Assembly (NCBI GenBank): GCA_902559035.1
Contig: CACEGG010000006.1
Span: forward strand, 1-64,000
Length of the DNA stretch: 64,000 bases
Reading direction: 5' to 3'
Source: an uncultured Bacteroidota bacterium
GTDB lineage: Bacteria; Bacteroidota; Bacteroidia; Flavobacteriales; Flavobacteriaceae
In this document: in pieces, positions 1-64,000 of the stretch
How the letters are laid out: every line of letters starts with the position of its first letter
Numbering within the stretch: the stretch's first letter is position 1
Program-made: the position numbers and the translations under genes
The notes under the pieces: model-generated
Database searches by the model: none
Seen by the model: only the letters and a program-made list of their open reading frames with translations
What the model was told of the DNA's origin: nothing

Positions 1-2724
1 AACACCTAATGTTGAATCAGGACAAGTATCAACAGAATTTAATATACCATCCCCATCACGATCGTCATCACAAACATCTCCAATACCGTCACCGTCAGAA
101 TCAGTAGGCCCACAATCAAGGTAATTTCCTAAAACAAGTGATGTTCCTGGTTCTAGATTAATTGTTGAATCTTGAGAAAATTCAATAAATTCATTATTTA
201 ATAAATTTTTCCATTTTCCATTAAATGGTAAATCAAGAATCAGTGATTTTTTTTCGACCTCAAAATTCGAAATCACATAAACATACTTGAGTGAATCACC
301 CGAAAGATTATCATTCCAAACTTCAATTGTTGGCAAAAGACTATTTTGATTGTTTGCTGAGAGTCGATATTCACCCTCAAATACCGGCTCATTTATTTTT
401 AATTCAATTAATTTTTTCCAATAATCATAAATTTCCTTTCTTTTAGTTAATGAATTCCAATTGGGATTCCATTGAGGTTGAGGTTTTGATGAAAGTTTAC
501 AATTGTCTGATCCATATGTACCATCCTCACATGTAAAAATTGAATTTTCCATTCCCATTTCAGAAAAATGCCATATCATTTTAGGCCCAGGAATTAAAAG
601 CAATGAAGCGCCTAATGATTTCATTCTTTCTAAGGCAACTTCAATTTCTTTTACATTGTGTTCTGAGTTTGATGAATTCCCGAAATTTAGATTTTTATAC
701 ATTAATCTTTCTTCATCATGACTTTCTGCATAAGTTATTAATCTTTTATCATCGAACCCTCTGGACTTATGGTCTGCTCGGGAAATATCTGAATTATCAG
801 AGTAACCCATAGTCAATTGATTATACATTGAGGTCATTTTACCCCAAATCATTATTCCTTTACCTTCTTCAATTCTATAATTTGCCCATTCTTTTTCTTC
901 TTCATCAGTTCCCAGGTGTTCAAATATTACATAATGATCTGGATCTAATGACCATGAATAATCAGCATAAAGTTTTAAAAGGTCTACCCTGTCTTGTTGA
1001 AAATTATTTGTACAATCATAATCGTTTTCATTACAATTCTGAGTAAATCCTTTTGTTAAATCCCAACGAAATCCATCAATTTTGTATTCTTCAATCCAAT
1101 GTTTCACAACCCTTTTTGTATAATCTTGTGTATAGGCACTTTGATGATTAAAATCATAACCAACAGAATATGTGTGTTTAGGTGATTGATTTAGATACGG
1201 GTTTTCTGAGGAGGGGTCTCCCCAGCCATTGTTATCAGGATCATTCATCCATAACTTTACAATAGGACTTCTACCAAAAACATGATTTAATGCTATATCT
1301 AAAATAACAGCAATGCCATTCTCATGACATAAATCAATGAATTCTTTCAGTTTATTTTTAGTTCCATAAAACTTGTCCAAAGAAAGATGATATGAGGTAT
1401 TATATCCCCAACTTTCATTTCCCTCAAATTCCATCACAGGCATTAGTTCAATTGCATTAATATTTAAATTTTTAAAGTAATCTATTCTATCAATTAAATT
1501 TTGAAATGTTCTTTCATTATCAAAATCTCTGATAAGTAATTCATAAATAATTAAATCTTCTTTTTTTGGTTTATTAAACTCTGGATTACTCCAAGTATAA
1601 TCATTTAACCATAAGTTTTCAATTAGGGTAAACTCACCCTCTTGATTTTCTGGAAGATTTGGTAGATCAGTATAAGAAGACGTTGAAATTTCTAAATCAT
1701 CATACTTTGATAATATTACATTTGAAAAAGGATCTGCAACCTTAACAAAAGTTGGAGAATCAGAAACTGGAGATTTTGAAAAAACTTCATACTGATACCA
1801 ATAATCAGATCCTGTAATTAAACCATTTATTTCAATCCAAAATTTATTATTATTTGGATTAATCTTCATTAAAGAATTATCATCTCTTTTGTAATCATTG
1901 AAATTTCCAAGAACATAAACGAAGTCTTTATTTGGAGCCGTTAATTGTAAATAAATATTTTGGTTATCATAGTTAATACCATCATCCAAACTTATTGGGG
2001 GCTCTTCAGTAATTATTTGAGGCTCAAGTATAATATCAAAATTTAAATTTATAAAACTTGAACTATCATTTGTGTCCTCACATAGTAACGTTAAAGTTGT
2101 TGATTCATTAATTTTAATACCATCTGCTTGAGATTCTGGACCTACAATAAGTTTTGTAAAATTTTTGGAATCCAATAATTGATAAATTATTTCATCATCT
2201 TTCTTTAAATAATAATTCATCTCAACTGATGAAGAAGTAGAAATCAATACAGAACTATCATTATCTAAAATAACAGGGTTGGTCTTAGGACTATTAATAG
2301 TAATTTCAAACCTTCCTACTTCAAAAAAATGATCAGGTGTTTTTTTATCACCAGTAGCATTTTTGGCTTTTGCTAAAACACCAATTTTCCCGATTCCCTC
2401 ATATTGAAATAATTCAGTAGGTATAAATTCAATTGAAAATGTACCATCAGAATTTTTTGTCATTTTCATTGACTCATTAGAGTTATCCCAATCTCCATTG
2501 CAATCACATGATTTAGGGTTTGCATCATTAGAATCATAAAACCATGTCCATAAATAAACATCATCTGTTGACCATTTGGATGTATCAATACCTGAAATAC
2601 TAATTTTTATATTTTCAGAATCATTAAATGGATTTGGATCTACAGACCAAGAGACATTGTCTTGAACTTGTGAGGACAAAAAATTAAAACTTATTAATAA
2701 TATTAAAAAAAAATATTTTTTCAT
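1..2724 (-). CDS. Secreted GH13 alpha-amylase-family protein with TSP3 repeats (C-terminus beyond window)
   Basis: An open frame of 908 codons runs from an ATG at 2724 to the left edge, so the 3' end is missing. The protein starts with a cleavable signal peptide, followed by about 250 residues of Ig-like/E-set sequence, a starch-synthase-like N-terminal domain (about 280-390) and a GH13 barrel. Catalytic residues are visible: nucleophile Asp555 in GFRWDLTKG, acid/base Glu602 in VIFEHLG and Asp670 in ESHDEE; region I reads DIALNH. The last visible residues (about 868-908) are calcium-binding thrombospondin type 3 repeats of the form DSDGDGIGDVCDDD. In this phylum such repeats usually lead into a type IX secretion sorting domain, so cell-surface or extracellular action is inferred. 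It is the last visible gene of the susC operon, 13 bases after the preceding stop codon. Its likely role is endo-cleavage of alpha-glucan; the exact specificity is unknown. Confidence 0.9.
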   Translation of the reverse strand, partial: MKKYFFLILLISFNFLSSQVQDNVSWSVDPNPFNDSENIKISISGIDTSKWSTDDVYLWTWFYDSNDANPKSCDCNGDWDNSNESMKMTKNSDGTFSIEFIPTELFQYEGIGKIGVLAKAKNATGDKKTPDHFFEVGRFEITINSPKTNPVILDNDSSVLISTSSSVEMNYYLKKDDEIIYQLLDSKNFTKLIVGPESQADGIKINESTTLTLLCEDTNDSSSFINLNFDIILEPQIITEEPPISLDDGINYDNQNIYLQLTAPNKDFVYVLGNFNDYKRDDNSLMKINPNNNKFWIEINGLITGSDYWYQYEVFSKSPVSDSPTFVKVADPFSNVILSKYDDLEISTSSYTDLPNLPENQEGEFTLIENLWLNDYTWSNPEFNKPKKEDLIIYELLIRDFDNERTFQNLIDRIDYFKNLNINAIELMPVMEFEGNESWGYNTSYHLSLDKFYGTKNKLKEFIDLCHENGIAVILDIALNHVFGRSPIVKLWMNDPDNNGWGDPSSENPYLNQSPKHTYSVGYDFNHQSAYTQDYTKRVVKHWIEEYKIDGFRWDLTKGFTQNCNENDYDCTNNFQQDRVDLLKLYADYSWSLDPDHYVIFEHLGTDEEEKEWANYRIEEGKGIMIWGKMTSMYNQLTMGYSDNSDISRADHKSRGFDDKRLITYAESHDEERLMYKNLNFGNSSNSEHNVKEIEVALERMKSLGASLLLIPGPKMIWHFSEMGMENSIFTCEDGTYGSDNCKLSSKPQPQWNPNWNSLTKRKEIYDYWKKLIELKINEPVFEGEYRLSANNQNSLLPTIEVWNDNLSGDSLKYVYVISNFEVEKKSLILDLPFNGKWKNLLNNEFIEFSQDSTINLEPGTSLVLGNYLDCGPTDSDGDGIGDVCDDDRDGDGILNSVDTCPDSTLGV

Positions 2725-2737
2725 TAATAAATTTTAT

Positions 2738-4624
2738 TTATTCGATTTCAATAATTAAAGCGGATTTTTTTTCTAAAACAATATCGTTGGAAATCGAAAT
2801 TCTTTTTTTATTTAAAACATCATATCCAAATTCTTTATCCAAAATAAGTTCTTCAAACCTGGAAGTATTTAATTTTTTTGAAGAATCATTTCGATTAAAT
2901 ATTACCCATACCAATTTATCATCCAAAATTCTAAAAAAAGAATAAATTTCATCCTTTGGGGCAAACTGAACAAGTTTACCATTGTGGATAACTTCATTAT
3001 GTTTTCTCCAATTTAAAATTTCTTTAAAGAACAACTGTGTTTGTCGTTCTTTAAATGAAAGTCCATCACCTGTAAATGCATTTTTTGAATGATCGGGCCA
3101 TCCACCAGGAAATTCAGTTCTTATCAGACCATGATCTCCAGGATTTTCATCACTATTCATAAGAATCTCCGTACCATAATAAAATTGTGGAATTCCCCTC
3201 ATAGTACTATAATAAACAATACCCATTTTAAATAAATCTAAATCATTATTTACTTGAGTGTAAAATCTTGCCATATCGTGATTGTCAGGGAATATCAATA
3301 AATTATTAGGATTTGGATATAAAAAATCACTTGCTAAAGTTCTGTATGGCTTTATAAATCCTTTTCCCCAATCAAAATCATCCGTAAGAGCCTCTGAAAA
3401 TGAAATTTGAAGAGGAAAATCCATCAATGTTGGCAAATACGAAACATAACCATCATGATTGACCTTATCTTTTTGCCAATAAGAAATAACAATAGGACTA
3501 TCGGACCACTCCTCTCCAACGATATTGAAATTAGGATATTCATCCATCACTGAAAATGTCCAATCTGACATGAAATCTTTATCCGAGTAAGGGTATGTAT
3601 CAACCCTAATACCAGAAAGTCCTGCATACTCAATCCACCACAAAGTATTTTGAATTAAATATTTTGATATTTTTTTATTTTTTTGATTTAAATCCGGCAT
3701 AGTTTCTACAAACCAACCATCAGCATGTTCTCTTTTATCAATTTCAGAAGCATGAATATCTTGAACCGTTTCTCTTCTATGGCTTGTTTGTTTAAAACCT
3801 GATTGATTATTAAACCAGTCCTCCATCGGAGGGTCCTTAAAAAACCAATGCTCAGAACCACAATGATTAGGTATTAAATCCATAACCAGTTTTATTCCCT
3901 TTTTCTTTGATTTTAAACTCAGTTCTTTAAATAATTCATTAGTTCCAAACCTTGGATCAACCTTATAATAATCAGTTGTTGAATATCCATGATAAGAAGA
4001 TTTTTTCATATTATTCTCTGTTACAGGATTCAACCATACAGTTGTAAAACCTAAGTCTTTTATATAATCTAAATGATTAATAATCCCTTGAATATCTCCA
4101 CCATGAAGTCCTCTATTATTATCTCTATTTGGTCTTTCATACATGTATTCTACATCATCGTTAGAAAGATCACCGTTTGCAAATCTATCAGGAGTGATCA
4201 AATACATTACATCCGAATTATTAAAACCTTCAACTTTTGAAGCATTCTCTTTTCTGTCCAGTAATGAAAATTCATATCTGTCAACTATAATATTATTTTC
4301 AAGAAAATTTATTTCAATATTTTCTGGTTTTGCATTGTTATCAATTGAAATATTAATAAACAAATAGTTTTCATTTTTAACTCTTTCAGTAGAAATTAAC
4401 TTAACATTTGAACTGTTAATCACAGGATCATAATTAGAGATGTTTTTTCCGTAAATAAGAAGTTGTAAATCCTTTGTTTTCATGTCAATCCACCAATTTG
4501 GAGGCTCAACTCTTTCAATTTTATTAAATAAATTAACATCTACGTTAGTTATATCCAACTTATTTTCACTGTTACAGGACATAACAAGAAAAATAAACAA
4601 TACTAAAGTCAAGATATTTTTCAT
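2738..4624 (-). CDS. Lipoprotein GH13 alpha-amylase, cyclomaltodextrinase/neopullulanase type
   Basis: This 628-residue protein should hydrolyse alpha-1,4-linked malto-oligosaccharides or cyclodextrins, probably anchored in the outer membrane facing the periplasm. The start at 4624 is chosen because it opens a clear lipoprotein signal (MKNILTLVLFIFLVMSC) one base after the upstream stop; a longer frame to 4708 would bury that signal. Residues about 30-130 resemble the N-terminal beta domain of Bacteroidota cyclomaltodextrinases. The barrel follows with region I DLIPNH, nucleophile Asp342 in GIRVDTYP, acid Glu371 in VGEEW and Asp450 in PDNHD, so all three catalytic acids are present. The family includes SusA of Bacteroides, which acts in the periplasm on imported oligosaccharides. 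It is transcribed with the serine hydrolase upstream and the large GH13 downstream. Whether it prefers cyclic or linear substrates cannot be read from sequence. Confidence 0.92.
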   Translation of the reverse strand: MKNILTLVLFIFLVMSCNSENKLDITNVDVNLFNKIERVEPPNWWIDMKTKDLQLLIYGKNISNYDPVINSSNVKLISTERVKNENYLFINISIDNNAKPENIEINFLENNIIVDRYEFSLLDRKENASKVEGFNNSDVMYLITPDRFANGDLSNDDVEYMYERPNRDNNRGLHGGDIQGIINHLDYIKDLGFTTVWLNPVTENNMKKSSYHGYSTTDYYKVDPRFGTNELFKELSLKSKKKGIKLVMDLIPNHCGSEHWFFKDPPMEDWFNNQSGFKQTSHRRETVQDIHASEIDKREHADGWFVETMPDLNQKNKKISKYLIQNTLWWIEYAGLSGIRVDTYPYSDKDFMSDWTFSVMDEYPNFNIVGEEWSDSPIVISYWQKDKVNHDGYVSYLPTLMDFPLQISFSEALTDDFDWGKGFIKPYRTLASDFLYPNPNNLLIFPDNHDMARFYTQVNNDLDLFKMGIVYYSTMRGIPQFYYGTEILMNSDENPGDHGLIRTEFPGGWPDHSKNAFTGDGLSFKERQTQLFFKEILNWRKHNEVIHNGKLVQFAPKDEIYSFFRILDDKLVWVIFNRNDSSKKLNTSRFEELILDKEFGYDVLNKKRISISNDIVLEKKSALIIEIE

Positions 4625-4625
4625 A

Positions 4626-5909
4626 TTACTCTTCATTTTTAAATATTTGTGTATAAACTTCACCTCTAATTTCATTATCTCTTCCATAACCAGCTTTTGG
4701 AGTTTCAAACATCTGAGTCATAATTAAACCAACGAAATCACGTTTTGGGTCAATCCAGAAATGAGTTCCTTCATATCCACCACCAGTCCATAATCCTTCG
4801 TCACCATATCCTTTTTCCTTATATAATTTACTTGTAATCCACAAGTTATATCCATTATAACCATAATCATTTTCCAATTGAGTGTGAGGTGAATAAATCT
4901 CTTTAACTGATGATTCGTTCAGAAAACGATGACCATTTAATTCACCATGATTTAAAAGCATTCTTAAAAAATCAGCATATCCGTCTGCTGTGCCAATCAT
5001 TCCTTCTCCTCCCATAAACAACTCATTTTCTATACCATAACCTGGAACATATGTTCCCATTATATCAAGCTCTCCATCATTTGCATATCTTATTGAAGAA
5101 TCTACCCCAGAAAATACGGGCAACAATTTTGTATCAGAGTTCTTATTATATTGTAGACCTTTTATATTCATTGGTTCAGTTATCCTATTTTTTACAAGAT
5201 TGTCTAAACTTTCACCAGATGCTCTTTCATTTACAAGTCCTAAAACTGTAGTATTAAGACCATAGAAATGTTTATTTCCAGGGTAATCAACCAATGGAAG
5301 TTCAGATAATTTCTGAATCAATTCATTTGAATTTTTGGAAGCTGCTAAATTTTTCGAATTTAGAATATTATCCAAACAATTAATCCCAGTTGTAGAATAA
5401 TAAAAACCTGCTTCATGATTAATTAATTGTAAAACGGTCATTTCAAAATTGTTTTCAACTAATTGGTAAGGACAAGGCTCATCATTTTCTAATACATCAA
5501 TACCTAGTCCTTCTCCATAACCTGATAACGGTTTCCCTTTTTTTGAAACAGCTACTTTTAAGTTAACAAATTCAGGAATGTATTTAGTTACTGGATCATC
5601 TAATTTTAAAATTCCGTCCTCTACTAAATCCATTGTTAATGAAATAGTAACTATTTTACTCATAGACCATATTCTAAACCAAGTTTTTTCATTGATTTCA
5701 TGATCAGGAACTAAAGTATTGTTCTTGTTACTATATTGATAAATAGAATTACCATCATTATCCTCTAATCTTACAAGAAGAAGAGCTTGGGATCCATTAT
5801 CAATATATTTATCAACAATGGAATCTAATTTATTAGAATCATGAATTAGAGTTATACTTTTATCACAGGAACAAAAAATAATTAATATTAAAATCAGAAA
5901 TTTTTTCAT
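4626..5909 (-). CDS. Lipoprotein serine hydrolase, beta-lactamase/family VIII esterase fold
   Basis: The protein has 427 residues and starts with a lipoprotein signal ending at Cys15 (IIFCSC). The catalytic SxxK motif is Ser82-Met-Ser-Lys85, followed by the helix typical of the PF00144 fold. A YGLNTTVLG stretch matches the tyrosine motif of family VIII esterases and LovD-like transesterases better than the YxN of true class C beta-lactamases. A late GGYEGTHFWIDP segment supplies the third active-site strand. It is therefore more likely an esterase, transesterase or peptidase than an antibiotic-resistance enzyme. It lies 5 bases after the GH43 gene and 1 base before the next GH13 start, so it is co-transcribed with glycan enzymes. 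A role in removing ester substituents from the glycan is an inference from this position only. Confidence 0.85.
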   Translation of the reverse strand: MKKFLILILIIFCSCDKSITLIHDSNKLDSIVDKYIDNGSQALLLVRLEDNDGNSIYQYSNKNNTLVPDHEINEKTWFRIWSMSKIVTISLTMDLVEDGILKLDDPVTKYIPEFVNLKVAVSKKGKPLSGYGEGLGIDVLENDEPCPYQLVENNFEMTVLQLINHEAGFYYSTTGINCLDNILNSKNLAASKNSNELIQKLSELPLVDYPGNKHFYGLNTTVLGLVNERASGESLDNLVKNRITEPMNIKGLQYNKNSDTKLLPVFSGVDSSIRYANDGELDIMGTYVPGYGIENELFMGGEGMIGTADGYADFLRMLLNHGELNGHRFLNESSVKEIYSPHTQLENDYGYNGYNLWITSKLYKEKGYGDEGLWTGGGYEGTHFWIDPKRDFVGLIMTQMFETPKAGYGRDNEIRGEVYTQIFKNEE

Positions 5910-5914
5910 AAGTT

Positions 5915-7609
5915 TTATTTAATAGTGTTTTTTACCCATTCAAATTCAGCATATTCTTTTGTTTTATAACCGTTACTAGAAGCATATAGACCTAAGTTTG
6001 TTCCTATATATCCTTTGCATAAAACTAAATTAGCATCGGTTTCTGTAAACACTACAAAAGAATTACCATCATCGAGAGAATAATAATAAATATACTTATT
6101 GTCTTTTGACAAAATTTTTAAAATTATATTCTCATTATATTTTAAAGGAATTGATTTAATAATATCAAGTTTTTGATCTCTTGGTTTAACACTTAAATTC
6201 AATAGTGTTTTATTATTATGTTTTTTAACTGTAAAATTTATATAATTATCATCTTGAGAAAAAATACTCAAACCAGCCTCAGAAAAATTCTTTTTAGGTT
6301 TAAAATTCATACTTGATGAGTATTCAAACTCTGTTTCCTTTTGTCTAAAACCCATCAAATTATATTGACTTCTAAGTTCAAAAGATTCAGGACTTAAGTT
6401 TAGTTTCAAGGTTTTGTTTTTAGAATTTAGTATATATGTGTTTTCTCTTGGTACTCTTCTAAAATTCCATTGTAAATCAAGTTTAGAGGAAGTGAAATCA
6501 TCATAAAAAGAATAATTTATATTTTGTTTCTTTTCAAGAAATGGAATTGAAGTATTTCTTTCAACTTTTCCAGTGTTTGGTGCAACTACAGGCCATTTAA
6601 TTATTACAGGCTCCCATCTACCCTTTTCAACTTCAACCCAATTATCCCAAGCTTCTTCCCAAACAACAGGCATTAAATGAGTTTCTCTACCCATATTACT
6701 TGTTGAATCCATTTCATTTCTAATTCCTAGAGAAACCATATACCATCTCTTATCTTTTAACTGAACTAAATCAGCGTGACCAGTACTATGCACCCAATTA
6801 TTGTTTGATAAATGTCTAGATGTTAATATTGGGTTTTTGGGATTTGAGTCGTATGGTCCCTCAATATTTTTACTAGAAGCTATCATAACTGCATGATTAT
6901 AGGACGTACCACCCTCAGCAACCATCAGATAATATCTTCCATATTGTTTATAAATATGAGGTCCTTCTACACAACAGCCTCCGCAAGCACCCCTCCAGAT
7001 TGAATGTCTTTGGCCTTTTAATTTCCAATTATTCAAATCTAATTCTTGAATCCAAATCTCTCCTATTCCATTTTTATTAGGATTTCCGGTATCGTGAGTG
7101 CCCACAAACCATACTTTACCATTATCATCAAAAAAAATATCTGGATCAATTCCCGGTGCACCTTCAATGACATAAGGGTCTGACCATGGGCCTGCAGGAT
7201 TTTTAGCTGTTAAAATGAAATTCACCATTTCTGTAGGTTTAGATTTGTCTACAGGTGAATAAACATTTGTTGTAACAATGTAAAACAAACCATCATGATA
7301 TCTTATTGAAGGAGCGTGGATACCTCCCTGTTGCTGTACATCGTATAAATTAACTTTTCCTGTACCTTGACTAGGTCTATCAATTCCATACCCTATTAAC
7401 TCCCAATTAACTAAATCTTTACTATGATGAATTGGAAGAGCTGGAAAATATTCAAAAGAAGAGTTGACTATATAAAAATCATTTTCAACCCTTACTATCG
7501 AAGGATCAGGATATCCTCCATTTATTATAGGGTTTATAAAAGTGTCTTGAGAATAGACATTGAAAATCAAAAACAAAAAAAATACTTGGCTAGATATAAA
7601 ATTCTTCAT
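5915..7609 (-). CDS. Secreted GH43 glycosidase (xylosidase/arabinofuranosidase type) with C-terminal beta-sandwich
   Basis: A 564-residue protein with a signal peptide cleaved near Gln21 (NVYSQ). The five-bladed GH43 fold shows its three catalytic acids: Asp35 in GGYPDPS (base), Asp155 in PGIDPD (pKa modulator) and Glu215 in VEGPH (acid). The C-terminal third (about 370-560) begins FYDDFTSSKLD and resembles the GH43-associated concanavalin-like C2 domain found in beta-xylosidases and arabinofuranosidases. Just before the acid are three cysteines, C209-G-G-C212-C213, in a segment where family members usually carry Gly/Trp/Pro; they may form a disulfide or a metal site. GH43 enzymes normally act on pentosyl residues, so its presence in an otherwise alpha-glucan operon is unusual. 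It sits 72 bases downstream of the susE-like gene, beyond a terminator-like hairpin. Confidence 0.9.
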   Translation of the reverse strand: MKNFISSQVFFLFLIFNVYSQDTFINPIINGGYPDPSIVRVENDFYIVNSSFEYFPALPIHHSKDLVNWELIGYGIDRPSQGTGKVNLYDVQQQGGIHAPSIRYHDGLFYIVTTNVYSPVDKSKPTEMVNFILTAKNPAGPWSDPYVIEGAPGIDPDIFFDDNGKVWFVGTHDTGNPNKNGIGEIWIQELDLNNWKLKGQRHSIWRGACGGCCVEGPHIYKQYGRYYLMVAEGGTSYNHAVMIASSKNIEGPYDSNPKNPILTSRHLSNNNWVHSTGHADLVQLKDKRWYMVSLGIRNEMDSTSNMGRETHLMPVVWEEAWDNWVEVEKGRWEPVIIKWPVVAPNTGKVERNTSIPFLEKKQNINYSFYDDFTSSKLDLQWNFRRVPRENTYILNSKNKTLKLNLSPESFELRSQYNLMGFRQKETEFEYSSSMNFKPKKNFSEAGLSIFSQDDNYINFTVKKHNNKTLLNLSVKPRDQKLDIIKSIPLKYNENIILKILSKDNKYIYYYSLDDGNSFVVFTETDANLVLCKGYIGTNLGLYASSNGYKTKEYAEFEWVKNTIK

Positions 7610-7625
7610 ATTTAAATTTCATTAA

Positions 7626-7662
7626 AAAAAAATGGACTACCAAAATGATAATCCATTTTTTT
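7626..7662 (-). terminator. Hairpin between susE-like and GH43 genes, possible partial terminator
   Basis: The arms AAAAAAATGGA (7626-7636) and TCCATTTTTTT (7652-7662) are perfect inverted complements around a 15-base loop, with an A/T run on both sides giving a U tail in the minus-strand transcript. It lies in the only sizeable gap of the left-going operon. Such a structure after susCDE would reduce expression of the downstream enzymes relative to the binding and transport proteins. The function is inferred from position and shape. Confidence 0.55.
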
Positions 7663-7681
7663 ATAAATCAAAAAACAAACT

Positions 7682-8812
7682 TTATTTCTTAGTTAAAGTA
7701 TATGTTCCGTTAACTGTGTCTAAAGTCATGTCATAAGTACCAGCTGAAACGGCAATATTAGCACCATTAGCTTCAGTTGTTCCGTCAGCACCATTGTCAC
7801 CTAAATTAACTCCCCAAGCATCATCTTGTCTAAACTTAATTTCTCCGTCTGTCAATACAACATCTTTTATAATATAAACACCATCATTACATGGATCCGG
7901 AACTAATTTAACGTCTTCAGCAGCTCCCCATCCATTTAATGTGGCACTACCAACAACACCCCAAACAGTTCCAGCAGGCGTTATTGTTATAGTGAAATTA
8001 ACAGCATCAAAGTCGATGACGTAATGACCAGCGGAAATAGCAATATTTGCTCCATTTTGCTCTAATGTTCCATCAGCTCCATTATCTCCATAATTTAGAC
8101 CCCATGCATTGTCCTCACGAATTTTGAATTCACCATCATAAAGAGTAGCAACAGCTCTAAACATTCCATCTTGCCCGTTACTTAAAAATGGAACATCATT
8201 TCCAGCAGCAAATCCTCTATTTGTTCCACCCCATCCGTTAACAGCACTTCCAACAAGTCCCCAATTACTTAAGGTAGCATCAGTACAAGCTCCTACATTT
8301 TCAAGAACCTCAATATTCATTGATGCAGTCTTTGACACAGTTGAAGACTGGTTAGCGCCTGAAGACGATGTACCAGCATATGCAGTTACTCTTGCATAAA
8401 CCATTCCCGTATTATTTGGAGATCCATCACTGAATGTAGTATTTGGATCATCATCCAATCCTAAAGTTTCAGCAAACTCCAACATTGAGCTTACTTTTAC
8501 ACCCAAATGATTGTTAGATGTATCACCTGAGCTCATATCAATAGTTGAAAAATCACTATTTATTGAAAATTCCACAACATAAGTTACTGTCGTTGGAGCA
8601 TCAAAATCAGGTGCATTCCATACTAGACGTTCTGAAATATTATTTGATGTTTGTGCAGAGATCTTATAAACATCTTGAAATTCATTTTGAAATTTAACCT
8701 CCTTCTGATTAATAGCAGTAAAGATTAAATAATCTTCTTTTTCACAAGAAGAGATATTTACAATTAAAAATGTAAATAATAATAGTTTACTAAATTTTAA
8801 TATAGTTTTCAT
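7682..8812 (-). CDS. SusE/SusF-like outer-membrane starch-binding lipoprotein
   Basis: A 376-residue lipoprotein (signal ending ISSCEKED) with an N-terminal SusE-type immunoglobulin-like domain (about 35-160) followed by two tandem copies of a SusE/F-type starch-binding module (about 183-277 and 283-376). The copies share the landmarks VGSA..NGWG, DGEFKIR/DGEIKFR, DDAWG, NYGDNGADGT and NGANIA.SAG. Family members bind alpha-glucans on the cell surface beside the SusCD transporter without any catalysis. The gene begins 2 bases after susD ends on the minus strand, so it is the third gene of the operon. The repeats remain alike in DNA as well as protein, implying duplication within the family. 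Call by domain pattern and position; ligand inferred from neighbours. Confidence 0.9.
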   Translation of the reverse strand: MKTILKFSKLLLFTFLIVNISSCEKEDYLIFTAINQKEVKFQNEFQDVYKISAQTSNNISERLVWNAPDFDAPTTVTYVVEFSINSDFSTIDMSSGDTSNNHLGVKVSSMLEFAETLGLDDDPNTTFSDGSPNNTGMVYARVTAYAGTSSSGANQSSTVSKTASMNIEVLENVGACTDATLSNWGLVGSAVNGWGGTNRGFAAGNDVPFLSNGQDGMFRAVATLYDGEFKIREDNAWGLNYGDNGADGTLEQNGANIAISAGHYVIDFDAVNFTITITPAGTVWGVVGSATLNGWGAAEDVKLVPDPCNDGVYIIKDVVLTDGEIKFRQDDAWGVNLGDNGADGTTEANGANIAVSAGTYDMTLDTVNGTYTLTKK

Positions 8813-8814
8813 AA

Positions 8815-10422
8815 TTAATAATTTGGATTTTGAGTTAAGTTAGAATTCACAAGAAGCACAGCTTCTGGAATAGGGAAAATTCTTCTATATTCATCAGAAG
8901 CTTTCCCTTGAGCAGCTCCTGCTTTGAAAGGCCACATATAATTAGACGTAACAAATTTATTATGTCTAATTAAATCAGATCTTCTCTGACCTTCCCAGTA
9001 TAATTCTCTTGATCTTTCATCTAAAACAAAATCAGATGTCAAATCAGAACTAGTTATTGTTGACGCACCTGCTCTGGACCTTAACTGATTAATAAGGTTT
9101 GCAGCAGTATCTAAGTTTGCACCACTTTTAGCAGCGGCTTCAGCGTAGTTTAAGTAAACTTCTGCTAATCTAATTATTGCTAAATCAGTGTCAACATGAT
9201 TTCCTGAGGAATCAGAACCCGCAGTACCATTAATATCAACGTTTCTAAATTTAGTAACACCATAGCCTTCTTTAAAAGGAGCGACTTTTGCCATTTCGTA
9301 ATTTTGGCCGTCTGTGTGGAACATTGCTCTAGAATCTGACCATGCAGTTGGATGACCATCACCATTTGTTGCTGTAACTGAATATTCAAACTTATCAACT
9401 AAAGCTTTGGTTGTTCTAAGTCCACCCCATCCACCATTAACTCCAAACATTGACGGATCCATTGAACCACCAATTGGTGCATGAACCATAAAAGTTCCAC
9501 CTCCCCAAGATTGGCTATTCAGACCATCAAATTGAACAACAAAAATAAACTCATTTTGAGCTCCATTTGTATTGTTATCCGCTAGAAATAATTCATCATA
9601 TGCAGAACCGTTACCATTTCCATCAGTTGTATTTAATGAATACGAACTAGAAATAACCTTTTCAGCATTAGCTATAACCTGAGAACTCATATCAGAACCA
9701 ATATAAACAGGTGCATTTAAATAAAGTCTAGAAAGTAGTGCCCAAGCAGCTACCTTATCAACCCTTCCATATTCGTTAGATCTTGAATCTGCAAGTAATG
9801 AAGAAAGTTCATTAAGTTCAGTTTCAATAAATGAGAAAATTTCTTGTCTATTGCTTTGTTGTGGAAGTTCAGATGTTAACTCAGTAACTAATGGAACATT
9901 TGCATACATATCAATTAACTGTAAATAGGCATATGCTCTCAAAAATCTTGCTTCTGCAACAAAATTTGCAGCCTCAGTGTTAGTAGACGCTAAATCAGCA
10001 GCATTTTCAATAAATGAATTTGAAAAAGACACTACTTGTGCTAATCTAAAATACATTCCTTGAGTCCAAGGATTATTTATATCCCATGACATTTCATGTA
10101 TATTAGGTAGTCCAGGATCTCCCCATCCTACAACTGCTTCATCCGTACTACAGACATTGAGTGTGTATAGAATACGTGTGTATTGAGAAAAACCTTCATC
10201 AATTAGACTAGGGTCAATATCAGGATTTCCATCAGGTCCAACTTGGCCTGTAATAGCTAAACTCGCATATATTTTGGCTAGTGCACCTTTTGCTGAGTCT
10301 GTATCTTTAAAAACATCAATTTCCGTAAATAAATCAGGATCAGTAGGAACCTGATCTAAATCAGCATGACACGAAACAAGTATCATTGATGATAAAGTGA
10401 ATAAATAAAATATTTTTTTCAT
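8815..10422 (-). CDS. SusD/RagB-family outer-membrane glycan-binding lipoprotein
   Basis: This 535-residue lipoprotein forms the lid of the TonB-dependent SusC pore and binds oligosaccharides at the cell surface. The chosen start at 10422 gives a clean lipoprotein leader ending LVSCHADLDQVP; an upstream in-frame ATG at 10449 would overlap the end of susC and hide the signal. SusD landmarks include the early LDQVPTDP segment, the helical TPR-like region with EARFLRAYAYLQLIDMY (about 194-210), and the C-terminal signature LAEVYLNYAEAAA plus ELYWEGQRRSDLIRHNKF. It begins 10 bases after susC. The aromatic-rich middle part, including WGGGTFMVHAP, may supply sugar-stacking residues, but I cannot assign them. 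Confidence 0.96.
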   Translation of the reverse strand: MKKIFYLFTLSSMILVSCHADLDQVPTDPDLFTEIDVFKDTDSAKGALAKIYASLAITGQVGPDGNPDIDPSLIDEGFSQYTRILYTLNVCSTDEAVVGWGDPGLPNIHEMSWDINNPWTQGMYFRLAQVVSFSNSFIENAADLASTNTEAANFVAEARFLRAYAYLQLIDMYANVPLVTELTSELPQQSNRQEIFSFIETELNELSSLLADSRSNEYGRVDKVAAWALLSRLYLNAPVYIGSDMSSQVIANAEKVISSSYSLNTTDGNGNGSAYDELFLADNNTNGAQNEFIFVVQFDGLNSQSWGGGTFMVHAPIGGSMDPSMFGVNGGWGGLRTTKALVDKFEYSVTATNGDGHPTAWSDSRAMFHTDGQNYEMAKVAPFKEGYGVTKFRNVDINGTAGSDSSGNHVDTDLAIIRLAEVYLNYAEAAAKSGANLDTAANLINQLRSRAGASTITSSDLTSDFVLDERSRELYWEGQRRSDLIRHNKFVTSNYMWPFKAGAAQGKASDEYRRIFPIPEAVLLVNSNLTQNPNY

Positions 10423-10432
10423 ATCAATAATT

Positions 10433-13336
10433 TTAAAAATTAATATCAAGACCTAAGGCTATTGCTCTTGATCTTGGGTAAAAGTTACTATCTAAACCAC
10501 CTGTTATTTCAGGATCAATTCCTTCATATTCAGTGATGGTTAGCAGATTATCTGCACTTATATATAATCTCATAGGATTATTGTCAATTACATTATCGAC
10601 TGTCCAGCCTAATGTAACGTTATCTAACTTAAAAAAAGAAGCATTTTGGATATGATGATCGCTTACTCCATTTTTGTCAGAAAAATATAAAAAACCAGTG
10701 TCCAAATATGACGTATGAACATTCGACAATCTTCCTAAATTCCATATTTGATTTTCAACTGAGGCTGCCATCATTCTGTTCGAACTGTAGTTTCCTAAAC
10801 TAGCTCTAGAAGCCATACTAAAATCGAAATTTTTATATGTAATAGATGCAGTAAGTCCCATTAAAACATCAGCGTAAGGATCTTTATAAAAATATCTATC
10901 GTCATTATTTATTCTTCCATCTCCATTTAAATCAGCATATGATCCCTCAATAGGTCTTCCCTTGTGATCATAAATTTGTTTATACACATAATATGAATAT
11001 GGCGATTTTCCAGTTTCATGTCTTTGTAAAAATGCTCCAAAGCCAATTCCACCAACATTTTGTTCATTATCAAGTCTTGTAACCTCATTGTCATTTATGG
11101 ATACGTTATAACTTAAATCAAATTTCAAATCATCAGATTCATAGACAGTAGAGTTTAATTGTAATTCAACACCTTTATTTTCCATATCACCAATATTAGC
11201 ATCTATTGTTGTGCCAAAGTTTGTAAATGGATCAATAACAGCGGTAGCAATTAAATCATTAGTCTTTTTAACATAGGCATTAAATGATCCATTTAACTTT
11301 AGATCAGAAAATGTAAAGTCTATACCAAGGTTTGTTGTTTGGCCAACTTCCCATCTTAAATTCTTATTAATTGGAGCAGGTCTATATGTTGAATAAAAAG
11401 AATTTCCAAACCCATATTTAGATTTTGAATCACTACTAACGTATCTAGTTAAGAAATTATAATCTCCAAGACCGTTAACATTTCCAACTTCACCAAATCC
11501 AACTCTTAATTTTAATTTATCAACTCCGTCATCGTAAAAGTTCCAAGCTAATGCAGCAGAAAAGAATTGACCCCATCTGTCATTTGAAGGTAACTTTGAT
11601 GATGCATCTGCTCTTAAAGTTGCAGTTAAAAAATATTTATCATTAAATGAGTAATTTAATCTTCCAAAGTAAGAAAGCAAAACGTTTTTTGATGTATCTA
11701 TGTAGGAATTCGTAGTTGATGAGCCTGAATTAACTGAACCATCTGAATTAAGATACTGAACTGATGCTGTACTTGAGTTGTCATACTCAAAACTTTGATA
11801 TGAATGACCAGCAGTTACAGAAAGATTAGAATCTCCAAAATCTGATGCATAATTTAAATAGGCATCAAATAACAAATTAGTAGTTTCATTTGAATAAACA
11901 TTGTTACTTCCATTAAAACCAGCTGCATCTGTTGGCATATTTTTATCTTGTGAACTGAATCCTTCGCCTTTAGAAAAATCATAACCAGCATTTACAGTTG
12001 CAATCAATCCATCAACAGGAAGATTATAATCTAATTTCACATTACTAATTATTCTATCGACAGTAGATTCATCATCACTCAAATTTAATAGTGCTAGTGG
12101 ATTAGTTGGAGATAAAGCCAATTTGTTTCCATTTGAATCTGTCCAATTATAATATCCTCCAAAAACATCAGGGTTTGGCCCATAAACTGGTTTTGTTGGA
12201 TCAAAAAATACAGCAGAACCAATCGCTCCTCTATTTGCAAAATCATTTTCACTTCTAACATATCTAGCATTTAAATTTAATCTTAAATCACCATCTAAAA
12301 AAGAGGGTGAAATGTTTAATGATCCCGTAATTCTGTTAAAATTGTCTCCCATTAGGATTCCATTTTGATCTGTAAATCCAATTGAAGCTCTTAGAGGCAT
12401 TCCAAGCACACCACCTGAAACTGAGAAACTATTATTTTGAGCTAAAGCAGTTTCATAAATTTCTCTTTGCCAGTCAGTATCATAAGATCCTAGTCTAGAG
12501 ATATAATCTGAGACACCTGTTGCCTGTACCGCATATTTGAATTGAGAGGCATTAAGAACATCAACGTAATCAGTTGGAGTAAACATTGAAGATCTTGAAC
12601 TAAAATTATATTTTAATTCACCTGTCTTTCCTTTTTTAGTTGTAATTAAAACAACTCCATTGGCAGCACGAGAACCATAAATAGCAGTTGCTGAAGCATC
12701 TTTTAAAATACTTATCGCAGCAATATCATTTGGGTTAATAACATTTAAACCGCTTCTTGCTCCTCCAACTCCACCAGCATCCAAAGGAACACCATCAACA
12801 ACATACAAAGGATTTGAATTTAAATTTAATGATCCAATACCTCTAATTAAGACATTTGAATCATCACCAGGTGCACCACTGTTAGAAACAATTGAAACAC
12901 CTGCTACTTTTCCTCTAATTAATTGTTGAGGAGAAACTACTGAACCTTTTGCAAAGTCCTTTTCAGTAACTAAATCTACAGTTCCTGTCAAGTCTTTTTT
13001 CCTAACAGTTCCATATCCAATTACAACAACCTCGTCCAATTCTGAATCAGACTCAGCCATAACAACATCTAAATTTGTTCCATTAACAGTTAATTCAACG
13101 GTTTGATAACCGATGTATGAAAAAACTAAAATTTGACCATTATCAGCGTTTATCTGAAAATTTCCGTCAAAATCACTTGAAACACCAACATTAGTTCCTT
13201 TAATAATAACATTTACGCCTGGTAAAGCATTACCAGAATTGTCAGTTATTAAACCCGAAACACTTTGTTGTGAAAAAATTCCAATTGATAGGAAAAGCAA
13301 AAAAAGAGTTTGAATTTGTTTTAAAAATTTAATCAT
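10433..13336 (-). CDS. SusC/RagA-family TonB-dependent oligosaccharide transporter
   Basis: A 967-residue outer-membrane receptor that imports oligosaccharides with energy from TonB. The start at 13336 opens a signal peptide (LFLLFLSIGIFSQ); an upstream in-frame ATG at 13375 would precede it with charged residues. The mature protein begins with a carboxypeptidase-regulatory-like domain (VSGLITDNSGNALPGVNV, about 25-100), then a TonB box/plug region with VVIGYGTVRKKDLTG and the SusC-typical NVLIRGIGS...NPLYVVDGVP segment, and a 22-stranded barrel ending in aromatic Phe. It is the first gene of the left-going operon and has two LacI-type palindromes upstream. The substrate, alpha-glucan oligosaccharides, is inferred from the neighbouring GH13 and GH65 enzymes. 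Confidence 0.96.
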   Translation of the reverse strand: MIKFLKQIQTLFLLFLSIGIFSQQSVSGLITDNSGNALPGVNVIIKGTNVGVSSDFDGNFQINADNGQILVFSYIGYQTVELTVNGTNLDVVMAESDSELDEVVVIGYGTVRKKDLTGTVDLVTEKDFAKGSVVSPQQLIRGKVAGVSIVSNSGAPGDDSNVLIRGIGSLNLNSNPLYVVDGVPLDAGGVGGARSGLNVINPNDIAAISILKDASATAIYGSRAANGVVLITTKKGKTGELKYNFSSRSSMFTPTDYVDVLNASQFKYAVQATGVSDYISRLGSYDTDWQREIYETALAQNNSFSVSGGVLGMPLRASIGFTDQNGILMGDNFNRITGSLNISPSFLDGDLRLNLNARYVRSENDFANRGAIGSAVFFDPTKPVYGPNPDVFGGYYNWTDSNGNKLALSPTNPLALLNLSDDESTVDRIISNVKLDYNLPVDGLIATVNAGYDFSKGEGFSSQDKNMPTDAAGFNGSNNVYSNETTNLLFDAYLNYASDFGDSNLSVTAGHSYQSFEYDNSSTASVQYLNSDGSVNSGSSTTNSYIDTSKNVLLSYFGRLNYSFNDKYFLTATLRADASSKLPSNDRWGQFFSAALAWNFYDDGVDKLKLRVGFGEVGNVNGLGDYNFLTRYVSSDSKSKYGFGNSFYSTYRPAPINKNLRWEVGQTTNLGIDFTFSDLKLNGSFNAYVKKTNDLIATAVIDPFTNFGTTIDANIGDMENKGVELQLNSTVYESDDLKFDLSYNVSINDNEVTRLDNEQNVGGIGFGAFLQRHETGKSPYSYYVYKQIYDHKGRPIEGSYADLNGDGRINNDDRYFYKDPYADVLMGLTASITYKNFDFSMASRASLGNYSSNRMMAASVENQIWNLGRLSNVHTSYLDTGFLYFSDKNGVSDHHIQNASFFKLDNVTLGWTVDNVIDNNPMRLYISADNLLTITEYEGIDPEITGGLDSNFYPRSRAIALGLDINF

Positions 13337-13360
13337 ATTTTTGATTTTTGTTTGGTTAAA

Positions 13361-13375
13361 AAATCTACTTCTCAA
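13361..13375. repeat. 15-base repeat AAATCTACTTCTCAA, copy 1 (susC leader)
   Basis: An exact 15-base match to 14685-14699, in the same genomic orientation but the opposite orientation relative to its gene. It lies 25 bases upstream of the susC start and about 57 bases downstream of the nearest operator. Its role is unknown; a second regulator site or an RNA element are both possible. Confidence 0.5.
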
Positions 13376-13431
13376 GCTCTAATTTAAATTAATTCACCGC
13401 CAACAACAAGACTTTTTAGTGTAATAATTAA

Positions 13432-13445
13432 CTATAACGTTATAG
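13432..13445. promoter_or_regulatory. LacI-type operator 1 (susC control region)
   Basis: Perfect 14-base palindrome CTATAACGTTATAG with the central CG step typical of LacI/GalR-family operators. It lies between the divergent susC and lacI-type genes. The same sequence recurs upstream of the MFS transporter gene at 14605. Confidence 0.8.
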
Positions 13446-13453
13446 CTATCCAA

Positions 13454-13467
13454 CTACAACGTTATAG
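13454..13467. promoter_or_regulatory. LacI-type operator 2 (susC control region)
   Basis: CTACAACGTTATAG differs from the perfect palindrome by one base and is centred 22 bases (two helical turns) from operator 1. That phasing would allow two dimers to bind on the same face of the DNA. It is a probable second site for the adjacent regulator. Confidence 0.7.
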
Positions 13468-13509
13468 TGTTAATAACTTTTTTTTATTAATTAAATAAAA
13501 TTTACTGAT

Positions 13510-13517
13510 TATCTTTG
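13510..13517 (+). promoter_or_regulatory. Candidate -7 element for the lacI-type gene
   Basis: TATCTTTG matches the Bacteroidota -7 consensus TAnnTTTG, 36 bases upstream of the ATG at 13554. No clear -33 TTG is visible at the expected distance. The operators lie 43-78 bases upstream of it, so autoregulation is possible. Confidence 0.45.
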
Positions 13518-13553
13518 ATAATATAGTAAGTTTTTGTTTTTAATTTTACCATT

Positions 13554-14588
13554 ATGATAAGACGTATTACTTTGAAAGAAATTGCAAATGAATTGAATGT
13601 ATCAATTTCAACAGTTTCAAAATCTTTGAAAGATAGTCACGAAATCGGGATTGAAACTCGTGAAAAAATTAAAGCTTTTGCAAAAGCACATAATTATAGA
13701 CCAAACAACATAGCTTTAAGTTTAAAAAACAGAAAAACAAAAACCATTGGGGTAATAATTCCCGAAATTGTTCATCATTTCTTTTCAATTGTAATCAATA
13801 GTATTGAAAAGTTTTCTACTGAAAGTGGTTACAATGTAATAATTGCTGTTTCTAATGAATCTTTTGAAAAAGAGGTTTTAAATATGGAAACTCTTGCTAA
13901 CGGCCATATTGATGGTATAATAATGTCAATTGCTAAAGAAACACTAAAAAAACAAGATTTTCATCACATCAAAGAAACCATTGATTTAGGAATTCCAGTT
14001 GTTCTCTTTGATCGAGTTATTTCTGAAATTAAATGTGACAAAGTAATTGTGAATGATAAACAAGCTGCAAAAGAAGCAACTCAAGTTTTAATAGATGACA
14101 ATAGAGAAAATATTCTTCTTTTAACATCTGAGGACTATGTTAGTGTAGGGAATCTTAGAACTGAAGGATATTTAGAAGCTCTTAAGGATAATGACATAGA
14201 ACCAGACAGTAATTTAATTATCAAAGTAAAAGATAAAAAAGGCAGTCAATTAGAAATGTCTTATTTAGAAGATGAACTTGAAAAAGTTATAAAATCCAAA
14301 AAAGTTGATGCTATATTAGGTGTAAATGAAATATATGCAGGTTCTGCCCTAAAAGTTCTCAAAAAAAATAATATATCTGTTCCAAAGGAAATTTCTATTA
14401 TATCTTTTACAGATGGTGTAATATCAAGATACTCCTCTCCTTCTCTGTCGACTATTAGTCAGCATGGCGAAATTATGGGAGAAAGATCTGCCGAGTTACT
14501 CATAAATAAATTAACTGGAAAAACCAGTAGTAACGAGTTCAAAACTGAAATAATTAATTGTTCATTAATCAAAAGAGAATCCTCCTAA
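13554..14588 (+). CDS. LacI/GalR-family transcriptional regulator
   Basis: A 344-residue protein of normal family length. Residues 4-27 form the LacI helix-turn-helix (ITLKEIANELNVSISTVSKS), followed by the hinge helix region around NNIALSLK, which inserts into the central CG of the operator. Residues 62-340 form the periplasmic-binding-protein-like effector domain (TIGVIIPEIVHHFFSIV at its start). It lies between the two glycan operons, divergent from susC and upstream of the MFS gene. Three CTATAACGTTATAG-like palindromes in the flanking gaps are its probable targets. Homologues in flavobacterial starch loci respond to maltose or related sugars; whether it represses or activates here cannot be told from sequence. 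Confidence 0.93.
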   Translation: MIRRITLKEIANELNVSISTVSKSLKDSHEIGIETREKIKAFAKAHNYRPNNIALSLKNRKTKTIGVIIPEIVHHFFSIVINSIEKFSTESGYNVIIAVSNESFEKEVLNMETLANGHIDGIIMSIAKETLKKQDFHHIKETIDLGIPVVLFDRVISEIKCDKVIVNDKQAAKEATQVLIDDNRENILLLTSEDYVSVGNLRTEGYLEALKDNDIEPDSNLIIKVKDKKGSQLEMSYLEDELEKVIKSKKVDAILGVNEIYAGSALKVLKKNNISVPKEISIISFTDGVISRYSSPSLSTISQHGEIMGERSAELLINKLTGKTSSNEFKTEIINCSLIKRESS

Positions 14589-14604
14589 GATTTACATAAT
14601 TTAA

Positions 14605-14618
14605 CTATAACGTTATAG
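14605..14618. promoter_or_regulatory. LacI-type operator 3 (upstream of MFS operon)
   Basis: The perfect palindrome CTATAACGTTATAG extends to 16 bases (ACTATAACGTTATAGT, 14604-14619). It lies 16 bases after the lacI stop and about 190 bases before the MFS start. It sits about 90 bases upstream of the candidate -7 element at 14708, which suggests action at a distance or activation rather than simple steric blocking. Confidence 0.78.
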
Positions 14619-14684
14619 TAGATTTTTCATGTTTTTTTAAAAAAATTTCTAAAAAAATATAATATATTAGCAATTCAAAATTAT

Positions 14685-14699
14685 AAATCTACTTCTCAA
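14685..14699. repeat. 15-base repeat AAATCTACTTCTCAA, copy 2 (MFS control region)
   Basis: Exact match to 13361-13375. It lies 66 bases downstream of operator 3 and 8 bases upstream of the candidate -7 element. It may be a second factor's binding site shared by the two operons; no function is known to me. Confidence 0.5.
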
Positions 14700-14707
14700 T
14701 TTATTTA

Positions 14708-14715
14708 TAGTTTTG
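14708..14715 (+). promoter_or_regulatory. Candidate -7 element for the MFS-GH65 operon
   Basis: TAGTTTTG fits TAnnTTTG. The ATG lies 89 bases further on, leaving a leader of about 80 bases. That leader contains a small hairpin (GATTCC 14726-14731 with GGAATC 14738-14743) and a near-palindrome CAAACTTAAAGTTTG at 14769-14783. No convincing -33 TTG is seen. Confidence 0.45.
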
Positions 14716-14804
14716 GATTTTTTTAGATTCCTTTTCAGGAATCCATTCTCTATAAATATCTTATTTGTCAAACTTAAAGTTTGAAAACTTATTAATTTTC
14801 TAAT

Positions 14805-16166
14805 ATGAAAAAGAAATTAGGTTTTTGGGAAATATGGAATATGAGTTTTGGATTTTTAGGAATCCAATTTGGATTTGCACTGCAAGGTGGGTTTATGTCA
14901 AGAATATTTCAAACTCTCGGTGCAGACGAGGCAAGTATTCCATTGTTGTGGATAGCTGCTCCATTAACTGGTCTTATCGTTCAACCCATAATAGGCTATC
15001 TAAGTGATAATACCTGGCATTCAAGATTGGGAAGAAGAAAACCTTATTTTTTAATAGGAGCTATTTTAAGTTCAATTGCTCTATTTTTTGTTCCTTATTC
15101 ATCAACACTATGGATGGCTGCTGGTTTTTTATGGATATTGGACGCATCTATCAATATTAGTATGGAACCTTTTCGAGCATTAGTTGCAGATAAGCTTCCA
15201 GATTCTCAGAGATCTTATGGTTTTGTAACTCAAACACTAATTATAGGTATAGGAACTTGGATAGCAAGTAATCTACCATATTTTGTAAGTAGTCTTGGTG
15301 TAAGTGATGTTTCAGAACCTGGTGTTATTCCAAATTCAGTTAAAGTAGCTTTCGCAATTGGAGCTGGAGTATTTTTCTTTTCAATTTTATATACAATTCT
15401 TACAACTGAGGAATATCCTCCAAAAAATTTAAATGAGTTTAGAAAAAAACAAAATAAAGATATAATCTCAATGTTAAGAGAGTTTTCTGAGCATTATATA
15501 AAAATGCCACTTATAATGAAAAAATTAGGCTTAATTCAGTTTTTTAGTTGGTTTGCTTTTTTTACAATGTGGAGTATGGCTAATCCGGCAATCACTGAAC
15601 ATATTTTCAATTCTCCTGTTCCAATATTAGCTGAATACGACTTAAACAATGAATTAGATCTTGAAAAATATAATTCAGAGAATTTAAGTTTTCAAAAAGC
15701 ATCAAATTTAACAGGCTCGTACATGGGTACATATGGTTTATCTTCAATGCTTTTTGCTTTAATCTTAACAATTTATACATCTAAAAGAAAAATCAATAGG
15801 AAAATGATACACCTATTCTCTTTAATATTGGGTGGAATAGGTTTTTTATCAATGTATTACATCACAAATCATACATATTTAATAATATCATTTAGTTTAA
15901 TTGGAATTTCATGGGGAAGTATTTTATCTATGCCATATGCAATGTTATCAAGTTCTGTTGATGAGGACAGTATGGGTACAAGCATGGGGATTTTCAATAT
16001 GTTTATAGTTATTCCTCAAATCATTGCCGCTATTGGAGGAATAAATCTGTTAACATCTTTAATTGGTGATAAACCAATTTTTTCGATGATAATTGCAGGT
16101 TTAGCCCTAATTATCGCAGGACTTTTCAATCTACTTATAAATGATAAAAAAACGATAAGTAACTAA
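14805..16166 (+). CDS. MFS sugar transporter (maltose/sucrose carrier type, SLC45-like)
   Basis: A 453-residue inner-membrane protein with about 12 hydrophobic segments. It begins FWEIWNMSFGFLGIQFGFAL and carries the loop 2-3 signature GYLSDNTWHSRLGRRKPY, as in the glycoside-pentoside/SLC45-type carriers that import disaccharides with a cation. A hydrophilic insert at about residues 265-300 replaces the usual central loop. It is the first gene of the plus-strand operon and ends 1 base before beta-phosphoglucomutase, which together with GH65 points to maltose as substrate. The operator at 14605 indicates shared control with susC. The substrate is an inference from neighbours. Confidence 0.9.
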   Translation: MKKKLGFWEIWNMSFGFLGIQFGFALQGGFMSRIFQTLGADEASIPLLWIAAPLTGLIVQPIIGYLSDNTWHSRLGRRKPYFLIGAILSSIALFFVPYSSTLWMAAGFLWILDASINISMEPFRALVADKLPDSQRSYGFVTQTLIIGIGTWIASNLPYFVSSLGVSDVSEPGVIPNSVKVAFAIGAGVFFFSILYTILTTEEYPPKNLNEFRKKQNKDIISMLREFSEHYIKMPLIMKKLGLIQFFSWFAFFTMWSMANPAITEHIFNSPVPILAEYDLNNELDLEKYNSENLSFQKASNLTGSYMGTYGLSSMLFALILTIYTSKRKINRKMIHLFSLILGGIGFLSMYYITNHTYLIISFSLIGISWGSILSMPYAMLSSSVDEDSMGTSMGIFNMFIVIPQIIAAIGGINLLTSLIGDKPIFSMIIAGLALIIAGLFNLLINDKKTISN

Positions 16167-16167
16167 G

Positions 16168-16818
16168 ATGAGAAAATTTCCCACTTTTATATTTGATCTA
16201 GATGGTGTTATTACTAACACCGAAAAGTACCATTATCAATCATGGAGAATAATTTGCAATGATTTGGGATATAATCTAACTAAAGAACAGAATGAAGAAC
16301 TTAAAGGAGTTAGTAGAAACAAATGTCTTTTGAAAATATTACAATGGACAAATCTCAATATAAGTCAAAGTAAGTTTGAAGCATTACTTAATAAAAAAAA
16401 TAAGATTTATTTGGAAAAAATATCAAAACTAAACTCCTCAAACATAATTGATGGAGTACAAGATTTTATAAAAAATGCAAAAGAACAAAATCATTCAGTT
16501 GCATTATATTCCTCAAGCAAGAATGCTAAATTCATTTTAAGTAAACTTAATCTTCATGGGTTTTTTGATGCAATAGTTGACGGTAATAGTGTTAGAGCCT
16601 CTAAACCTGATCCTGAAGGCTTTATTATAGCCTCAAAGCTAACAAATTCAGATCCCAGTAATTGCGTTGTATTTGAAGATTCTGAAGCTGGTATAATAGC
16701 AGGGAACAAAATTAACATGACAACTGTGGGAATTGGAAATTCTATAAAATTAAATGTGGCAAGTAAAGTTTTTAAAAATTTTCAAGAAATAAAATTTAAA
16801 GATTTTCAAATATGTTAG
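16168..16818 (+). CDS. pgmB: Beta-phosphoglucomutase (HAD superfamily)
   Basis: A 216-residue cytoplasmic HAD enzyme expected to convert beta-glucose 1-phosphate to glucose 6-phosphate. The nucleophile and acid/base are Asp10 and Asp12 in FDLDGVITNT, followed by the cap-domain segment EKYHYQSW and GVSRNKCL, then motif II around LYSSSKNAK, motif III KPDPEGF and motif IV FEDSEAGI. The length is normal for the family. Its stop overlaps the start of the GH65 gene, so the two are translationally coupled. GH65 maltose phosphorylase releases exactly its substrate, which makes the assignment strong. Confidence 0.94.
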   Translation: MRKFPTFIFDLDGVITNTEKYHYQSWRIICNDLGYNLTKEQNEELKGVSRNKCLLKILQWTNLNISQSKFEALLNKKNKIYLEKISKLNSSNIIDGVQDFIKNAKEQNHSVALYSSSKNAKFILSKLNLHGFFDAIVDGNSVRASKPDPEGFIIASKLTNSDPSNCVVFEDSEAGIIAGNKINMTTVGIGNSIKLNVASKVFKNFQEIKFKDFQIC

Positions 16819-19097
16819 ACAGTAATTACATATTAGATCCTTGGTCCATAATAGAAGATAAGTTTGATCAATCTAAAATGATTGATTCAGAAAGTATTTT
16901 TAGTTTAGGAAATGGTAAAATTGGTCAAAGAGGAAATTTTGAAGAGAGTTTTTCAGGCGATAAGAGCATTGGAAATTATATAAGTGGAATTTATTATAAG
17001 GACAAAACTAAAGTCGGATGGTGGAAAAAAGGTTATCCGGATTACTTTGCAAAAATGGTTAATTGCCCTAACTGGAATAGTATTATAATTGAAATTAATA
17101 ATAAACTATTAGACTTAAGTAAATGTAAAATCATTTCCTACAGAAGAGAATTAAATATGAAAGAGGGATGGTGTGAAAGAAAAGTTCATCTTGAGACATC
17201 TGATTCTCATGAAATAGAAATCAAATCAAAAAAGTTTATTTCCCTTAAAAGAGAAAATATCGGGGTAATAAAATATTCTATCAAAGCATTAAACAGTAAA
17301 CTTAAAATAAAAGTTTTACCATCAATTGATATTGATGTTAAAAATAATGATGCAAATTGGAATCAACCATTTCTTGAAACTATAGAAACTTTAACTGAAA
17401 AAAATTTTAGCACAGTTAGTTCTAAAGTAATAAATTCTGATTTTGAAATAGCTACATTTATTAAAACAAAATATTTTATAAACTCAATAGCAATTGAAGG
17501 AAATTATATTCCAAGCAACAATAAAAAATTAATTGGTTGCTCAAGTACATTTGATCTTAATAAAAATCATGAATTATCAATTCTAAAATTAGGAGGATAT
17601 GTTAATTCTAACGACACTCCTAAAAAGGAATTTAAAAAAATCATTAAACATGAAACTCAATCAGCGCTAAAGCAGGGTTTTGTAAATCTTTTGGATGAAA
17701 ACAAAAATGAATGGAGTAAAATATGGGACGACTCTGATGTAATAATTGAAGGTGATGTGAAATCTCAACAAGCTATAAGATTTAATATATACCATTTAAA
17801 TCAAACTTTTAATGGGAAAGATCCTAAATTAAATATTGGACCAAAAGGTTTTACTGGTGAAAAATATGGTGGTGTTACATATTGGGATACCGAAGCTTAT
17901 TGTATTCCTTTTTATCTAGGAACTAAAGATTCCACTGTTGCAAAAAATCTTTTAAAACAACGATATGATCAACTGCCTAATGCAATATTAAATGCTGAAA
18001 AGATTGGTTTAAATCATGGAGCAGCATTATACCCAATGGTTACAGCTAACGGAGAAGAATGTCACAATGAATGGGAAATTACATTTGAAGAAATTCATAG
18101 AAATGCTGCTATAGCTCAGGCCATAAAGAAATATTTGAATTTTTCTAATGACAATGAGTTCATGATTAATAAAGGAATAAAAATATTAATCGCTATTTCA
18201 AGATTTTGGGAACAAAGAGTTAATTATTCAAATGCTTTAAATAAATATGTAATTCTTGGAGTTACTGGTCCAAACGAATACGAAAACAATGTAGATAATA
18301 ATTGGTATACTAATTATAGTGCAAAATGGTGCTTAGAATATACAAACGAAACACTTAAAGAAATAGCAGATAGCAATTTAGATCATTACAAAAAAATATT
18401 AAATGAAACATCACTAGAAAAAACAGAGATTTCTAAGTGGTACAAAATTATTAACAATATTTATCTTCCCTATTGTAAGGATTTAGATGTTTTTATTCAA
18501 AATGATGGTTTTTTAAATAAAGATTTACAGCCTGTAACTAGTATTCCTATTGATCAACGTCCTATAAATCAACATTGGTCCTGGGATAAAATTTTAAGAT
18601 CTCCATACATAAAACAAGCTGATGTTTTACAAGGTTTTTATTTTTTTGAAGATGATTTTAGTAAAGATGAACTTTTAAATAACTTTAATTATTATGAGCA
18701 ATTTACAGTTCACGAATCTTCTTTATCTGCATGTATACACAGTATTCTTGCATCAAAAGCAAATGACTTAAATAAAGCATACGATTATTTCGTTAGAGCA
18801 AGTAGATTGGATCTTGATGATTACAATAAAGAGATAAAACAAGGTTTACATATTACTTCGATGGGTGGAACTTGGATGAGTATTGTTGAGGGGTTTGCAG
18901 GTCTAAAAATAATTAATGATAAGGTTTATTTAAATACAAAAATTCCAAAACAATGGGAGGGCTACTCTTTTAAAGTAAATTTAAAAAACAGAAAAATTGA
19001 AATTAAGGTTAATCATGAAGCAACCTCAGTTAAATTAATTAGTGGTGATAAAATCAATATAGTTATAAATGATACAGATACTTACTTAAAAAATTAA
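16812..19097 (+). CDS. GH65 disaccharide phosphorylase, probably maltose phosphorylase
   Basis: A 761-residue cytoplasmic enzyme of normal GH65 length. It has an N-terminal beta-sandwich (1-260), an (alpha/alpha)6 barrel, and a small C-terminal domain. The active-site stretch at 413-430 (NGEECHNEWEITFEEIHRN) contains the conserved catalytic Glu of maltose phosphorylases, and GGVTYWDTEAY and PFYLGTK earlier in the barrel are also typical. It should split maltose with phosphate into glucose and beta-glucose 1-phosphate. The start overlaps the beta-phosphoglucomutase stop by 7 bases. Trehalose or kojibiose phosphorylase activity is possible within the family, but the locus favours maltose. Confidence 0.93.
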   Translation: MLDSNYILDPWSIIEDKFDQSKMIDSESIFSLGNGKIGQRGNFEESFSGDKSIGNYISGIYYKDKTKVGWWKKGYPDYFAKMVNCPNWNSIIIEINNKLLDLSKCKIISYRRELNMKEGWCERKVHLETSDSHEIEIKSKKFISLKRENIGVIKYSIKALNSKLKIKVLPSIDIDVKNNDANWNQPFLETIETLTEKNFSTVSSKVINSDFEIATFIKTKYFINSIAIEGNYIPSNNKKLIGCSSTFDLNKNHELSILKLGGYVNSNDTPKKEFKKIIKHETQSALKQGFVNLLDENKNEWSKIWDDSDVIIEGDVKSQQAIRFNIYHLNQTFNGKDPKLNIGPKGFTGEKYGGVTYWDTEAYCIPFYLGTKDSTVAKNLLKQRYDQLPNAILNAEKIGLNHGAALYPMVTANGEECHNEWEITFEEIHRNAAIAQAIKKYLNFSNDNEFMINKGIKILIAISRFWEQRVNYSNALNKYVILGVTGPNEYENNVDNNWYTNYSAKWCLEYTNETLKEIADSNLDHYKKILNETSLEKTEISKWYKIINNIYLPYCKDLDVFIQNDGFLNKDLQPVTSIPIDQRPINQHWSWDKILRSPYIKQADVLQGFYFFEDDFSKDELLNNFNYYEQFTVHESSLSACIHSILASKANDLNKAYDYFVRASRLDLDDYNKEIKQGLHITSMGGTWMSIVEGFAGLKIINDKVYLNTKIPKQWEGYSFKVNLKNRKIEIKVNHEATSVKLISGDKINIVINDTDTYLKN

Positions 19098-19104
19098 AAT
19101 TATT

Positions 19105-20445
19105 ATGAAAAAAACTTTACTACTCTTTTTACTTTTTTTTATTTCATGTAATGATCAAAAAGAATTATCTACAAATTTTAATATTAATGAAATAAAAGAT
19201 GGTGTAATTTATGAAGCAAACATCAGACAATATTCAGAGTCTGGTAAGTTTCAAGATTTTACTAAGGATATTTACAAATTAAAAGATTTAGGAGTTAAGA
19301 TAATTTGGTTAATGCCGATTCACCCAATTTCAAAAACAAATAGAAAAGGAACATTGGGAAGTTACTATTCAATTTCAGATTATAAAGCTGTAAATCCTGA
19401 ATTTGGAAATAAAGATGATCTTGATGAATTAATAAAAGAGGCTCACAAACATGGTATGCTTGTTATACTTGATTGGGTTGCAAACCATACTGGATGGGAT
19501 CATAAATGGATTGAAAATAAACCTGATTATTACACCAAAAATGAAAATGGAGAAATTACAGATCCAATAAATCCATCTACGGGTGAATCGTGGGGCTGGA
19601 CTGATGTAGCAGATCTAAATTTTGATAATATGGAAATGCAGAATGAAATGATTGAGGCTATGGAATATTGGGTAAAGGAACATGAAATAGATGGTTATAG
19701 ACTTGATGCAGCACATAGTTGCCCTGCCTCTTTCTGGAAAAAATCAATTGAAAGATTAAAAAAGATCAAAAATGTATTAATGCTGGCTGAATCTGATGGA
19801 TATCATACAGGAGGATTTGAATTAATAGAATTATTTGATATGAGTTATAATTGGTCAGGTCATCATGTATTAAATAAAATTTATAAAAAAGAAAATAATT
19901 CAGAAGATTTAAAAATTAATATAAATAGAAATTTAAACGACTATAGCTCCAAGCATGTACTTATGAATTTTACCTCAAATCATGATGAAAATACTTGGGC
20001 AGGAACTGTGTTCGACAGATATGGTGATGGTGCAAAAACATTTGCTGCTTTAACATACTTTTTGCCAGGTATACCACTTATTTATAATGGTCAAGAATAT
20101 GGCCTAAATAAAAGGTTAGAGTTTTTTGAAAAAGATTTTATAACTAAGAAACAATCAGATTTTTATGAGTTTTATTCAAATCTTAATTCTTTAAAAAAAG
20201 AAAACAATCTTCTAGACATTGATTCGGAAATTAAGTTTGAAATAATAGAAACGAATAATAAAAACCTAATTTGTTACAAAAGAACTAAAAATAATGATTC
20301 AATGTACTTTGTGGCCAACCTGTCCGAAGAATCTCAAGAAATAAATACTGAATTTAGTGAAACTTTAAAAAGTTTGAATAGTGATAAAATGATATCACTT
20401 AAAAAAAACTCACTTAATCCCTGGGAATATCATTTTTTGAAGTAA
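19105..20445 (+). CDS. Lipoprotein GH13 alpha-amylase-family enzyme
   Basis: A 446-residue protein with a lipoprotein signal ending FFISCND. It has a compact GH13 barrel with region I DWVANH, nucleophile Asp201 in GYRLDAAHS, acid Glu229 in MLAESDG and Asp294 in TSNHDEN. The short length with no N-terminal accessory domain fits a periplasmic oligosaccharide-acting enzyme (maltogenic amylase, alpha-glucosidase or glucanotransferase type) rather than a surface endo-amylase. It closes the MFS-GH65 operon, 7 bases after GH65, and its end overlaps the convergent nucleotidyltransferase by 16 bases. All catalytic residues are intact. Confidence 0.92.
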   Translation: MKKTLLLFLLFFISCNDQKELSTNFNINEIKDGVIYEANIRQYSESGKFQDFTKDIYKLKDLGVKIIWLMPIHPISKTNRKGTLGSYYSISDYKAVNPEFGNKDDLDELIKEAHKHGMLVILDWVANHTGWDHKWIENKPDYYTKNENGEITDPINPSTGESWGWTDVADLNFDNMEMQNEMIEAMEYWVKEHEIDGYRLDAAHSCPASFWKKSIERLKKIKNVLMLAESDGYHTGGFELIELFDMSYNWSGHHVLNKIYKKENNSEDLKININRNLNDYSSKHVLMNFTSNHDENTWAGTVFDRYGDGAKTFAALTYFLPGIPLIYNGQEYGLNKRLEFFEKDFITKKQSDFYEFYSNLNSLKKENNLLDIDSEIKFEIIETNNKNLICYKRTKNNDSMYFVANLSEESQEINTEFSETLKSLNSDKMISLKKNSLNPWEYHFLK

Positions 20446-21284
20446 TTACTTTCAATTATTTTACTTAAAATTTCTATATCTTTTTTTGAAGTTAAATCTG
20501 GAACATGCTCAGCATGAGCAATTCCTAAAACAGATTTTGATATGCTTTTAGCTAAATTTAAAACAGCTGTTGGTAACTCTTTTTCATTTCTAACCTCATT
20601 GAAAGGACAGTTTTTTAGATACTCATAAAATATTATACCATTAAATTTAAAAAGATTCATGCTTACTCTTGTTATTCCCTTAGAATCCTGAAACTTATTT
20701 ATTTGTAATGAATTAGGCTTTTCTATTATATCTAATAAAAAATTTTGATTATTTAATCGTAAAATGGAAAATGAACTAATTTTTTCATTACTAAATTTCA
20801 AATAATTTTTATCGTAAGAAATGAAAGCATTTAAAGCATTTGTTAGCCTTATTTTTTTAAATGCAGAAACAGAATATAAATTATCGCTATTACAAACACA
20901 GAAATCTTTACTCCTTAGCTCCTTAAATTGAAACAGTACTTGAAATAGAGCATCTGCAGTTCCTGATGGCTTAACTCTACCTTTCTCTAAATACTGTGTA
21001 GCAAAATAAAAAGTTAAACCAGGATATGAGTTTTTAGAAAAGTAATTTTTAAAACTTGATGAATTTTCTCCAATTACAAAATAAATCTTCTTAAATCCTG
21101 CAGATTTAGCATTGAACAATAAGTAATGAATTAACGGTTTTCCTTCTTCACCTATACCAATTAACCCTTTTTCAATTTTATTGGCTTGAATTATTGAATT
21201 TTCACTCAGATTATTGCTCGCAACTGATTTTTTCATTCTGGATGAAAGTCCAGCTGCCAGAATAATTAATGAATCATTGATCAT
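20430..21284 (-). CDS. Sugar nucleotidyltransferase-like protein
   Basis: A 284-residue cytoplasmic protein with the nucleotidyltransferase opening IILAAGLSSRM (residues 7-17) and a central VCNSDN (about 151-156) that corresponds to the metal-binding Asp of the family. The start at 21284 is chosen because it directly precedes this motif and falls one base after the GH109 stop. The usual Lys after GxGxRM is partly conserved (MKKS). It probably transfers a nucleotide to a sugar phosphate, but the specific sugar is not evident. It is the third gene of a minus-strand operon galE, GH109, nucleotidyltransferase. Confidence 0.82.
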   Translation of the reverse strand: MINDSLIILAAGLSSRMKKSVASNNLSENSIIQANKIEKGLIGIGEEGKPLIHYLLFNAKSAGFKKIYFVIGENSSSFKNYFSKNSYPGLTFYFATQYLEKGRVKPSGTADALFQVLFQFKELRSKDFCVCNSDNLYSVSAFKKIRLTNALNAFISYDKNYLKFSNEKISSFSILRLNNQNFLLDIIEKPNSLQINKFQDSKGITRVSMNLFKFNGIIFYEYLKNCPFNEVRNEKELPTAVLNLAKSISKSVLGIAHAEHVPDLTSKKDIEILSKIIESNYFKK

Positions 21285-21285
21285 T

Positions 21286-22668
21286 TTAAACAATAATATT
21301 AAGAGGTGAAGTTTGTTTCCACATTCCTCTTGTAAAATCAGGGAATTCTTGTGGCGTACCATCCTCATCTATTGATTTTGCACTAAGTGGAGTTACTGCA
21401 CTCCAAAAGCAACCTTCATATACATTTTGATCAAGAGGTAAACCATTTTTTAAACATTCAACAATTCTATACATCATTATTCCATCCATTCCACCGTGAC
21501 CAGATTTTTTTGTTTTAGAATTTAATCTTTTATATAACGGATGATCATATTTATCAAACAATACTTCTAAATCCTTCCCTTGAATCCAAGAATGATGATC
21601 CTTTATAATACCCTCAAATCCTCCTTCTAATGCAATTCTCGTTGGGAAACCTGTTAAAGTTCCCTTTGAACCTTGAATTAAATTATGTCTAGTATAAGGC
21701 CTAGGACTAGTTTCATCCCATTGAACAAGGATAGTTCTACCTAAATGTGTTTTAATTATTGAAGTGTTTAAATCTCCATTTTGGTAATCTAATTTATTCC
21801 ACTTATGGTTTTTATCGAAATTCTTTATTGCATATGATTGTCGACCAATTGAGGGAGTAGAGTAAGAGACAATAGTTTTAAAGTTATCTTCTTTTCTTGC
21901 TATATTCATATATTGTGCGACAGGACCTAATCCATGAGTGGGGTATAAATTACCTTTTCCCTCAGCATAATGATTTGTTCTCCAAGAACCTGTTCCTCTT
22001 TCCTCTTGAAACATTTGAAATCTCAATTCATGTATATAAGCTGCTTCTGCATGTAATAATTCTCCAATAACACCCTGCCTACACATATTCAAATACATCA
22101 ATTCTTCACGACCATAATTAACATTCTCCATCATCATACAATGTTTTTGAGTCAATTCTGAAGTGTTGACTATATCCCACATTTCCTTAGTGGATATGGC
22201 TAATGGGACTTCACAAAAAGCATGAGCACCATCCAACATAGTTTGGATAACCATTGGAGCATGATTTTTCCAATTCGTACATATAAAAACTATATCAGGA
22301 TTAGTTTCTTTTAACATTTTTTTCCAATTGTTTTCATCCCCCCAATATAACTTTACATCATTAGAAAAATTATTATATTTTTTTAATCTTTTGTATTCTC
22401 TTTTTACATTATCCTCATACAAATCACATAAAGCAACAACCTGAGTGTTTTCTAAAGTAGAAAAATTCTTCAAGTGCCCAGGTCCTCTAGCTCCAAGACC
22501 AATAAAAGCGGCTTTAATGTTATCATAAGGTTTATCAGCATAATCTCCCATATATTTCCCATAGGATGGTCTTGAAATATTTTCCTGACAACTAAGACTA
22601 AGTGTGGATGCAGCAATTGCGCCAAGACTAGATTTTTTAATAAAATTTCTTCTGTTATAATTTTTCAT
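21286..22668 (-). CDS. GH109-type NAD-dependent glycosidase (Gfo/Idh/MocA fold) with Tat signal
   Basis: A 460-residue protein that opens with a twin-arginine leader (YNRRNFIKKSSLGAIAAS), so it is exported folded with its cofactor. Residues about 49-180 form the Rossmann domain (AAFIGLGARGPGHL). The segments ENVNYGREELMYLN, AEAAYIHELR and GNLYPTHGLGPVAQYMNI are hallmarks of GH109, whose members cleave terminal alpha-N-acetylgalactosamine through an NAD+-dependent oxidation-elimination mechanism. The catalytic-region His of THGLGP and Tyr of AYIHELR are present. It overlaps the galE end by 14 bases. Other activities are known among GH109-like proteins, so the substrate is tentative. Confidence 0.88.
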   Translation of the reverse strand: MKNYNRRNFIKKSSLGAIAASTLSLSCQENISRPSYGKYMGDYADKPYDNIKAAFIGLGARGPGHLKNFSTLENTQVVALCDLYEDNVKREYKRLKKYNNFSNDVKLYWGDENNWKKMLKETNPDIVFICTNWKNHAPMVIQTMLDGAHAFCEVPLAISTKEMWDIVNTSELTQKHCMMMENVNYGREELMYLNMCRQGVIGELLHAEAAYIHELRFQMFQEERGTGSWRTNHYAEGKGNLYPTHGLGPVAQYMNIARKEDNFKTIVSYSTPSIGRQSYAIKNFDKNHKWNKLDYQNGDLNTSIIKTHLGRTILVQWDETSPRPYTRHNLIQGSKGTLTGFPTRIALEGGFEGIIKDHHSWIQGKDLEVLFDKYDHPLYKRLNSKTKKSGHGGMDGIMMYRIVECLKNGLPLDQNVYEGCFWSAVTPLSAKSIDEDGTPQEFPDFTRGMWKQTSPLNIIV

Positions 22669-23686
22669 TATTTATTTTTTTTTCCCAATTCCAAGCCGAT
22701 AAAAGTGAATCTTCAATTGATAATTTAGATTTCCAATTTAAAATTTTATTGGCTTTGTTTACATTGGCATAACATTCTCCAACATCTCCTTTTCGTCTTT
22801 TTCCAACTTTATATTTTAATTTTTGATTAGTAACTATTTCAAAAGAATTGATTAGGTCAAAAACAGAAGACCCATGACCTGTACCAATATTAAAAGTATC
22901 ATAAAAATTAGGTTTAGTAATTTTATTTAAATATTCTAATGATTTAATATGAGCATTTGCTAAATCAACCACATGAATAAAATCTCTAATACACGATCCG
23001 TCTTTTGTTGGATAATCATCACCAAAAACAACTAATTCTTTTCTTTTACCAATAGCAGTTTGAGTAATAAAGGGAACTAAATTTTGAGGAATCCCTATTG
23101 GAAGTTCACCAATTTCTGCGGATATATGGGCTCCAATGGGATTAAAATATCTTAGACTAATCACCTTAAAATCTGAGTTTGATTGAGTCAAATCATATAA
23201 TATCTCCTCTCCTATTTGTTTAGTATTTCCATAGGGTGATTCAGCCACTTTAATTGATTCATTCTCAGTTATAGGTAAAATTTCAGGATCACCATAGACA
23301 GTAGCAGATGAACTAAAAATAAATTTTATTGGCTTATTTAAATCTTTTAAAGCTTCTGAAAGATTAATTAAGGAAAAAAGGTTATTAGAATAGTATTTTA
23401 ATGGGTTTTCAATACTTTCTCCAACAGCTTTTGATGCTGCAAAATGAATTACTCCATCGATATCTTTATTATTTTCAATAAAGTCTTTTGTAAATTTTAT
23501 ATTTCTTAAATCTAACTTTTCAAATTTTACTGATTTATTACATGTTTTATTTATTCCGTCAAGAACACATAATGAGGAGTTTGACAAATCATCAACTATA
23601 ACAACTTCATAACCTTTATTTACTAGTTCAACTACTGTATGACTTCCAATATATCCTAAACCTCCTGTAACTAATATTTTTGACAT
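22655..23686 (-). CDS. galE: UDP-glucose 4-epimerase
   Basis: A 343-residue cytosolic short-chain dehydrogenase of standard length. The NAD motif GGLGYIGSHT is at residues 8-17, the catalytic Ser/Tyr/Lys appear as SSSATVYGD and SPYGNTK, and the substrate motifs LRYFNPIGAH and GDDYPTKDGSCIRDFIHV are intact. It interconverts UDP-glucose and UDP-galactose, and some homologues also act on the N-acetyl forms. It is the first gene of the operon with the GH109 enzyme and the nucleotidyltransferase, so a link to galactose or GalNAc handling is plausible. Confidence 0.95.
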   Translation of the reverse strand: MSKILVTGGLGYIGSHTVVELVNKGYEVVIVDDLSNSSLCVLDGINKTCNKSVKFEKLDLRNIKFTKDFIENNKDIDGVIHFAASKAVGESIENPLKYYSNNLFSLINLSEALKDLNKPIKFIFSSSATVYGDPEILPITENESIKVAESPYGNTKQIGEEILYDLTQSNSDFKVISLRYFNPIGAHISAEIGELPIGIPQNLVPFITQTAIGKRKELVVFGDDYPTKDGSCIRDFIHVVDLANAHIKSLEYLNKITKPNFYDTFNIGTGHGSSVFDLINSFEIVTNQKLKYKVGKRRKGDVGECYANVNKANKILNWKSKLSIEDSLLSAWNWEKKINNEKL

Positions 23687-23738
23687 TTTAATTAGATATT
23701 CATCTAAGTTAATAAAATAAAAATCCTAAATTAATGGA

Positions 23739-25157
23739 GTGAAAAATATTTTAATATTAATTGTTTTAATTCTTTACTCTTGTAATCATTCATATAAGCC
23801 CGTAGACCCCGTTCCAACAGAACGTCAAAAAATTTGGCAAGAAATGGAATACTACGCATTTATTCATTTTAACATGAATACATTCACAAATATGGAATGG
23901 GGATATGGAGATGAATCACCATCTACTTTCAGTCCCTCGGAACTTGATACAGACCAATGGGCTAGAACAATTAAAGAGTCAGGGATGAAAGGAATAATAA
24001 TAACTGCAAAACATCATGATGGATTTTCACTGTGGCCAAGTAAATTTACTGATCATTCAGTTAAAAATAGCCCATGGAAAAATGGTAAGGGAGATTTGAT
24101 AAAAGATTTGGAAAAATCATGTAATAAATACAACTTAAAACTAGGAATATACTTATCTCCATGGGACAGGAATCATCCAGAATATGGTACACAAAATTAC
24201 ATTACATACTTTAGAAATCAATTAACTGAACTTTTAACTAATTACGGAGAAATTTTTGAAGTTTGGTTTGATGGTGCTAATGGAGGGAGTGGATATTACG
24301 GAGGAGCTAATGAAGTTAGAAAGGTTGATAAAAAAACTTATTATGACTGGCCCAATACCCATAAAATAATTAGAAAACTACAACCAAATGCTGTTATTTT
24401 TAGTGATGCTGGACTTGATGTAAGATGGGTTGGTAATGAAAAGGGGTATGCGAGTAAAACTACTTGGTCAAATATTTATCGTGACAGCTTGTATGGTGGT
24501 ATGCCTGACTATTACAAATTTTCATCTGGCCAAGAATTTGGAACTCATTTTATCCCAACAGAAACAGATGTTTCTATAAGACCTGGATGGTATTATCACC
24601 CTGAGGAAGATGATAAAGTTAAGTCTCTAGACAAATTAATTGATATTTATTTTAATTCAATTGGTTTAAATAGTTCTTTATTATTAAATATTCCTGTTGA
24701 TAAAAGAGGACTAATTCATGAAAATGATGCTCAACGAATGCTAGAGCTAAATCAATTTATTAAAAATACTTTTAAAAATAATTTAATAAAGAAATCTAAC
24801 TTGTTTTTCAATAATAAAAGTCATCCAATTAACAAGATTGTTGACAGAGATATTGATACATTTTGTCCTTTTAAATCAAATGAAAATAATATAATTTATA
24901 TTTCTCTTGACACTGAAAAATTAGTCGATGTTTTTGAAATCTCTGAGAACATTAATCTTGGACAAAGAATTAAAGAATTTATATTCGAAATAAAAGTAAA
25001 TGAAAAGTGGGTTACAATCGAAAAAGGAACAACAATTGGGATGAAAAGGTTAATAAAATTTAAACCTACAATAATTAAAGAATTAAGGTTTACAATTGTT
25101 GATTCAAAGGATACACCTTTGGTTTCTGAACTTGGACTTTATAAATCTTCAAAATGA
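23739..25157 (+). CDS. GH29 alpha-L-fucosidase lipoprotein
   Basis: A 472-residue protein with a GTG start at 23739, chosen because it begins a lipoprotein signal (KNILILIVLILYSC) and the nearby ATG at 23734 is out of frame. The GH29 barrel shows the conserved YAFIHFNMNTFTNMEWG and ITAKHHDGFSLWPS, and the nucleophile Asp in FEVWFDGANG (about residue 179). The C-terminal 120 residues look like a discoidin-type beta-sandwich. The WFDGANG motif and the C-terminal domain resemble the GH29-B group, which prefers alpha-1,3/1,4-linked fucose on branched glycans. It leads an operon with the small GreA-like protein and a secreted hydrolase. It is divergent from galE across only 52 bases. Confidence 0.92.
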   Translation: MKNILILIVLILYSCNHSYKPVDPVPTERQKIWQEMEYYAFIHFNMNTFTNMEWGYGDESPSTFSPSELDTDQWARTIKESGMKGIIITAKHHDGFSLWPSKFTDHSVKNSPWKNGKGDLIKDLEKSCNKYNLKLGIYLSPWDRNHPEYGTQNYITYFRNQLTELLTNYGEIFEVWFDGANGGSGYYGGANEVRKVDKKTYYDWPNTHKIIRKLQPNAVIFSDAGLDVRWVGNEKGYASKTTWSNIYRDSLYGGMPDYYKFSSGQEFGTHFIPTETDVSIRPGWYYHPEEDDKVKSLDKLIDIYFNSIGLNSSLLLNIPVDKRGLIHENDAQRMLELNQFIKNTFKNNLIKKSNLFFNNKSHPINKIVDRDIDTFCPFKSNENNIIYISLDTEKLVDVFEISENINLGQRIKEFIFEIKVNEKWVTIEKGTTIGMKRLIKFKPTIIKELRFTIVDSKDTPLVSELGLYKSSK

Positions 25158-25609
25158 GAAGTATACGAGATTTATTATTTGATCATTGTGAAAACAACAT
25201 AAATTTTAAATTAAAGAATTATTTAAAAATTGATAAAGAATTGTTAAAATCTTTAAATGAAGAAACAAAAAGTAGTTCTGGAGATAAATATGAAACCTCG
25301 AGAGCAATGATTCAAATTGAAAGAGAAAAAAACAGTAAACAAATTAAAGAAATTGAAAATCTAAAAAAACAACTACTTTCAATAAAATCTATCAAAGTAA
25401 GTAATTCAAAAGTATCTCAAGGTTCAATAGTTTATACAAGTAATAGCAATTATTTCATTTCAATATCCTGTAAATTATATGAGAATGAGTCAAACATAAT
25501 TTATTGTGTATCTCCAAAAACGCCAATAGCTAAAGAATATCTAGGAAAAAAAGTTGGTGATGAGGTCAACTTTAATAATATTATAAGTATAATTGAAAAA
25601 ATTAATTAA
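25154..25609 (+). CDS. Small GreA/GreB C-terminal-domain-like protein
   Basis: A 151-residue protein without a signal peptide. Residues 30-80 are charged and helical (probable short coiled coil), and residues 85-150 resemble the C-terminal domain of GreA/GreB transcription factors (SKVSQGSIVYT and SPKTPIAKEYLGKKVGDEV). The N-terminal hairpin is shorter than in true GreA, so cleavage-factor function is doubtful. Similar flavobacterial proteins are often mislabelled 3-oxoacyl-ACP synthase. It starts inside the fucosidase stop (ATGA), so it is translationally coupled. Role unknown. Confidence 0.7.
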   Translation: MRSIRDLLFDHCENNINFKLKNYLKIDKELLKSLNEETKSSSGDKYETSRAMIQIEREKNSKQIKEIENLKKQLLSIKSIKVSNSKVSQGSIVYTSNSNYFISISCKLYENESNIIYCVSPKTPIAKEYLGKKVGDEVNFNNIISIIEKIN

Positions 25610-25618
25610 ATTTTAAAA

Positions 25619-26587
25619 ATGAATAACTTAATATCAAATTATTTCTTTATATTTTTCTTCTTTACTTATTTAACTTGGTCGCAAAGCTTTTCAGAAAAAA
25701 TTATTTTCACAAGCTCAAACCCTTACAGTTTTAGTGAAATTATATCAAATTCTGAATTTCAAAAGCAGGATGTATTTGGTCAATTAGTAGTTCCCACAGA
25801 TACTTTAAACCCGAATAAAAAATATCCATTGATTATTGGAGTTGCTGGAAGTGAGGGATGGAAAAATCACCATTACGACTATTTAAAAATGTATCAAGAT
25901 TTAGGATATGCTACCTTCGAATTAAATAGTTTTAAAAGTAGAAATATTAAGTCGACTGTTGGAAAACAAAATCAAGTAACTGTAGCAGCAATGGTATTTG
26001 ATGCATATAAAGCGTTGGAGAAATTATCAAAACACCCTTTGATAGATAAAGATAAAATTTCAATTACTGGTTGGAGCTTAGGAGGAGGTGTTACATTATT
26101 TTCTGCTTGGAAACCAATAATCAAAGCCTTAGGACAATCAGTAAACTTCGCATCTCATTTAGCTTTTTACCCGCCTTGTTTTTTTGATTTTGAGGAAATG
26201 AGCTTTAGTGATTCTCCAATACATATTTTAATCGGCGAACTTGATGACTGGACTCCTGCTAAACCTTGTGATGAATTTGTAAAAAAACTAGCTAAATCTA
26301 ATGTAAATATTACAATTTATGAAAACTCGCATCACGGTTTTGATAGAGAAGGAGAATTAGAGTTTAATGAAAATGGATATAGCTTTAAGGATTGTATGTT
26401 TGATGTAAATACAGACGGTGATATTTTGATGAATTATCTAAATATTCCTATGACAAATCCTTTTTTGCAAAAAATAGGATTTCTTTTCTGTGTTGAACGA
26501 GGAGTAACTATTGGAGGAAACAAAAAAGCAAGAAATAAATCTTTTAAATTTGCGAAAGACTTTATGCACAAAACTCTGTCTCAGTGA
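25619..26587 (+). CDS. Secreted dienelactone-hydrolase-like alpha/beta hydrolase
   Basis: A 322-residue protein with a signal peptide (FFTYLTWSQS). The alpha/beta hydrolase triad is visible: Ser153 in GWSLGGG, Asp in GELDDWTPA (about 210) and His in NSHHGFD. The dienelactone hydrolase family (PF01738) usually hydrolyses small esters or lactones; the export signal here suggests a role on polymers or glycan substituents instead. It is the third gene of the fucosidase operon and ends 2 bases before the convergent OsmC gene. The substrate cannot be read from sequence. Confidence 0.82.
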   Translation: MNNLISNYFFIFFFFTYLTWSQSFSEKIIFTSSNPYSFSEIISNSEFQKQDVFGQLVVPTDTLNPNKKYPLIIGVAGSEGWKNHHYDYLKMYQDLGYATFELNSFKSRNIKSTVGKQNQVTVAAMVFDAYKALEKLSKHPLIDKDKISITGWSLGGGVTLFSAWKPIIKALGQSVNFASHLAFYPPCFFDFEEMSFSDSPIHILIGELDDWTPAKPCDEFVKKLAKSNVNITIYENSHHGFDREGELEFNENGYSFKDCMFDVNTDGDILMNYLNIPMTNPFLQKIGFLFCVERGVTIGGNKKARNKSFKFAKDFMHKTLSQ

Positions 26588-26589
26588 AA

Positions 26590-26997
26590 TTATCTTATTA
26601 TTTCAAAACTATGATTAATTGTAGTTTTATCATTGATAGTTGACCCTACAGAACAATATTTTTCTAATGACAGAGAAATATATCTTTCTGCCTCATTATT
26701 TGTTAAATCGTCTGAGTAAATAAAATATTTAATATCAATTGAAGAAAAATATCTTGGTGATGTATCAACTCTTGTTCCATTAGTTTTAGCTAAAATATTT
26801 TTAAAATCTCTTTTTCTTTTTTTTATCATAGAAACTATTTCTACAGCAGCACATGAGGTGACTGCAGATAATAATAGTTCCATTGGAGAAAGATGGTTTT
26901 TTTTGTCAAGATCACACATATCTATCAAAAGTTCATTATTTGACTGATTTTGCACTTTAAAAGTATTGTCATTGACATAATCCATTGAAATTTTCAT
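26590..26997 (-). CDS. OsmC-family peroxiredoxin-like protein
   Basis: A 135-residue cytoplasmic protein with the two redox cysteines of the OsmC/Ohr family, Cys49 in VTSCAAVE and Cys115 in EKYCSVGS, and the central PMELLLSAV motif. Family members reduce organic hydroperoxides, though many OsmC-like proteins of this length (YhfA-like) have no proven activity. It is a single-gene unit convergent with the hydrolase gene. A candidate -7 element (TAATTTTG on the minus strand, 27019-27026) lies 22 bases upstream. Confidence 0.88.
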   Translation of the reverse strand: MKISMDYVNDNTFKVQNQSNNELLIDMCDLDKKNHLSPMELLLSAVTSCAAVEIVSMIKKRKRDFKNILAKTNGTRVDTSPRYFSSIDIKYFIYSDDLTNNEAERYISLSLEKYCSVGSTINDKTTINHSFEIIR

Positions 26998-27018
26998 ATT
27001 GACTAATATTTATTGTTT

Positions 27019-27026
27019 CAAAATTA
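27019..27026 (-). promoter_or_regulatory. Candidate -7 element for the OsmC gene
   Basis: The minus strand reads TAATTTTG, a match to TAnnTTTG. It would give a leader of roughly 10-15 bases. No clear -33 element is seen. Confidence 0.35.
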
Positions 27027-27085
27027 GTAGAATAAATTGGTATTCATATAATAAGTTTTATATATATTAATTAAAAATTTATGAT

Positions 27086-27610
27086 ATGAAAAAATTAATT
27101 TTATTAACGTTTATTTTTGGGTTTTTAATTTCGTGTGAATCTGAAAATTCAAAAAAAATTGAACCAAATATGGAATTTGGTGGATGGTCTGGTTTAACCA
27201 GTGATTCAAGTAAAGAATCCATGCTAACCAGAGAACTTATGGATAATTATATTGCTAATAAATTTGAGGATTCTGCATCTCTGATGGCTGATGATGGAAA
27301 TTTTTATTTCAATTCAAACAAAGTTTCTAAAGAAGAATGGGTTGGAGCAGCCGCTTTACATCACTCATTATTTGATGATATTTCTAATAGTAAAATTCAA
27401 CCAACCAATGTAACAACTGCAACTTATGATAATGGAAGTGTTTGGTCTTTGGCATGGTTCTATTGGACTGCAACAGGGAAAATTACTGGAAATGAGATTC
27501 AAATACCGGTACATCACGCATTCAGATTTGAAAATGAAAAAATTGTAGATGTTTATCACTTTTTCGACCCTACTTTGCTTGATGCTGAGTTAGCTACATC
27601 TCAAAAATAA
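27086..27610 (+). CDS. NTF2/SnoaL-like lipoprotein of unknown function
   Basis: A 174-residue lipoprotein (signal ending FLISCESEN). Residues 45-165 look like an NTF2-like cone fold: a helical start (RELMDNYIANKFEDSASLMAD), then strands ending in HHAFRFENEKIVDVYHFFDP, the usual SnoaL pattern. Such folds bind small ligands or act as dehydratases or isomerases, but no catalytic dyad is certain. It stands alone, followed by a clear terminator. Confidence 0.7.
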   Translation: MKKLILLTFIFGFLISCESENSKKIEPNMEFGGWSGLTSDSSKESMLTRELMDNYIANKFEDSASLMADDGNFYFNSNKVSKEEWVGAAALHHSLFDDISNSKIQPTNVTTATYDNGSVWSLAWFYWTATGKITGNEIQIPVHHAFRFENEKIVDVYHFFDPTLLDAELATSQK

Positions 27611-27625
27611 ATTTTGTAGAAAAAT

Positions 27626-27656
27626 AAAAAAGAGGGCGTGTTTAGTCCTCTTTTTT
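27626..27656. terminator. Bidirectional intrinsic terminator
   Basis: The arms AAAAAAGAGG (27626-27635) and CCTCTTTTTT (27647-27656) form a 10-base-pair stem with an 11-base loop and T runs in both directions. It sits between convergent genes; for the minus-strand gene the right arm covers its last codons and stop. Confidence 0.85.
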
Positions 27657-29237
27657 ATATATTTTTTTCATAAAATTAATTCCCGTAATTGAGGCTGCTG
27701 TAATAAGTCCCGAAAATAGAGCACCACCTACTCCGGCTGAAACAATATCTTGACCAGTTAAATAAAAGTTTTTAATTGGAGTTTTAGGTCTTAAAAATTT
27801 TTGATTGAATCTAGATGGAGTGTGATCGAGTCCATATAATTCGCCTTTGCTGTAATTGACAAAGTTTTTAGTGGTTAAAGGACTAGACAGCTCATAGGTA
27901 TCTATTTTTCCTTTCAACTGAGGAAGTTGATCGTATAAGTGTTTTAGAAGGCGTTGTGATATTTTTTCTTTCAAATTGTTATATTCATCTCCTCTTTTCA
28001 TCCATCTACTTCCCTCCCATTTTGTAAAGTTTTCGTAAGGTAATAATGTTATTACATCAATAGTGCTTTTACCAGGATATCGAGATTGCCATGTAGGGTC
28101 TTTTGATGATGCAAATGATATGTATACAAGAGGAAAATCAGAATCGTTGTCGTTTAAGTAATTTTCAACTGCAGTATCGTGATCAATATTATCGGGGTAA
28201 ATCCATAGATTATTTTTAGGAAGATCAAGTTCTTCAGAAGTTCCATTTAATCCAATATATAAACAACCATGAGCAACTGAGGGTTTTACTTTATTTAAAT
28301 TCAAATTAAAACCATGTTTATAACTCAAATCTTTAGGAATAAGATGATTATAAGTTTGAAAAACACCTGTTCCACTTATGATTAAATTAGAAAAGAACTT
28401 CTTACCATCATACATTTCGACTCCAATAGCTTTGTTGTTTTCAATTATAATTTCTTTTGCCTCAGCATTAACTAAAATTGTTCCACCAGATTTTTCAATT
28501 ACTTTATCAATTGATTTGGCAATTTCCGAGGACCCACCAATTGGAAAACTTCCACCATTAAAATAATGCTTTGCTACACTGGCATGCATAGCAAAACTAC
28601 TTTGTCTTGGTGGAAGACCATAATCACCATATTGACCAGTTAAAACTTTAATTAATTCTTCATTTTTAGTTAATGAACTTAAAACTTCATAAGTTGTTTT
28701 TCCTGAAAATTTTAAATAATCTTTTCTTAAAAAGAAACCAAACAATTTACTTAGCAAACCTGGCAATGATTTATCCATATAGAACTTTTTCATTGACTTA
28801 TTGCTCTTGTAAACTAATTCAACATAATTATCAATAGCATTTTTCTCATTTGGAAAATACTCATACATTTTTGATTTAAAGTTTTTTACACCTTTTACAA
28901 AGTCGTAATGCTTATCTCCAATAATGATTTTATCATAAATTTCGCCCATGTCTGACCACTTTAATTTGTTATTAGTGATGTAATCAAACATTTTTCTTAT
29001 TGGAGCATTTGGATTCTGAACTTCTCCTATATAATGTATCCCAACATCCCATTCATAGCCTTTTCTTTTAAATACATGAGTAAATCCACCAGCAGTATAA
29101 TGGCGTTCTAAAACAAGCACTTTTTTTCCTTCTTTTGAAAGTAAAGCAGCTGTGCATAAACTTCCAATTCCAGAACCAACAATTATTGAATCGTATTTAT
29201 CTTCAAGTAAAACTTTCTGTTTATAGGATTGAATCAT
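27642..29237 (-). CDS. FAD-dependent oxidoreductase, retinol saturase/phytoene desaturase type
   Basis: A 531-residue protein with an N-terminal dinucleotide-binding motif, IIVGSGIGSLCTAALL, followed by VLVLERHYTAGGFTH, and a C-terminal FAD motif FYLTGQDIVSAGVGGAL. The layout matches the CrtI/retinol-saturase group (all-trans-retinol 13,14-reductase and carotenoid isomerases or desaturases). YEWDVGIHYIG is typical of the saturase branch. It probably reduces or isomerises a conjugated polyene, but the neighbouring genes are not carotenoid genes, so the substrate is open. It overlaps the terminator hairpin at its 3' end. Confidence 0.82.
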   Translation of the reverse strand: MIQSYKQKVLLEDKYDSIIVGSGIGSLCTAALLSKEGKKVLVLERHYTAGGFTHVFKRKGYEWDVGIHYIGEVQNPNAPIRKMFDYITNNKLKWSDMGEIYDKIIIGDKHYDFVKGVKNFKSKMYEYFPNEKNAIDNYVELVYKSNKSMKKFYMDKSLPGLLSKLFGFFLRKDYLKFSGKTTYEVLSSLTKNEELIKVLTGQYGDYGLPPRQSSFAMHASVAKHYFNGGSFPIGGSSEIAKSIDKVIEKSGGTILVNAEAKEIIIENNKAIGVEMYDGKKFFSNLIISGTGVFQTYNHLIPKDLSYKHGFNLNLNKVKPSVAHGCLYIGLNGTSEELDLPKNNLWIYPDNIDHDTAVENYLNDNDSDFPLVYISFASSKDPTWQSRYPGKSTIDVITLLPYENFTKWEGSRWMKRGDEYNNLKEKISQRLLKHLYDQLPQLKGKIDTYELSSPLTTKNFVNYSKGELYGLDHTPSRFNQKFLRPKTPIKNFYLTGQDIVSAGVGGALFSGLITAASITGINFMKKIYKKED

Positions 29238-29353
29238 ATTAGCTTTTCTTTAAATGTAATGAAATTCATTTTATTTTGAAAAGACATAAAACATTCAAAT
29301 AAGTATGTTAAATATTAATGATATCTTAGCATTTTTAAAAAATTAGCAAAATT

Positions 29354-30241
29354 ATGAGTTTAGTAATCAAAAATTTATCAAAGACATACACTAATAAAGT
29401 AAAAGCATTAGACGATTTAAGTTTAGAAATTGGGAAAGGAATGTTTGGTTTACTTGGACCAAATGGAGCTGGGAAATCAACACTTATGAGAACAATTGCT
29501 ACACTTCAATCTCCTGATACTGGATCAATAGAGTTTAACGATATCGATGTTATTGAAGATAAAATATCACTAAGAAAAACTTTAGGTTATTTACCTCAAT
29601 CTTTTGGTGTTTATCCAAACATGTCTGCAGAAAAATTATTAAACTATTTTGCAAAACTTAAAGGAATTTCAAATAAAGATGAAAGAAAAAAGCTGATTGA
29701 CGAACTACTTGACATTACAAATCTTACAGATGTAAAGAAAAAATATGTTTCTGGATATTCTGGAGGTATGAAACAAAGATTTGGAATTGCACAATTACTA
29801 CTAAACAACCCAAAATTAATCATAGTAGATGAACCAACTGCTGGATTAGACCCAGCTGAAAGACAACGGTTTTTAAATGTCCTGAGAGAAGTTGGGACAA
29901 ATAGCACAGTTATTTTTTCAACTCACATTGTTGACGATGTTAAAGAACTTTGTAACGACATGGCAATTTTAAATGGCGGAAGAATATTAAAACATATTAA
30001 GCCTGAAGAATCAACTAAAGAGATAAAAAATAAAATTTGGACTAAATCAGTCTCAAGAGAAAATCTTGAAGATGCAGAAAAAGAATTTAATATTTTATCA
30101 TCAAATTATAATATTGATAATTCTCTAACGATAAGAGTTTTCTCTGAAAAAAGTCCAGGGACAGGGTTTAAAAAAGCTGATCCTCAATTGGACGATGTCT
30201 ATTTTATTGCACTAAAAGAAGATCAAAATAATAATTCCTAA
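29354..30241 (+). CDS. ABC transporter ATP-binding protein
   Basis: A 295-residue ATPase with Walker A GPNGAGKST (about 36-44), Q-loop LPQSFG, signature SGYSGGMKQR and Walker B LIIVDEPTAGLDP, plus the switch His in STHIVDD. The C-terminal 80 residues are an extension of unknown role. It is followed 11 bases later by the fused permease-peptidase, its obvious partner. The pair resembles ABC-2-type exporters or mechanotransmission systems; the transported substrate is unknown. Confidence 0.93.
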   Translation: MSLVIKNLSKTYTNKVKALDDLSLEIGKGMFGLLGPNGAGKSTLMRTIATLQSPDTGSIEFNDIDVIEDKISLRKTLGYLPQSFGVYPNMSAEKLLNYFAKLKGISNKDERKKLIDELLDITNLTDVKKKYVSGYSGGMKQRFGIAQLLLNNPKLIIVDEPTAGLDPAERQRFLNVLREVGTNSTVIFSTHIVDDVKELCNDMAILNGGRILKHIKPEESTKEIKNKIWTKSVSRENLEDAEKEFNILSSNYNIDNSLTIRVFSEKSPGTGFKKADPQLDDVYFIALKEDQNNNS

Positions 30242-30252
30242 ACAGCATATAC

Positions 30253-33200
30253 ATGTTCTTAAATATCTTTTTAAACGAAATCAAATATTGGTTCAATAGA
30301 CCTGCTTTTTATATATATACTGTTGTATTTTTTATGCTTGGTATGCTTATTTCTGCTGCCTCTGCTGGAATATTTGACGCCATTACAGTAACAACTGGAT
30401 CTTCAAAAATTGTAAATTCTCCATTAGCTGTTTTGGGTGCATTTGCAGCACCAGCATCCATTTTAATATTCTTTTATCCATCTATTATTGGGTCAACTAT
30501 AAGTAGGGATTATGAATCTGAAATGCATACGATACTCTACTCTTATCCATTTTCAAAATTTCAATATTTAGCGGCAAAGTTTTTAAGTGGATTTTTTATA
30601 GTAAACATAGTAATACTAGCTATTTTTATAGCAGTTTCTCTTGGTTTTACACTTCCTGGCACCAACCAAGATATTGTTAATCCTTTTGATTTAAAATCAT
30701 ATTTAGACGCTTATTTTATAGTAATTCTTCCAAACCTCTTTTTTTACAGTTCAATAATTTTTGGAGTAGTTACGTTTACAAGAAATGTATATGTTGGATT
30801 TATAAGTGTCATTATAATAGTAATCATTGAAGCATTGCTTGAAGGACTTTTTTCAAACCCTGACAATAGATTTATTGCAGCCCTATTTGATCCTTCTGGT
30901 CTTTCAGCATCAAACTACTACACAAGATATTGGACGGTTTCAGAGCAAAACGAATTGTACTTACCACTTGCCGAGCTAGTTATTTACAATAGATTAATTT
31001 TTATTGCATTTGGATCATTTGTTCTATTGTCTATTTATAAAATTTTTAGCTTCAGTCAGAACGCTTTTACTTTCTCGTTCAGCAAAAAAGACTCTAAGAG
31101 ATTAACGAAATCTAATTTTGGAGGAATAACTAAAATCAATCTTCCAAAACTCACACTAGATTTTAGTATAAAAAATGATTTAAAAAAACTTTGGAGTTTA
31201 TCAAATATTGATTTTCAATACATCATCAGAAATTGGTCATTTGTTATTATTGTAATTCTTGCTTTATTATTTAACCTCATTGGATTATCAGAGCTTGGAA
31301 ATGTATTTGGAACTCCAACATATCCAAGGACATGGAAAATGCTACAGGCAGGAGCTACCTTTACTTTATTTATAAATGTTTCCACATTTTTATTTGCTTC
31401 AAATTTATTACACAGATCAAGAAACTCAAATATAAATCAGTTAATAGATACTACTCCCACACCAAATTGGATTTTTCTTGGTTCTAAGTTTATAGCCATT
31501 GTAAAAATGCAATTGGTTTTACTTTCCCTTGTAATGATTTCAGGAATATTATTTCAAACTTACAGCGGATATTATGATTTTGAAATAGGTCACTATCTAT
31601 ATGAATTAATTATCTTATCTCTTGTATCATACGTGATATGGGCACTCCTTTCATTTCTAATTATTACATTAACAACTGAAAGACTTGTTGGTTTTTTTAT
31701 AATGATCGTTCTTTTTATCGGAATACCTCTGCTGAGCTTAGCAGGAGTTGAACAATCTATTTTTAAATACAACATGGGAACTGGATTTTCATACTCAGAT
31801 ATGGACGGTTATGGAAGTTCACTTAATAGATTTTTCCTTTACAAAATATATTGGCTATCACTAGGTTTAGTATTTTACATCTTAACATACTTATTCTATT
31901 TTAGAGGTTTACCATCTAATTTTAGAGAAAGAATATCAATAGCTGGATCAAGATTTAAAGGAAAATATCCCAAATTTTTAGCCTTATTCATGCTGATATT
32001 TTTAAGCTCAGGAGGATATGTTTATTATGAGACAAATGTTTTAAATGAAAGAACATCATCAAAAGAAAGAGAACTAGAAACTGTTGAATGGGAAAAGAAA
32101 TATAAAAAATATGAAAATTATGATCAACCAAGAATAGTTTCAGTAAATGTAGATGTAAATATATATCCTGGAACATTAGATGCTGATGCTAGCGGAACTT
32201 ATTCTATGGTAAATAAAACATCCAATGTAATAGATAGTTTGTTTTTAGACCACAACGACGCTATCAGTACCTTTGAATTTGATAAAGAAACAGATCTTGT
32301 TTTAGAAGACACTCTATATAATTTTGACATATATAGATTAAAAAAACCTTTGTATCCAGGTGATAGTTTAAAATTATCATTTTCAGTGAAAAACAAACCA
32401 AATACAAATATTAGAAAAAATTCCTCAGTTGTAAGTAATGGTACATTTATAAACAACAGACTTTTTCCAACTTTTGGGTATCCTGGCGGAGAACTTACAG
32501 ATGATAAAACCAGAGAGAAGTATGACCTTCCTCCAAATAAATTAAAGCCTCATCCCTCAGATTCCACCGCTTTAGGAAATACTTATATATCAAAAGATGC
32601 AGATTGGATTGACTTTGAAGCTACTGTTAGTACCTCAAAAGATCAAATTGCTATTGCTCCAGGTTATCTTCAAAAGGAATGGATTGATGGAGACAGAAGA
32701 TATTTTCACTATAAAATGGATAGTAAAATTCTAAATTTCTATGCATTTAACTCAGCGAAATATGAGGTTATACAAGATCAGTGGAACGATGTAAAACTTG
32801 AAATTTACTACCATAAAGATCATGACTATAATTTAGATAGGATGATGAAAGGCATGAAAGCAGCGCTAGAATACTGTTCTACCAACTTTAGTCCATATCA
32901 ACATAGACAACTAAGGATTATTGAATTTCCTAGAACATCAGGTGGATTTGCTCAATCCTTCCCTAATACTGTTCCGTTTTCTGAAGACATTGGCTTTATA
33001 GCAAAAGTTGATGATTCAGAAGAAGGAGGAAATGACTACGCTTTCTTTGTTAGTGTTCACGAAGTTGCTCATCAGTGGTGGGCACATCAAGTTATAGGAG
33101 CTGATGTGCTAGGCGCTACTATGCTTTCAGAAAGTCTTTCTGAGTATGTTACATTAAAAGTAATCGAACAGGTCAACGGAAAGAAAAAAATGCGAAAATT

Positions 33201-33897
33201 CTTAAAAAGATCTCTTGATGAATACCTTACCTCCAGAACTTTTGAAAGAAAGAGAGAAAATGCACTTATGTATAATGATGGACAAGGTTACATTCATTAC
33301 CAAAAAGGATCTTTAGTATTTTATGCTCTAAGTGATTACATTGGTGAAAAAACTTTAAATAAAGCCTTAAGCAAATATGTTAAAAAAGTTGCTTTTCAAG
33401 AACCACCATACACAACCTCTATAGATTTACTTAATCACATCAAAGAAGTTACACCTGATTCTCTAAGTTATTTACTTGATGATATGTTTGAAACAATTAC
33501 TCTATATCAAAATAGAGTTGTTGAAACTAAATCTGAAAAATTAGATAATGGAAAATATAAAGTTGATATTGAGTTTAAAGTCAGTAAATATCGAAACGAT
33601 GAAAAAGGAAGAGCATTTTATGGAAAAAGAGAAAAAGATTCAATAATATATCAAACAGATGATATGAAAAAGCCCGAGTATTCTGTTTTTTTAGAAGACT
33701 ATATTGATATTGGAGTATTTGGAGAGGACGATGATGAAAACGAAACCGAATTATATCTTAAAAAACACAAGATTTCTTCGATTTATAATAAAATATCTAT
33801 TATTGTTGACAAAGAACCAAAGGAAGTTGGTATTGATCCGTACAACAAACTAATAGATACTAATTCTGAAGACAACAGAAAGAAAATTGAAAATTAA
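30253..33897 (+). CDS. ABC-2 permease fused to M1-family zinc aminopeptidase
   Basis: A 1214-residue inner-membrane protein. Residues 1-560 contain two blocks of about six transmembrane helices of the ABC-2 type, separated by a soluble stretch around 275-320. A further helix at about 575-592 is followed by an extracytoplasmic M1 peptidase part. Zinc ligands are His936 and His940 in HEVAH and Glu960 in SESLSEY, with the catalytic Glu937. The spacing to the third ligand is 19 residues rather than the 18 of LTA4H-like members, which I believe is usual for this fused branch. The final 100 residues are a charged beta domain. The ATPase partner is directly upstream. The fusion suggests ATP-driven conformational control of, or peptide export coupled to, periplasmic proteolysis. 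Confidence 0.92.
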   Translation: MFLNIFLNEIKYWFNRPAFYIYTVVFFMLGMLISAASAGIFDAITVTTGSSKIVNSPLAVLGAFAAPASILIFFYPSIIGSTISRDYESEMHTILYSYPFSKFQYLAAKFLSGFFIVNIVILAIFIAVSLGFTLPGTNQDIVNPFDLKSYLDAYFIVILPNLFFYSSIIFGVVTFTRNVYVGFISVIIIVIIEALLEGLFSNPDNRFIAALFDPSGLSASNYYTRYWTVSEQNELYLPLAELVIYNRLIFIAFGSFVLLSIYKIFSFSQNAFTFSFSKKDSKRLTKSNFGGITKINLPKLTLDFSIKNDLKKLWSLSNIDFQYIIRNWSFVIIVILALLFNLIGLSELGNVFGTPTYPRTWKMLQAGATFTLFINVSTFLFASNLLHRSRNSNINQLIDTTPTPNWIFLGSKFIAIVKMQLVLLSLVMISGILFQTYSGYYDFEIGHYLYELIILSLVSYVIWALLSFLIITLTTERLVGFFIMIVLFIGIPLLSLAGVEQSIFKYNMGTGFSYSDMDGYGSSLNRFFLYKIYWLSLGLVFYILTYLFYFRGLPSNFRERISIAGSRFKGKYPKFLALFMLIFLSSGGYVYYETNVLNERTSSKERELETVEWEKKYKKYENYDQPRIVSVNVDVNIYPGTLDADASGTYSMVNKTSNVIDSLFLDHNDAISTFEFDKETDLVLEDTLYNFDIYRLKKPLYPGDSLKLSFSVKNKPNTNIRKNSSVVSNGTFINNRLFPTFGYPGGELTDDKTREKYDLPPNKLKPHPSDSTALGNTYISKDADWIDFEATVSTSKDQIAIAPGYLQKEWIDGDRRYFHYKMDSKILNFYAFNSAKYEVIQDQWNDVKLEIYYHKDHDYNLDRMMKGMKAALEYCSTNFSPYQHRQLRIIEFPRTSGGFAQSFPNTVPFSEDIGFIAKVDDSEEGGNDYAFFVSVHEVAHQWWAHQVIGADVLGATMLSESLSEYVTLKVIEQVNGKKKMRKFLKRSLDEYLTSRTFERKRENALMYNDGQGYIHYQKGSLVFYALSDYIGEKTLNKALSKYVKKVAFQEPPYTTSIDLLNHIKEVTPDSLSYLLDDMFETITLYQNRVVETKSEKLDNGKYKVDIEFKVSKYRNDEKGRAFYGKREKDSIIYQTDDMKKPEYSVFLEDYIDIGVFGEDDDENETELYLKKHKISSIYNKISIIVDKEPKEVGIDPYNKLIDTNSEDNRKKIEN

Positions 33898-33904
33898 TTT
33901 ATAA

Positions 33905-34816
33905 ATGAAAAGAAGAGATTTTAATCATATAGTAGCACTAGGAACATTGGGGTTAGCATTTAGTGGTCCTCAAATTGCAAGAAAAAAAATTTCTTTAGCT
34001 CAGTGGTCTCTTCACAGGGCAATAAAAATAAATCAAACACTCTCTCCATTTGACTTTTCATTAAAAGCTCGTGAAATTGGATTTGATGCGGTCGAATATG
34101 TATCCTCATTATACTGGAACGAATTAGAAACAAAGCCAATTAAAAAAGTTACTAAAAGACTTCTAAACAATTCTAAAAATAACGGAATTAAGAATCTTTT
34201 AATAATGGTAGATGGCGAAGGTGATTTGGCTTCTAAAAACAAAAACAAAAGACAAAAATCTATTGATAACCATAAAAAATGGATTGAAATGGCATATGAA
34301 TTAGGATGCCACTCAATCAGAGTTAATTTAAATGGAGAAAAAAATAAGGATAAATGGATTGAATATTCTTCAAAATCTTTAACTCAGCTTTGCTTAATTG
34401 CAAAAAAAGATAAAATTAACATTATTGTAGAAAATCATGGTGGTCTTAGCTCAAATGCAAGTTATTTAGCTAAAGTGATGAAAAATGTAAATTTAGATAA
34501 TTGTGGAACTCTCCCTGACTTTGGAAACTTTTGTATTGAAAAAATTGACCCTGAAAATTATTTTAGTCAATGTATTAATGAATACGATAAATATCAGGGA
34601 ATGAAAGAACTAATGCCTTATGCAAAGGCTGTTAGTGCCAAATCCTATGATTTTAATTCCAATGGTGAAGAAAAAACCATAGACTTCGAAAGAATTATTG
34701 ACATAACAAAAGAATTTAATTACGATGGTTATTATGGAATTGAATACGAAGGATTAATTACGGGAGAATATGAAGGAATTAATAAAACTAAAACTTTATT
34801 AGAAAGGTATCTCTAA
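33905..34816 (+). CDS. Exported sugar phosphate isomerase/epimerase-like TIM-barrel protein
   Basis: A 303-residue AP-endonuclease-2-like (xylose-isomerase-type) barrel. It begins MKRRDFNHIVALGTLGLAFSG, a twin-arginine-like leader, so a periplasmic location is likely. Candidate metal and substrate residues are Glu in NIIVENHGG, Asp in TLPDFGNF and Glu in GIEYEG. Family members isomerise or epimerise free sugars or inositols. It starts 7 bases after the permease-peptidase gene but probably has a separate role. It abuts, end to end, the convergent ADP-ribosylglycohydrolase-like gene. Confidence 0.85.
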   Translation: MKRRDFNHIVALGTLGLAFSGPQIARKKISLAQWSLHRAIKINQTLSPFDFSLKAREIGFDAVEYVSSLYWNELETKPIKKVTKRLLNNSKNNGIKNLLIMVDGEGDLASKNKNKRQKSIDNHKKWIEMAYELGCHSIRVNLNGEKNKDKWIEYSSKSLTQLCLIAKKDKINIIVENHGGLSSNASYLAKVMKNVNLDNCGTLPDFGNFCIEKIDPENYFSQCINEYDKYQGMKELMPYAKAVSAKSYDFNSNGEEKTIDFERIIDITKEFNYDGYYGIEYEGLITGEYEGINKTKTLLERYL

Positions 34817-36112
34817 TTAATTTTTAATTATCCATTTATTATTTGTTTGATCAACAATTCCGCCTGTTTTTTTAACTACATTATCCACTATTTCGATTCC
34901 TTTTATAGACATATTTCTAAAATCATCTATTCCATTGTTTTTAAAATTTTGCCTAGTCCGGTGAATATTATAAGTAGAAGACATAGATTTATTGAATATT
35001 TTTTCAATTTTATCTTTACCATGAATAAAACCTAACAATCCTCCCCATGTTGAGGCAGGATTATCTGAATCCCAACCAGACAGAGTTGCTATTTTAATGG
35101 TCTCTTTAAAGTTCCCCTTTCCATAGAAATAACTTACAAGACTAGCAGCAAAATTAATTCCTGAAGCAAAACATCCGTTACAATACAAATTTCTAGATGT
35201 AATATCATATCCATCTTTTTGGTCAACTTGATATCTTTGGTAAATTGAATCCCGTGTTTGTTCCCAAGTAATTCCTGACTTAAACTTTGATTTTACAAAT
35301 TCATACATTGGAAATGAATAAGAGTTTTTATCAAGTATTGAACTTGCAAAATCTGAAATGCGGATTAATTCTTTATCTAATGGTTCATTGAGATCTATTG
35401 TGGAGGCCAGAGAGTGGATTATAACATAAAACTCTGAAATTAATGCTGCATCACCTCGTGCTGTTGTTCTTATGGGCAAATTAGACATTTTTAATGCGTT
35501 TTTATAATTTATTGGAGATAGTAAACCAAAAATTTCTGTTGTTAACTGAGCATCAATCATATCATAATGTTCATTTAATGTTGGATCGCTTGTTTGTGGT
35601 GGTAAAACCCCATTATTCATCAAGTCAAAAGCTTTTTGATTTGAAACCCAAAGAAAATTTTCTTCCTCCAATTTTATATGTTTAATCCATGCATCTCTTA
35701 TTTTTTGAGGACTGAGTACTATTTCTTTAGAGTTGTATAATAATTCTTGATACATATATTCAATATCGGTATCATCGTCAGACCCCCACATTTCACCATT
35801 TTCTCTGAAAACAAAATTTATTTCATCGTTTGAAGTTTCAGAGGTCCAGATACTTGGCTGATCTTTGCCACCCCAATCATCTCCTGTATAAAATTCTCCA
35901 GTTTTGATTTCACCGATATTTCCAATCTTGTCCATCTCAGTTATTAAACCAGTCCAATTCGCAATTGACTGACCTAGCCAAAACCCTTCTAGTTTATTTG
36001 AATACTTATCTCTGTCTATTTCAAAAAAATCTATTTTTTTCACTTTAGAATCAATACATGATGTAAAAAAAATTAAAAATAAAATTGAAAAAAGGAATTT
36101 AATTTGAGACAT
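34817..36112 (-). CDS. Lipoprotein of the ADP-ribosylglycohydrolase family
   Basis: A 431-residue protein with a lipoprotein signal (FLIFFTSCIDSK). The family's metal motifs are recognisable: SDDDTDIEYM (about 119-128) equals the DDT motif and GWDSDNPAST (about 345-354) equals the late Asp-x-Asp motif, with Ser replacing the usual Thr. The opening GFWLGQSIAN replaces the standard GDALG. Because it is exported, classical intracellular ADP-ribose removal is unlikely. Exported homologues in Bacteroidota are common near sugar genes, and a glycosidase-like role has been suggested by context only. Function uncertain. Confidence 0.8.
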   Translation of the reverse strand: MSQIKFLFSILFLIFFTSCIDSKVKKIDFFEIDRDKYSNKLEGFWLGQSIANWTGLITEMDKIGNIGEIKTGEFYTGDDWGGKDQPSIWTSETSNDEINFVFRENGEMWGSDDDTDIEYMYQELLYNSKEIVLSPQKIRDAWIKHIKLEEENFLWVSNQKAFDLMNNGVLPPQTSDPTLNEHYDMIDAQLTTEIFGLLSPINYKNALKMSNLPIRTTARGDAALISEFYVIIHSLASTIDLNEPLDKELIRISDFASSILDKNSYSFPMYEFVKSKFKSGITWEQTRDSIYQRYQVDQKDGYDITSRNLYCNGCFASGINFAASLVSYFYGKGNFKETIKIATLSGWDSDNPASTWGGLLGFIHGKDKIEKIFNKSMSSTYNIHRTRQNFKNNGIDDFRNMSIKGIEIVDNVVKKTGGIVDQTNNKWIIKN

Positions 36113-36146
36113 AAAATTTATAGATGAGTTTTATTATCTTGGCTGT

Positions 36147-36824
36147 ATGAAAAGTAAAATTATAATATTATTATTAATATTTCCTATCAGTCTTCTAATT
36201 GGTCAAAATTCTCAAGGAAATGTTACAAACTCAATAGCATTACTTCAAAATATAATTAATGAAGTTAATATAGAAAAAATTGAAAGTTCAGGTGAGATTG
36301 ATGGATCTTTTTATTTTTTTAAATCACCCAATAATGCTAACATAAAGTTATCTGACTCAGAAAGGGCTTTAAGAATTAAAGTAAACTATAACTTAAGAAA
36401 AGAGTATTTTGAATTTAAAAGTGGTGAAGATTTTTATAATCTTACGTCTGATAAAGTTGAATCTGTAGTTTTTGCTGATCATAAATTTATTGTATTTAAT
36501 TCGAAATTTTATGAAGAAATTACCAATAATGATAAATTTTCAATTTTAAAATCACATTATGTTGAAGCGATTGAACCTAATTATCAACCTGGAATTGAAG
36601 AAAAACCTAATTTAAGATACAGAAAAGCTAATATGTTTAATCTAGTTATTGGAAATAAAATAAGTCAAATTAAAATGACTAAAAAAGCAGTTATAGCATT
36701 GTTTGAAAAATCTAGTCAAAAACAGGTTAAATCTTTCATGAAATCAAATAAAATTTCAATCAGAAATAATAAAGACTTAGAATTATTATTTACCAACTTT
36801 AAAAATCAGGTAATTATAGATTAA
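36147..36824 (+). CDS. Exported protein of unknown function
   Basis: A 225-residue protein with a signal peptide (LLLIFPISLLIGQNSQ). The rest is a mix of beta strands and charged helices, with no cysteine and no motif I recognise. It is divergent from the ADP-ribosylglycohydrolase-like gene across 34 bases and followed 42 bases later by another exported protein. I cannot assign a role. Confidence 0.65.
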   Translation: MKSKIIILLLIFPISLLIGQNSQGNVTNSIALLQNIINEVNIEKIESSGEIDGSFYFFKSPNNANIKLSDSERALRIKVNYNLRKEYFEFKSGEDFYNLTSDKVESVVFADHKFIVFNSKFYEEITNNDKFSILKSHYVEAIEPNYQPGIEEKPNLRYRKANMFNLVIGNKISQIKMTKKAVIALFEKSSQKQVKSFMKSNKISIRNNKDLELLFTNFKNQVIID

Positions 36825-36866
36825 GTATCATCATAATTATTAATTTGACTTAAAATCAACTATTTA

Positions 36867-37691
36867 ATGAAAAATAAACTCTATTTTATTTTACTTGTTC
36901 TATCACAAAACTTAATATGTCAGCAAATTTTAGAAGACCATCCTCTTTCTAAAACAATTGAAGAAACATCTGGTTTAGAAATTATAGACAATATATTGAT
37001 TACTCACAATGACTCAGGTGGTGAGCCAGCGTTGTATTATATAGATAAAAAAGGAAAAATAGTTGAAACTAGAAAGATTAAAGGTGTTAAGAACAATGAT
37101 TGGGAAGATATTACAAAAGATGATGAGTTTATATATATTGCTAATATGGGTAACAATTTTGATACCAGAAAAAATTTATCAATAATTAAAATTCCAATTA
37201 AAAAGTCTTCAGATGAAACAGTTGAATTAATAAACTTTTTATATCCTGAACAGAAAAAGTTTAATACGATATACAGTAAATCTCAGTATGATGGTGAGGG
37301 AATTGTTTCTATCAAAGATGATTTAATAATTTTTACAAAAAATAAACTAAAAAAAATTACAGAACTTTATTCACTACCAAAAACTAGTGGAAATTTTGAG
37401 GCAAAAAAAATTTCATCAATTGATGTCAAATCAATTGTGACTGGATCTGATTATAATAATCAACTTAAATTGCTTGCCTTAACTTCAACCGTTGATTTTA
37501 AAAAATATTTTTTGATTCTAATTAAAGATTTCTCATTAGAAAATAAAGAACATGAAATCGAAACCTATGAAATTCCTATTGGAAAAACACAGGTTGAAGC
37601 AGTCAAAATAATTAATAAGAATACATTTTGGATATCATCTGAAGATGAAAGTAGTTCAAAACATGCTAGATTATTAAAATTAAAAATCTAG
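36867..37691 (+). CDS. Exported beta-propeller-like protein of unknown function
   Basis: A 274-residue protein with a signal peptide (LLVLSQNLICQQ). The body has repeated strand patterns with GGEPALYYIDKKGKIVE, NDWEDIT, YIANMGNN and YDGEGI, which resemble the SdiA-regulated or phytase-esterase-like propellers in which NDWEDI-type loops line the top face. Possible calcium or substrate sites are the Asp/Asn clusters in NDSGG and DWEDI. No catalytic residues are certain. Function unknown. Confidence 0.65.
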   Translation: MKNKLYFILLVLSQNLICQQILEDHPLSKTIEETSGLEIIDNILITHNDSGGEPALYYIDKKGKIVETRKIKGVKNNDWEDITKDDEFIYIANMGNNFDTRKNLSIIKIPIKKSSDETVELINFLYPEQKKFNTIYSKSQYDGEGIVSIKDDLIIFTKNKLKKITELYSLPKTSGNFEAKKISSIDVKSIVTGSDYNNQLKLLALTSTVDFKKYFLILIKDFSLENKEHEIETYEIPIGKTQVEAVKIINKNTFWISSEDESSSKHARLLKLKI

Positions 37692-37713
37692 TTTTTTTAA
37701 TTAACTTAATAAA

Positions 37714-38427
37714 ATGATAATTGAAGCTTTACAAAACCCTCACTATATCATTGATTTTAATTCTTATGAGGGTTTAAGAAACATTTCAATAACAGCTTTT
37801 CTTTTTGTATCTATATTAATTCTAGGTAGAAACCTAAACAAATCGAAAAATATTTTCTTTCTAAAACTAATTAGTTTAATTGCACTTAGTCAAACAGGTT
37901 ATGATCACATAATAGACATAATGAATAACAATTGGAATTTAGAGGAAGATTTACCTCTTCATTTGTGTTCATTTTCTAACTTGATAGTAATTTCAATACT
38001 ATTTTTTAAACTAAATAAGAAAGTTTTTGAATTTCTGTTTTACTGTGGTTTTTTAGGTGGTTTTATTTCTATTTTAACCCCTCAGTTAAACTATTACGAT
38101 GGAGGATGGTTTATGTACATAAGTTATTATGTTAGTCATAGTATAATTATGCTAGTTCCGCTCTACATGTTTTATAATTTAGATTATAAACTTTCAAAAT
38201 ATTCATGGCTTAGAACATTTGGTATTCTAAATATATTGATGGTTATAATTCTTCCATTAAACTTTTTAATTGGGAAAGGTTCAAATTACATGTATCTGTA
38301 TGAAGCGCCACAAATTAAGAACCCATTAGTTTTTGGAGATTGGCCATTTTATATTGTCAATTGGGAAGTTATAATTTTAGTTTTATTTTATTTAACCTAT
38401 TTAATTTTCACCAGAAAAAGAATATGA
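37714..38427 (+). CDS. Integral membrane protein, TIGR02206/YwaF type
   Basis: A 237-residue protein with about seven hydrophobic helices. The segment DLPLHLCSFSN (about 76-86) is the conserved motif of the TIGR02206 (YwaF-like) membrane family, whose function is unknown. It overlaps the following methyltransferase start (ATGA), so the two are coupled. A role in membrane or lipid metabolism cannot be supported beyond the family label. Confidence 0.82.
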   Translation: MIIEALQNPHYIIDFNSYEGLRNISITAFLFVSILILGRNLNKSKNIFFLKLISLIALSQTGYDHIIDIMNNNWNLEEDLPLHLCSFSNLIVISILFFKLNKKVFEFLFYCGFLGGFISILTPQLNYYDGGWFMYISYYVSHSIIMLVPLYMFYNLDYKLSKYSWLRTFGILNILMVIILPLNFLIGKGSNYMYLYEAPQIKNPLVFGDWPFYIVNWEVIILVLFYLTYLIFTRKRI

Positions 38428-39041
38428 ATAAGAAATCTCCAATTGAAATATTTTCTGAATGGGTAAATAATGGAAAAGATAATGGAATGGAATTAAATCA
38501 TTGTGATTCTGTGAATGCAATGCTAAATCAAGTTTTAAACAATGCAAATAATTATTCATTTATAGATGCTGGATGTGGTAACGGATGGGTTGTAAGAAAA
38601 GTTTCTAAGAACAGTAATTGCTTGAAAGCAATTGGAATTGACGGGTCAACAAAAATGATTGAAAAAGCTAAGTCTCTTGATGGCATTAACAATTATTATT
38701 GTGATGAATTATCCACTTGGAAACCATCTGAAAAAGTTGAAATAGTTCATTCGATGGAAGTTTTATATTATTTTAAAAACCCACTGGTTGTTCTAAAGAA
38801 TATTTATGATAATTGGTTAAAAGAAAATGGTAAGTTTATAATGGGAATTGACTTTTATTTTGAGAACACCATTTCACACGATTGGCCAGAAAAAACCAAT
38901 GTTTCCATAATGACACTTTTACCCATAAAAGAATGGAAGAATTTATTTATTAAAGCTGGATTTAATAATGTTGAATATTCGAGAGTTGGTGAAAAAGACG
39001 ATTGGAAAGGAACACTTGTAATTTCAGCTACTAGAAGTTAA
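38424..39041 (+). CDS. SAM-dependent methyltransferase
   Basis: A 205-residue class I methyltransferase. The SAM-binding motif I is FIDAGCGNGWVVRK (about 43-56), followed by motif II IGIDGSTKMIEKA and a HSMEVLYYF motif IV. The start at 38424 is chosen over an in-frame ATG at 38340, because the longer version would run through the coding end of the membrane protein. The acceptor is unknown. Its end overlaps the convergent rhodanese gene by 4 bases. Confidence 0.88.
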   Translation: MNKKSPIEIFSEWVNNGKDNGMELNHCDSVNAMLNQVLNNANNYSFIDAGCGNGWVVRKVSKNSNCLKAIGIDGSTKMIEKAKSLDGINNYYCDELSTWKPSEKVEIVHSMEVLYYFKNPLVVLKNIYDNWLKENGKFIMGIDFYFENTISHDWPEKTNVSIMTLLPIKEWKNLFIKAGFNNVEYSRVGEKDDWKGTLVISATRS

Positions 39042-39409
39042 TTACTGTTTTTTATCCAGTTTTTATATCCTCCCAATAAATCATAAACTTTAACAAATCC
39101 AATTTCTTTTAATATTTCAGAAGATTTTTTACTTCTATTTCCAGATCTACAATAGATATATATTGGCTTTGTTTTATTTATTTTTTGAAAAAATTTCACA
39201 AACAACTTTTCATCATAAAAGTCAATGTTTATTGAACCTTTAATGTGACCCAAATTAAACTCTTCAGTTGTTCTTACGTCAAATACAAGAGCATCTTTAC
39301 TACTAATTTTATTTTTATATATGTCATAGCTTACTAGTTCATAAAAAGAGTCTTTTTCTTGAGTAAAAACTAAGAGCGGGAAAAGTAATAAAACTAAGAC
39401 TTTATTCAT
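39038..39409 (-). CDS. Periplasmic rhodanese-like sulfurtransferase
   Basis: A 123-residue single-domain rhodanese with a signal peptide (LLLFPLLVFTQ). The active-site loop is CRSGNRS and the CH2A-like motif is VFDVRTTEEFNLGHIKGS. It carries sulfane sulfur or acts as a redox or detoxification partner in the periplasm. It overlaps by 8 bases the end of the upstream metallo-beta-lactamase/rhodanese gene, so the two form a sulfur-handling operon. Confidence 0.92.
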   Translation of the reverse strand: MNKVLVLLLFPLLVFTQEKDSFYELVSYDIYKNKISSKDALVFDVRTTEEFNLGHIKGSINIDFYDEKLFVKFFQKINKTKPIYIYCRSGNRSKKSSEILKEIGFVKVYDLLGGYKNWIKNSN

Positions 39410-40787
39410 GCGTCAGTATTTTAAAATTTGAGTTTCTTATTGCCGAGAATCCTCCTTTAACATCTACTACAGATTTGTATCCATTTCTTTTTAAAATAGA
39501 ACAAGCTATCATACTTCTATAACCTCCAGCACAATGAATATAATTTTTTTCATTGTTGTTTACTTGTTCTAATTTTTCTTGAAACTCATCAAGAGGAATA
39601 GAAACAGAACTGGATAAAAAACCGTTATCTCTTTCACTTAATTTTCTAACGTCTATTAATTTTACTTTATCTACGATCATACTTAAATTATCGCTATCGA
39701 TAGATTCAATTGTATCGTAACTATTATTATTAGACCAAGTTGAAAATCCACCCTCTAAAAATCCTAAGCAATTATCAAAACCAACTCTTGATAATCTCAT
39801 AATAGCTTCCTTTTCGGAATCAGGATCACAAACTAACAAAAGTTTTTTATTGACGTCTTTTATAATGGAGCCAACCCAAGGGGCAAATGCTCCATTTAGT
39901 CCAATAAATATAGACCCAGGAACAAATCCATTTTTAAAATCTTTTTGATCTCTAACATCTAATATAATTGTATCATCATTTTGCATTAAATTTTTAAAAT
40001 CTTCAATTGATATTGATCTTAAACTATTTTCTAAAATAGAATCAAAATCATCATAACCATCCTGATTTAACATTACATTTGAGGGAAAGTATTCAGGTGG
40101 ATCAGCCAAATCGTTAGTTAATTCATTTATAAATTCATCTTTATTCAACTTGCCATTAAGTGCATAATTTACCAACTTTTGATTAGCTAAAGTGTCAACA
40201 GTTTCTTTCATCATATTTTTTCCACATGCTGAACCAGCCCCGTGAGCAGGATATATCAAAATATTTTCATCAAGAACTGAGATTTTATTATTTATAGAGT
40301 CAAATAAAATTCCGGCTAAGTCTTCTTTAGAAATATTCATAGATTTTTGAGCTAAATCAGGTCTACCAACATCTCCTAAAAAAAGAGTATCTCCAGAAAA
40401 TAAACAATATTGAGCATTATTTTCGTCTCTTAATAAATAGCACGTACTCTCAAGTGTGTGACCTGGTGTATGAATAACTTGGATAGTGATATCACCAATA
40501 TTAAAAATTTCATTGTCTTTAGCTATGATAGATTCAAAGGATGGTTTAGCATTTGGACCAAAAATAATTGGGGCATTAGTTTTTTTTGATAAAGTTAGAT
40601 GTCCACTTATAAAGTCAGCGTGAAAATGCGTTTCAAAAATGTATTTAATTTTTGAATTTGAAAGTTTTGCTAAATTAATATATTCTGACACCTCTCTTAG
40701 AGGATCAATTACAGCTGCTTCTCCATTACTTTCTACATAATAAGCTCCTTGAGAAAGACATTTGGTATAAAGTTGTTTTACTATCAT
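39402..40787 (-). CDS. Metallo-beta-lactamase-fold persulfide dioxygenase-like protein with two rhodanese domains
   Basis: A 461-residue protein. The N-terminal 240 residues are a metallo-beta-lactamase domain with ETHFHADFISGH, HTPGHT, FSGDTLF and YPAHGAGS motifs, the pattern of ETHE1/BlhA-type persulfide dioxygenases. Two rhodanese domains follow: the first around LLVCDPDSE, whose loop is atypical but keeps Cys, and the second with CAGGYRS. The start at 40787 (MIVKQLYTK) is preferred to the ATG at 40799, which only adds MILI. It should oxidise glutathione- or protein-linked persulfides with sulfur relayed by the rhodanese units. A possible -7 element, TATATTTG on the minus strand (40797-40804), lies just upstream. 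Confidence 0.9.
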   Translation of the reverse strand: MIVKQLYTKCLSQGAYYVESNGEAAVIDPLREVSEYINLAKLSNSKIKYIFETHFHADFISGHLTLSKKTNAPIIFGPNAKPSFESIIAKDNEIFNIGDITIQVIHTPGHTLESTCYLLRDENNAQYCLFSGDTLFLGDVGRPDLAQKSMNISKEDLAGILFDSINNKISVLDENILIYPAHGAGSACGKNMMKETVDTLANQKLVNYALNGKLNKDEFINELTNDLADPPEYFPSNVMLNQDGYDDFDSILENSLRSISIEDFKNLMQNDDTIILDVRDQKDFKNGFVPGSIFIGLNGAFAPWVGSIIKDVNKKLLLVCDPDSEKEAIMRLSRVGFDNCLGFLEGGFSTWSNNNSYDTIESIDSDNLSMIVDKVKLIDVRKLSERDNGFLSSSVSIPLDEFQEKLEQVNNNEKNYIHCAGGYRSMIACSILKRNGYKSVVDVKGGFSAIRNSNFKILTHE

Positions 40788-40855
40788 AATTAGTATCAAA
40801 TATAAAAATTGATATAATAATTGTTTTATTATTTTAAAAAATTAATTTTATATGT

Positions 40856-41584
40856 GTGTTTGGAATATGTCACTTAAATATAATCCCCTTAAGAAAAGAA
40901 AAAACAAGCAAATCTGAACTAGTAAGTCAGTTATTGTATGGGGATCTTTTCACCATATTAAAAGAAGAAGATAACTGGTACTATGTTGAAATTTTAGATG
41001 ATAATTACAATGGTTGGATTAATTATTCTCAATTAAAAAAAATATCAGAAAAAGATTTTAAAAAATTACAAAAAATAAAAACAGAATTTTTACACAATAT
41101 TTCAACTGAGGTTGAAACCTCCTCTGGAAAAATGATAATTAGTATTGGATCAAAAATTAGTTACTGTGATTTTTTGAATCATAAATTAATAAAGGATTTT
41201 AAAAACGAGGGTTGCTCTATTGAAGAAACAGCAAGAAAATATCTAAACACGCCCTATCTATGGGGAGGAAAAACAAACTCAGGAATTGATTGCTCTGGAT
41301 TTACCCAAATGGTTTTCAAGCTTAATAATATTGAATTAAAAAGAGATGCATACCAGCAAGCACAACAAGGAAAAGAAATTAAATTGAATTGTGCAAAAGA
41401 GGGTGATTTAGTTTTTTTTGGGGAAAATAAAATAACTCATGTAGGGATAATTATCAATAGGGATAAAATTATTCACGCTTTTGGAAGAATTAGAATTGAT
41501 AAAATAAATAAAAAAGGAATCTTGAATACAGAGACCAACAAGATTACCCACAAACTAAAAAAAGTAGTAACCTTTTACTATTAA
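40856..41584 (+). CDS. NlpC/P60-family cell-wall peptidase with SH3-like domain
   Basis: A 242-residue protein starting with GTG at 40856. That start is chosen because homologues begin with a GICNLSIVPLR-like segment, here FGICHLNIIPLR, and no in-frame ATG occurs before it. Residues 1-65 form a bacterial SH3-type domain. The NlpC/P60 catalytic Cys146 lies in GIDCSGF, and the His is in THVGIII (about 196). These enzymes cleave gamma-D-glutamyl-diaminopimelate links in peptidoglycan. No signal peptide is obvious, which is common in this flavobacterial subfamily. Its end overlaps the convergent TPR gene by 4 bases. Confidence 0.9.
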   Translation: MFGICHLNIIPLRKEKTSKSELVSQLLYGDLFTILKEEDNWYYVEILDDNYNGWINYSQLKKISEKDFKKLQKIKTEFLHNISTEVETSSGKMIISIGSKISYCDFLNHKLIKDFKNEGCSIEETARKYLNTPYLWGGKTNSGIDCSGFTQMVFKLNNIELKRDAYQQAQQGKEIKLNCAKEGDLVFFGENKITHVGIIINRDKIIHAFGRIRIDKINKKGILNTETNKITHKLKKVVTFYY

Positions 41585-42846
41585 TTTTCTAGTTCCTGTA
41601 ATTTAGTATTCATTTCCTTGAATTTATCAATATCATCGATTGTATAATAGATGTTTTTAGCAGTTTTGATAGCTTCAATATTGTTTGGATCTATTTCAAT
41701 TAGTTTTTCCAAATAAGGTAAACATTCTTTGTAAAGACCTACTCTTTGTTCTTCAAGTTGATCATATTTATCTAAATCACTCCTTTTTCTAGATGTAACT
41801 AACTTATTCATTTCTTCAACTATAGGTCCTTCACCCTCCAAAATTAAACCAACTAGATTTAAATATGTAGCAGTGTAAGTATTATCAAGTTCAAGAGCTT
41901 TCAAATAAAATTCTTTTGCTAATTCAAGATCACCTTGCTCTCCATTTATAACTCCAAGATTGTAATATAAAATTGCATTATTTGGATCTTTTTCTACGGC
42001 TAATTGCATTAGTTCCTTAAATTTTGTTCTATCTCCCAACTTAATATATAAATCAGCTTCAGACAACAATAAATTAATATCATCAGGGTTAATTTCTCTT
42101 GCTTCTTTAATAGCAGAGATGGCTAAATCAACTTCTCCTTTTTGAACATAAATTAATGCTATATTTTTTACAATTTCTGGAAGTCTTGATTCAGTTTTAC
42201 CAATCCTTTGATTTGTATAATCTTTGGATGATTTAAATAAATTATATTCAGTTTGGGTAACTTTTTCTTCCACATTTGTTTCAACAGGAGTTACAAAGTA
42301 CTCTGAAACAACACCAGTATAACCCATATTTTTTAATTTAAGGTAGTATTCTAAAGCAGTATCATAAAGTTTTGAATTAACGGCGCTTGAAGCTGAAAAG
42401 TATAGATAATTTATATTATCTTCCTTGTCAGGGTTCATTAAGTATGCATCATAGAGTTTTACTGATGCGCTTTCGTAATCATCATTTTTGTTATCTTCTA
42501 CTGCAGAATTAACCAGATCTGCCTCAGCTTGTTGCATCAAAATATTAGCATTTTCAATATATTTTTTTTGACGCATAGACCTCTCAATTTCTATAGATTT
42601 GCTTAATGAATTATGAGCTTCTAGGTATCTTGAACTACCTTTTAAAGCCCAGCCATTTAAAAAATAATATTGAGCATGGTACTTTTTATCACTGTTTAAT
42701 ATTAAATCCTTATTATTATCAAGCACACTTAAAGCTTCATTGTAAAACTCTTGATCTAAAAGTTTTTGAGCTTGTTTTAACTCTTTTTTTTGTCCAAAAA
42801 CAAAAATTGATGTTGTTAAGATTAGTGTGTAAAATATCTTTTTCAT
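41581..42846 (-). CDS. Tetratricopeptide-repeat exported protein
   Basis: A 421-residue protein with a signal peptide (ILTTSIFVFGQ). The start at 42846 is preferred because an ATG at 42894 would lie inside gyrA and hide the signal. TPR motifs run through most of the length, for example ALSVLDNNKDLILNSDKK, VDLAISAIKEAREINPDD, AILYYNLGVINGEQGDL and LAKEFYLKALELDNTYTA. It probably scaffolds protein complexes in the periplasm. It is co-transcribed 19 bases after gyrA, an arrangement common in Flavobacteriia. No enzymatic motif is present. Confidence 0.9.
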   Translation of the reverse strand: MKKIFYTLILTTSIFVFGQKKELKQAQKLLDQEFYNEALSVLDNNKDLILNSDKKYHAQYYFLNGWALKGSSRYLEAHNSLSKSIEIERSMRQKKYIENANILMQQAEADLVNSAVEDNKNDDYESASVKLYDAYLMNPDKEDNINYLYFSASSAVNSKLYDTALEYYLKLKNMGYTGVVSEYFVTPVETNVEEKVTQTEYNLFKSSKDYTNQRIGKTESRLPEIVKNIALIYVQKGEVDLAISAIKEAREINPDDINLLLSEADLYIKLGDRTKFKELMQLAVEKDPNNAILYYNLGVINGEQGDLELAKEFYLKALELDNTYTATYLNLVGLILEGEGPIVEEMNKLVTSRKRSDLDKYDQLEEQRVGLYKECLPYLEKLIEIDPNNIEAIKTAKNIYYTIDDIDKFKEMNTKLQELEN

Positions 42847-42865
42847 TGGGTTATTTATTAAATAA

Positions 42866-45367
42866 TTATTTTTCATTTTCTTCTTTCGGGTCAATTACAT
42901 CTATTTCATCTAGATCGGAAACATCTTCTTCATCATGGACAACTTTTGCAACAGCTGCAATTGAATCTTCTTCTTTCAAGTTAATTAACTTAACTCCTTG
43001 GGTAGCTCGACCCATGACTCTTAGAGAAGAAACTTCCATTCTAATAGCAATACCAGATTTATTAATAATCATCAAATCATCATTATCTGTCACATTTTTG
43101 ATAGTTACTAGCTCACCTGTTTTTTCAGTTATAGAAATGGTTTTAACCCCTTTTCCTCCTCTGTTTGTCATTCTGTAATCTTCTAAGCTGGATCTTTTAC
43201 CATAACCATTTTCAGAAACAACCAAAATATCACTATCCATATCATTAACAGAAATCATCCCAACTACTTCATCGTTTTGATCTTTCAGCCTAATACCTCT
43301 GACACCTGACGCGTTTCTTCCCATAGGACGTGTTTTACTTTCTTCAAAACGAATACATTTTCCAGATTTAACAGCTATTAAGACCTGCGAATTACCTGTT
43401 GTTAACTTTGCTTCAAGTAATTCATCATCATCTTTTATCGTAATAGCATTAATTCCGTTAGATCTTGGTCTAGAATATTGTTCCAACGAGGTTTTTTTAA
43501 CTTGTCCTTTCTTGGTTGCCATTATTACAAAATGACTATTGATATAATCTTCATCTTTAAGATCCTGAGTACAAATAAATGCTTTAACCTCATCGTCTTG
43601 CTCAATATTAATTAAATTTTGCATTGCCCTCCCTTTGGATGTTTTACTTCCCTCAGGAATTTCAAAAACTCTCATCCAAAAACATTTTCCTTTTTGAGTA
43701 AAAAACAACATGTACTGATGATTTGTACCAACAAATAAATGTTCTAAGAAATCTTCATTTCTTGTTGTTGATCCTCGTTGACCAACTCCTCCTCTATTTT
43801 GAGTTTTATATTCAACCAAAGGAGTTCTTTTAATGTAACCTGCATTAGAAATAGTAATGACTACTTTTTCATCTGGAATCATATCCTCCATACTCAAGTC
43901 ACCACCAGCATACTCAATCTCGGATCTTCTTTCGTCACCATATTTTTCTTTCATTTCTAGAAGTTCTGTCTTTATAATGTCCATTCTTCTAGTTTCACTA
44001 TCAAGAATATCTTTTAAATCCTTAATAGTTTTCATTAAATCATCAAACTCTCCTCTGAGTTTATCCTGCTCGAGTCCAGTCAACTGTCTAAGACGCATTT
44101 CAACAATAGCCTTAGATTGTATTTCACTTAATTTAAATTCAGAAATTAATTTAGCTTTTGCTTCATCAGCATTTGATGAAGATCTAATTAATGAAATTAC
44201 CTTATCAATATTATCAGATGCAATGATTAAACCTTCAAGTATGTGAGCTCTTTCTTCTGCTTTTTTTAGCTCGAATTTTGTTCTTCTAACTACTACATCA
44301 TGTCTGTGATCAACGAAATATCCTATCATTTGTTTGAGATTCAACATTTGAGGCCTTCCTTTGACAAGAGCAATATTGTTAACACTAAAAGAAGATTGAA
44401 GCTGAGTATGTTTAAATAATGTGTTTAATACAACATTAGGAACAGAATCTCTTTTAAGAACATAAACAATTCTCATTCCTTTTCTGTCAGATTCATCTCT
44501 TATTGTAGATATTCCATCAATTTTCTTATCATTAATCATTTCAGCAGTTTTTCTAATCATTTCTGCTTTATTTACCTGATAAGGAATTTCAGTAACGATT
44601 ATGCACTCTCGACCATTAACTTCTTCAATTTCAGCTTTTGCTCTCATTACAATTCTACCTCTACCAGTTTCAAAAGCTTGCTTTACTCCATCATAACCAT
44701 AAATGATACCACCAGTTGGAAAGTCAGGTGCCTTAACGAATTGAATTAATTCATCAATGGAAATATCATTGTTTTTAATATATGCGATAGTACCGTCTAT
44801 AACTTCAGTCAAGTTGTGTGGTGGCATATTTGTAGCCATACCAACAGCAATTCCACTGGCACCATTAACCAAGAGACTTGGAATTTTAGTTGGTAAAACA
44901 GTAGGTTCCATAATGGAGTCATCATAATTTAATTGATGATCCACTGTATCTTTATCAAGATCAGCTACCATTTCTTCAGATATTTTCTGCATTCTAGCTT
45001 CAGTGTACCTCATTGCAGCTGGACTATCTCCATCAACTGATCCGTAATTACCTTGACCATCAACCAATAAATATCTTAAACTCCACTCTTGAGCCATTCT
45101 AACCATGGTATCATATACAGAGGAATCTCCATGAGGATGATACTTTCCTAAAACCTCTCCGACAATAAAAGCTGATTTTTTAAATTTACTTGAACCTCTT
45201 AAACCTAACTGGTGCATTCCATACAGCACTCTTCTATGGACTGGTTTTAAACCGTCTCTTACATCAGGAAGTGCTCTTGAAACAATAACTGACATCGAAT
45301 AATCAATGTAAGCAGATTTCATTGCTTCTTCAATATTAATTGGGATCAATTTTTCTCCTTCACTCAT
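42866..45367 (-). CDS. gyrA: DNA gyrase subunit A
   Basis: An 833-residue type II topoisomerase subunit of normal length for this phylum. The active-site Tyr121 lies in AMRYTEARM. The quinolone-determining positions equivalent to E. coli Ser83 and Asp87 are Ser82 and Asp86 ([10 protein letters not shown]), the susceptible-type residues. The C-terminal domain is a beta-pinwheel whose GyrA box reads QNRGGVG, slightly altered from QRRGGKG. It cuts and rejoins DNA with GyrB to introduce negative supercoils. A candidate -7 element and an inverted repeat lie just upstream. Confidence 0.98.
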
Positions 45368-45381
45368 AAATATTTTTATTA

Positions 45382-45406
45382 TGTTAGTTACAACCTAACA
45401 AATATA
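45382..45406 (-). promoter_or_regulatory. gyrA promoter candidate with inverted repeat
   Basis: On the minus strand TATATTTG (45399-45406) fits the -7 consensus TAnnTTTG, 31 bases before the gyrA start. Immediately downstream, TGTTAG (45382-45387) and CTAACA (45395-45400) form a 6-base inverted repeat with a 7-base spacer that overlaps the -7 element. It could be an operator. No -33 TTG is clear. Confidence 0.4.
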
Positions 45407-45532
45407 ATAATACCTCATATTTTATAATTTAAAATAGAGTAGTTTTTTAGATATTTTATTAACAAATTTTTTAATTTAATTCACAATAAAGTCAATAAAA
45501 AAAACTTGCAATTAAAAATTTTTTTTTGTCTA

Positions 45533-45543
45533 TTTACTGTAAA
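45533..45543. repeat. Small palindrome upstream of clpC
   Basis: TTTACTGTAAA (5-base arms around one base) lies 12 bases before the clpC ATG, and a second overlapping symmetry (ATTTAC...GTAAAT, 45532-45549) surrounds it. It could be a regulator site or chance in AT-rich DNA. Confidence 0.25.
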
Positions 45544-45555
45544 GTAAATAAAAGT

Positions 45556-48087
45556 ATGGATGATAATTTTTCTTCGAGAGTAAAAGATGTTATAACTTAC
45601 AGTAAAGAAGAGGCTTTAAGATTAGGTCATGACTTTATCGGAACAGAACATCTTCTTTTAGGAATGCTCAGAGATGGTGGCGGGAAGGCTATCAATATTC
45701 TAAATTCTCTTGAAATTGATTTAGATTATCTGAGAAAAAAGGTTGAAATATTAAGCCCCCCAAACCCAATTAATGATTTTAATCAAAATCATAAAAAAAA
45801 TCTACACCTAACAAGACAAGCTGAGAGAGCGCTGAAAACTACTTTTTTGGAAGCTAAACTTTTTCAAGGAAAATCGATTAATACAGCTCATCTACTTCTT
45901 TGTATTCTCAGAAATGAAAATGATCCAACAACAAAATTGTTAATTAAACTTCAGTTAGATTATGAAACTGTCAAAGAACAATTTAAATACATGTTAACTG
46001 AATCAAATGATGATTATTCTAACTTACCATCATCTGAAACATTTCCAGACGATTCAAAAGAAAATGAAGGTCCTATTGAAGAAAATCCATTTACTATAAA
46101 ATCTGAATCAAAATCAAAAGTTAAATCAAAAACACCCGTTCTTGATAATTTCGGAAGAGATTTAACTGCTTTTGCAAATTCTGGAAAACTAGATCCAGTA
46201 ATTGGAAGAGAAAAAGAAATTGAAAGAGTATCTCAAATATTGAGTAGAAGAAAAAAAAACAATCCTCTTTTAATTGGAGAGCCAGGTGTTGGTAAATCAG
46301 CTATTGCTGAAGGATTAGCTTTAAGAATTATAGAAAAAAAAGTTTCAAGAATTTTATACAATAAAAGAGTTGTCACACTAGATTTAGCTAGTATTGTTGC
46401 TGGAACTAAGTATCGTGGTCAGTTTGAGGAAAGAATGAAGGCGGTTATGAATGAAATTGAAAAAAATGATGACATAATTTTGTTTATTGATGAGATACAT
46501 ACTATTGTTGGTGCAGGAGGAGCAACAGGTAGTTTAGACGCTTCAAATATGTTCAAACCAGCATTAGCCAGAGGAGAAATTCAGTGTATAGGTGCTACCA
46601 CTTTAGATGAATACAGACAATATATAGAAAAAGATGGAGCATTAGAAAGAAGATTCCAAAAAATAATTGTTCAACCAACAACTGTTGATGAAACATTAGA
46701 AATCTTAAGAAATATAAAAGATCAATATGAATCTCATCACAATGTTAATTTTACTGATAAAGCTTTAGAAGCTTGTGTAAAATTAACTGACAGGTATGTT
46801 TCTGATAGATTTTTACCAGACAAGGCCATTGACGCTATGGATGAGGCAGGGTCAAGAGTTCATATTACAAATATGGATGTTCCAAAAAATATAGTTGATT
46901 TAGAACATAGCCTTGAAGAAGTAAGAAACAAAAAAAATGAAGTTGTAAAAAAACAAAAATATGAAGAAGCTGCTAAGCTTAGAGATGATGAAAAAAGAAT
47001 TGAAAAAGAGTTATTAAATGCTCAAGAACAATGGCAAGAAGACATTAAACTTCACAGAGAAACTGTTGATGAAAACGATATTTCAGAGGTTGTTTCCATG
47101 ATTACAGGAATTCCTGTAAATAAAATTGCGAAGGCTGAACTAAAAGAACTTAATAATTTAGGAAATAATATTTCTGGAAAAGTAATAGGTCAGGAAGAAG
47201 CTGTAAATAAAGTTGTTAAAGCAATCCAAAGAAATAGAGCAGGAATAAAAGATCCAAACAAACCTATAGGTTCCTTCATATTTCTTGGACAGACTGGGGT
47301 TGGTAAAACTCAACTTGCAAAAATTTTATCATCTGAACTATTTAATGGTTCTGATTCATTAATCAGGATAGATATGAGCGAGTATATGGAGAAGTTTGCA
47401 GTTTCAAGGTTGATTGGTGCTCCACCTGGATATGTTGGTTATGAAGAAGGAGGGCAACTAACCGAAAAGGTTAGAAGAAAACCTTACAGCGTTATTTTAT
47501 TAGATGAAGTAGAAAAAGCTCATCCTGATATTTTTAATATGCTACTTCAAGTATTAGATGAAGGTTCATTAACAGACAGCTTAGGAAGAAAAGTAGACTT
47601 TAAAAATACTGTAATTATAATGACATCTAACTTAGGTGCTAGACAAGTTAAAGATTTTGGAAATGGTGTTGGATTTGGCACTGAATCTATGAAATCGCAA
47701 GAAGCTAAAAACATTAAGAGTACAATCGAAAAATCTCTAAAAAAAGCTTTTTCTCCTGAGTTTTTAAATAGAGTTGATGAAATAGTAGTTTTTAATAGTT
47801 TAGAGAAAAATGATCTTAAAAAAATCATTAATATAGAATTAGAGAAATTAAAGAAAAGACTAAATGAACTAGGATATGAAATTAAAATATCAGCTAAAGC
47901 CTTAAGCTTTTTATGTGAAAAAGGTTTTGATAAAAAATATGGTGCTAGACCACTCAAACGAGCAATTCAAAACTATGTTGAAGATCTAATAGCTGAAGAA
48001 ATAGTTAAGTCAAATATTAAAGAAGGTAATAAATTCAAAATTGATTGTAATAAAAACAATACAGAATTAAATATTATCAAAATTTAA
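45556..48087 (+). CDS. clpC: ClpC-type AAA+ unfoldase/chaperone
   Basis: An 843-residue protein. The ATG at 45556 is chosen over a TTG at 45526 because homologues begin with MDDNFSSRVKDVI. It contains two Clp N-terminal repeats (about 15-140), AAA1 with Walker A GEPGVGKS (about 241-248), a UVR-like middle segment (YEEAAKLRDDEKRIEKELL) that separates ClpC from ClpB, and AAA2 with Walker A GQTGVGKT (about 578-585) and a ClpP-binding-type loop region. It unfolds proteins for ClpP or refolds them during stress. It is a single-gene unit between gyrA and the threonine operon. Confidence 0.96.
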   Translation: MDDNFSSRVKDVITYSKEEALRLGHDFIGTEHLLLGMLRDGGGKAINILNSLEIDLDYLRKKVEILSPPNPINDFNQNHKKNLHLTRQAERALKTTFLEAKLFQGKSINTAHLLLCILRNENDPTTKLLIKLQLDYETVKEQFKYMLTESNDDYSNLPSSETFPDDSKENEGPIEENPFTIKSESKSKVKSKTPVLDNFGRDLTAFANSGKLDPVIGREKEIERVSQILSRRKKNNPLLIGEPGVGKSAIAEGLALRIIEKKVSRILYNKRVVTLDLASIVAGTKYRGQFEERMKAVMNEIEKNDDIILFIDEIHTIVGAGGATGSLDASNMFKPALARGEIQCIGATTLDEYRQYIEKDGALERRFQKIIVQPTTVDETLEILRNIKDQYESHHNVNFTDKALEACVKLTDRYVSDRFLPDKAIDAMDEAGSRVHITNMDVPKNIVDLEHSLEEVRNKKNEVVKKQKYEEAAKLRDDEKRIEKELLNAQEQWQEDIKLHRETVDENDISEVVSMITGIPVNKIAKAELKELNNLGNNISGKVIGQEEAVNKVVKAIQRNRAGIKDPNKPIGSFIFLGQTGVGKTQLAKILSSELFNGSDSLIRIDMSEYMEKFAVSRLIGAPPGYVGYEEGGQLTEKVRRKPYSVILLDEVEKAHPDIFNMLLQVLDEGSLTDSLGRKVDFKNTVIIMTSNLGARQVKDFGNGVGFGTESMKSQEAKNIKSTIEKSLKKAFSPEFLNRVDEIVVFNSLEKNDLKKIINIELEKLKKRLNELGYEIKISAKALSFLCEKGFDKKYGARPLKRAIQNYVEDLIAEEIVKSNIKEGNKFKIDCNKNNTELNIIKI

Positions 48088-48234
48088 TTGATATTAATTG
48101 TTTTTATTGACAAATAAGTATAAATATCTCATCTCAATACTTTTTTCATAATACATTTAAAAAAAACACTTTTTTTATTCAATAAAATATATGGTTAGTA
48201 TACTTTTACACACTAATCATGTATTCATTTTTAA

Positions 48235-50675
48235 ATGAAAGTTTTAAAATTTGGTGGTTCCTCAATCTCTAGTGCTAAAAACATTGAAAATGTTTTTAAT
48301 ATTATAAAAAGCTATGAATCAAATATTGTGGTTGTTTTCTCTGCTTTTGGAAAAACAACTGATGATTTAATAAAGTGTGGAAAATTAGCAAGCAAAAGAG
48401 ACAATAATTATAAAAATGTATTAAAATCTATTTTAGAAAATCACCTTAATATATGCAAAGAGTTGTTTGAGGTTAAAAATCAAACTGAGATTTTAAGTTA
48501 CGTTCAAAAACACTTTAATGATTTAGGCAGTCTAATTGAAGGGGTTTATAATCTCAAGGAATTTAGCAAAAAAACATATGACACTATTTCAGGATTTGGA
48601 GAGTTGTTATCCTACTACGTAATTGGTAAGCTAGGACTACAAAGAGGATTAGATTTAGAATTAAAAGATTCTAGAGAAATTATTACAACTCAACTAATTA
48701 AACTTGGATCAATTCAAATTGATTATAGTTTAACAGAAAGAAAATGGAAAGATTTTTCTGAAAAAACAAAAAATAAAATTATCGTAATGCCTGGGTTTAT
48801 AGCAAGAGATAATTTTGGAAATAATGTAACTCTTGGAAGAGGCGGGTCAGACTTCACTGCATCTATATTAGCTTCAGTCGCAAATGCTAAGGTATTAGAA
48901 ATATGGACTGATGTAAATGGAATTTATACAGCAAATCCTAAAATTGTAAAGCAGTCTTTTCCAATAAAGCTTTTATCATATAAAGAGGCAATGGAACTTT
49001 CACATTTTGGAGCTGAAGTGTTATATCCTCCAACTGTAAAACCAGTAATGGAGAAAAATATTCCTGTCTACATCAGAAATTCTTTTGATAATAAAAAACC
49101 GGGTACAATAATTTCAGTTAATTCTGATAGTAATTCCACTGTCAAGGGCATAACACATATTAAGAAAATAGCATTATTAACTATTGAAGGAAGTGGAATG
49201 ATAGGTGTTCCTGGATTTTCAAAAAAATTATTTGATGAAATTTCTAGTAACAACATTAATATTATTATGATAACCCAAGCTTCTTCTGAACACTCCATAT
49301 GCATTGGAATTAAAGAATCTGAAGGCAAAAAAGCAAAAAAATTAGTTGACAGTGCCTTCAAATATGAAATAGAAAATAATATTCTAAACCCATGCAAAAT
49401 TGAAGATAAACTTTCAATAATTGCGTTGGTTGGTGATAAAATGAAAAATCATCAGGGAATCAGCGGTAAAATGTTTAGCGCTTTAGGTAAAAATAATATT
49501 AATGTTAAGGCAATTTCACAGGGCTCATCTGAAAGAAATATAACAGCAGTTATTGATGAAAAAGATGTAAAAAAAGCTTTAAATACATTACATGAAAGAT
49601 TTTTTGAAAAAAATATTAAGCAAATTAATTTGTTCATTATTGGGACAGGGAATGTTGGATCAAAATTATTAAAGCAAATTGATCAGCAATCAGAGTATCT
49701 AAAAGAAAAACTTAAATTAAAATTAAGAGTAATAGCCATATCAAATTCCAAAAATATGCTGTTTAATGATTCTGGAATTAATATAAAAAAATACAGTTCT
49801 TCAATTAATAGTTCTGAAAAAGCAAATCTTGAAACTTTTATTTCAAAAGCGATAAAACTAAACCTAAGGAATAGTGTTTTTGTTGATAACACTGCTAGTT
49901 CAAAAATTGCAGATTCTTATAAATATTTTTTAAAGAATAACATTAACGTCGTTACTTGTAATAAAATTGCTTGTGCTGACGTGTATGAAAATTATATCAA
50001 TCTCAAAGATGTTGCTAAAAAATATGGAACATCTTTCTTATTCGAAACAAACGTTGGAGCAGGATTGCCTATAATAGATACATTGAATAACCTAGTAAAT
50101 TCTGGTGATAAAATTATTTCAGTTCAAGCAATACTCTCTGGAAGTTTGAATTATATTTTCAATAATTACAACCCTAGTATTAACTTCAGAGAGGTTGTTC
50201 AAAAAGCTATGGATGAAGGTTTTACAGAACCAGATCCCAAAATTGATTTAAGTGGTATAGACGTTGCTAGAAAAATTTTGATTTTAGCAAGAGAAAGTGG
50301 AAAGGAAATTGAACTTAACGAAATAAATAATAATTCTTTTATTCCCAATCAATGTTTAGAAACTAGTTCAAATAAAGATTTTTAAATTCTTTAGATTCAA
50401 ATGAAACCCATTTTAAAAAAATATTAAATAAGGCTATTGAAAGCGAATCTAAAATAAAATACGTCGCAGAATATAAAAATGGAAAAGCCTCCGTTGGTAT
50501 TAAATATATTCCCAAGGGTCATGATTTTTATAATTTAGAGGGTAGTGATAATATTGTTTTGTTTTACACAGAGCGATATAAAAAACAACCTTTAATTGTA
50601 AAGGGGGCTGGAGCAGGCTCTGAAGTTACGGCATCAGGAATATTTGCTGATATAATTAGAGTAAGCAGAAATTAA
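48235..50675 (+). CDS. thrA: Bifunctional aspartokinase/homoserine dehydrogenase, interrupted by a -1 frameshift
   Basis: The first frame (48235-50385) encodes 716 residues: aspartokinase (KFGGSSISS at the start, GRGGSDFTASILA in the middle), two ACT-type regulatory domains, and homoserine dehydrogenase from about residue 463 (FIIGTGNVGSKLL). It stops at a TAA straight after GATTTT, while the -1 frame continues with FLNSLDSNETHFKK and ends in KGAGAGSEVTASGIFADIIRVSRN at 50675, the exact C-terminal end expected of ThrA. Adding one T to the T5 run at 50378-50382 restores a full-length protein of about 812 residues. A sequencing or assembly error, a real inactivating mutation or ribosomal slippage could each explain it. 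It starts the thrABC operon, and the next gene's ATG follows the stop directly. Confidence 0.9.
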
Positions 50676-51605
50676 ATGAAAGAGATTAAAGTTTTTGCTC
50701 CAGCTAGTATTGCTAATTTATCATGTGGATATGATATTTTAGGAGTTTGTCTTGATAAGATTGGGGATGAAATTACGGTAAGGAAAACTAAAAAAAAAGG
50801 AATTACGATTAAAAAAGTTTCAGGACAAAAACTTAGTACAGATATATCCATTAATGTCGCAGGAGTTTCAGCAACAGCACTTTTAAATGAATCTAAAGTA
50901 GATTGTGGATTTGAAATTGAAATCCATAAAGGAATTAAGCCTGGAAGTGGGATTGGAAGTAGCGCTGCAAGCTCTGCAGGAAGCGTATTTGCAATTAATA
51001 AATTAATTGGTGAGCCCTACTCAAATAAAGAATTAATAAAATTTGCTATGCAAGGTGAAATGGCTGCTAGCGGCTCTAAACATGCTGATAATGTAGCAGC
51101 TGTACTTTTAGGTGGGTTTACTTTTGTTAGAAGTAGTGTTGAAAATGATTATTTCAAATTAAATACTCCAATTGAAATTGCATTTACTGTAATTCATCCA
51201 AAAATTGAACTAAAAACAAAAGATTCAAGAGCTGTTATTAAAGATAAGGTCTCAATAAAAAATATGATTGAACAATCTGCAAATCTTGGAGCTTTTATTA
51301 GTGGACTGTATACAGAAGACTATGATTTAATTAGAAGATCAGTTAAAGATGTTGTAATTGAACCCTTAAGATCTGTTTTAATTCCAAAATTTGAAGAAAT
51401 TAAATCTGCTAGTATTAATTCTGGTGCTCTTAGCTGTGGTATTTCAGGGTCTGGCCCCTCTGTATTTGCTATATGTAAAGGAATAACAACAGCTAACAAA
51501 GTTGGTGAAGCGATGACAAAAGTTTACCGAAATCTAAATCTTGAATATGACATTCATATATCTTGTGTGAATGATAAAGGAATAAGAATATTGAATTATG
51601 AGTAG
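50676..51605 (+). CDS. thrB: Homoserine kinase
   Basis: A 309-residue GHMP kinase of usual length. The ATP-binding loop is PGSGIGSSAASSAGS (about 89-103), the N-terminal motif is FAPASIANLSCGYD, and the third motif is GISGSGPSVFA. It phosphorylates homoserine in threonine synthesis. It starts right after the thrA stop and overlaps thrC by 8 bases, so the three are translated together. Confidence 0.97.
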   Translation: MKEIKVFAPASIANLSCGYDILGVCLDKIGDEITVRKTKKKGITIKKVSGQKLSTDISINVAGVSATALLNESKVDCGFEIEIHKGIKPGSGIGSSAASSAGSVFAINKLIGEPYSNKELIKFAMQGEMAASGSKHADNVAAVLLGGFTFVRSSVENDYFKLNTPIEIAFTVIHPKIELKTKDSRAVIKDKVSIKNMIEQSANLGAFISGLYTEDYDLIRRSVKDVVIEPLRSVLIPKFEEIKSASINSGALSCGISGSGPSVFAICKGITTANKVGEAMTKVYRNLNLEYDIHISCVNDKGIRILNYE

Positions 51606-52899
51606 TATGTATTATAGAAGTTTAAACGGAAAATCAAAAAAAGTAAACTTTGAAACAGCTGTTAAAAATGGTTTAGCAAAAGATGGAGGGTTATACTTTC
51701 CTGAAAACGTAAAACCTCTTGATTCCAATTTTATTAAAAACATAGGTAATTATTCAAATTTTGAAATTGGCTATAAAGTGATTAAACAATTTATTGGAGA
51801 CTCTATAAATAAAAATGACTTAAAAGAAATATTATCAAAAACAATTGATTTTAATTTTCCTGTTGTTAAACTTGAAAAAAATATTTATTCATTAGAATTA
51901 TTTCACGGTCCTACCCTTGCCTTTAAAGATGTTGGTGCTAGATTTATGGCTAACTGTTTGGGTTATTTTAATAAAAATAAATCTAAATTAAATACAGTTT
52001 TAGTAGCAACATCTGGAGATACAGGAGCAGCAGTTGCAAATGGTTTTTATAAAGTTAAGGGAACTAATGTTGTTATTTTATATCCAAAAAATAAAGTAAG
52101 CGAAATACAAGAAAGACAACTAACTACTAACAAAAATAATATTACGGCTCTGAGAGTTAATGGAAGTTTTGACGATTGTCAAAAAATTGTAAAAAAAGCA
52201 TTTATAGACAAAGAATTAAATAAAAAATTTAATTTAACCTCTGCTAACTCAATAAATGTTGCTAGGTGGCTCCCTCAGTCATTATATTACTTTTTTGCAT
52301 ATAAAGAACTACAAAAAGAAAACTTAGTATTTAGTGTACCAAGCGGAAATTTTGGAAATATATGTGCGGGACTAATCGCTGAAAAATTAGGACTGCCAAT
52401 TAAACATTTTATAGCTAGTACAAATATAAATGATACTATACCAAGATATTTTAAATCTCAAGTTTTTGATCCAAAACCAACTATTCAAACTGTTTCAAAT
52501 GCGATGGATGTTTCCTCCCCAAGTAATTTTGTTAGAATTCAAGAAATGTTTCAAAACTTTAAAGACCTTTCAAAAATAATGTCATCATATTCTTTTGATG
52601 ATATAGAAACTCTAAAAATGTTAAAAAATGTATATGAGGACAAAAATTATGTTCTTGACCCACACGGTGCAGTAGGATATTTAGGTTTAAAAAAGTACTT
52701 ATCTATTAATCCAGAAAAAATTGGTATTTTTTTAGAAACAGCACATCCTATAAAATTTTCAAAAGATGTTGAAGAAGTGATTAAAATTAAACTTGATATT
52801 CCAGAGGAAATCAATAAAATTTTATTGAAAGAGAAAAAATACATCGATATTGATGATTATAGTGATTTTAAAGAAAAAATGTTTGTATTGAAGTTTTAA
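51598..52899 (+). CDS. thrC: Threonine synthase
   Basis: A 433-residue PLP enzyme of the longer threonine synthase type. The PLP lysine is in the conserved GPTLAFKDVGARF motif (about 104-116), followed by the phosphate-binding region VATSGDTGAAVANGF. It converts O-phosphohomoserine to threonine. Its end overlaps the convergent peptidase gene by 4 bases. The start overlaps thrB as in a typical thrABC operon. Confidence 0.97.
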   Translation: MSSMYYRSLNGKSKKVNFETAVKNGLAKDGGLYFPENVKPLDSNFIKNIGNYSNFEIGYKVIKQFIGDSINKNDLKEILSKTIDFNFPVVKLEKNIYSLELFHGPTLAFKDVGARFMANCLGYFNKNKSKLNTVLVATSGDTGAAVANGFYKVKGTNVVILYPKNKVSEIQERQLTTNKNNITALRVNGSFDDCQKIVKKAFIDKELNKKFNLTSANSINVARWLPQSLYYFFAYKELQKENLVFSVPSGNFGNICAGLIAEKLGLPIKHFIASTNINDTIPRYFKSQVFDPKPTIQTVSNAMDVSSPSNFVRIQEMFQNFKDLSKIMSSYSFDDIETLKMLKNVYEDKNYVLDPHGAVGYLGLKKYLSINPEKIGIFLETAHPIKFSKDVEEVIKIKLDIPEEINKILLKEKKYIDIDDYSDFKEKMFVLKF

Positions 52900-55082
52900 T
52901 CAAAAGAAAATTCTTTGGGAGGTTCTACACCTTTTAAATGTTTTACGAAATAATCCCACTTTCTTCTCATCATATAATTACTTAAATCTCCGTATCCATG
53001 TCTCTTATTTGGAAATAAAATTAAATCAAAATCTTTATTGGCTTTGATTAATTCATCAACTACAAGCATTGTGTTTGATGGAGGAACGTTATCGTCTAGC
53101 ATTCCATGTGCGATCAATAGTTTTCCCTTTAAATTTTCAACTAGTAATTGGTTAGCCTGACTGTCATAATTAGTTTTTCTAGAATCATATTCAGAATTAT
53201 TATCTTCAATATTCAAATCAACAGGTTGCATAAGACCCTGCCATTTTTCGCCCCAATCAGCTTCATAATTTCTATTATCATGATTTCCAGAACTTGAAAC
53301 TGCCACATCATAAAATTCAGGATATCTTAATAAAGCACCTGTAGAAGCAAATCCACCACCAGAATGTCCCCAAATACCAACTTTAGTCAAATCCATTGAA
53401 GTATATTTTTTTGATAATTGTTTAATAGCCGCAATATTATCTGGAAGACCATTGTCTCCCATGTTTCCATAATATGCGTCATGGAAGGATTTAGATCTTC
53501 CAGGTGTTCCCATTGCATCTACTGCAACTACAGCAAAACCTAACTCAGCAAGAGCTTGAAAATCTCTTCTAGCAACCATAAATGAGTAATTACCAACACT
53601 TCCAGACTGAGGACCAGGATAGATATAATTTAAAACTGGATATTTTTCATTTTTTTTATAATTACTAGGTAAATACAAAAGACCATAAAGATTTGTTTTT
53701 TCATCTCTAGCCTTTACATTAAACTCGATAGGTTCTTGCCATCCATTTTCTTTCAATTCATCAGTATTGGATGTGGATAGTTGAAATAAAGTTTTTCCAT
53801 CTCTATCTTTTAAAATTGATTTTGGAGCATTTTTAGTTGTTGAATAAGTAGTAACAAAATAATTCCAATTTGGAGATGGGTTTATAGAGTGAGTACCTTT
53901 TTCTGGAGTTAAACAAGTCAAATTATTTCCATCAAAATTGACTTTATACATATAAACGTGATACGGATTACCTTTTTCTTTTCCTCCAGCAGTGAAAATT
54001 ATTTCTCTTTTATCACTATCAATATGCATAACTTTTCTAACCAACCAATTGCCAGATGTAATTCTATTTTTTAATTTTTTTGTATTAAGATCATACAAAT
54101 AGATATGTCCCCAGTTATCTTTTTCAGAGTACCAAATAAATTCATTAGACTCAAAAAGTACTTTCCAATTTTCAGATCTAACACCTGACTCATAATAAGT
54201 ATCAACATTTTCTTTATGTAAAGAATAAACATTTCCAGTTTTTGAATCTGCAATTTGTAAATGTGCTTCCTTATGATCTCTAGATGATGAGATAAATGCC
54301 AACTTTGAAGAATCTTCACTCCATTGAGTATCAAGTAACTCACCTCCTCTTCCAGCAATGTGATCAGTAGTTGTGGATCTCTGAAAATCATTTTTCATTT
54401 TTAATTTTATGATTTTCTTTGATTTAATATCAATAATTAGTCTCTCTATTTCAAATATTTTTTCGTCTCCAGGTAAGGCATACTTCCAAGCTTGGAGTTT
54501 TGGATGTCCAACATTTGTAGTAGTAAGGTACATCTCACCTACCCCTCTGGCATCTTGTCTAAATGTTGCTATTTTGTCAGATTTAGGACTCCATTTTAAA
54601 ACAGGTCCCTTTGATTGTATCCAACCAGCATTATTAGTAGCATACCCATAATCCTTTTTTCCGTCAAAAGTTAATTGAATACGTTTCCCTGTTTTCGTAT
54701 TTCTAATCCATAAATTAAAATCTTCAATGTAGGCTGCTAATTTTCCATTAGGAGATAAAAATTCATTTCTATTCTTCTTAACAGCTTGAATATTTTTTTT
54801 GGTTTCAATTTTAGTTGTATGGTTGTAGTCAGTTTTTTCTAATGACTTAAGATTAATTTTAAAACTTTCAGTTTTTTCTTTAAACCTAACCTTATAATGA
54901 AAAATGTCTTCATCATCCCATTTTTGATATGTTAATACGTTATTGAGGTGTTTATTTAAGGTTCTACTCATATGAAATGATGCTTTTTCATAACCGCTTG
55001 CACTTATTGATGATGCATTATCAGTCTTACAAGAAAATAATAACAGAAATAAAACTAAAAATGAATTAAAAACTTTATTCAT
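52896..55082 (-). CDS. S9-family dipeptidyl peptidase IV-like lipoprotein
   Basis: A 728-residue protein with a lipoprotein signal (LVLFLLLFSCKTD). The first 450 residues form the DPP-IV-type beta-propeller (WSPKSDKIATFRQDARG, GELLDTQWSEDSSKLAFISS). The catalytic domain has Ser574 in WGHSGGGF, Asp in HGMLDDNVPP and His in NKRHGYGD. It removes dipeptides, usually after proline, from peptide N-termini. It is transcribed after the M1 peptidase upstream (2-base gap), a peptide-scavenging pair. Confidence 0.93.
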   Translation of the reverse strand: MNKVFNSFLVLFLLLFSCKTDNASSISASGYEKASFHMSRTLNKHLNNVLTYQKWDDEDIFHYKVRFKEKTESFKINLKSLEKTDYNHTTKIETKKNIQAVKKNRNEFLSPNGKLAAYIEDFNLWIRNTKTGKRIQLTFDGKKDYGYATNNAGWIQSKGPVLKWSPKSDKIATFRQDARGVGEMYLTTTNVGHPKLQAWKYALPGDEKIFEIERLIIDIKSKKIIKLKMKNDFQRSTTTDHIAGRGGELLDTQWSEDSSKLAFISSSRDHKEAHLQIADSKTGNVYSLHKENVDTYYESGVRSENWKVLFESNEFIWYSEKDNWGHIYLYDLNTKKLKNRITSGNWLVRKVMHIDSDKREIIFTAGGKEKGNPYHVYMYKVNFDGNNLTCLTPEKGTHSINPSPNWNYFVTTYSTTKNAPKSILKDRDGKTLFQLSTSNTDELKENGWQEPIEFNVKARDEKTNLYGLLYLPSNYKKNEKYPVLNYIYPGPQSGSVGNYSFMVARRDFQALAELGFAVVAVDAMGTPGRSKSFHDAYYGNMGDNGLPDNIAAIKQLSKKYTSMDLTKVGIWGHSGGGFASTGALLRYPEFYDVAVSSSGNHDNRNYEADWGEKWQGLMQPVDLNIEDNNSEYDSRKTNYDSQANQLLVENLKGKLLIAHGMLDDNVPPSNTMLVVDELIKANKDFDLILFPNKRHGYGDLSNYMMRRKWDYFVKHLKGVEPPKEFSFD

Positions 55083-55084
55083 AA

Positions 55085-56734
55085 TTATTTAACTACATAT
55101 TTTGAATCAACATAATAATTATTGTCGATTTCAATAGTTCCTTTCAACTTTTTAGATTTCCATTTTAAAGTTGGATATATTCTTGATTTGCTTTGTTCAC
55201 CAACAACATGATCCGTAACTATTATATCTATTGGCATATCAAAATCTTCAACAACATTATTCCATTTAAAAAACATTTTACCATCCTCTAATTTATGTTC
55301 TAACACTGGAATTCTAATGTCTCTTAAATATTGATCAAAAAATGGTTTTAAATTCATTTTCATTTTTTTAGAAATATAATTTTCAATTTCTTGAGTTGTA
55401 ACTGTTTTGTGATAAAAATCTTTATTCAAACCTCTCAAAATATTTCTCCACTTTAAATCATTATTAGCTAATTGCCTAAGAGTGTGTAGTAAATTTGCAC
55501 CTTTTGAATACATATCACCTGAACCACCTTTATTAACATTATATGGTCCAATAATTGGTTTTTGATTTCTTATTCCCCTTCTTGTTCCAATTACATATTC
55601 TGAAGAAGCTTTTTTACCAAAATGATAGTCTACAAATAAATTTTCAGAGTACGTAGTGAAACCTTCGTGAACCCACATATCAGCAATATCTTTATAGGTA
55701 ATATTATTGGCAAACCATTCATGACCAGTTTCATGAATTATAATGTAATCAAATTTTAACCCCCAACCAGTTCCTGATAAATCACGGCCCAAATAGCCTT
55801 TTTTGTATTGATTTCCATAAGTTACTGAACTTTGGTGTTCCATTCCTAAATATGGGGTTTCTACTAGTTTAAAACTATCTTCATAAAACGGATATGGTCC
55901 AAACCAATGTTCAAATGCCTGCATAGTTTTTATAGCATCCTTAAAGTGAATTTTAGCTTTATCTAAATTATAGCTTAAAACATAGTAATCCATATCTAAA
56001 TCACCTTTCTCACCTTCATAAACTTCAGAAAAATTAACGTAATCTGCTATATTAATATTTACTCCATAATTATTTATTGGATTTACAACTTCCCAATGAA
56101 ATGTTGTTGAATCTTTCATGTCGTCAACTTTAATTAATCTTCCATTAGAAACATTTGTAAGTCCCTTTGGAACATTAACACTCATTAGCATGCTTTCGGG
56201 CTCATCATACATGTGATCTTTATTAGGCCACCACACACTTGCACCTAAACCTTGACAAGAAGATGCTATAAAATGATTTCCATTTTTATCTTTTTCCCAA
56301 GAAATACCACCATCCCATGGAGCTCTTACTGCAACTCTAGGATTTCCTTCATAATAAACTATTATTTCTTCTTTAGATCCAATTTTTTGTTCTTTATTAA
56401 GTTTTATAAAATGGGCATTACCGTCATGGATAATTTCTAACTCTGCATTATCTTGGATTGCTTTAGTTAACTTTAAAGGAGTTTGTAAATCAATTTGCAT
56501 TACGTTATAAGACTCTAAAACTGTATAGAAAATCTTATTTGATCCAGAGATAAATTTTTCCTCAGGTTTTACGCTTATATCTAAATGATAACGATTTAAG
56601 TCCCACCATGATCTCTCTTTAGTAATAGATCCTCTAAGTGTGTCTTGTCTATTAAATTCAGTTTTATCACCCATAATTCCCTGAGATATTAACATCATCG
56701 GAAACAGCAATAGAAGAGTTAATATTTTTTTCAT
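55085..56734 (-). CDS. Exported M1-family metallopeptidase
   Basis: A 549-residue protein with a signal peptide (LLLLFPMMLISQG). Zinc ligands are His334 and His338 in HETGHEWF and Glu357 in VHEGFTTYSENLF, matching the HExxH-x18-E consensus of M1 aminopeptidases. The catalytic Glu335 is present. The GAMEN-like exopeptidase motif appears as YLGMEHQSS. It lacks the large C-terminal helical domain of PepN, as many bacterial M1 members of this length do. It precedes the DPP-IV-like gene in the same operon. Confidence 0.93.
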   Translation of the reverse strand: MKKILTLLLLFPMMLISQGIMGDKTEFNRQDTLRGSITKERSWWDLNRYHLDISVKPEEKFISGSNKIFYTVLESYNVMQIDLQTPLKLTKAIQDNAELEIIHDGNAHFIKLNKEQKIGSKEEIIVYYEGNPRVAVRAPWDGGISWEKDKNGNHFIASSCQGLGASVWWPNKDHMYDEPESMLMSVNVPKGLTNVSNGRLIKVDDMKDSTTFHWEVVNPINNYGVNINIADYVNFSEVYEGEKGDLDMDYYVLSYNLDKAKIHFKDAIKTMQAFEHWFGPYPFYEDSFKLVETPYLGMEHQSSVTYGNQYKKGYLGRDLSGTGWGLKFDYIIIHETGHEWFANNITYKDIADMWVHEGFTTYSENLFVDYHFGKKASSEYVIGTRRGIRNQKPIIGPYNVNKGGSGDMYSKGANLLHTLRQLANNDLKWRNILRGLNKDFYHKTVTTQEIENYISKKMKMNLKPFFDQYLRDIRIPVLEHKLEDGKMFFKWNNVVEDFDMPIDIIVTDHVVGEQSKSRIYPTLKWKSKKLKGTIEIDNNYYVDSKYVVK

Positions 56735-56770
56735 GTTAATATGTGTTTAATAATTTTATTGTAAGATAAT

Positions 56771-56778
56771 TATTTTTG
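56771..56778 (+). promoter_or_regulatory. Candidate -7 element for gcvT
   Basis: TATTTTTG matches TAnnTTTG, 28 bases before the gcvT ATG. The expected -33 TTG is not evident. Confidence 0.4.
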
Positions 56779-56806
56779 CTCGAAATTTGTTATCTAACAA
56801 GAGACG

Positions 56807-57886
56807 ATGAAAAATACTATACTTTTTGATAAACATCTAGAATTTAATGGAAAAATGGTACCGTTTGCCGGCTACAATATGCCTGTACAATTTGAGGGTG
56901 TAAATATTGAACACTTAAAGGTTAGAAATTCAGTAGGCATATTTGATGTATCTCACATGGGAGAATTTTTAATTTCAGGAAAAAATGCTTCAAGTTTTTT
57001 AAATTACGTTTGTTCCAATGACATATTGATGATGACTGATGGAAAAGCTCAATACAATTGTCTAATTAATGAAAGTGGAGGAATAATTGATGATTTAATA
57101 GTTTACAAGAAAAATAAAGACAATTATATGATTGTAGTTAATGCCGCAAATATTGATAAAGATTGGGATTGGCTAAAAAAACAGAATTTAAAATTTGATA
57201 ATAAACTTGAAAATATTTCTGAAAAGACATCTCTCTTTGCCCTTCAGGGTCCAAAAGCTATTAAAGTGTTACAGAAACTCACCTCTTTTAGTTTAAATGA
57301 ATTAACAAACTATTCTTTTGTTAACCTGGATATTGAAGGAGTTAAAAATGTGATTGTATCAACCACAGGATATACAGGTTCTGGAGGATTTGAATTATAC
57401 GTAAATAACGAAAATGCTCTAAAGCTATATAATTTGATTTTAGAAGCTGGGGCTTTCTTAGATATTAAACCAATAGGATTAGCCGCCAGAGATACTTTAA
57501 GATTAGAAATGGGGTATTGTCTTTATGGAAATGATATTGATGAAACTATTAATCCTATTCAAGCTGGACTTAAGTGGGCAACGAAGATCAATAAAGATTT
57601 TATTGGAAAACAAAATATTTTAAAATCTTTAGAAAATGGGGTTGAAAAAAAATTGATAGGGTTCAAATTAACTGACAGAGGAATTCCAAGAAAAGATTAT
57701 AAAATCTTTGACTCAAATAATAATCAAATAGGAATCGTTACATCTGGAACAATGTCGCCTACTTTAAAAAAAGGAATAGGAATGGGCTACATTAAAATTA
57801 CTCACAGTGAGATTGGAACTGAAATTTTTATTGAGATAAGAAATAAAAAAATTAAATCTAAAATAGTCAAACGTCCTTTTATTTGA
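56807..57886 (+). CDS. gcvT: Aminomethyltransferase (glycine cleavage T protein)
   Basis: A 359-residue cytosolic enzyme of standard length. It shows the GcvT opening FNGKMVPFAGYNMPVQF, the folate-domain GIFDVSHMGEF, and the late GLAARDTLRLEMGYCLYGNDI. It transfers the methylene from aminomethyl-lipoyl GcvH to tetrahydrofolate. It is the first gene of a plus-strand run that continues with an RmlD-like protein 3 bases later and then the YebC gene. Confidence 0.97.
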   Translation: MKNTILFDKHLEFNGKMVPFAGYNMPVQFEGVNIEHLKVRNSVGIFDVSHMGEFLISGKNASSFLNYVCSNDILMMTDGKAQYNCLINESGGIIDDLIVYKKNKDNYMIVVNAANIDKDWDWLKKQNLKFDNKLENISEKTSLFALQGPKAIKVLQKLTSFSLNELTNYSFVNLDIEGVKNVIVSTTGYTGSGGFELYVNNENALKLYNLILEAGAFLDIKPIGLAARDTLRLEMGYCLYGNDIDETINPIQAGLKWATKINKDFIGKQNILKSLENGVEKKLIGFKLTDRGIPRKDYKIFDSNNNQIGIVTSGTMSPTLKKGIGMGYIKITHSEIGTEIFIEIRNKKIKSKIVKRPFI

Positions 57887-57889
57887 TTA

Positions 57890-58693
57890 ATGAAAAGGAT
57901 TTTAATATTTGGAGGAAGCAGTTCAATAGGTACAGCCATTTTTAAAGAATTAAAACCTTTTTATGATTCATATGCAACTTATTATTCAAACTCTAAGTTT
58001 AGATCTAACAAAAGATATATTTATTATAGTGTAGACCAGGATCCTTCCACAATTCTAGAAAATATTAAACCAAATGTTATCATCACAGGCCTTAAAGGAA
58101 ACTTTAATTCTCAAGTCATTTTTTTTGAAAAGATTATTAACCATTGTGAAAAATACAAATCTAAATTAATGTTCATTTCGTCTTCAAATGTTTTTGATTC
58201 ATTTGTGAACTACCCATCATTTGAGAATGATAAAACATTCTCAACAAGCGTGTATGGAAGATTTAATGTTCATATTGAAAATAAATTGTTAAGAATGAAT
58301 AATAAAAACTGGTCAATTAATAGATCTGCTATAATTTTTAGTAAAAAATCAAAAAGATTGCATGAATTAAAAAAAGATTTAAACAACTCAAATTCAATAG
58401 AGATATTTCCTAATCTAATAATAAATATCAATTCTGAAGAATATCTTTCAAAACAACTTCATTACATTATCAGTAGAAATCTTTCTGGCATATTTCACCA
58501 TGGATCTAAAGATTTAATAAACCATGAGGAATTAATCAAACTAATTATATCTAAATTAAATCCCGAAAGTTGTAATTTCAAATACGTTTATACTACAAAT
58601 GAAAATAGATATTTATCTCTCATGTCTAAAACAAATAAATTTCCAAACCATTTAAATTTTAGTTACAATTCTGTAATAAAAGAAATTACATAA
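57890..58693 (+). CDS. RmlD-like NAD(P)-binding sugar-nucleotide reductase homologue
   Basis: A 267-residue Rossmann protein with FGGSSSIGTAIFKEL at its N-terminus and the family's FISSSNVFD strand. The catalytic YxxxK is altered: SVYGRFNVHIE has Asn where Lys is expected, so normal dTDP-rhamnose-type reduction is doubtful. It may bind a nucleotide sugar or be a divergent enzyme. It follows gcvT with a 3-base gap. No other rhamnose-pathway genes are nearby. Confidence 0.72.
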   Translation: MKRILIFGGSSSIGTAIFKELKPFYDSYATYYSNSKFRSNKRYIYYSVDQDPSTILENIKPNVIITGLKGNFNSQVIFFEKIINHCEKYKSKLMFISSSNVFDSFVNYPSFENDKTFSTSVYGRFNVHIENKLLRMNNKNWSINRSAIIFSKKSKRLHELKKDLNNSNSIEIFPNLIININSEEYLSKQLHYIISRNLSGIFHHGSKDLINHEELIKLIISKLNPESCNFKYVYTTNENRYLSLMSKTNKFPNHLNFSYNSVIKEIT

Positions 58694-58723
58694 AATGATT
58701 TTACTAACTTTAATTATTTAAAT

Positions 58724-59428
58724 ATGGGAAGAGCATTTGAATTTAGAAAAGCTAGAAAAATGAAAAGATGGTCTGCAATGGCCAAAACCTTTACAAGAAT
58801 TGGAAAAGATATTGTAATGGCAGTTAAGGAAGGCGGATCCTCCCCTGAATCTAACTCAAAACTTAGAGCTGTAATTCAAAATGCAAAGGCAGCTAATATG
58901 CCAAAAGATAACATCGAAAGAGCGATTAAGAGAGCCTCCGATAAATCAACTGGAAATTTTAAGGAAATCCTATTCGAGGGATATGGTCCCTCTGGAATTG
59001 CAATAATTGTTGAAACTGCAAGTGATAATAATAATAGAACAGTCGCTAATATTAGGAGTTATTTTAATAAATATGGTGGAAATCTTGGTACTGCTGGTTC
59101 AGTTGAATTCATGTTTGATAGAGTGTGTAGCTTCAAAATAAAAACTGAAATTGATTTAGAAGAATTAGAGTTAAATTTAATTGATTTTGGAGTTGATGAA
59201 GTTTTAAAAGAAGATGATGTTTTAATACTATACTCTCCTTTTGAAAATTATGGACAAATTCAGAAAGAACTTGAAAGTCAAAAAATCGAAATTATATCTT
59301 CAGAATTTGAAAGAATTCCAAAGCAAATGAAAGAACTAAGTGAAGAAAAAAAAGAAGAAGTTAATATTTTAATTGAAAAAATAGAGGAAGATGATGACGT
59401 GCAAAATGTTTTTCATAATATGAATTAA
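58724..59428 (+). CDS. YebC/PmpR-family DNA-binding/translation-associated protein
   Basis: A 234-residue protein with the family's opening MGRAFEFRKARKMKRW and the conserved GKDIVMAVKEGGSSPESNSKLRA and GYGPSGIAIIVE segments. YebC proteins act as regulators and are linked to relief of ribosome stalling on proline stretches. Length and motifs are standard. It overlaps by 4 bases the convergent acyltransferase gene. Confidence 0.95.
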   Translation: MGRAFEFRKARKMKRWSAMAKTFTRIGKDIVMAVKEGGSSPESNSKLRAVIQNAKAANMPKDNIERAIKRASDKSTGNFKEILFEGYGPSGIAIIVETASDNNNRTVANIRSYFNKYGGNLGTAGSVEFMFDRVCSFKIKTEIDLEELELNLIDFGVDEVLKEDDVLILYSPFENYGQIQKELESQKIEIISSEFERIPKQMKELSEEKKEEVNILIEKIEEDDDVQNVFHNMN

Positions 59429-59964
59429 GAATATTCTGGAATTTTTCCCTTAACACCCTCAAAAAAACTCTGAAGATTAATCATATCTTTTTCAATATCA
59501 TTAGTCAAATGATATGGTTTAGAAATTAAAATTTTCTTATTTTCAAAATCTAATGCGGCGCTAACTATAGGAACTTTTGTCTTTTTTGCAATGTAATAAA
59601 AACCTGTTCTCCATTTATCAACTTTTTTTCTTGTTCCCTCAGGTGAAATTCCAAGAATAAAAGTTTCTTTTTTATTAAAAATTTCAGCAATTGAGTCAAC
59701 ACTATTTGAGTTACTTCCTCTATCTACCGGCATACCACCTAACCACTTTAAAAAGTAATTTAATGGAAACTTAAATAGTTCTTTTTTTCCAATAAAACTC
59801 ACGTTTGTTTGGACAAATAAACTTCTTGCAAAAATTGCTAAAAAAAAATCAATCCAATGTGTATGTGGAGCAGCAATTAAGACACATTTTTTTGGAAAAT
59901 CAGTATTTCCAATAATTTTCCACTTGAATATTTTAAAAAAAATAAATCTTCTAATTTTTATCAT
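59425..59964 (-). CDS. 1-acylglycerol-3-phosphate acyltransferase-like (PlsC-type)
   Basis: A 179-residue protein with the H(x)4D active-site motif PHTHWIDFF (about 34-42) and the later SPEGTR motif. The start at 59964 is preferred because it gives a normal N-terminus and overlaps the upstream gene by 14 bases; the ATG at 60003 would lie well inside kdsB. It is shorter than typical PlsC and resembles the small membrane-associated acyltransferases of Bacteroidota. It probably transfers an acyl chain to a lipid precursor; the acceptor is unknown. Confidence 0.88.
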   Translation of the reverse strand: MIKIRRFIFFKIFKWKIIGNTDFPKKCVLIAAPHTHWIDFFLAIFARSLFVQTNVSFIGKKELFKFPLNYFLKWLGGMPVDRGSNSNSVDSIAEIFNKKETFILGISPEGTRKKVDKWRTGFYYIAKKTKVPIVSAALDFENKKILISKPYHLTNDIEKDMINLQSFFEGVKGKIPEYS

Positions 59965-60682
59965 TGTGTAATCTGGCTTTGTTAAGATCTTGCATTGTAT
60001 CAATCCCTATTGAACCAAAATTGGTCAGAACCATTTTAATATTTTTTCCTTTTTCCAAATATCTTAATTGTTCTAAATTTTCAATGGTTTCTAATCTACT
60101 AGGAGATGAATTATAAAATTCAATCAAAGCATTTTTTCTAAACGCATAAACCCCTATATGTTTGTGATATTTAATTTCTTTATTTGATTTATTGTAAGGA
60201 ATAGAATGTCTTGAAAAATAAATAGCAAAATTGTTTGAATCTACAATTACTTTGACAGTATTTGGGTCATTGATTTCAGATTCGTCCTTAATTTCTTCCA
60301 TTAGTGAAGCTAAGTCAATTTCTTTATTATCATCATTGCTAAAAACATCAATTAGTTTTCTTATACTTTTAGTATCTATAAAAGGTTCATCACCTTGAAC
60401 GTTAATTATGATATCAACCTCCATTTCTTGAGCAAACTCAGCGATTCTGTCAGAACCTGAGATATGTTCATTGTTACTAATTAAAACATTTTGGTGAAAC
60501 TGTTTTAAATGATCATATATAATTTGAGAGTCGGTAACAACATACACGGCATCGAATAAATTTGTGTTCACAATATTTTCCAGAGTGGTTTTTATAACAG
60601 ATTTACCGTTAAGATCCATCATTAGCTTTCCTGGCAATCTTTTGGAGTCATATCTGGCGGGAATCATTGCAATAATTTTCAA
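59951..60682 (-). CDS. kdsB: 3-deoxy-manno-octulosonate cytidylyltransferase
   Basis: A 243-residue cytosolic enzyme that activates Kdo as CMP-Kdo for lipopolysaccharide. A TTG start at 60682 gives the usual N-terminus KIIAMIPARYDSKRLPGK; the first in-frame ATG at 60667 would trim five conserved residues, while an ATG at 60709 adds unrelated sequence. NVQGDEPFID and HKHIGVYAFR are signature motifs. It follows the RecD-like gene by 34 bases and overlaps the acyltransferase gene, consistent with an envelope-lipid role. Confidence 0.93.
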   Translation of the reverse strand: MKIIAMIPARYDSKRLPGKLMMDLNGKSVIKTTLENIVNTNLFDAVYVVTDSQIIYDHLKQFHQNVLISNNEHISGSDRIAEFAQEMEVDIIINVQGDEPFIDTKSIRKLIDVFSNDDNKEIDLASLMEEIKDESEINDPNTVKVIVDSNNFAIYFSRHSIPYNKSNKEIKYHKHIGVYAFRKNALIEFYNSSPSRLETIENLEQLRYLEKGKNIKMVLTNFGSIGIDTMQDLNKARLHNDKN

Positions 60683-60716
60683 AGCTATAGTTTTGATCCA
60701 AAAATACATTTAAATT

Positions 60717-62111
60717 TTAAAAGCCTATCAAATATAATTTGTTTTCTGCTCTGGTGACTGCTGTATAAAGCCATCTCAAATAATCAATATCAACTCCATC
60801 TTTTAAATAAGGCTTTTCAATAAAAACAGTAGGCCACTGTCCTCCTTGAGACTTATGACAAGTGAGTGCATAAGAAAATTTCACATTTAAGGCATTAAAA
60901 AAAGGGTTTTCCTTTGTTTTAATAAACCTCTTATATTTTGATTTTAAACTAGTATAATCTTTTTGAACTTCGTTATATAATTTATTTGATTGCTCATAAC
61001 TAAGTGATGGAGCCTCTGAGTTTAGTGTGTCTAACAATATAACGGTATCTATTACTGGTTCATTGGCATAGTCGACCATTTTGATTTTTACTTCTGCAAA
61101 CTTAAACCCATACAACTCTTTAATTGAATAAATTTCTAAAACTTCAATTATATCTCCGTTAGCTAAAAAGGAAATACTATGCTCCTCTGATGTCCAAAAA
61201 TAATTATTCTTTGTAATTATTAGTAAATCACCCACAGAAACTAAATTCTCATTAAATAATATGGTTTTTCTAATCTGTTGATTATATAAATTGGCGCGCT
61301 TATTAGATCTTACTATAATGATAGTATTATTTGACCCATTAATATTATAAGATGATTCTATTTTTTCTTGAATTTCGTAACCATCTGTAAGAATTTGAAC
61401 ATCATCAAAAAATTGAAAATCAAAATTTAAAATTTTATTAAAAATATTTTTTCTAATCTCAGTAGCATTGACTAATATTCCAGAGTTATTAGACTGTCTA
61501 ACGACTTGACTCAAGGTAGATTCTAAACATTTTAATTTATAAGTATTATTAATGAAATCAGAATTTAAAGCTGCACTAATCTCCTGTTTTACAGGGGGAA
61601 GTTGAGCTGTATCTCCTAAAAAAATTATTTTTGAGTTATTATTAAAATCAACATACTTAAAAATATCTGATAATAAAGATTTTCTCCTAAATAAATCAGA
61701 TGAATTGGTGGAATCTGAAATCATAGAAGCTTCATCAATAATAAAAAGAGAGTTTTTAATTTTATTAGTTTTTAGTTTTGTTTGAAACTTACCAAACTTA
61801 TCAACAGAGGAAAAATAAATTTTTTTATGAATAGTATATGAGTTTTTATTTGTATAGTTTGATAAAACCTTAGCTGCTCTTCCAGTTGGAGCAAGCAAAC
61901 ACACATTATAGTTTAAAATTTTCACATTGTCTACCAATGTTTTCATTAATGTGGTTTTCCCTGTTCCAGCATATCCTTTCAAAATGAATAAGCTTGTATT
62001 CTTATCTGAAATTAAGAACTGACTAATAGAAATAATTGCTTTTTTCTGATCATCTGTAGGATTAAATGAAAATTTGTTAATCAGTAGTGTTGAAAAATCA
62101 TTAAAATTCAT
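60717..62111 (-). CDS. RecD-like ATP-dependent DNA helicase/nuclease-type ATPase
   Basis: A 464-residue superfamily 1 helicase. Walker A is GYAGTGKT (about 46-53), Walker B appears as FIIDEASMI, motif III as IIFLGDTAQLPP, and the C-terminal UvrD-like motif as YALTCHKSQGGQWP. It resembles the single-subunit RecD-like helicases of Bacteroidota rather than the RecD of RecBCD. It is probably involved in repair or recombination. Its start is 75 bases from the divergent membrane-anchored gene. Confidence 0.92.
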   Translation of the reverse strand: MNFNDFSTLLINKFSFNPTDDQKKAIISISQFLISDKNTSLFILKGYAGTGKTTLMKTLVDNVKILNYNVCLLAPTGRAAKVLSNYTNKNSYTIHKKIYFSSVDKFGKFQTKLKTNKIKNSLFIIDEASMISDSTNSSDLFRRKSLLSDIFKYVDFNNNSKIIFLGDTAQLPPVKQEISAALNSDFINNTYKLKCLESTLSQVVRQSNNSGILVNATEIRKNIFNKILNFDFQFFDDVQILTDGYEIQEKIESSYNINGSNNTIIIVRSNKRANLYNQQIRKTILFNENLVSVGDLLIITKNNYFWTSEEHSISFLANGDIIEVLEIYSIKELYGFKFAEVKIKMVDYANEPVIDTVILLDTLNSEAPSLSYEQSNKLYNEVQKDYTSLKSKYKRFIKTKENPFFNALNVKFSYALTCHKSQGGQWPTVFIEKPYLKDGVDIDYLRWLYTAVTRAENKLYLIGF

Positions 62112-62135
62112 TGTAGATTAGAAAATGTAATGTAT

Positions 62136-62165
62136 TTTGGTGCTTCAAAAAAAATTGTAGCTTTG
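62136..62165 (+). promoter_or_regulatory. Bacteroidota-type promoter upstream of the membrane-anchored gene
   Basis: TTTG (62136-62139) and TAGCTTTG (62158-62165) match the -33 and -7 elements, separated by 18 bases. Transcription would begin near 62172, about 15 bases before the ATG. It is the best-formed promoter I see in the window. Confidence 0.6.
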
Positions 62166-62186
62166 TTAAATATAATTAAATAATCA

Positions 62187-62876
62187 ATGGGATTCTTATC
62201 AAAAACAACAGATTTTATATCAAATTACAAGAGATCAATTGAAGCATTTCTATGGGTTCTGATTTTAGTATTTGCTTACCAAGTTTACAACTCAATAAAT
62301 GCACCAATTAAATTTAATGAAGTAAAGACAGAAAGATATCTAAAAGTAATTGACAAGTTAAAAGATATTAGAAATGCACAAATTGCCTATAAAACTGTTA
62401 ATGGAGTATATGCTGACAATTTTGATGGTCTAATTAAGTTTATAGACTCTGCACAATATACCCTTATTCAAAAAAGAGATTCTAGTTATATGAAATATGA
62501 TAGGGTTTACAGAATTGACATACTACAGGAGATTGTCGTCATAGACACCTTAGGTTTTGCATCAGTTAAAGACTCTTTATTTGGAGATTCTGACAGATAT
62601 AAAACAATGGCACAAGTTCCAATTGATGGTATTGATAAAACCTTCTCAATCAAAGCTGATGTAATTGATAAAAATGGTTATAACGTACCTGTATTTGAGG
62701 TTAGAATTTCTAAAGATGCAATATTATACGATCAAAATAAAGATCTTCTTAAGCAGGAGAAAGCCTTAATGTCTGTCGATGGTGTAAATGGTCCTGATTT
62801 AGTTTTAGGTTCAATGACTGAGGTTAGCACCAATGGAAATTGGCCAACAACCTATGATGCAATCGCAAGAAAATAA
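62187..62876 (+). CDS. Single-pass membrane-anchored protein of unknown function
   Basis: A 229-residue protein with an N-terminal cytoplasmic stretch, one transmembrane helix (IEAFLWVLILVFAYQVY, about 18-34) and a periplasmic region. The sequence after the helix, KVIDKLKDIRNAQIAYKTVNG, resembles the helical start of pseudopilin-like proteins, but the prepilin peptidase site is absent. Conserved flavobacterial neighbours (DUF3822 and rsmD) follow. The function is unknown. It overlaps the next gene by 23 bases. Confidence 0.75.
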   Translation: MGFLSKTTDFISNYKRSIEAFLWVLILVFAYQVYNSINAPIKFNEVKTERYLKVIDKLKDIRNAQIAYKTVNGVYADNFDGLIKFIDSAQYTLIQKRDSSYMKYDRVYRIDILQEIVVIDTLGFASVKDSLFGDSDRYKTMAQVPIDGIDKTFSIKADVIDKNGYNVPVFEVRISKDAILYDQNKDLLKQEKALMSVDGVNGPDLVLGSMTEVSTNGNWPTTYDAIARK

Positions 62877-63609
62877 AATACTTAATAAAAGCTCAACCCT
62901 CATAATTTCAGTTAGTTTACAGGAACTGAATATTTACTTGTTAAGTTCGACTGATAATGAATTAAAAAAATCCTTAAACACCCAGTTTTCAGGAAACAAC
63001 AGTACGGATGTTTTATTAGACAATCTTAAAAAGAGTTTACTTGATTTTGATATCAAAAATGTTTTAGATGTTAAACTTATTGTTAATAATAAATTATCAG
63101 TTCTAGTTCCTGATGAGATTTTCAATAAAAAATTATCAATTGAATATTTAAAATTTAACTCTGAGATTTTTAGTAATGATACCTCTGAAGTTGATGATTT
63201 GTCAGAATTAAATGCTAAAAATGTTTATGTTCCATATATAAATATTAACAACTACTTAATTGATACTTTTGGATCATTTGAGTTTTATCATTATTCTTCT
63301 TTATTTATTAAGAAAGTTTATAAAAAAATTGATTGTGAAAATTGCATATCATTTTATGCAAGTGTACGTCACAACCTTCTCAATTTAGTTATTTTTAAGG
63401 GTAGGAAACTTTACTACTCAAATACATTTGAATATCAAACTAAAGAAGATCTACTATATTATATACTATTTGCTTCCAAACAAGTAAAAGTCGTTAATTC
63501 ACAAACTAAAATTACTTTTTTAAGAGAAAAAAAATTAAAATCAGTTGAATTTGAGTATTTAAGAAAGTTCATAAAAAATATCGAAGTAACTGATGAAATT
63601 ATTAATTAA
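62854..63609 (+). CDS. DUF3822-family protein
   Basis: A 251-residue protein with an actin/FtsA-like pattern (IISVSLQELNIYLLS near the start and LLNLVIFKGRKLYYSNTFEY in the middle), which fits DUF3822, a family found next to rsmD in Bacteroidota. The ATG at 62854 is chosen; one at 62833 would extend further into the upstream gene. The start overlaps that gene. Function unknown. Confidence 0.78.
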   Translation: MMQSQENKILNKSSTLIISVSLQELNIYLLSSTDNELKKSLNTQFSGNNSTDVLLDNLKKSLLDFDIKNVLDVKLIVNNKLSVLVPDEIFNKKLSIEYLKFNSEIFSNDTSEVDDLSELNAKNVYVPYININNYLIDTFGSFEFYHYSSLFIKKVYKKIDCENCISFYASVRHNLLNLVIFKGRKLYYSNTFEYQTKEDLLYYILFASKQVKVVNSQTKITFLREKKLKSVEFEYLRKFIKNIEVTDEIIN

Positions 63610-63630
63610 ACATAGTAAAAGTTAACAATT

Positions 63631-64000
63631 TTGAGGATAATTTCAGGAAATAACAGAGGAAGAAGAATTATTGCACCAAAAAATCTTCCTGTAAGACCAA
63701 CAACAGACAAATCAAAAGAAGCGTTATTTAATATACTTCAAAACAGTTATGAAATTCAAAATCTAAAGATTCTTGATTTATTTAGTGGAACTGGAAATAT
63801 TAGTTATGAATTTGCATCCAGAGGAGCAATCGAAATATACAGTATTGATAAAAACATAAAATGTACAAACTTTATAAAACAAACATCTATTAATTTAGGT
63901 ATGGATATAAAAGTTATAAAGTCAGATGCATTTAATTTCATAAAAAATACAAAACATAAATTTGACATAATTTTTCTTGACCCCCCTTATGACTTTGTAG
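63631..64000 (+). CDS. rsmD: 16S rRNA (guanine966-N2)-methyltransferase RsmD, 3' end beyond window
   Basis: A frame beginning with TTG at 63631 encodes the RsmD N-terminus (RIISGNNRGRRIIAPKNLPV, then RPTTDKSKEALFNIL) and the SAM motif DLFSGTGNISYEF. It continues open to the right edge, where the catalytic motif DPPY is just reached. The protein methylates G966 of 16S rRNA. The TTG start gives the family's standard first residues. It lies 21 bases after the DUF3822 gene, the common flavobacterial arrangement. Confidence 0.93.
   Translation, partial: MRIISGNNRGRRIIAPKNLPVRPTTDKSKEALFNILQNSYEIQNLKILDLFSGTGNISYEFASRGAIEIYSIDKNIKCTNFIKQTSINLGMDIKVIKSDAFNFIKNTKHKFDIIFLDPPYDFV

Follow-up and report, generated by a model that had tools for sequence, protein, structure and literature searches.

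A GH43 enzyme and a serine hydrolase within a flavobacterial alpha-glucan locus suggest a link to xylose

Marine flavobacteria feed to a large extent on alpha-glucans. The simple flavobacterial alpha-1,4-glucan PUL, which combines GH13 and GH65 enzymes and is known from Gramella forsetii (cited in PMC6794258), consists of SusCDE, GH13, LacI, MFS, beta-phosphoglucomutase and GH65 genes. Complex alpha-glucan PULs that also encode a GH43_12 enzyme have been described in marine Bacteroidetes, including the genus MAG-121220-bin8 to which the genome analyzed here belongs, and their substrate was called "unclear" (Krueger et al. 2019, PMC6794258). The occurrence of GH43_12 in such PULs of this genus is thus already known; what we add is a link to xylose, a history of insertion and an active-site swap, the section of that paper on these PULs mentioning neither xylose genes, nor the hydrolase described below, nor the history of the locus. 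A xylo-oligosaccharide cluster of Bifidobacterium adolescentis (PMC7142710) shares GH43_12, LacI, esterases, XylA and XylB with the lineage studied here but differs in having an ABC transporter and a GH43_11, and its description names no alpha-glucan genes. Literature searches that joined GH13, GH65 and GH43 with xylose isomerase returned straw consortia only, and those that joined SusD, GH13 and GH65 with xylulokinase returned nothing, subscription papers being mostly outside both searches. For terminal xylose with 4-linked glucose, nothing was on target among the matches listed (titles and beginnings of abstracts, subscription papers again mostly outside). The lipopolysaccharide (LPS) of marine Synechococcus contains alpha-1,4-linked glucose (PMC4515613); cyanobacterial LPS as a joint source of glucose and xylose was set aside as a loose lead, xylose being reported there for other cyanobacteria.

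The window, that is, the whole 64 kb stretch of DNA that was analyzed, contains an alpha-glucan PUL with the gene order of the simple type, in the middle of which a GH43 enzyme and a serine hydrolase are encoded. Profile matches recovered every gene named in the initial annotation (SusCDE, three GH13 enzymes, GH65, beta-phosphoglucomutase, MFS carrier, GH43 and serine hydrolase), and a LacI regulator:

1..2724, minus strand: GH13a, with signal peptide, alpha-amylase domain (PF00128, 4.8e-21) and TSP_3 repeat (PF02412, 3.7e-09); runs off the contig start
2738..4624, minus strand: GH13b, cyclomaltodextrinase-like lipoprotein (PF00128, PF09087, PF10438)
4626..5909, minus strand: serine hydrolase, family VIII esterase-like (PF00144, 7.5e-36), with a lipoprotein-like start by eye
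5915..7609, minus strand: GH43 (PF04616, 1.3e-80) with a GH43_C2 beta-sandwich (1.7e-34); signal peptide by eye
7610..7681, minus strand: SusE-GH43 gap with stem-loop (MFE -18.8, z -4.58)
7682..8812, minus strand: SusE (PF14292, 2.5e-07; PF16411, 9.8e-07)
8815..10449, minus strand: SusD (PF07980; starch SusD model NF033071, 389.8 bits, below its cut-off of 725)
10433..13375, minus strand: SusC (TIGR04056, 719 bits, above cut-off)
13432..13445, no strand: palindrome CTATAACGTTATAG, proposed LacI operator, first copy
13454..13467, no strand: second copy, one mismatch, from the operator scan
13554..14588, plus strand: LacI-family regulator (PF00356, PF00532)
14605..14618, no strand: third copy, preceding the MFS operon
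14805..16166, plus strand: MFS sugar carrier (PF07690; closest NCBIfam model GPH_sucrose, cut-off not reached)
16168..16818, plus strand: beta-phosphoglucomutase (TIGR01990, 208 bits, above cut-off)
16812..19097, plus strand: GH65 (NF010380, 1017 bits, above cut-off)
19105..20445, plus strand: GH13c, third alpha-amylase-like enzyme (NF041321, 159.6 bits, below cut-off)

With susCDE, GH13 and GH65 present, the gene content fits a flavobacterial alpha-glucan PUL and suggests alpha-glucan use; the several GH13 genes, GH65, GH43 and SusC/D of the alpha-glucan type, the only such pair in the locus, are those of the complex PULs with GH43_12 (PMC6794258). The spacings of 1-5 bases previously given for the inserted genes hold between GH43 and the hydrolase (5 bp) and, if the ATG at 4624 is taken as the start of GH13b rather than an upstream TTG that extends it to 4708, between the hydrolase and GH13b (1 bp), but not between SusE and GH43, where the gap is 72 bp and contains a strong stem-loop (z -4.6). 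Counterpart gaps have z scores of -5.53 (locus L119) and -5.70 (L122), obtained in the same way as the value of -4.58; a further gap scan used single-base shuffles, 60 each, which are weaker than those behind these three values. GH13b and GH13a are 13 bp apart, and a GH13a homologue in a related genome, G215 (L003), ends in a T9SS sorting domain (TIGR04183). The proposed operator CTATAACGTTATAG is found, at up to two mismatches, at three sites in the 64 kb compared with 0.19 expected, and is common to the susC-lacI and lacI-MFS gaps.

A comparison of synteny in related PULs, proposed in the initial annotation, indicates that the GH43-hydrolase pair is no chance arrangement. The neighbourhood recurs in all eight genomes of the genus found with this PUL and in a member of another genus (G178); SusE adjoins GH43 in seven of the eight because the remaining contig (L007, genome G202) starts inside GH43. 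The surroundings of SusD were compared in 71 of 92 other matching genomes (G178 and 70 more; 21 lay outside the comparison), contig ends shortening some. Within the stretches fetched, GH43 is absent from all 70 loci, which come from 70 other genera, and neither the hydrolase nor xylose genes were found in them; GH13 or GH65 is present in 60 of the 70 (L214, not being a SusD locus, was left out of this count). The window lineage differs in this from the simple PUL, and the absence of GH43 from the comparison loci suggests that its pair is a derived insertion into an alpha-glucan PUL, one that apparently happened once.

Apart from the inserted GH43, the window genome (88.6% complete) gave no PF04616 match. 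The intact catalytic residues Asp35, Asp155 and Glu215 together with the PF04616 fold place the enzyme in this family. Its nearest solved relative is the two-domain beta-xylosidase 5z5d of Geobacillus thermoleovorans IT-08 (6.9e-90; PMC5919610), assigned to GH43_12 by a review, so that, judged by sequence, it most resembles a GH43_12 beta-xylosidase; the next nearest are the arabinofuranosidases BoGH43A/B, and one characterized GH43_12 enzyme prefers arabinofuranosides. The window enzyme has the same two-domain build, and in their alignment, read by eye, Asp14, Asp121, Glu177, His238, Arg269, Phe31 and Thr197 of 5z5d are all matched, whereas Phe73 and Glu198 correspond to His98 and Ser236, both mostly common to orthologues outside the PUL. 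The +1-subsite Tyr175 is replaced by Cys213. This position, beside the catalytic acid, is Cys in nine PUL-type GH43s and Trp, His or Tyr in 17 other homologues, the PUL-type enzymes thereby differing from xylan-context orthologues; the GH43 tree was built from 26 hand-chosen rows, among them L007, which is partial, L011, which is a fragment, and the G178 protein, cut to its first 330 residues and stripped of unknown ones. The difference at this position hints at an altered aglycone. Cys213 is also present in G178, where the gene, although split into two overlapping frames, was not called broken because unknown bases lie at the break.

In G215, the operon continues after GH13a into an SSS sodium symporter, xylulokinase (XylB) and xylose isomerase (XylA). 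This is the only genome in which the PUL and the xylose genes are seen to be continuous; contig edges are compatible with the same layout in G000, G212, G199 and G202, the window genome being among the four, and in G202 SSS is preceded by a T9SS tail that matches. The window genome carries the XylA-XylB-SSS trio on another contig (C18), which stops at SSS, while the PUL contig (C6) begins inside GH13a; XylA scores above its cut-off and XylB is named by similarity (a sister protein falls below its model's cut-off), a set that, with the transporter, matches the gene content of a xylose utilization operon. XylA is present in 16 of 22 genomes of the genus, including six of the eight with the PUL, and L-arabinose isomerase (AraA) in none of the 22, all of them incomplete; because of this absence, arabinose was set back as the leading product of the GH43. 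The GH43 orthologues of G192 and G055 lie on the same contig as XylA, XylB and SSS, and in G055, G067 and G009 the xylose genes and the alpha-glucan genes occupy separate places. In G207, XylB-XylA lie away from the PUL and a different gene follows GH13a. No XylA was found in G178 in spite of its GH43-hydrolase pair, the XylB query there matching only glycerol kinase. GH10, the xylanase family searched, was found in none of the eight PUL-bearing genomes (incomplete MAGs), a lack that speaks against a marine (sulfated) xylan PUL.

Family VIII esterases combine a PF00144 fold with three motifs: SxxK, YxN or YxS, and a GG-rich one. The hydrolase has all three (SMSK at residue 82, YGLN at 216, WTGGGYEGT at 374), as do its best solved matches, the carboxylesterases 4ivi (1.6e-34) and Est-Y29, from which its lipoprotein-like start sets it apart. 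These similarities, together with the esterase-type genes that adjoin GH43 orthologues in three other loci (L044, L048, L128), suggest an esterase, and the chance that it takes esters off the substrate of this locus is, in our estimate, a little short of even. Somewhat unlikely, and independent of where the pentose comes from, is a cell-wall or general PF00144 enzyme, related to DD-peptidases or beta-lactamases and carried along in the operon: hydrolase matches occur in at least 162 of 199 genomes of the family, and the protein's weaker matches to models and solved structures include PBP4B, AmpH, DD-carboxypeptidases and class C beta-lactamases. Against it stand the carboxylesterase matches, the esterase-type neighbours and the close form of the hydrolase that accompanies this GH43; among the matches listed from outside the genus, only the fragment in G178 is close (48% across 129 residues), and the others longer than 150 residues reach at most 35%.

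On balance we favour a flavobacterial alpha-1,4-glucan PUL (SusCDE, GH13, LacI, MFS, beta-phosphoglucomutase, GH65) that gained a xylose-releasing cassette, an explanation supported by the lone PF04616 match, the likeness to 5z5d, the SSS-XylB-XylA genes of G215 and the compatible contig edges, the XylA counts, the lack of AraA, the contigs of G192 and G055, the absence of GH43 from the 70 comparison loci and the shared operator. SusCDE would import fragments resembling malto-oligosaccharides, with beta-linked xylose either attached or alongside; acyl esters would be clipped by the lipoprotein hydrolase and terminal xylose removed by the periplasmic GH43, and SSS would take the xylose in for XylA and XylB, while GH13, MFS, GH65 and beta-phosphoglucomutase would handle the glucose part and a single LacI repressor would act through the CTATAACGTTATAG sites. 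Xylose is the probable product of the GH43, given its likeness to GH43_12 beta-xylosidases, the xylose genes of G215 and the lack of AraA in the genus. The observations that count against the favoured explanation are the lack of XylA/XylB in G178, the G207 layout, the separate contig of the xylose genes in the window genome, the arabinofuranosidase relatives, the arabinofuranoside-preferring GH43_12 enzyme, the SusE-GH43 stem-loop, and the operator scan just ahead of SSS, where no site was seen in L119 or L127. The substituted or mixed alpha-glucan of the initial annotation survives in part: a GH43 that removes pentose within an alpha-glucan context is supported by XylA, XylB and SSS in the genome (in the same operon in G215), by the changed residue beside the catalytic acid and by the lack of GH10 in the eight PUL-bearing genomes, and where arabinosyl and xylosyl substrates had been left side by side, genome content favours xylose.

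The pentose may come with xylo-oligosaccharides of a separate xylan, a source no less likely than the alpha-glucan molecule itself. In a sub-case of the favoured explanation, the same algal debris would supply both foods, with no xylose on the alpha-glucan, and a streamlined genome would for that reason have packed a xylo-oligosaccharide cassette into its alpha-glucan operon. We rate this as a real, if minority, possibility: the two gene sets are co-linear in G215 and held apart in G055, G067 and G009, the Bifidobacterium cluster combines GH43_12, LacI, two esterases, XylA and XylB (PMC7142710), and one Muricauda strongly expresses an alpha-glucan SusC/D on glycogen or xylan (PMC11093988), but GH10 was not found, the lone SusC/D pair is of the alpha-glucan type, and G178 has the GH43-hydrolase pair where XylA/XylB were not found. 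That same genome, which shares Cys213, speaks for a GH43 that takes off a side group, L-arabinofuranose or some other pentose, to give GH13 enzymes access, the sugar not being the prize and the xylose genes joining later for other reasons. The BoGH43A/B relatives also point this way; with xylose isomerase in the window genome and after the PUL in G215, and no L-arabinose isomerase in the genus, we consider it improbable. Hardly more likely, and the boldest form of the favoured explanation, would be an undescribed marine alpha-glucan with acylated beta-xylose side groups, on which the GH43, once a xylan-context enzyme, would have come to act by de-xylosylation, its +1 subsite accepting glucose (aromatic residue to Cys213), a xylose pathway being added afterwards for the freed sugar.

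The gene set of this small-genome ocean lineage suggests a food that contains glucose chains and xylose. What makes the substrate question of 2019 answerable is the presence of a xylose pathway in the operon, together with what looks like one insertion event and an active-site change specific to the lineage. If the substrate is indeed a xylose-bearing alpha-glucan, it would be an overlooked component of marine organic carbon.

The genome under study (1.58 Mb, 88.6% complete) carries an alpha-glucan polysaccharide utilization locus (PUL) at one end of contig C6 (84,995 bases), of which the window covers positions 1-64000. Re-analysis bore out the gene calls and positions of the initial annotation; among the reported spacings of 1-5 bases, one had to be corrected, the SusE-GH43 gap being 72 bp long and containing a stem-loop.

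1-2724, minus: second GH13 (GH13a), with a TSP_3 repeat, running off the contig end
2738-4624, minus: cyclomaltodextrinase-like GH13 (GH13b)
4626-5909, minus: PF00144 serine hydrolase
5915-7609, minus: GH43
7682-8812, minus: SusE
between SusC and SusE, minus: SusD
10433-13375, minus: SusC
plus strand, in this order: LacI, MFS, beta-phosphoglucomutase, GH65, third GH13

The GH43 is the sole PF04616 match of its genome, at 88.6% completeness. Elsewhere in the window, a lipoprotein resembling a GH29 alpha-L-fucosidase (23739-25157) has no NCBIfam match at 1e-20, and a 1214-aa protein following an ABC ATPase (30253-33897) reads as a permease apparently joined to an M1-type aminopeptidase domain.

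GH43 matches were found in 9 of the 22 genus genomes: the window's own, seven whose sequences are 83-87% identical to it, and G211, where identity is 57% and the gene lies in a different context from the PUL-type genes. SusD at 86% identity or above is present in seven of the 22, the window's included, and G209 is an eighth carrier, with SusE, GH43 and hydrolase on a short contig (L005); we accordingly counted eight genomes as PUL-bearing (G000, the window genome, with G199, G202, G205, G207, G209, G212 and G215). The hydrolase follows GH43 in all eight and SusE precedes it in seven, the contig of G202 (L007) beginning within GH43. Beyond the genus, the arrangement was seen in G178 only, where SusC, SusD, SusE and GH43 are followed by a hydrolase gene that the contig end cuts short. 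Among the hydrolase matches listed from 199 family genomes, this G178 fragment, 48% identical over 129 residues, stands alone outside the genus as a close match; the remaining listed matches longer than 150 residues do not exceed 35%, and short pieces reach 46%.

Of the 199 family genomes, 93, the window's among them, have a SusD relative at E <= 1e-60, and surroundings were obtained for 71 of the other 92, that is, G178 and 70 comparison loci. A GH13 or GH65 partner is present in 60 of these 70, commonly in the order GH65-beta-phosphoglucomutase-MFS-LacI divergent from SusC-SusD-SusE-GH13a. GH43 was found in none of the 70, either by BLAST or with a GH43 profile, a search that did detect the known GH43s of nine control loci, and neither XylA (xylose isomerase) nor XylB (xylulokinase) was found in any; single loci contain a serine hydrolase beyond GH13b (L197, 29%) or an SSS (sodium symporter) gene (L231, 38%). 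Three genomes (G055, G067 and G009) have a GH43-free PUL of this type and a GH43 orthologue at another place. In a tree of 26 chosen GH43 sequences, those of the eight PUL-bearing genomes group with that of G178 in a single clade (100/98), and G211 joins it next (95/95). The pair thus looks like an insertion, and the simplest history is a single insertion before the split from G178. In L237, L241 and L243, SusD relatives of about 40% identity are followed by SusE and a GH53-like gene, so that the SusD search extends to galactan-type loci.

The stem-loop in the SusE-GH43 gap (7610-7681) has a z score of -4.6 in the window, -5.5 in locus L119 and -5.7 in L122. Many flavobacterial alpha-glucan-type PULs have a stem-loop after SusE: a scan of L180-L254 with single-base shuffles found 58 gaps after SusE, of which 47 were scored, and 41 of the 47 have z <= -3. 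This element may separate SusCDE from the enzyme genes in expression.

The motif CTATAACGTTATAG has three sites in the 64 kb at up to two mismatches, against 0.19 expected, two in the susC-lacI gap and one ahead of the MFS operon. Exact copies lie in the equivalent susC-lacI gap of G207 (L006/L122) and G205 (L008/L124) and are absent from the other 210 of 214 loci, many of which end short of this gap. Ahead of the MFS gene, G205 has a one-mismatch copy, and none was found in G207 or G178. We infer that the window's LacI binds CTATAACGTTATAG.

In G215, a xylose pathway adjoins the enzyme genes: GH13a (ending at 12803) is followed on the same strand by SSS (12864-14516), XylB (14521-15996) and XylA (ending at 17332); XylA scores above its model's cut-off, and the best model for XylB is xylulokinase, below cut-off. 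In the window genome, a trio in the same order stops at the edge of contig C18, and C6 opens within GH13a. The contig edge in G212 is the same, the G199 contig opens within SSS, and that of G202 opens with a T9SS-like tail matching the end of GH13a, followed by SSS. Breaks inside GH13a (the TSP_3/T9SS region) and at the SSS start recur in sister genomes, as if the GH13a end were difficult to assemble. XylA was found in six of the eight PUL-bearing genomes (missed in G205 and G209), and five of the six have the order SSS-XylB-XylA; the exception, G207, has a different gene after GH13a and XylB-XylA on a separate contig with no SSS ahead. In the five PUL-free genus genomes examined, XylB comes first, with SSS after it in two and none seen in three. 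Immediately ahead of SSS, neither L119 nor L127 showed a copy of CTATAACGTTATAG, so that the attached xylose genes would rely on read-through or other control.

The nearest solved relatives of the window GH43 are the GH43_12 beta-xylosidase 5z5d (6.9e-90) and then the arabinofuranosidases BoGH43B and BoGH43A. In an alignment judged by eye, the subsite -1 residues of 5z5d, as named in PMC5919610, are all matched except Phe73, which lines both subsites; this position is His98 in the window GH43 and likewise His in seven of the eight non-PUL orthologues compared. Tyr175 of the +1 subsite corresponds to Cys213, two residues ahead of the catalytic acid Glu215. Cys occupies this position in all nine PUL-type rows (one partial, one a fragment), and of the 17 other rows, 14 have Trp, two His and one Tyr; on these sequences, Cys213 may fairly be taken to imply a changed aglycone. 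Among characterised GH43_12 enzymes, one is described in PMC8631079 as most active on an arabinofuranoside and another, in PMC7142710, as cutting beta-1,3-xylosyl links.

The initial annotation proposed that the pair strips side sugars and esters from a substituted or mixed alpha-glucan. With regard to the released sugar, XylA is present in 16 of the 22 genus genomes and L-arabinose isomerase was found in none, by a search positive in 5 of 14 known genomes. Orthologues in other contexts (about 48-58% identity) are accompanied in G192 by GH10 and an alpha/beta-hydrolase of weak match and in G055 by GH3 and GH53; that of G067 is next to a PF00756 esterase, and that of G211 belongs to a PUL containing sulfatases and several esterases. 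In G192 and G055, XylA, XylB and SSS share the orthologue's contig, roughly 10 and 15 kb off; G067 groups GH10, a sulfatase, another GH43, XylB and XylA on a different contig. In G025, G009 and G434, which have the orthologue, XylA was not found, nor were xylan enzymes among the neighbours scanned. GH10, the sole xylanase family sought, was not found in the eight PUL-bearing genomes, G211 or G178, most of them incomplete. In G178, which has the pair, XylA was not found and the XylB query matched only a glycerol kinase; isomerase-route xylose use is therefore an unlikely reason for the pair there, which leaves room for the side-sugar removal originally proposed, serving access. Within the genus, the PUL of G211 (L128, 83-16396) encodes, besides its GH43 (57%), one PF00144 protein, two sulfatases and three esterases (two BD-FAE, one SASA), and its target is likely a sulfated, acylated pentose glycan.

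Krueger et al. 2019 (PMC6794258) described complex alpha-glucan PULs from Cyclobacteriaceae, NS5, Formosa and the genus MAG-121220-bin8. These contain several GH13, frequently together with GH65 and frequently with GH43_12, and their substrate is termed unclear; a GH43 at such a locus had therefore been reported before. The portions of the literature accessible to us contain no mention of a PUL-attached xylose pathway. The locus is of the published kind, here with a lineage-specific cassette, the product of which is likely xylose.
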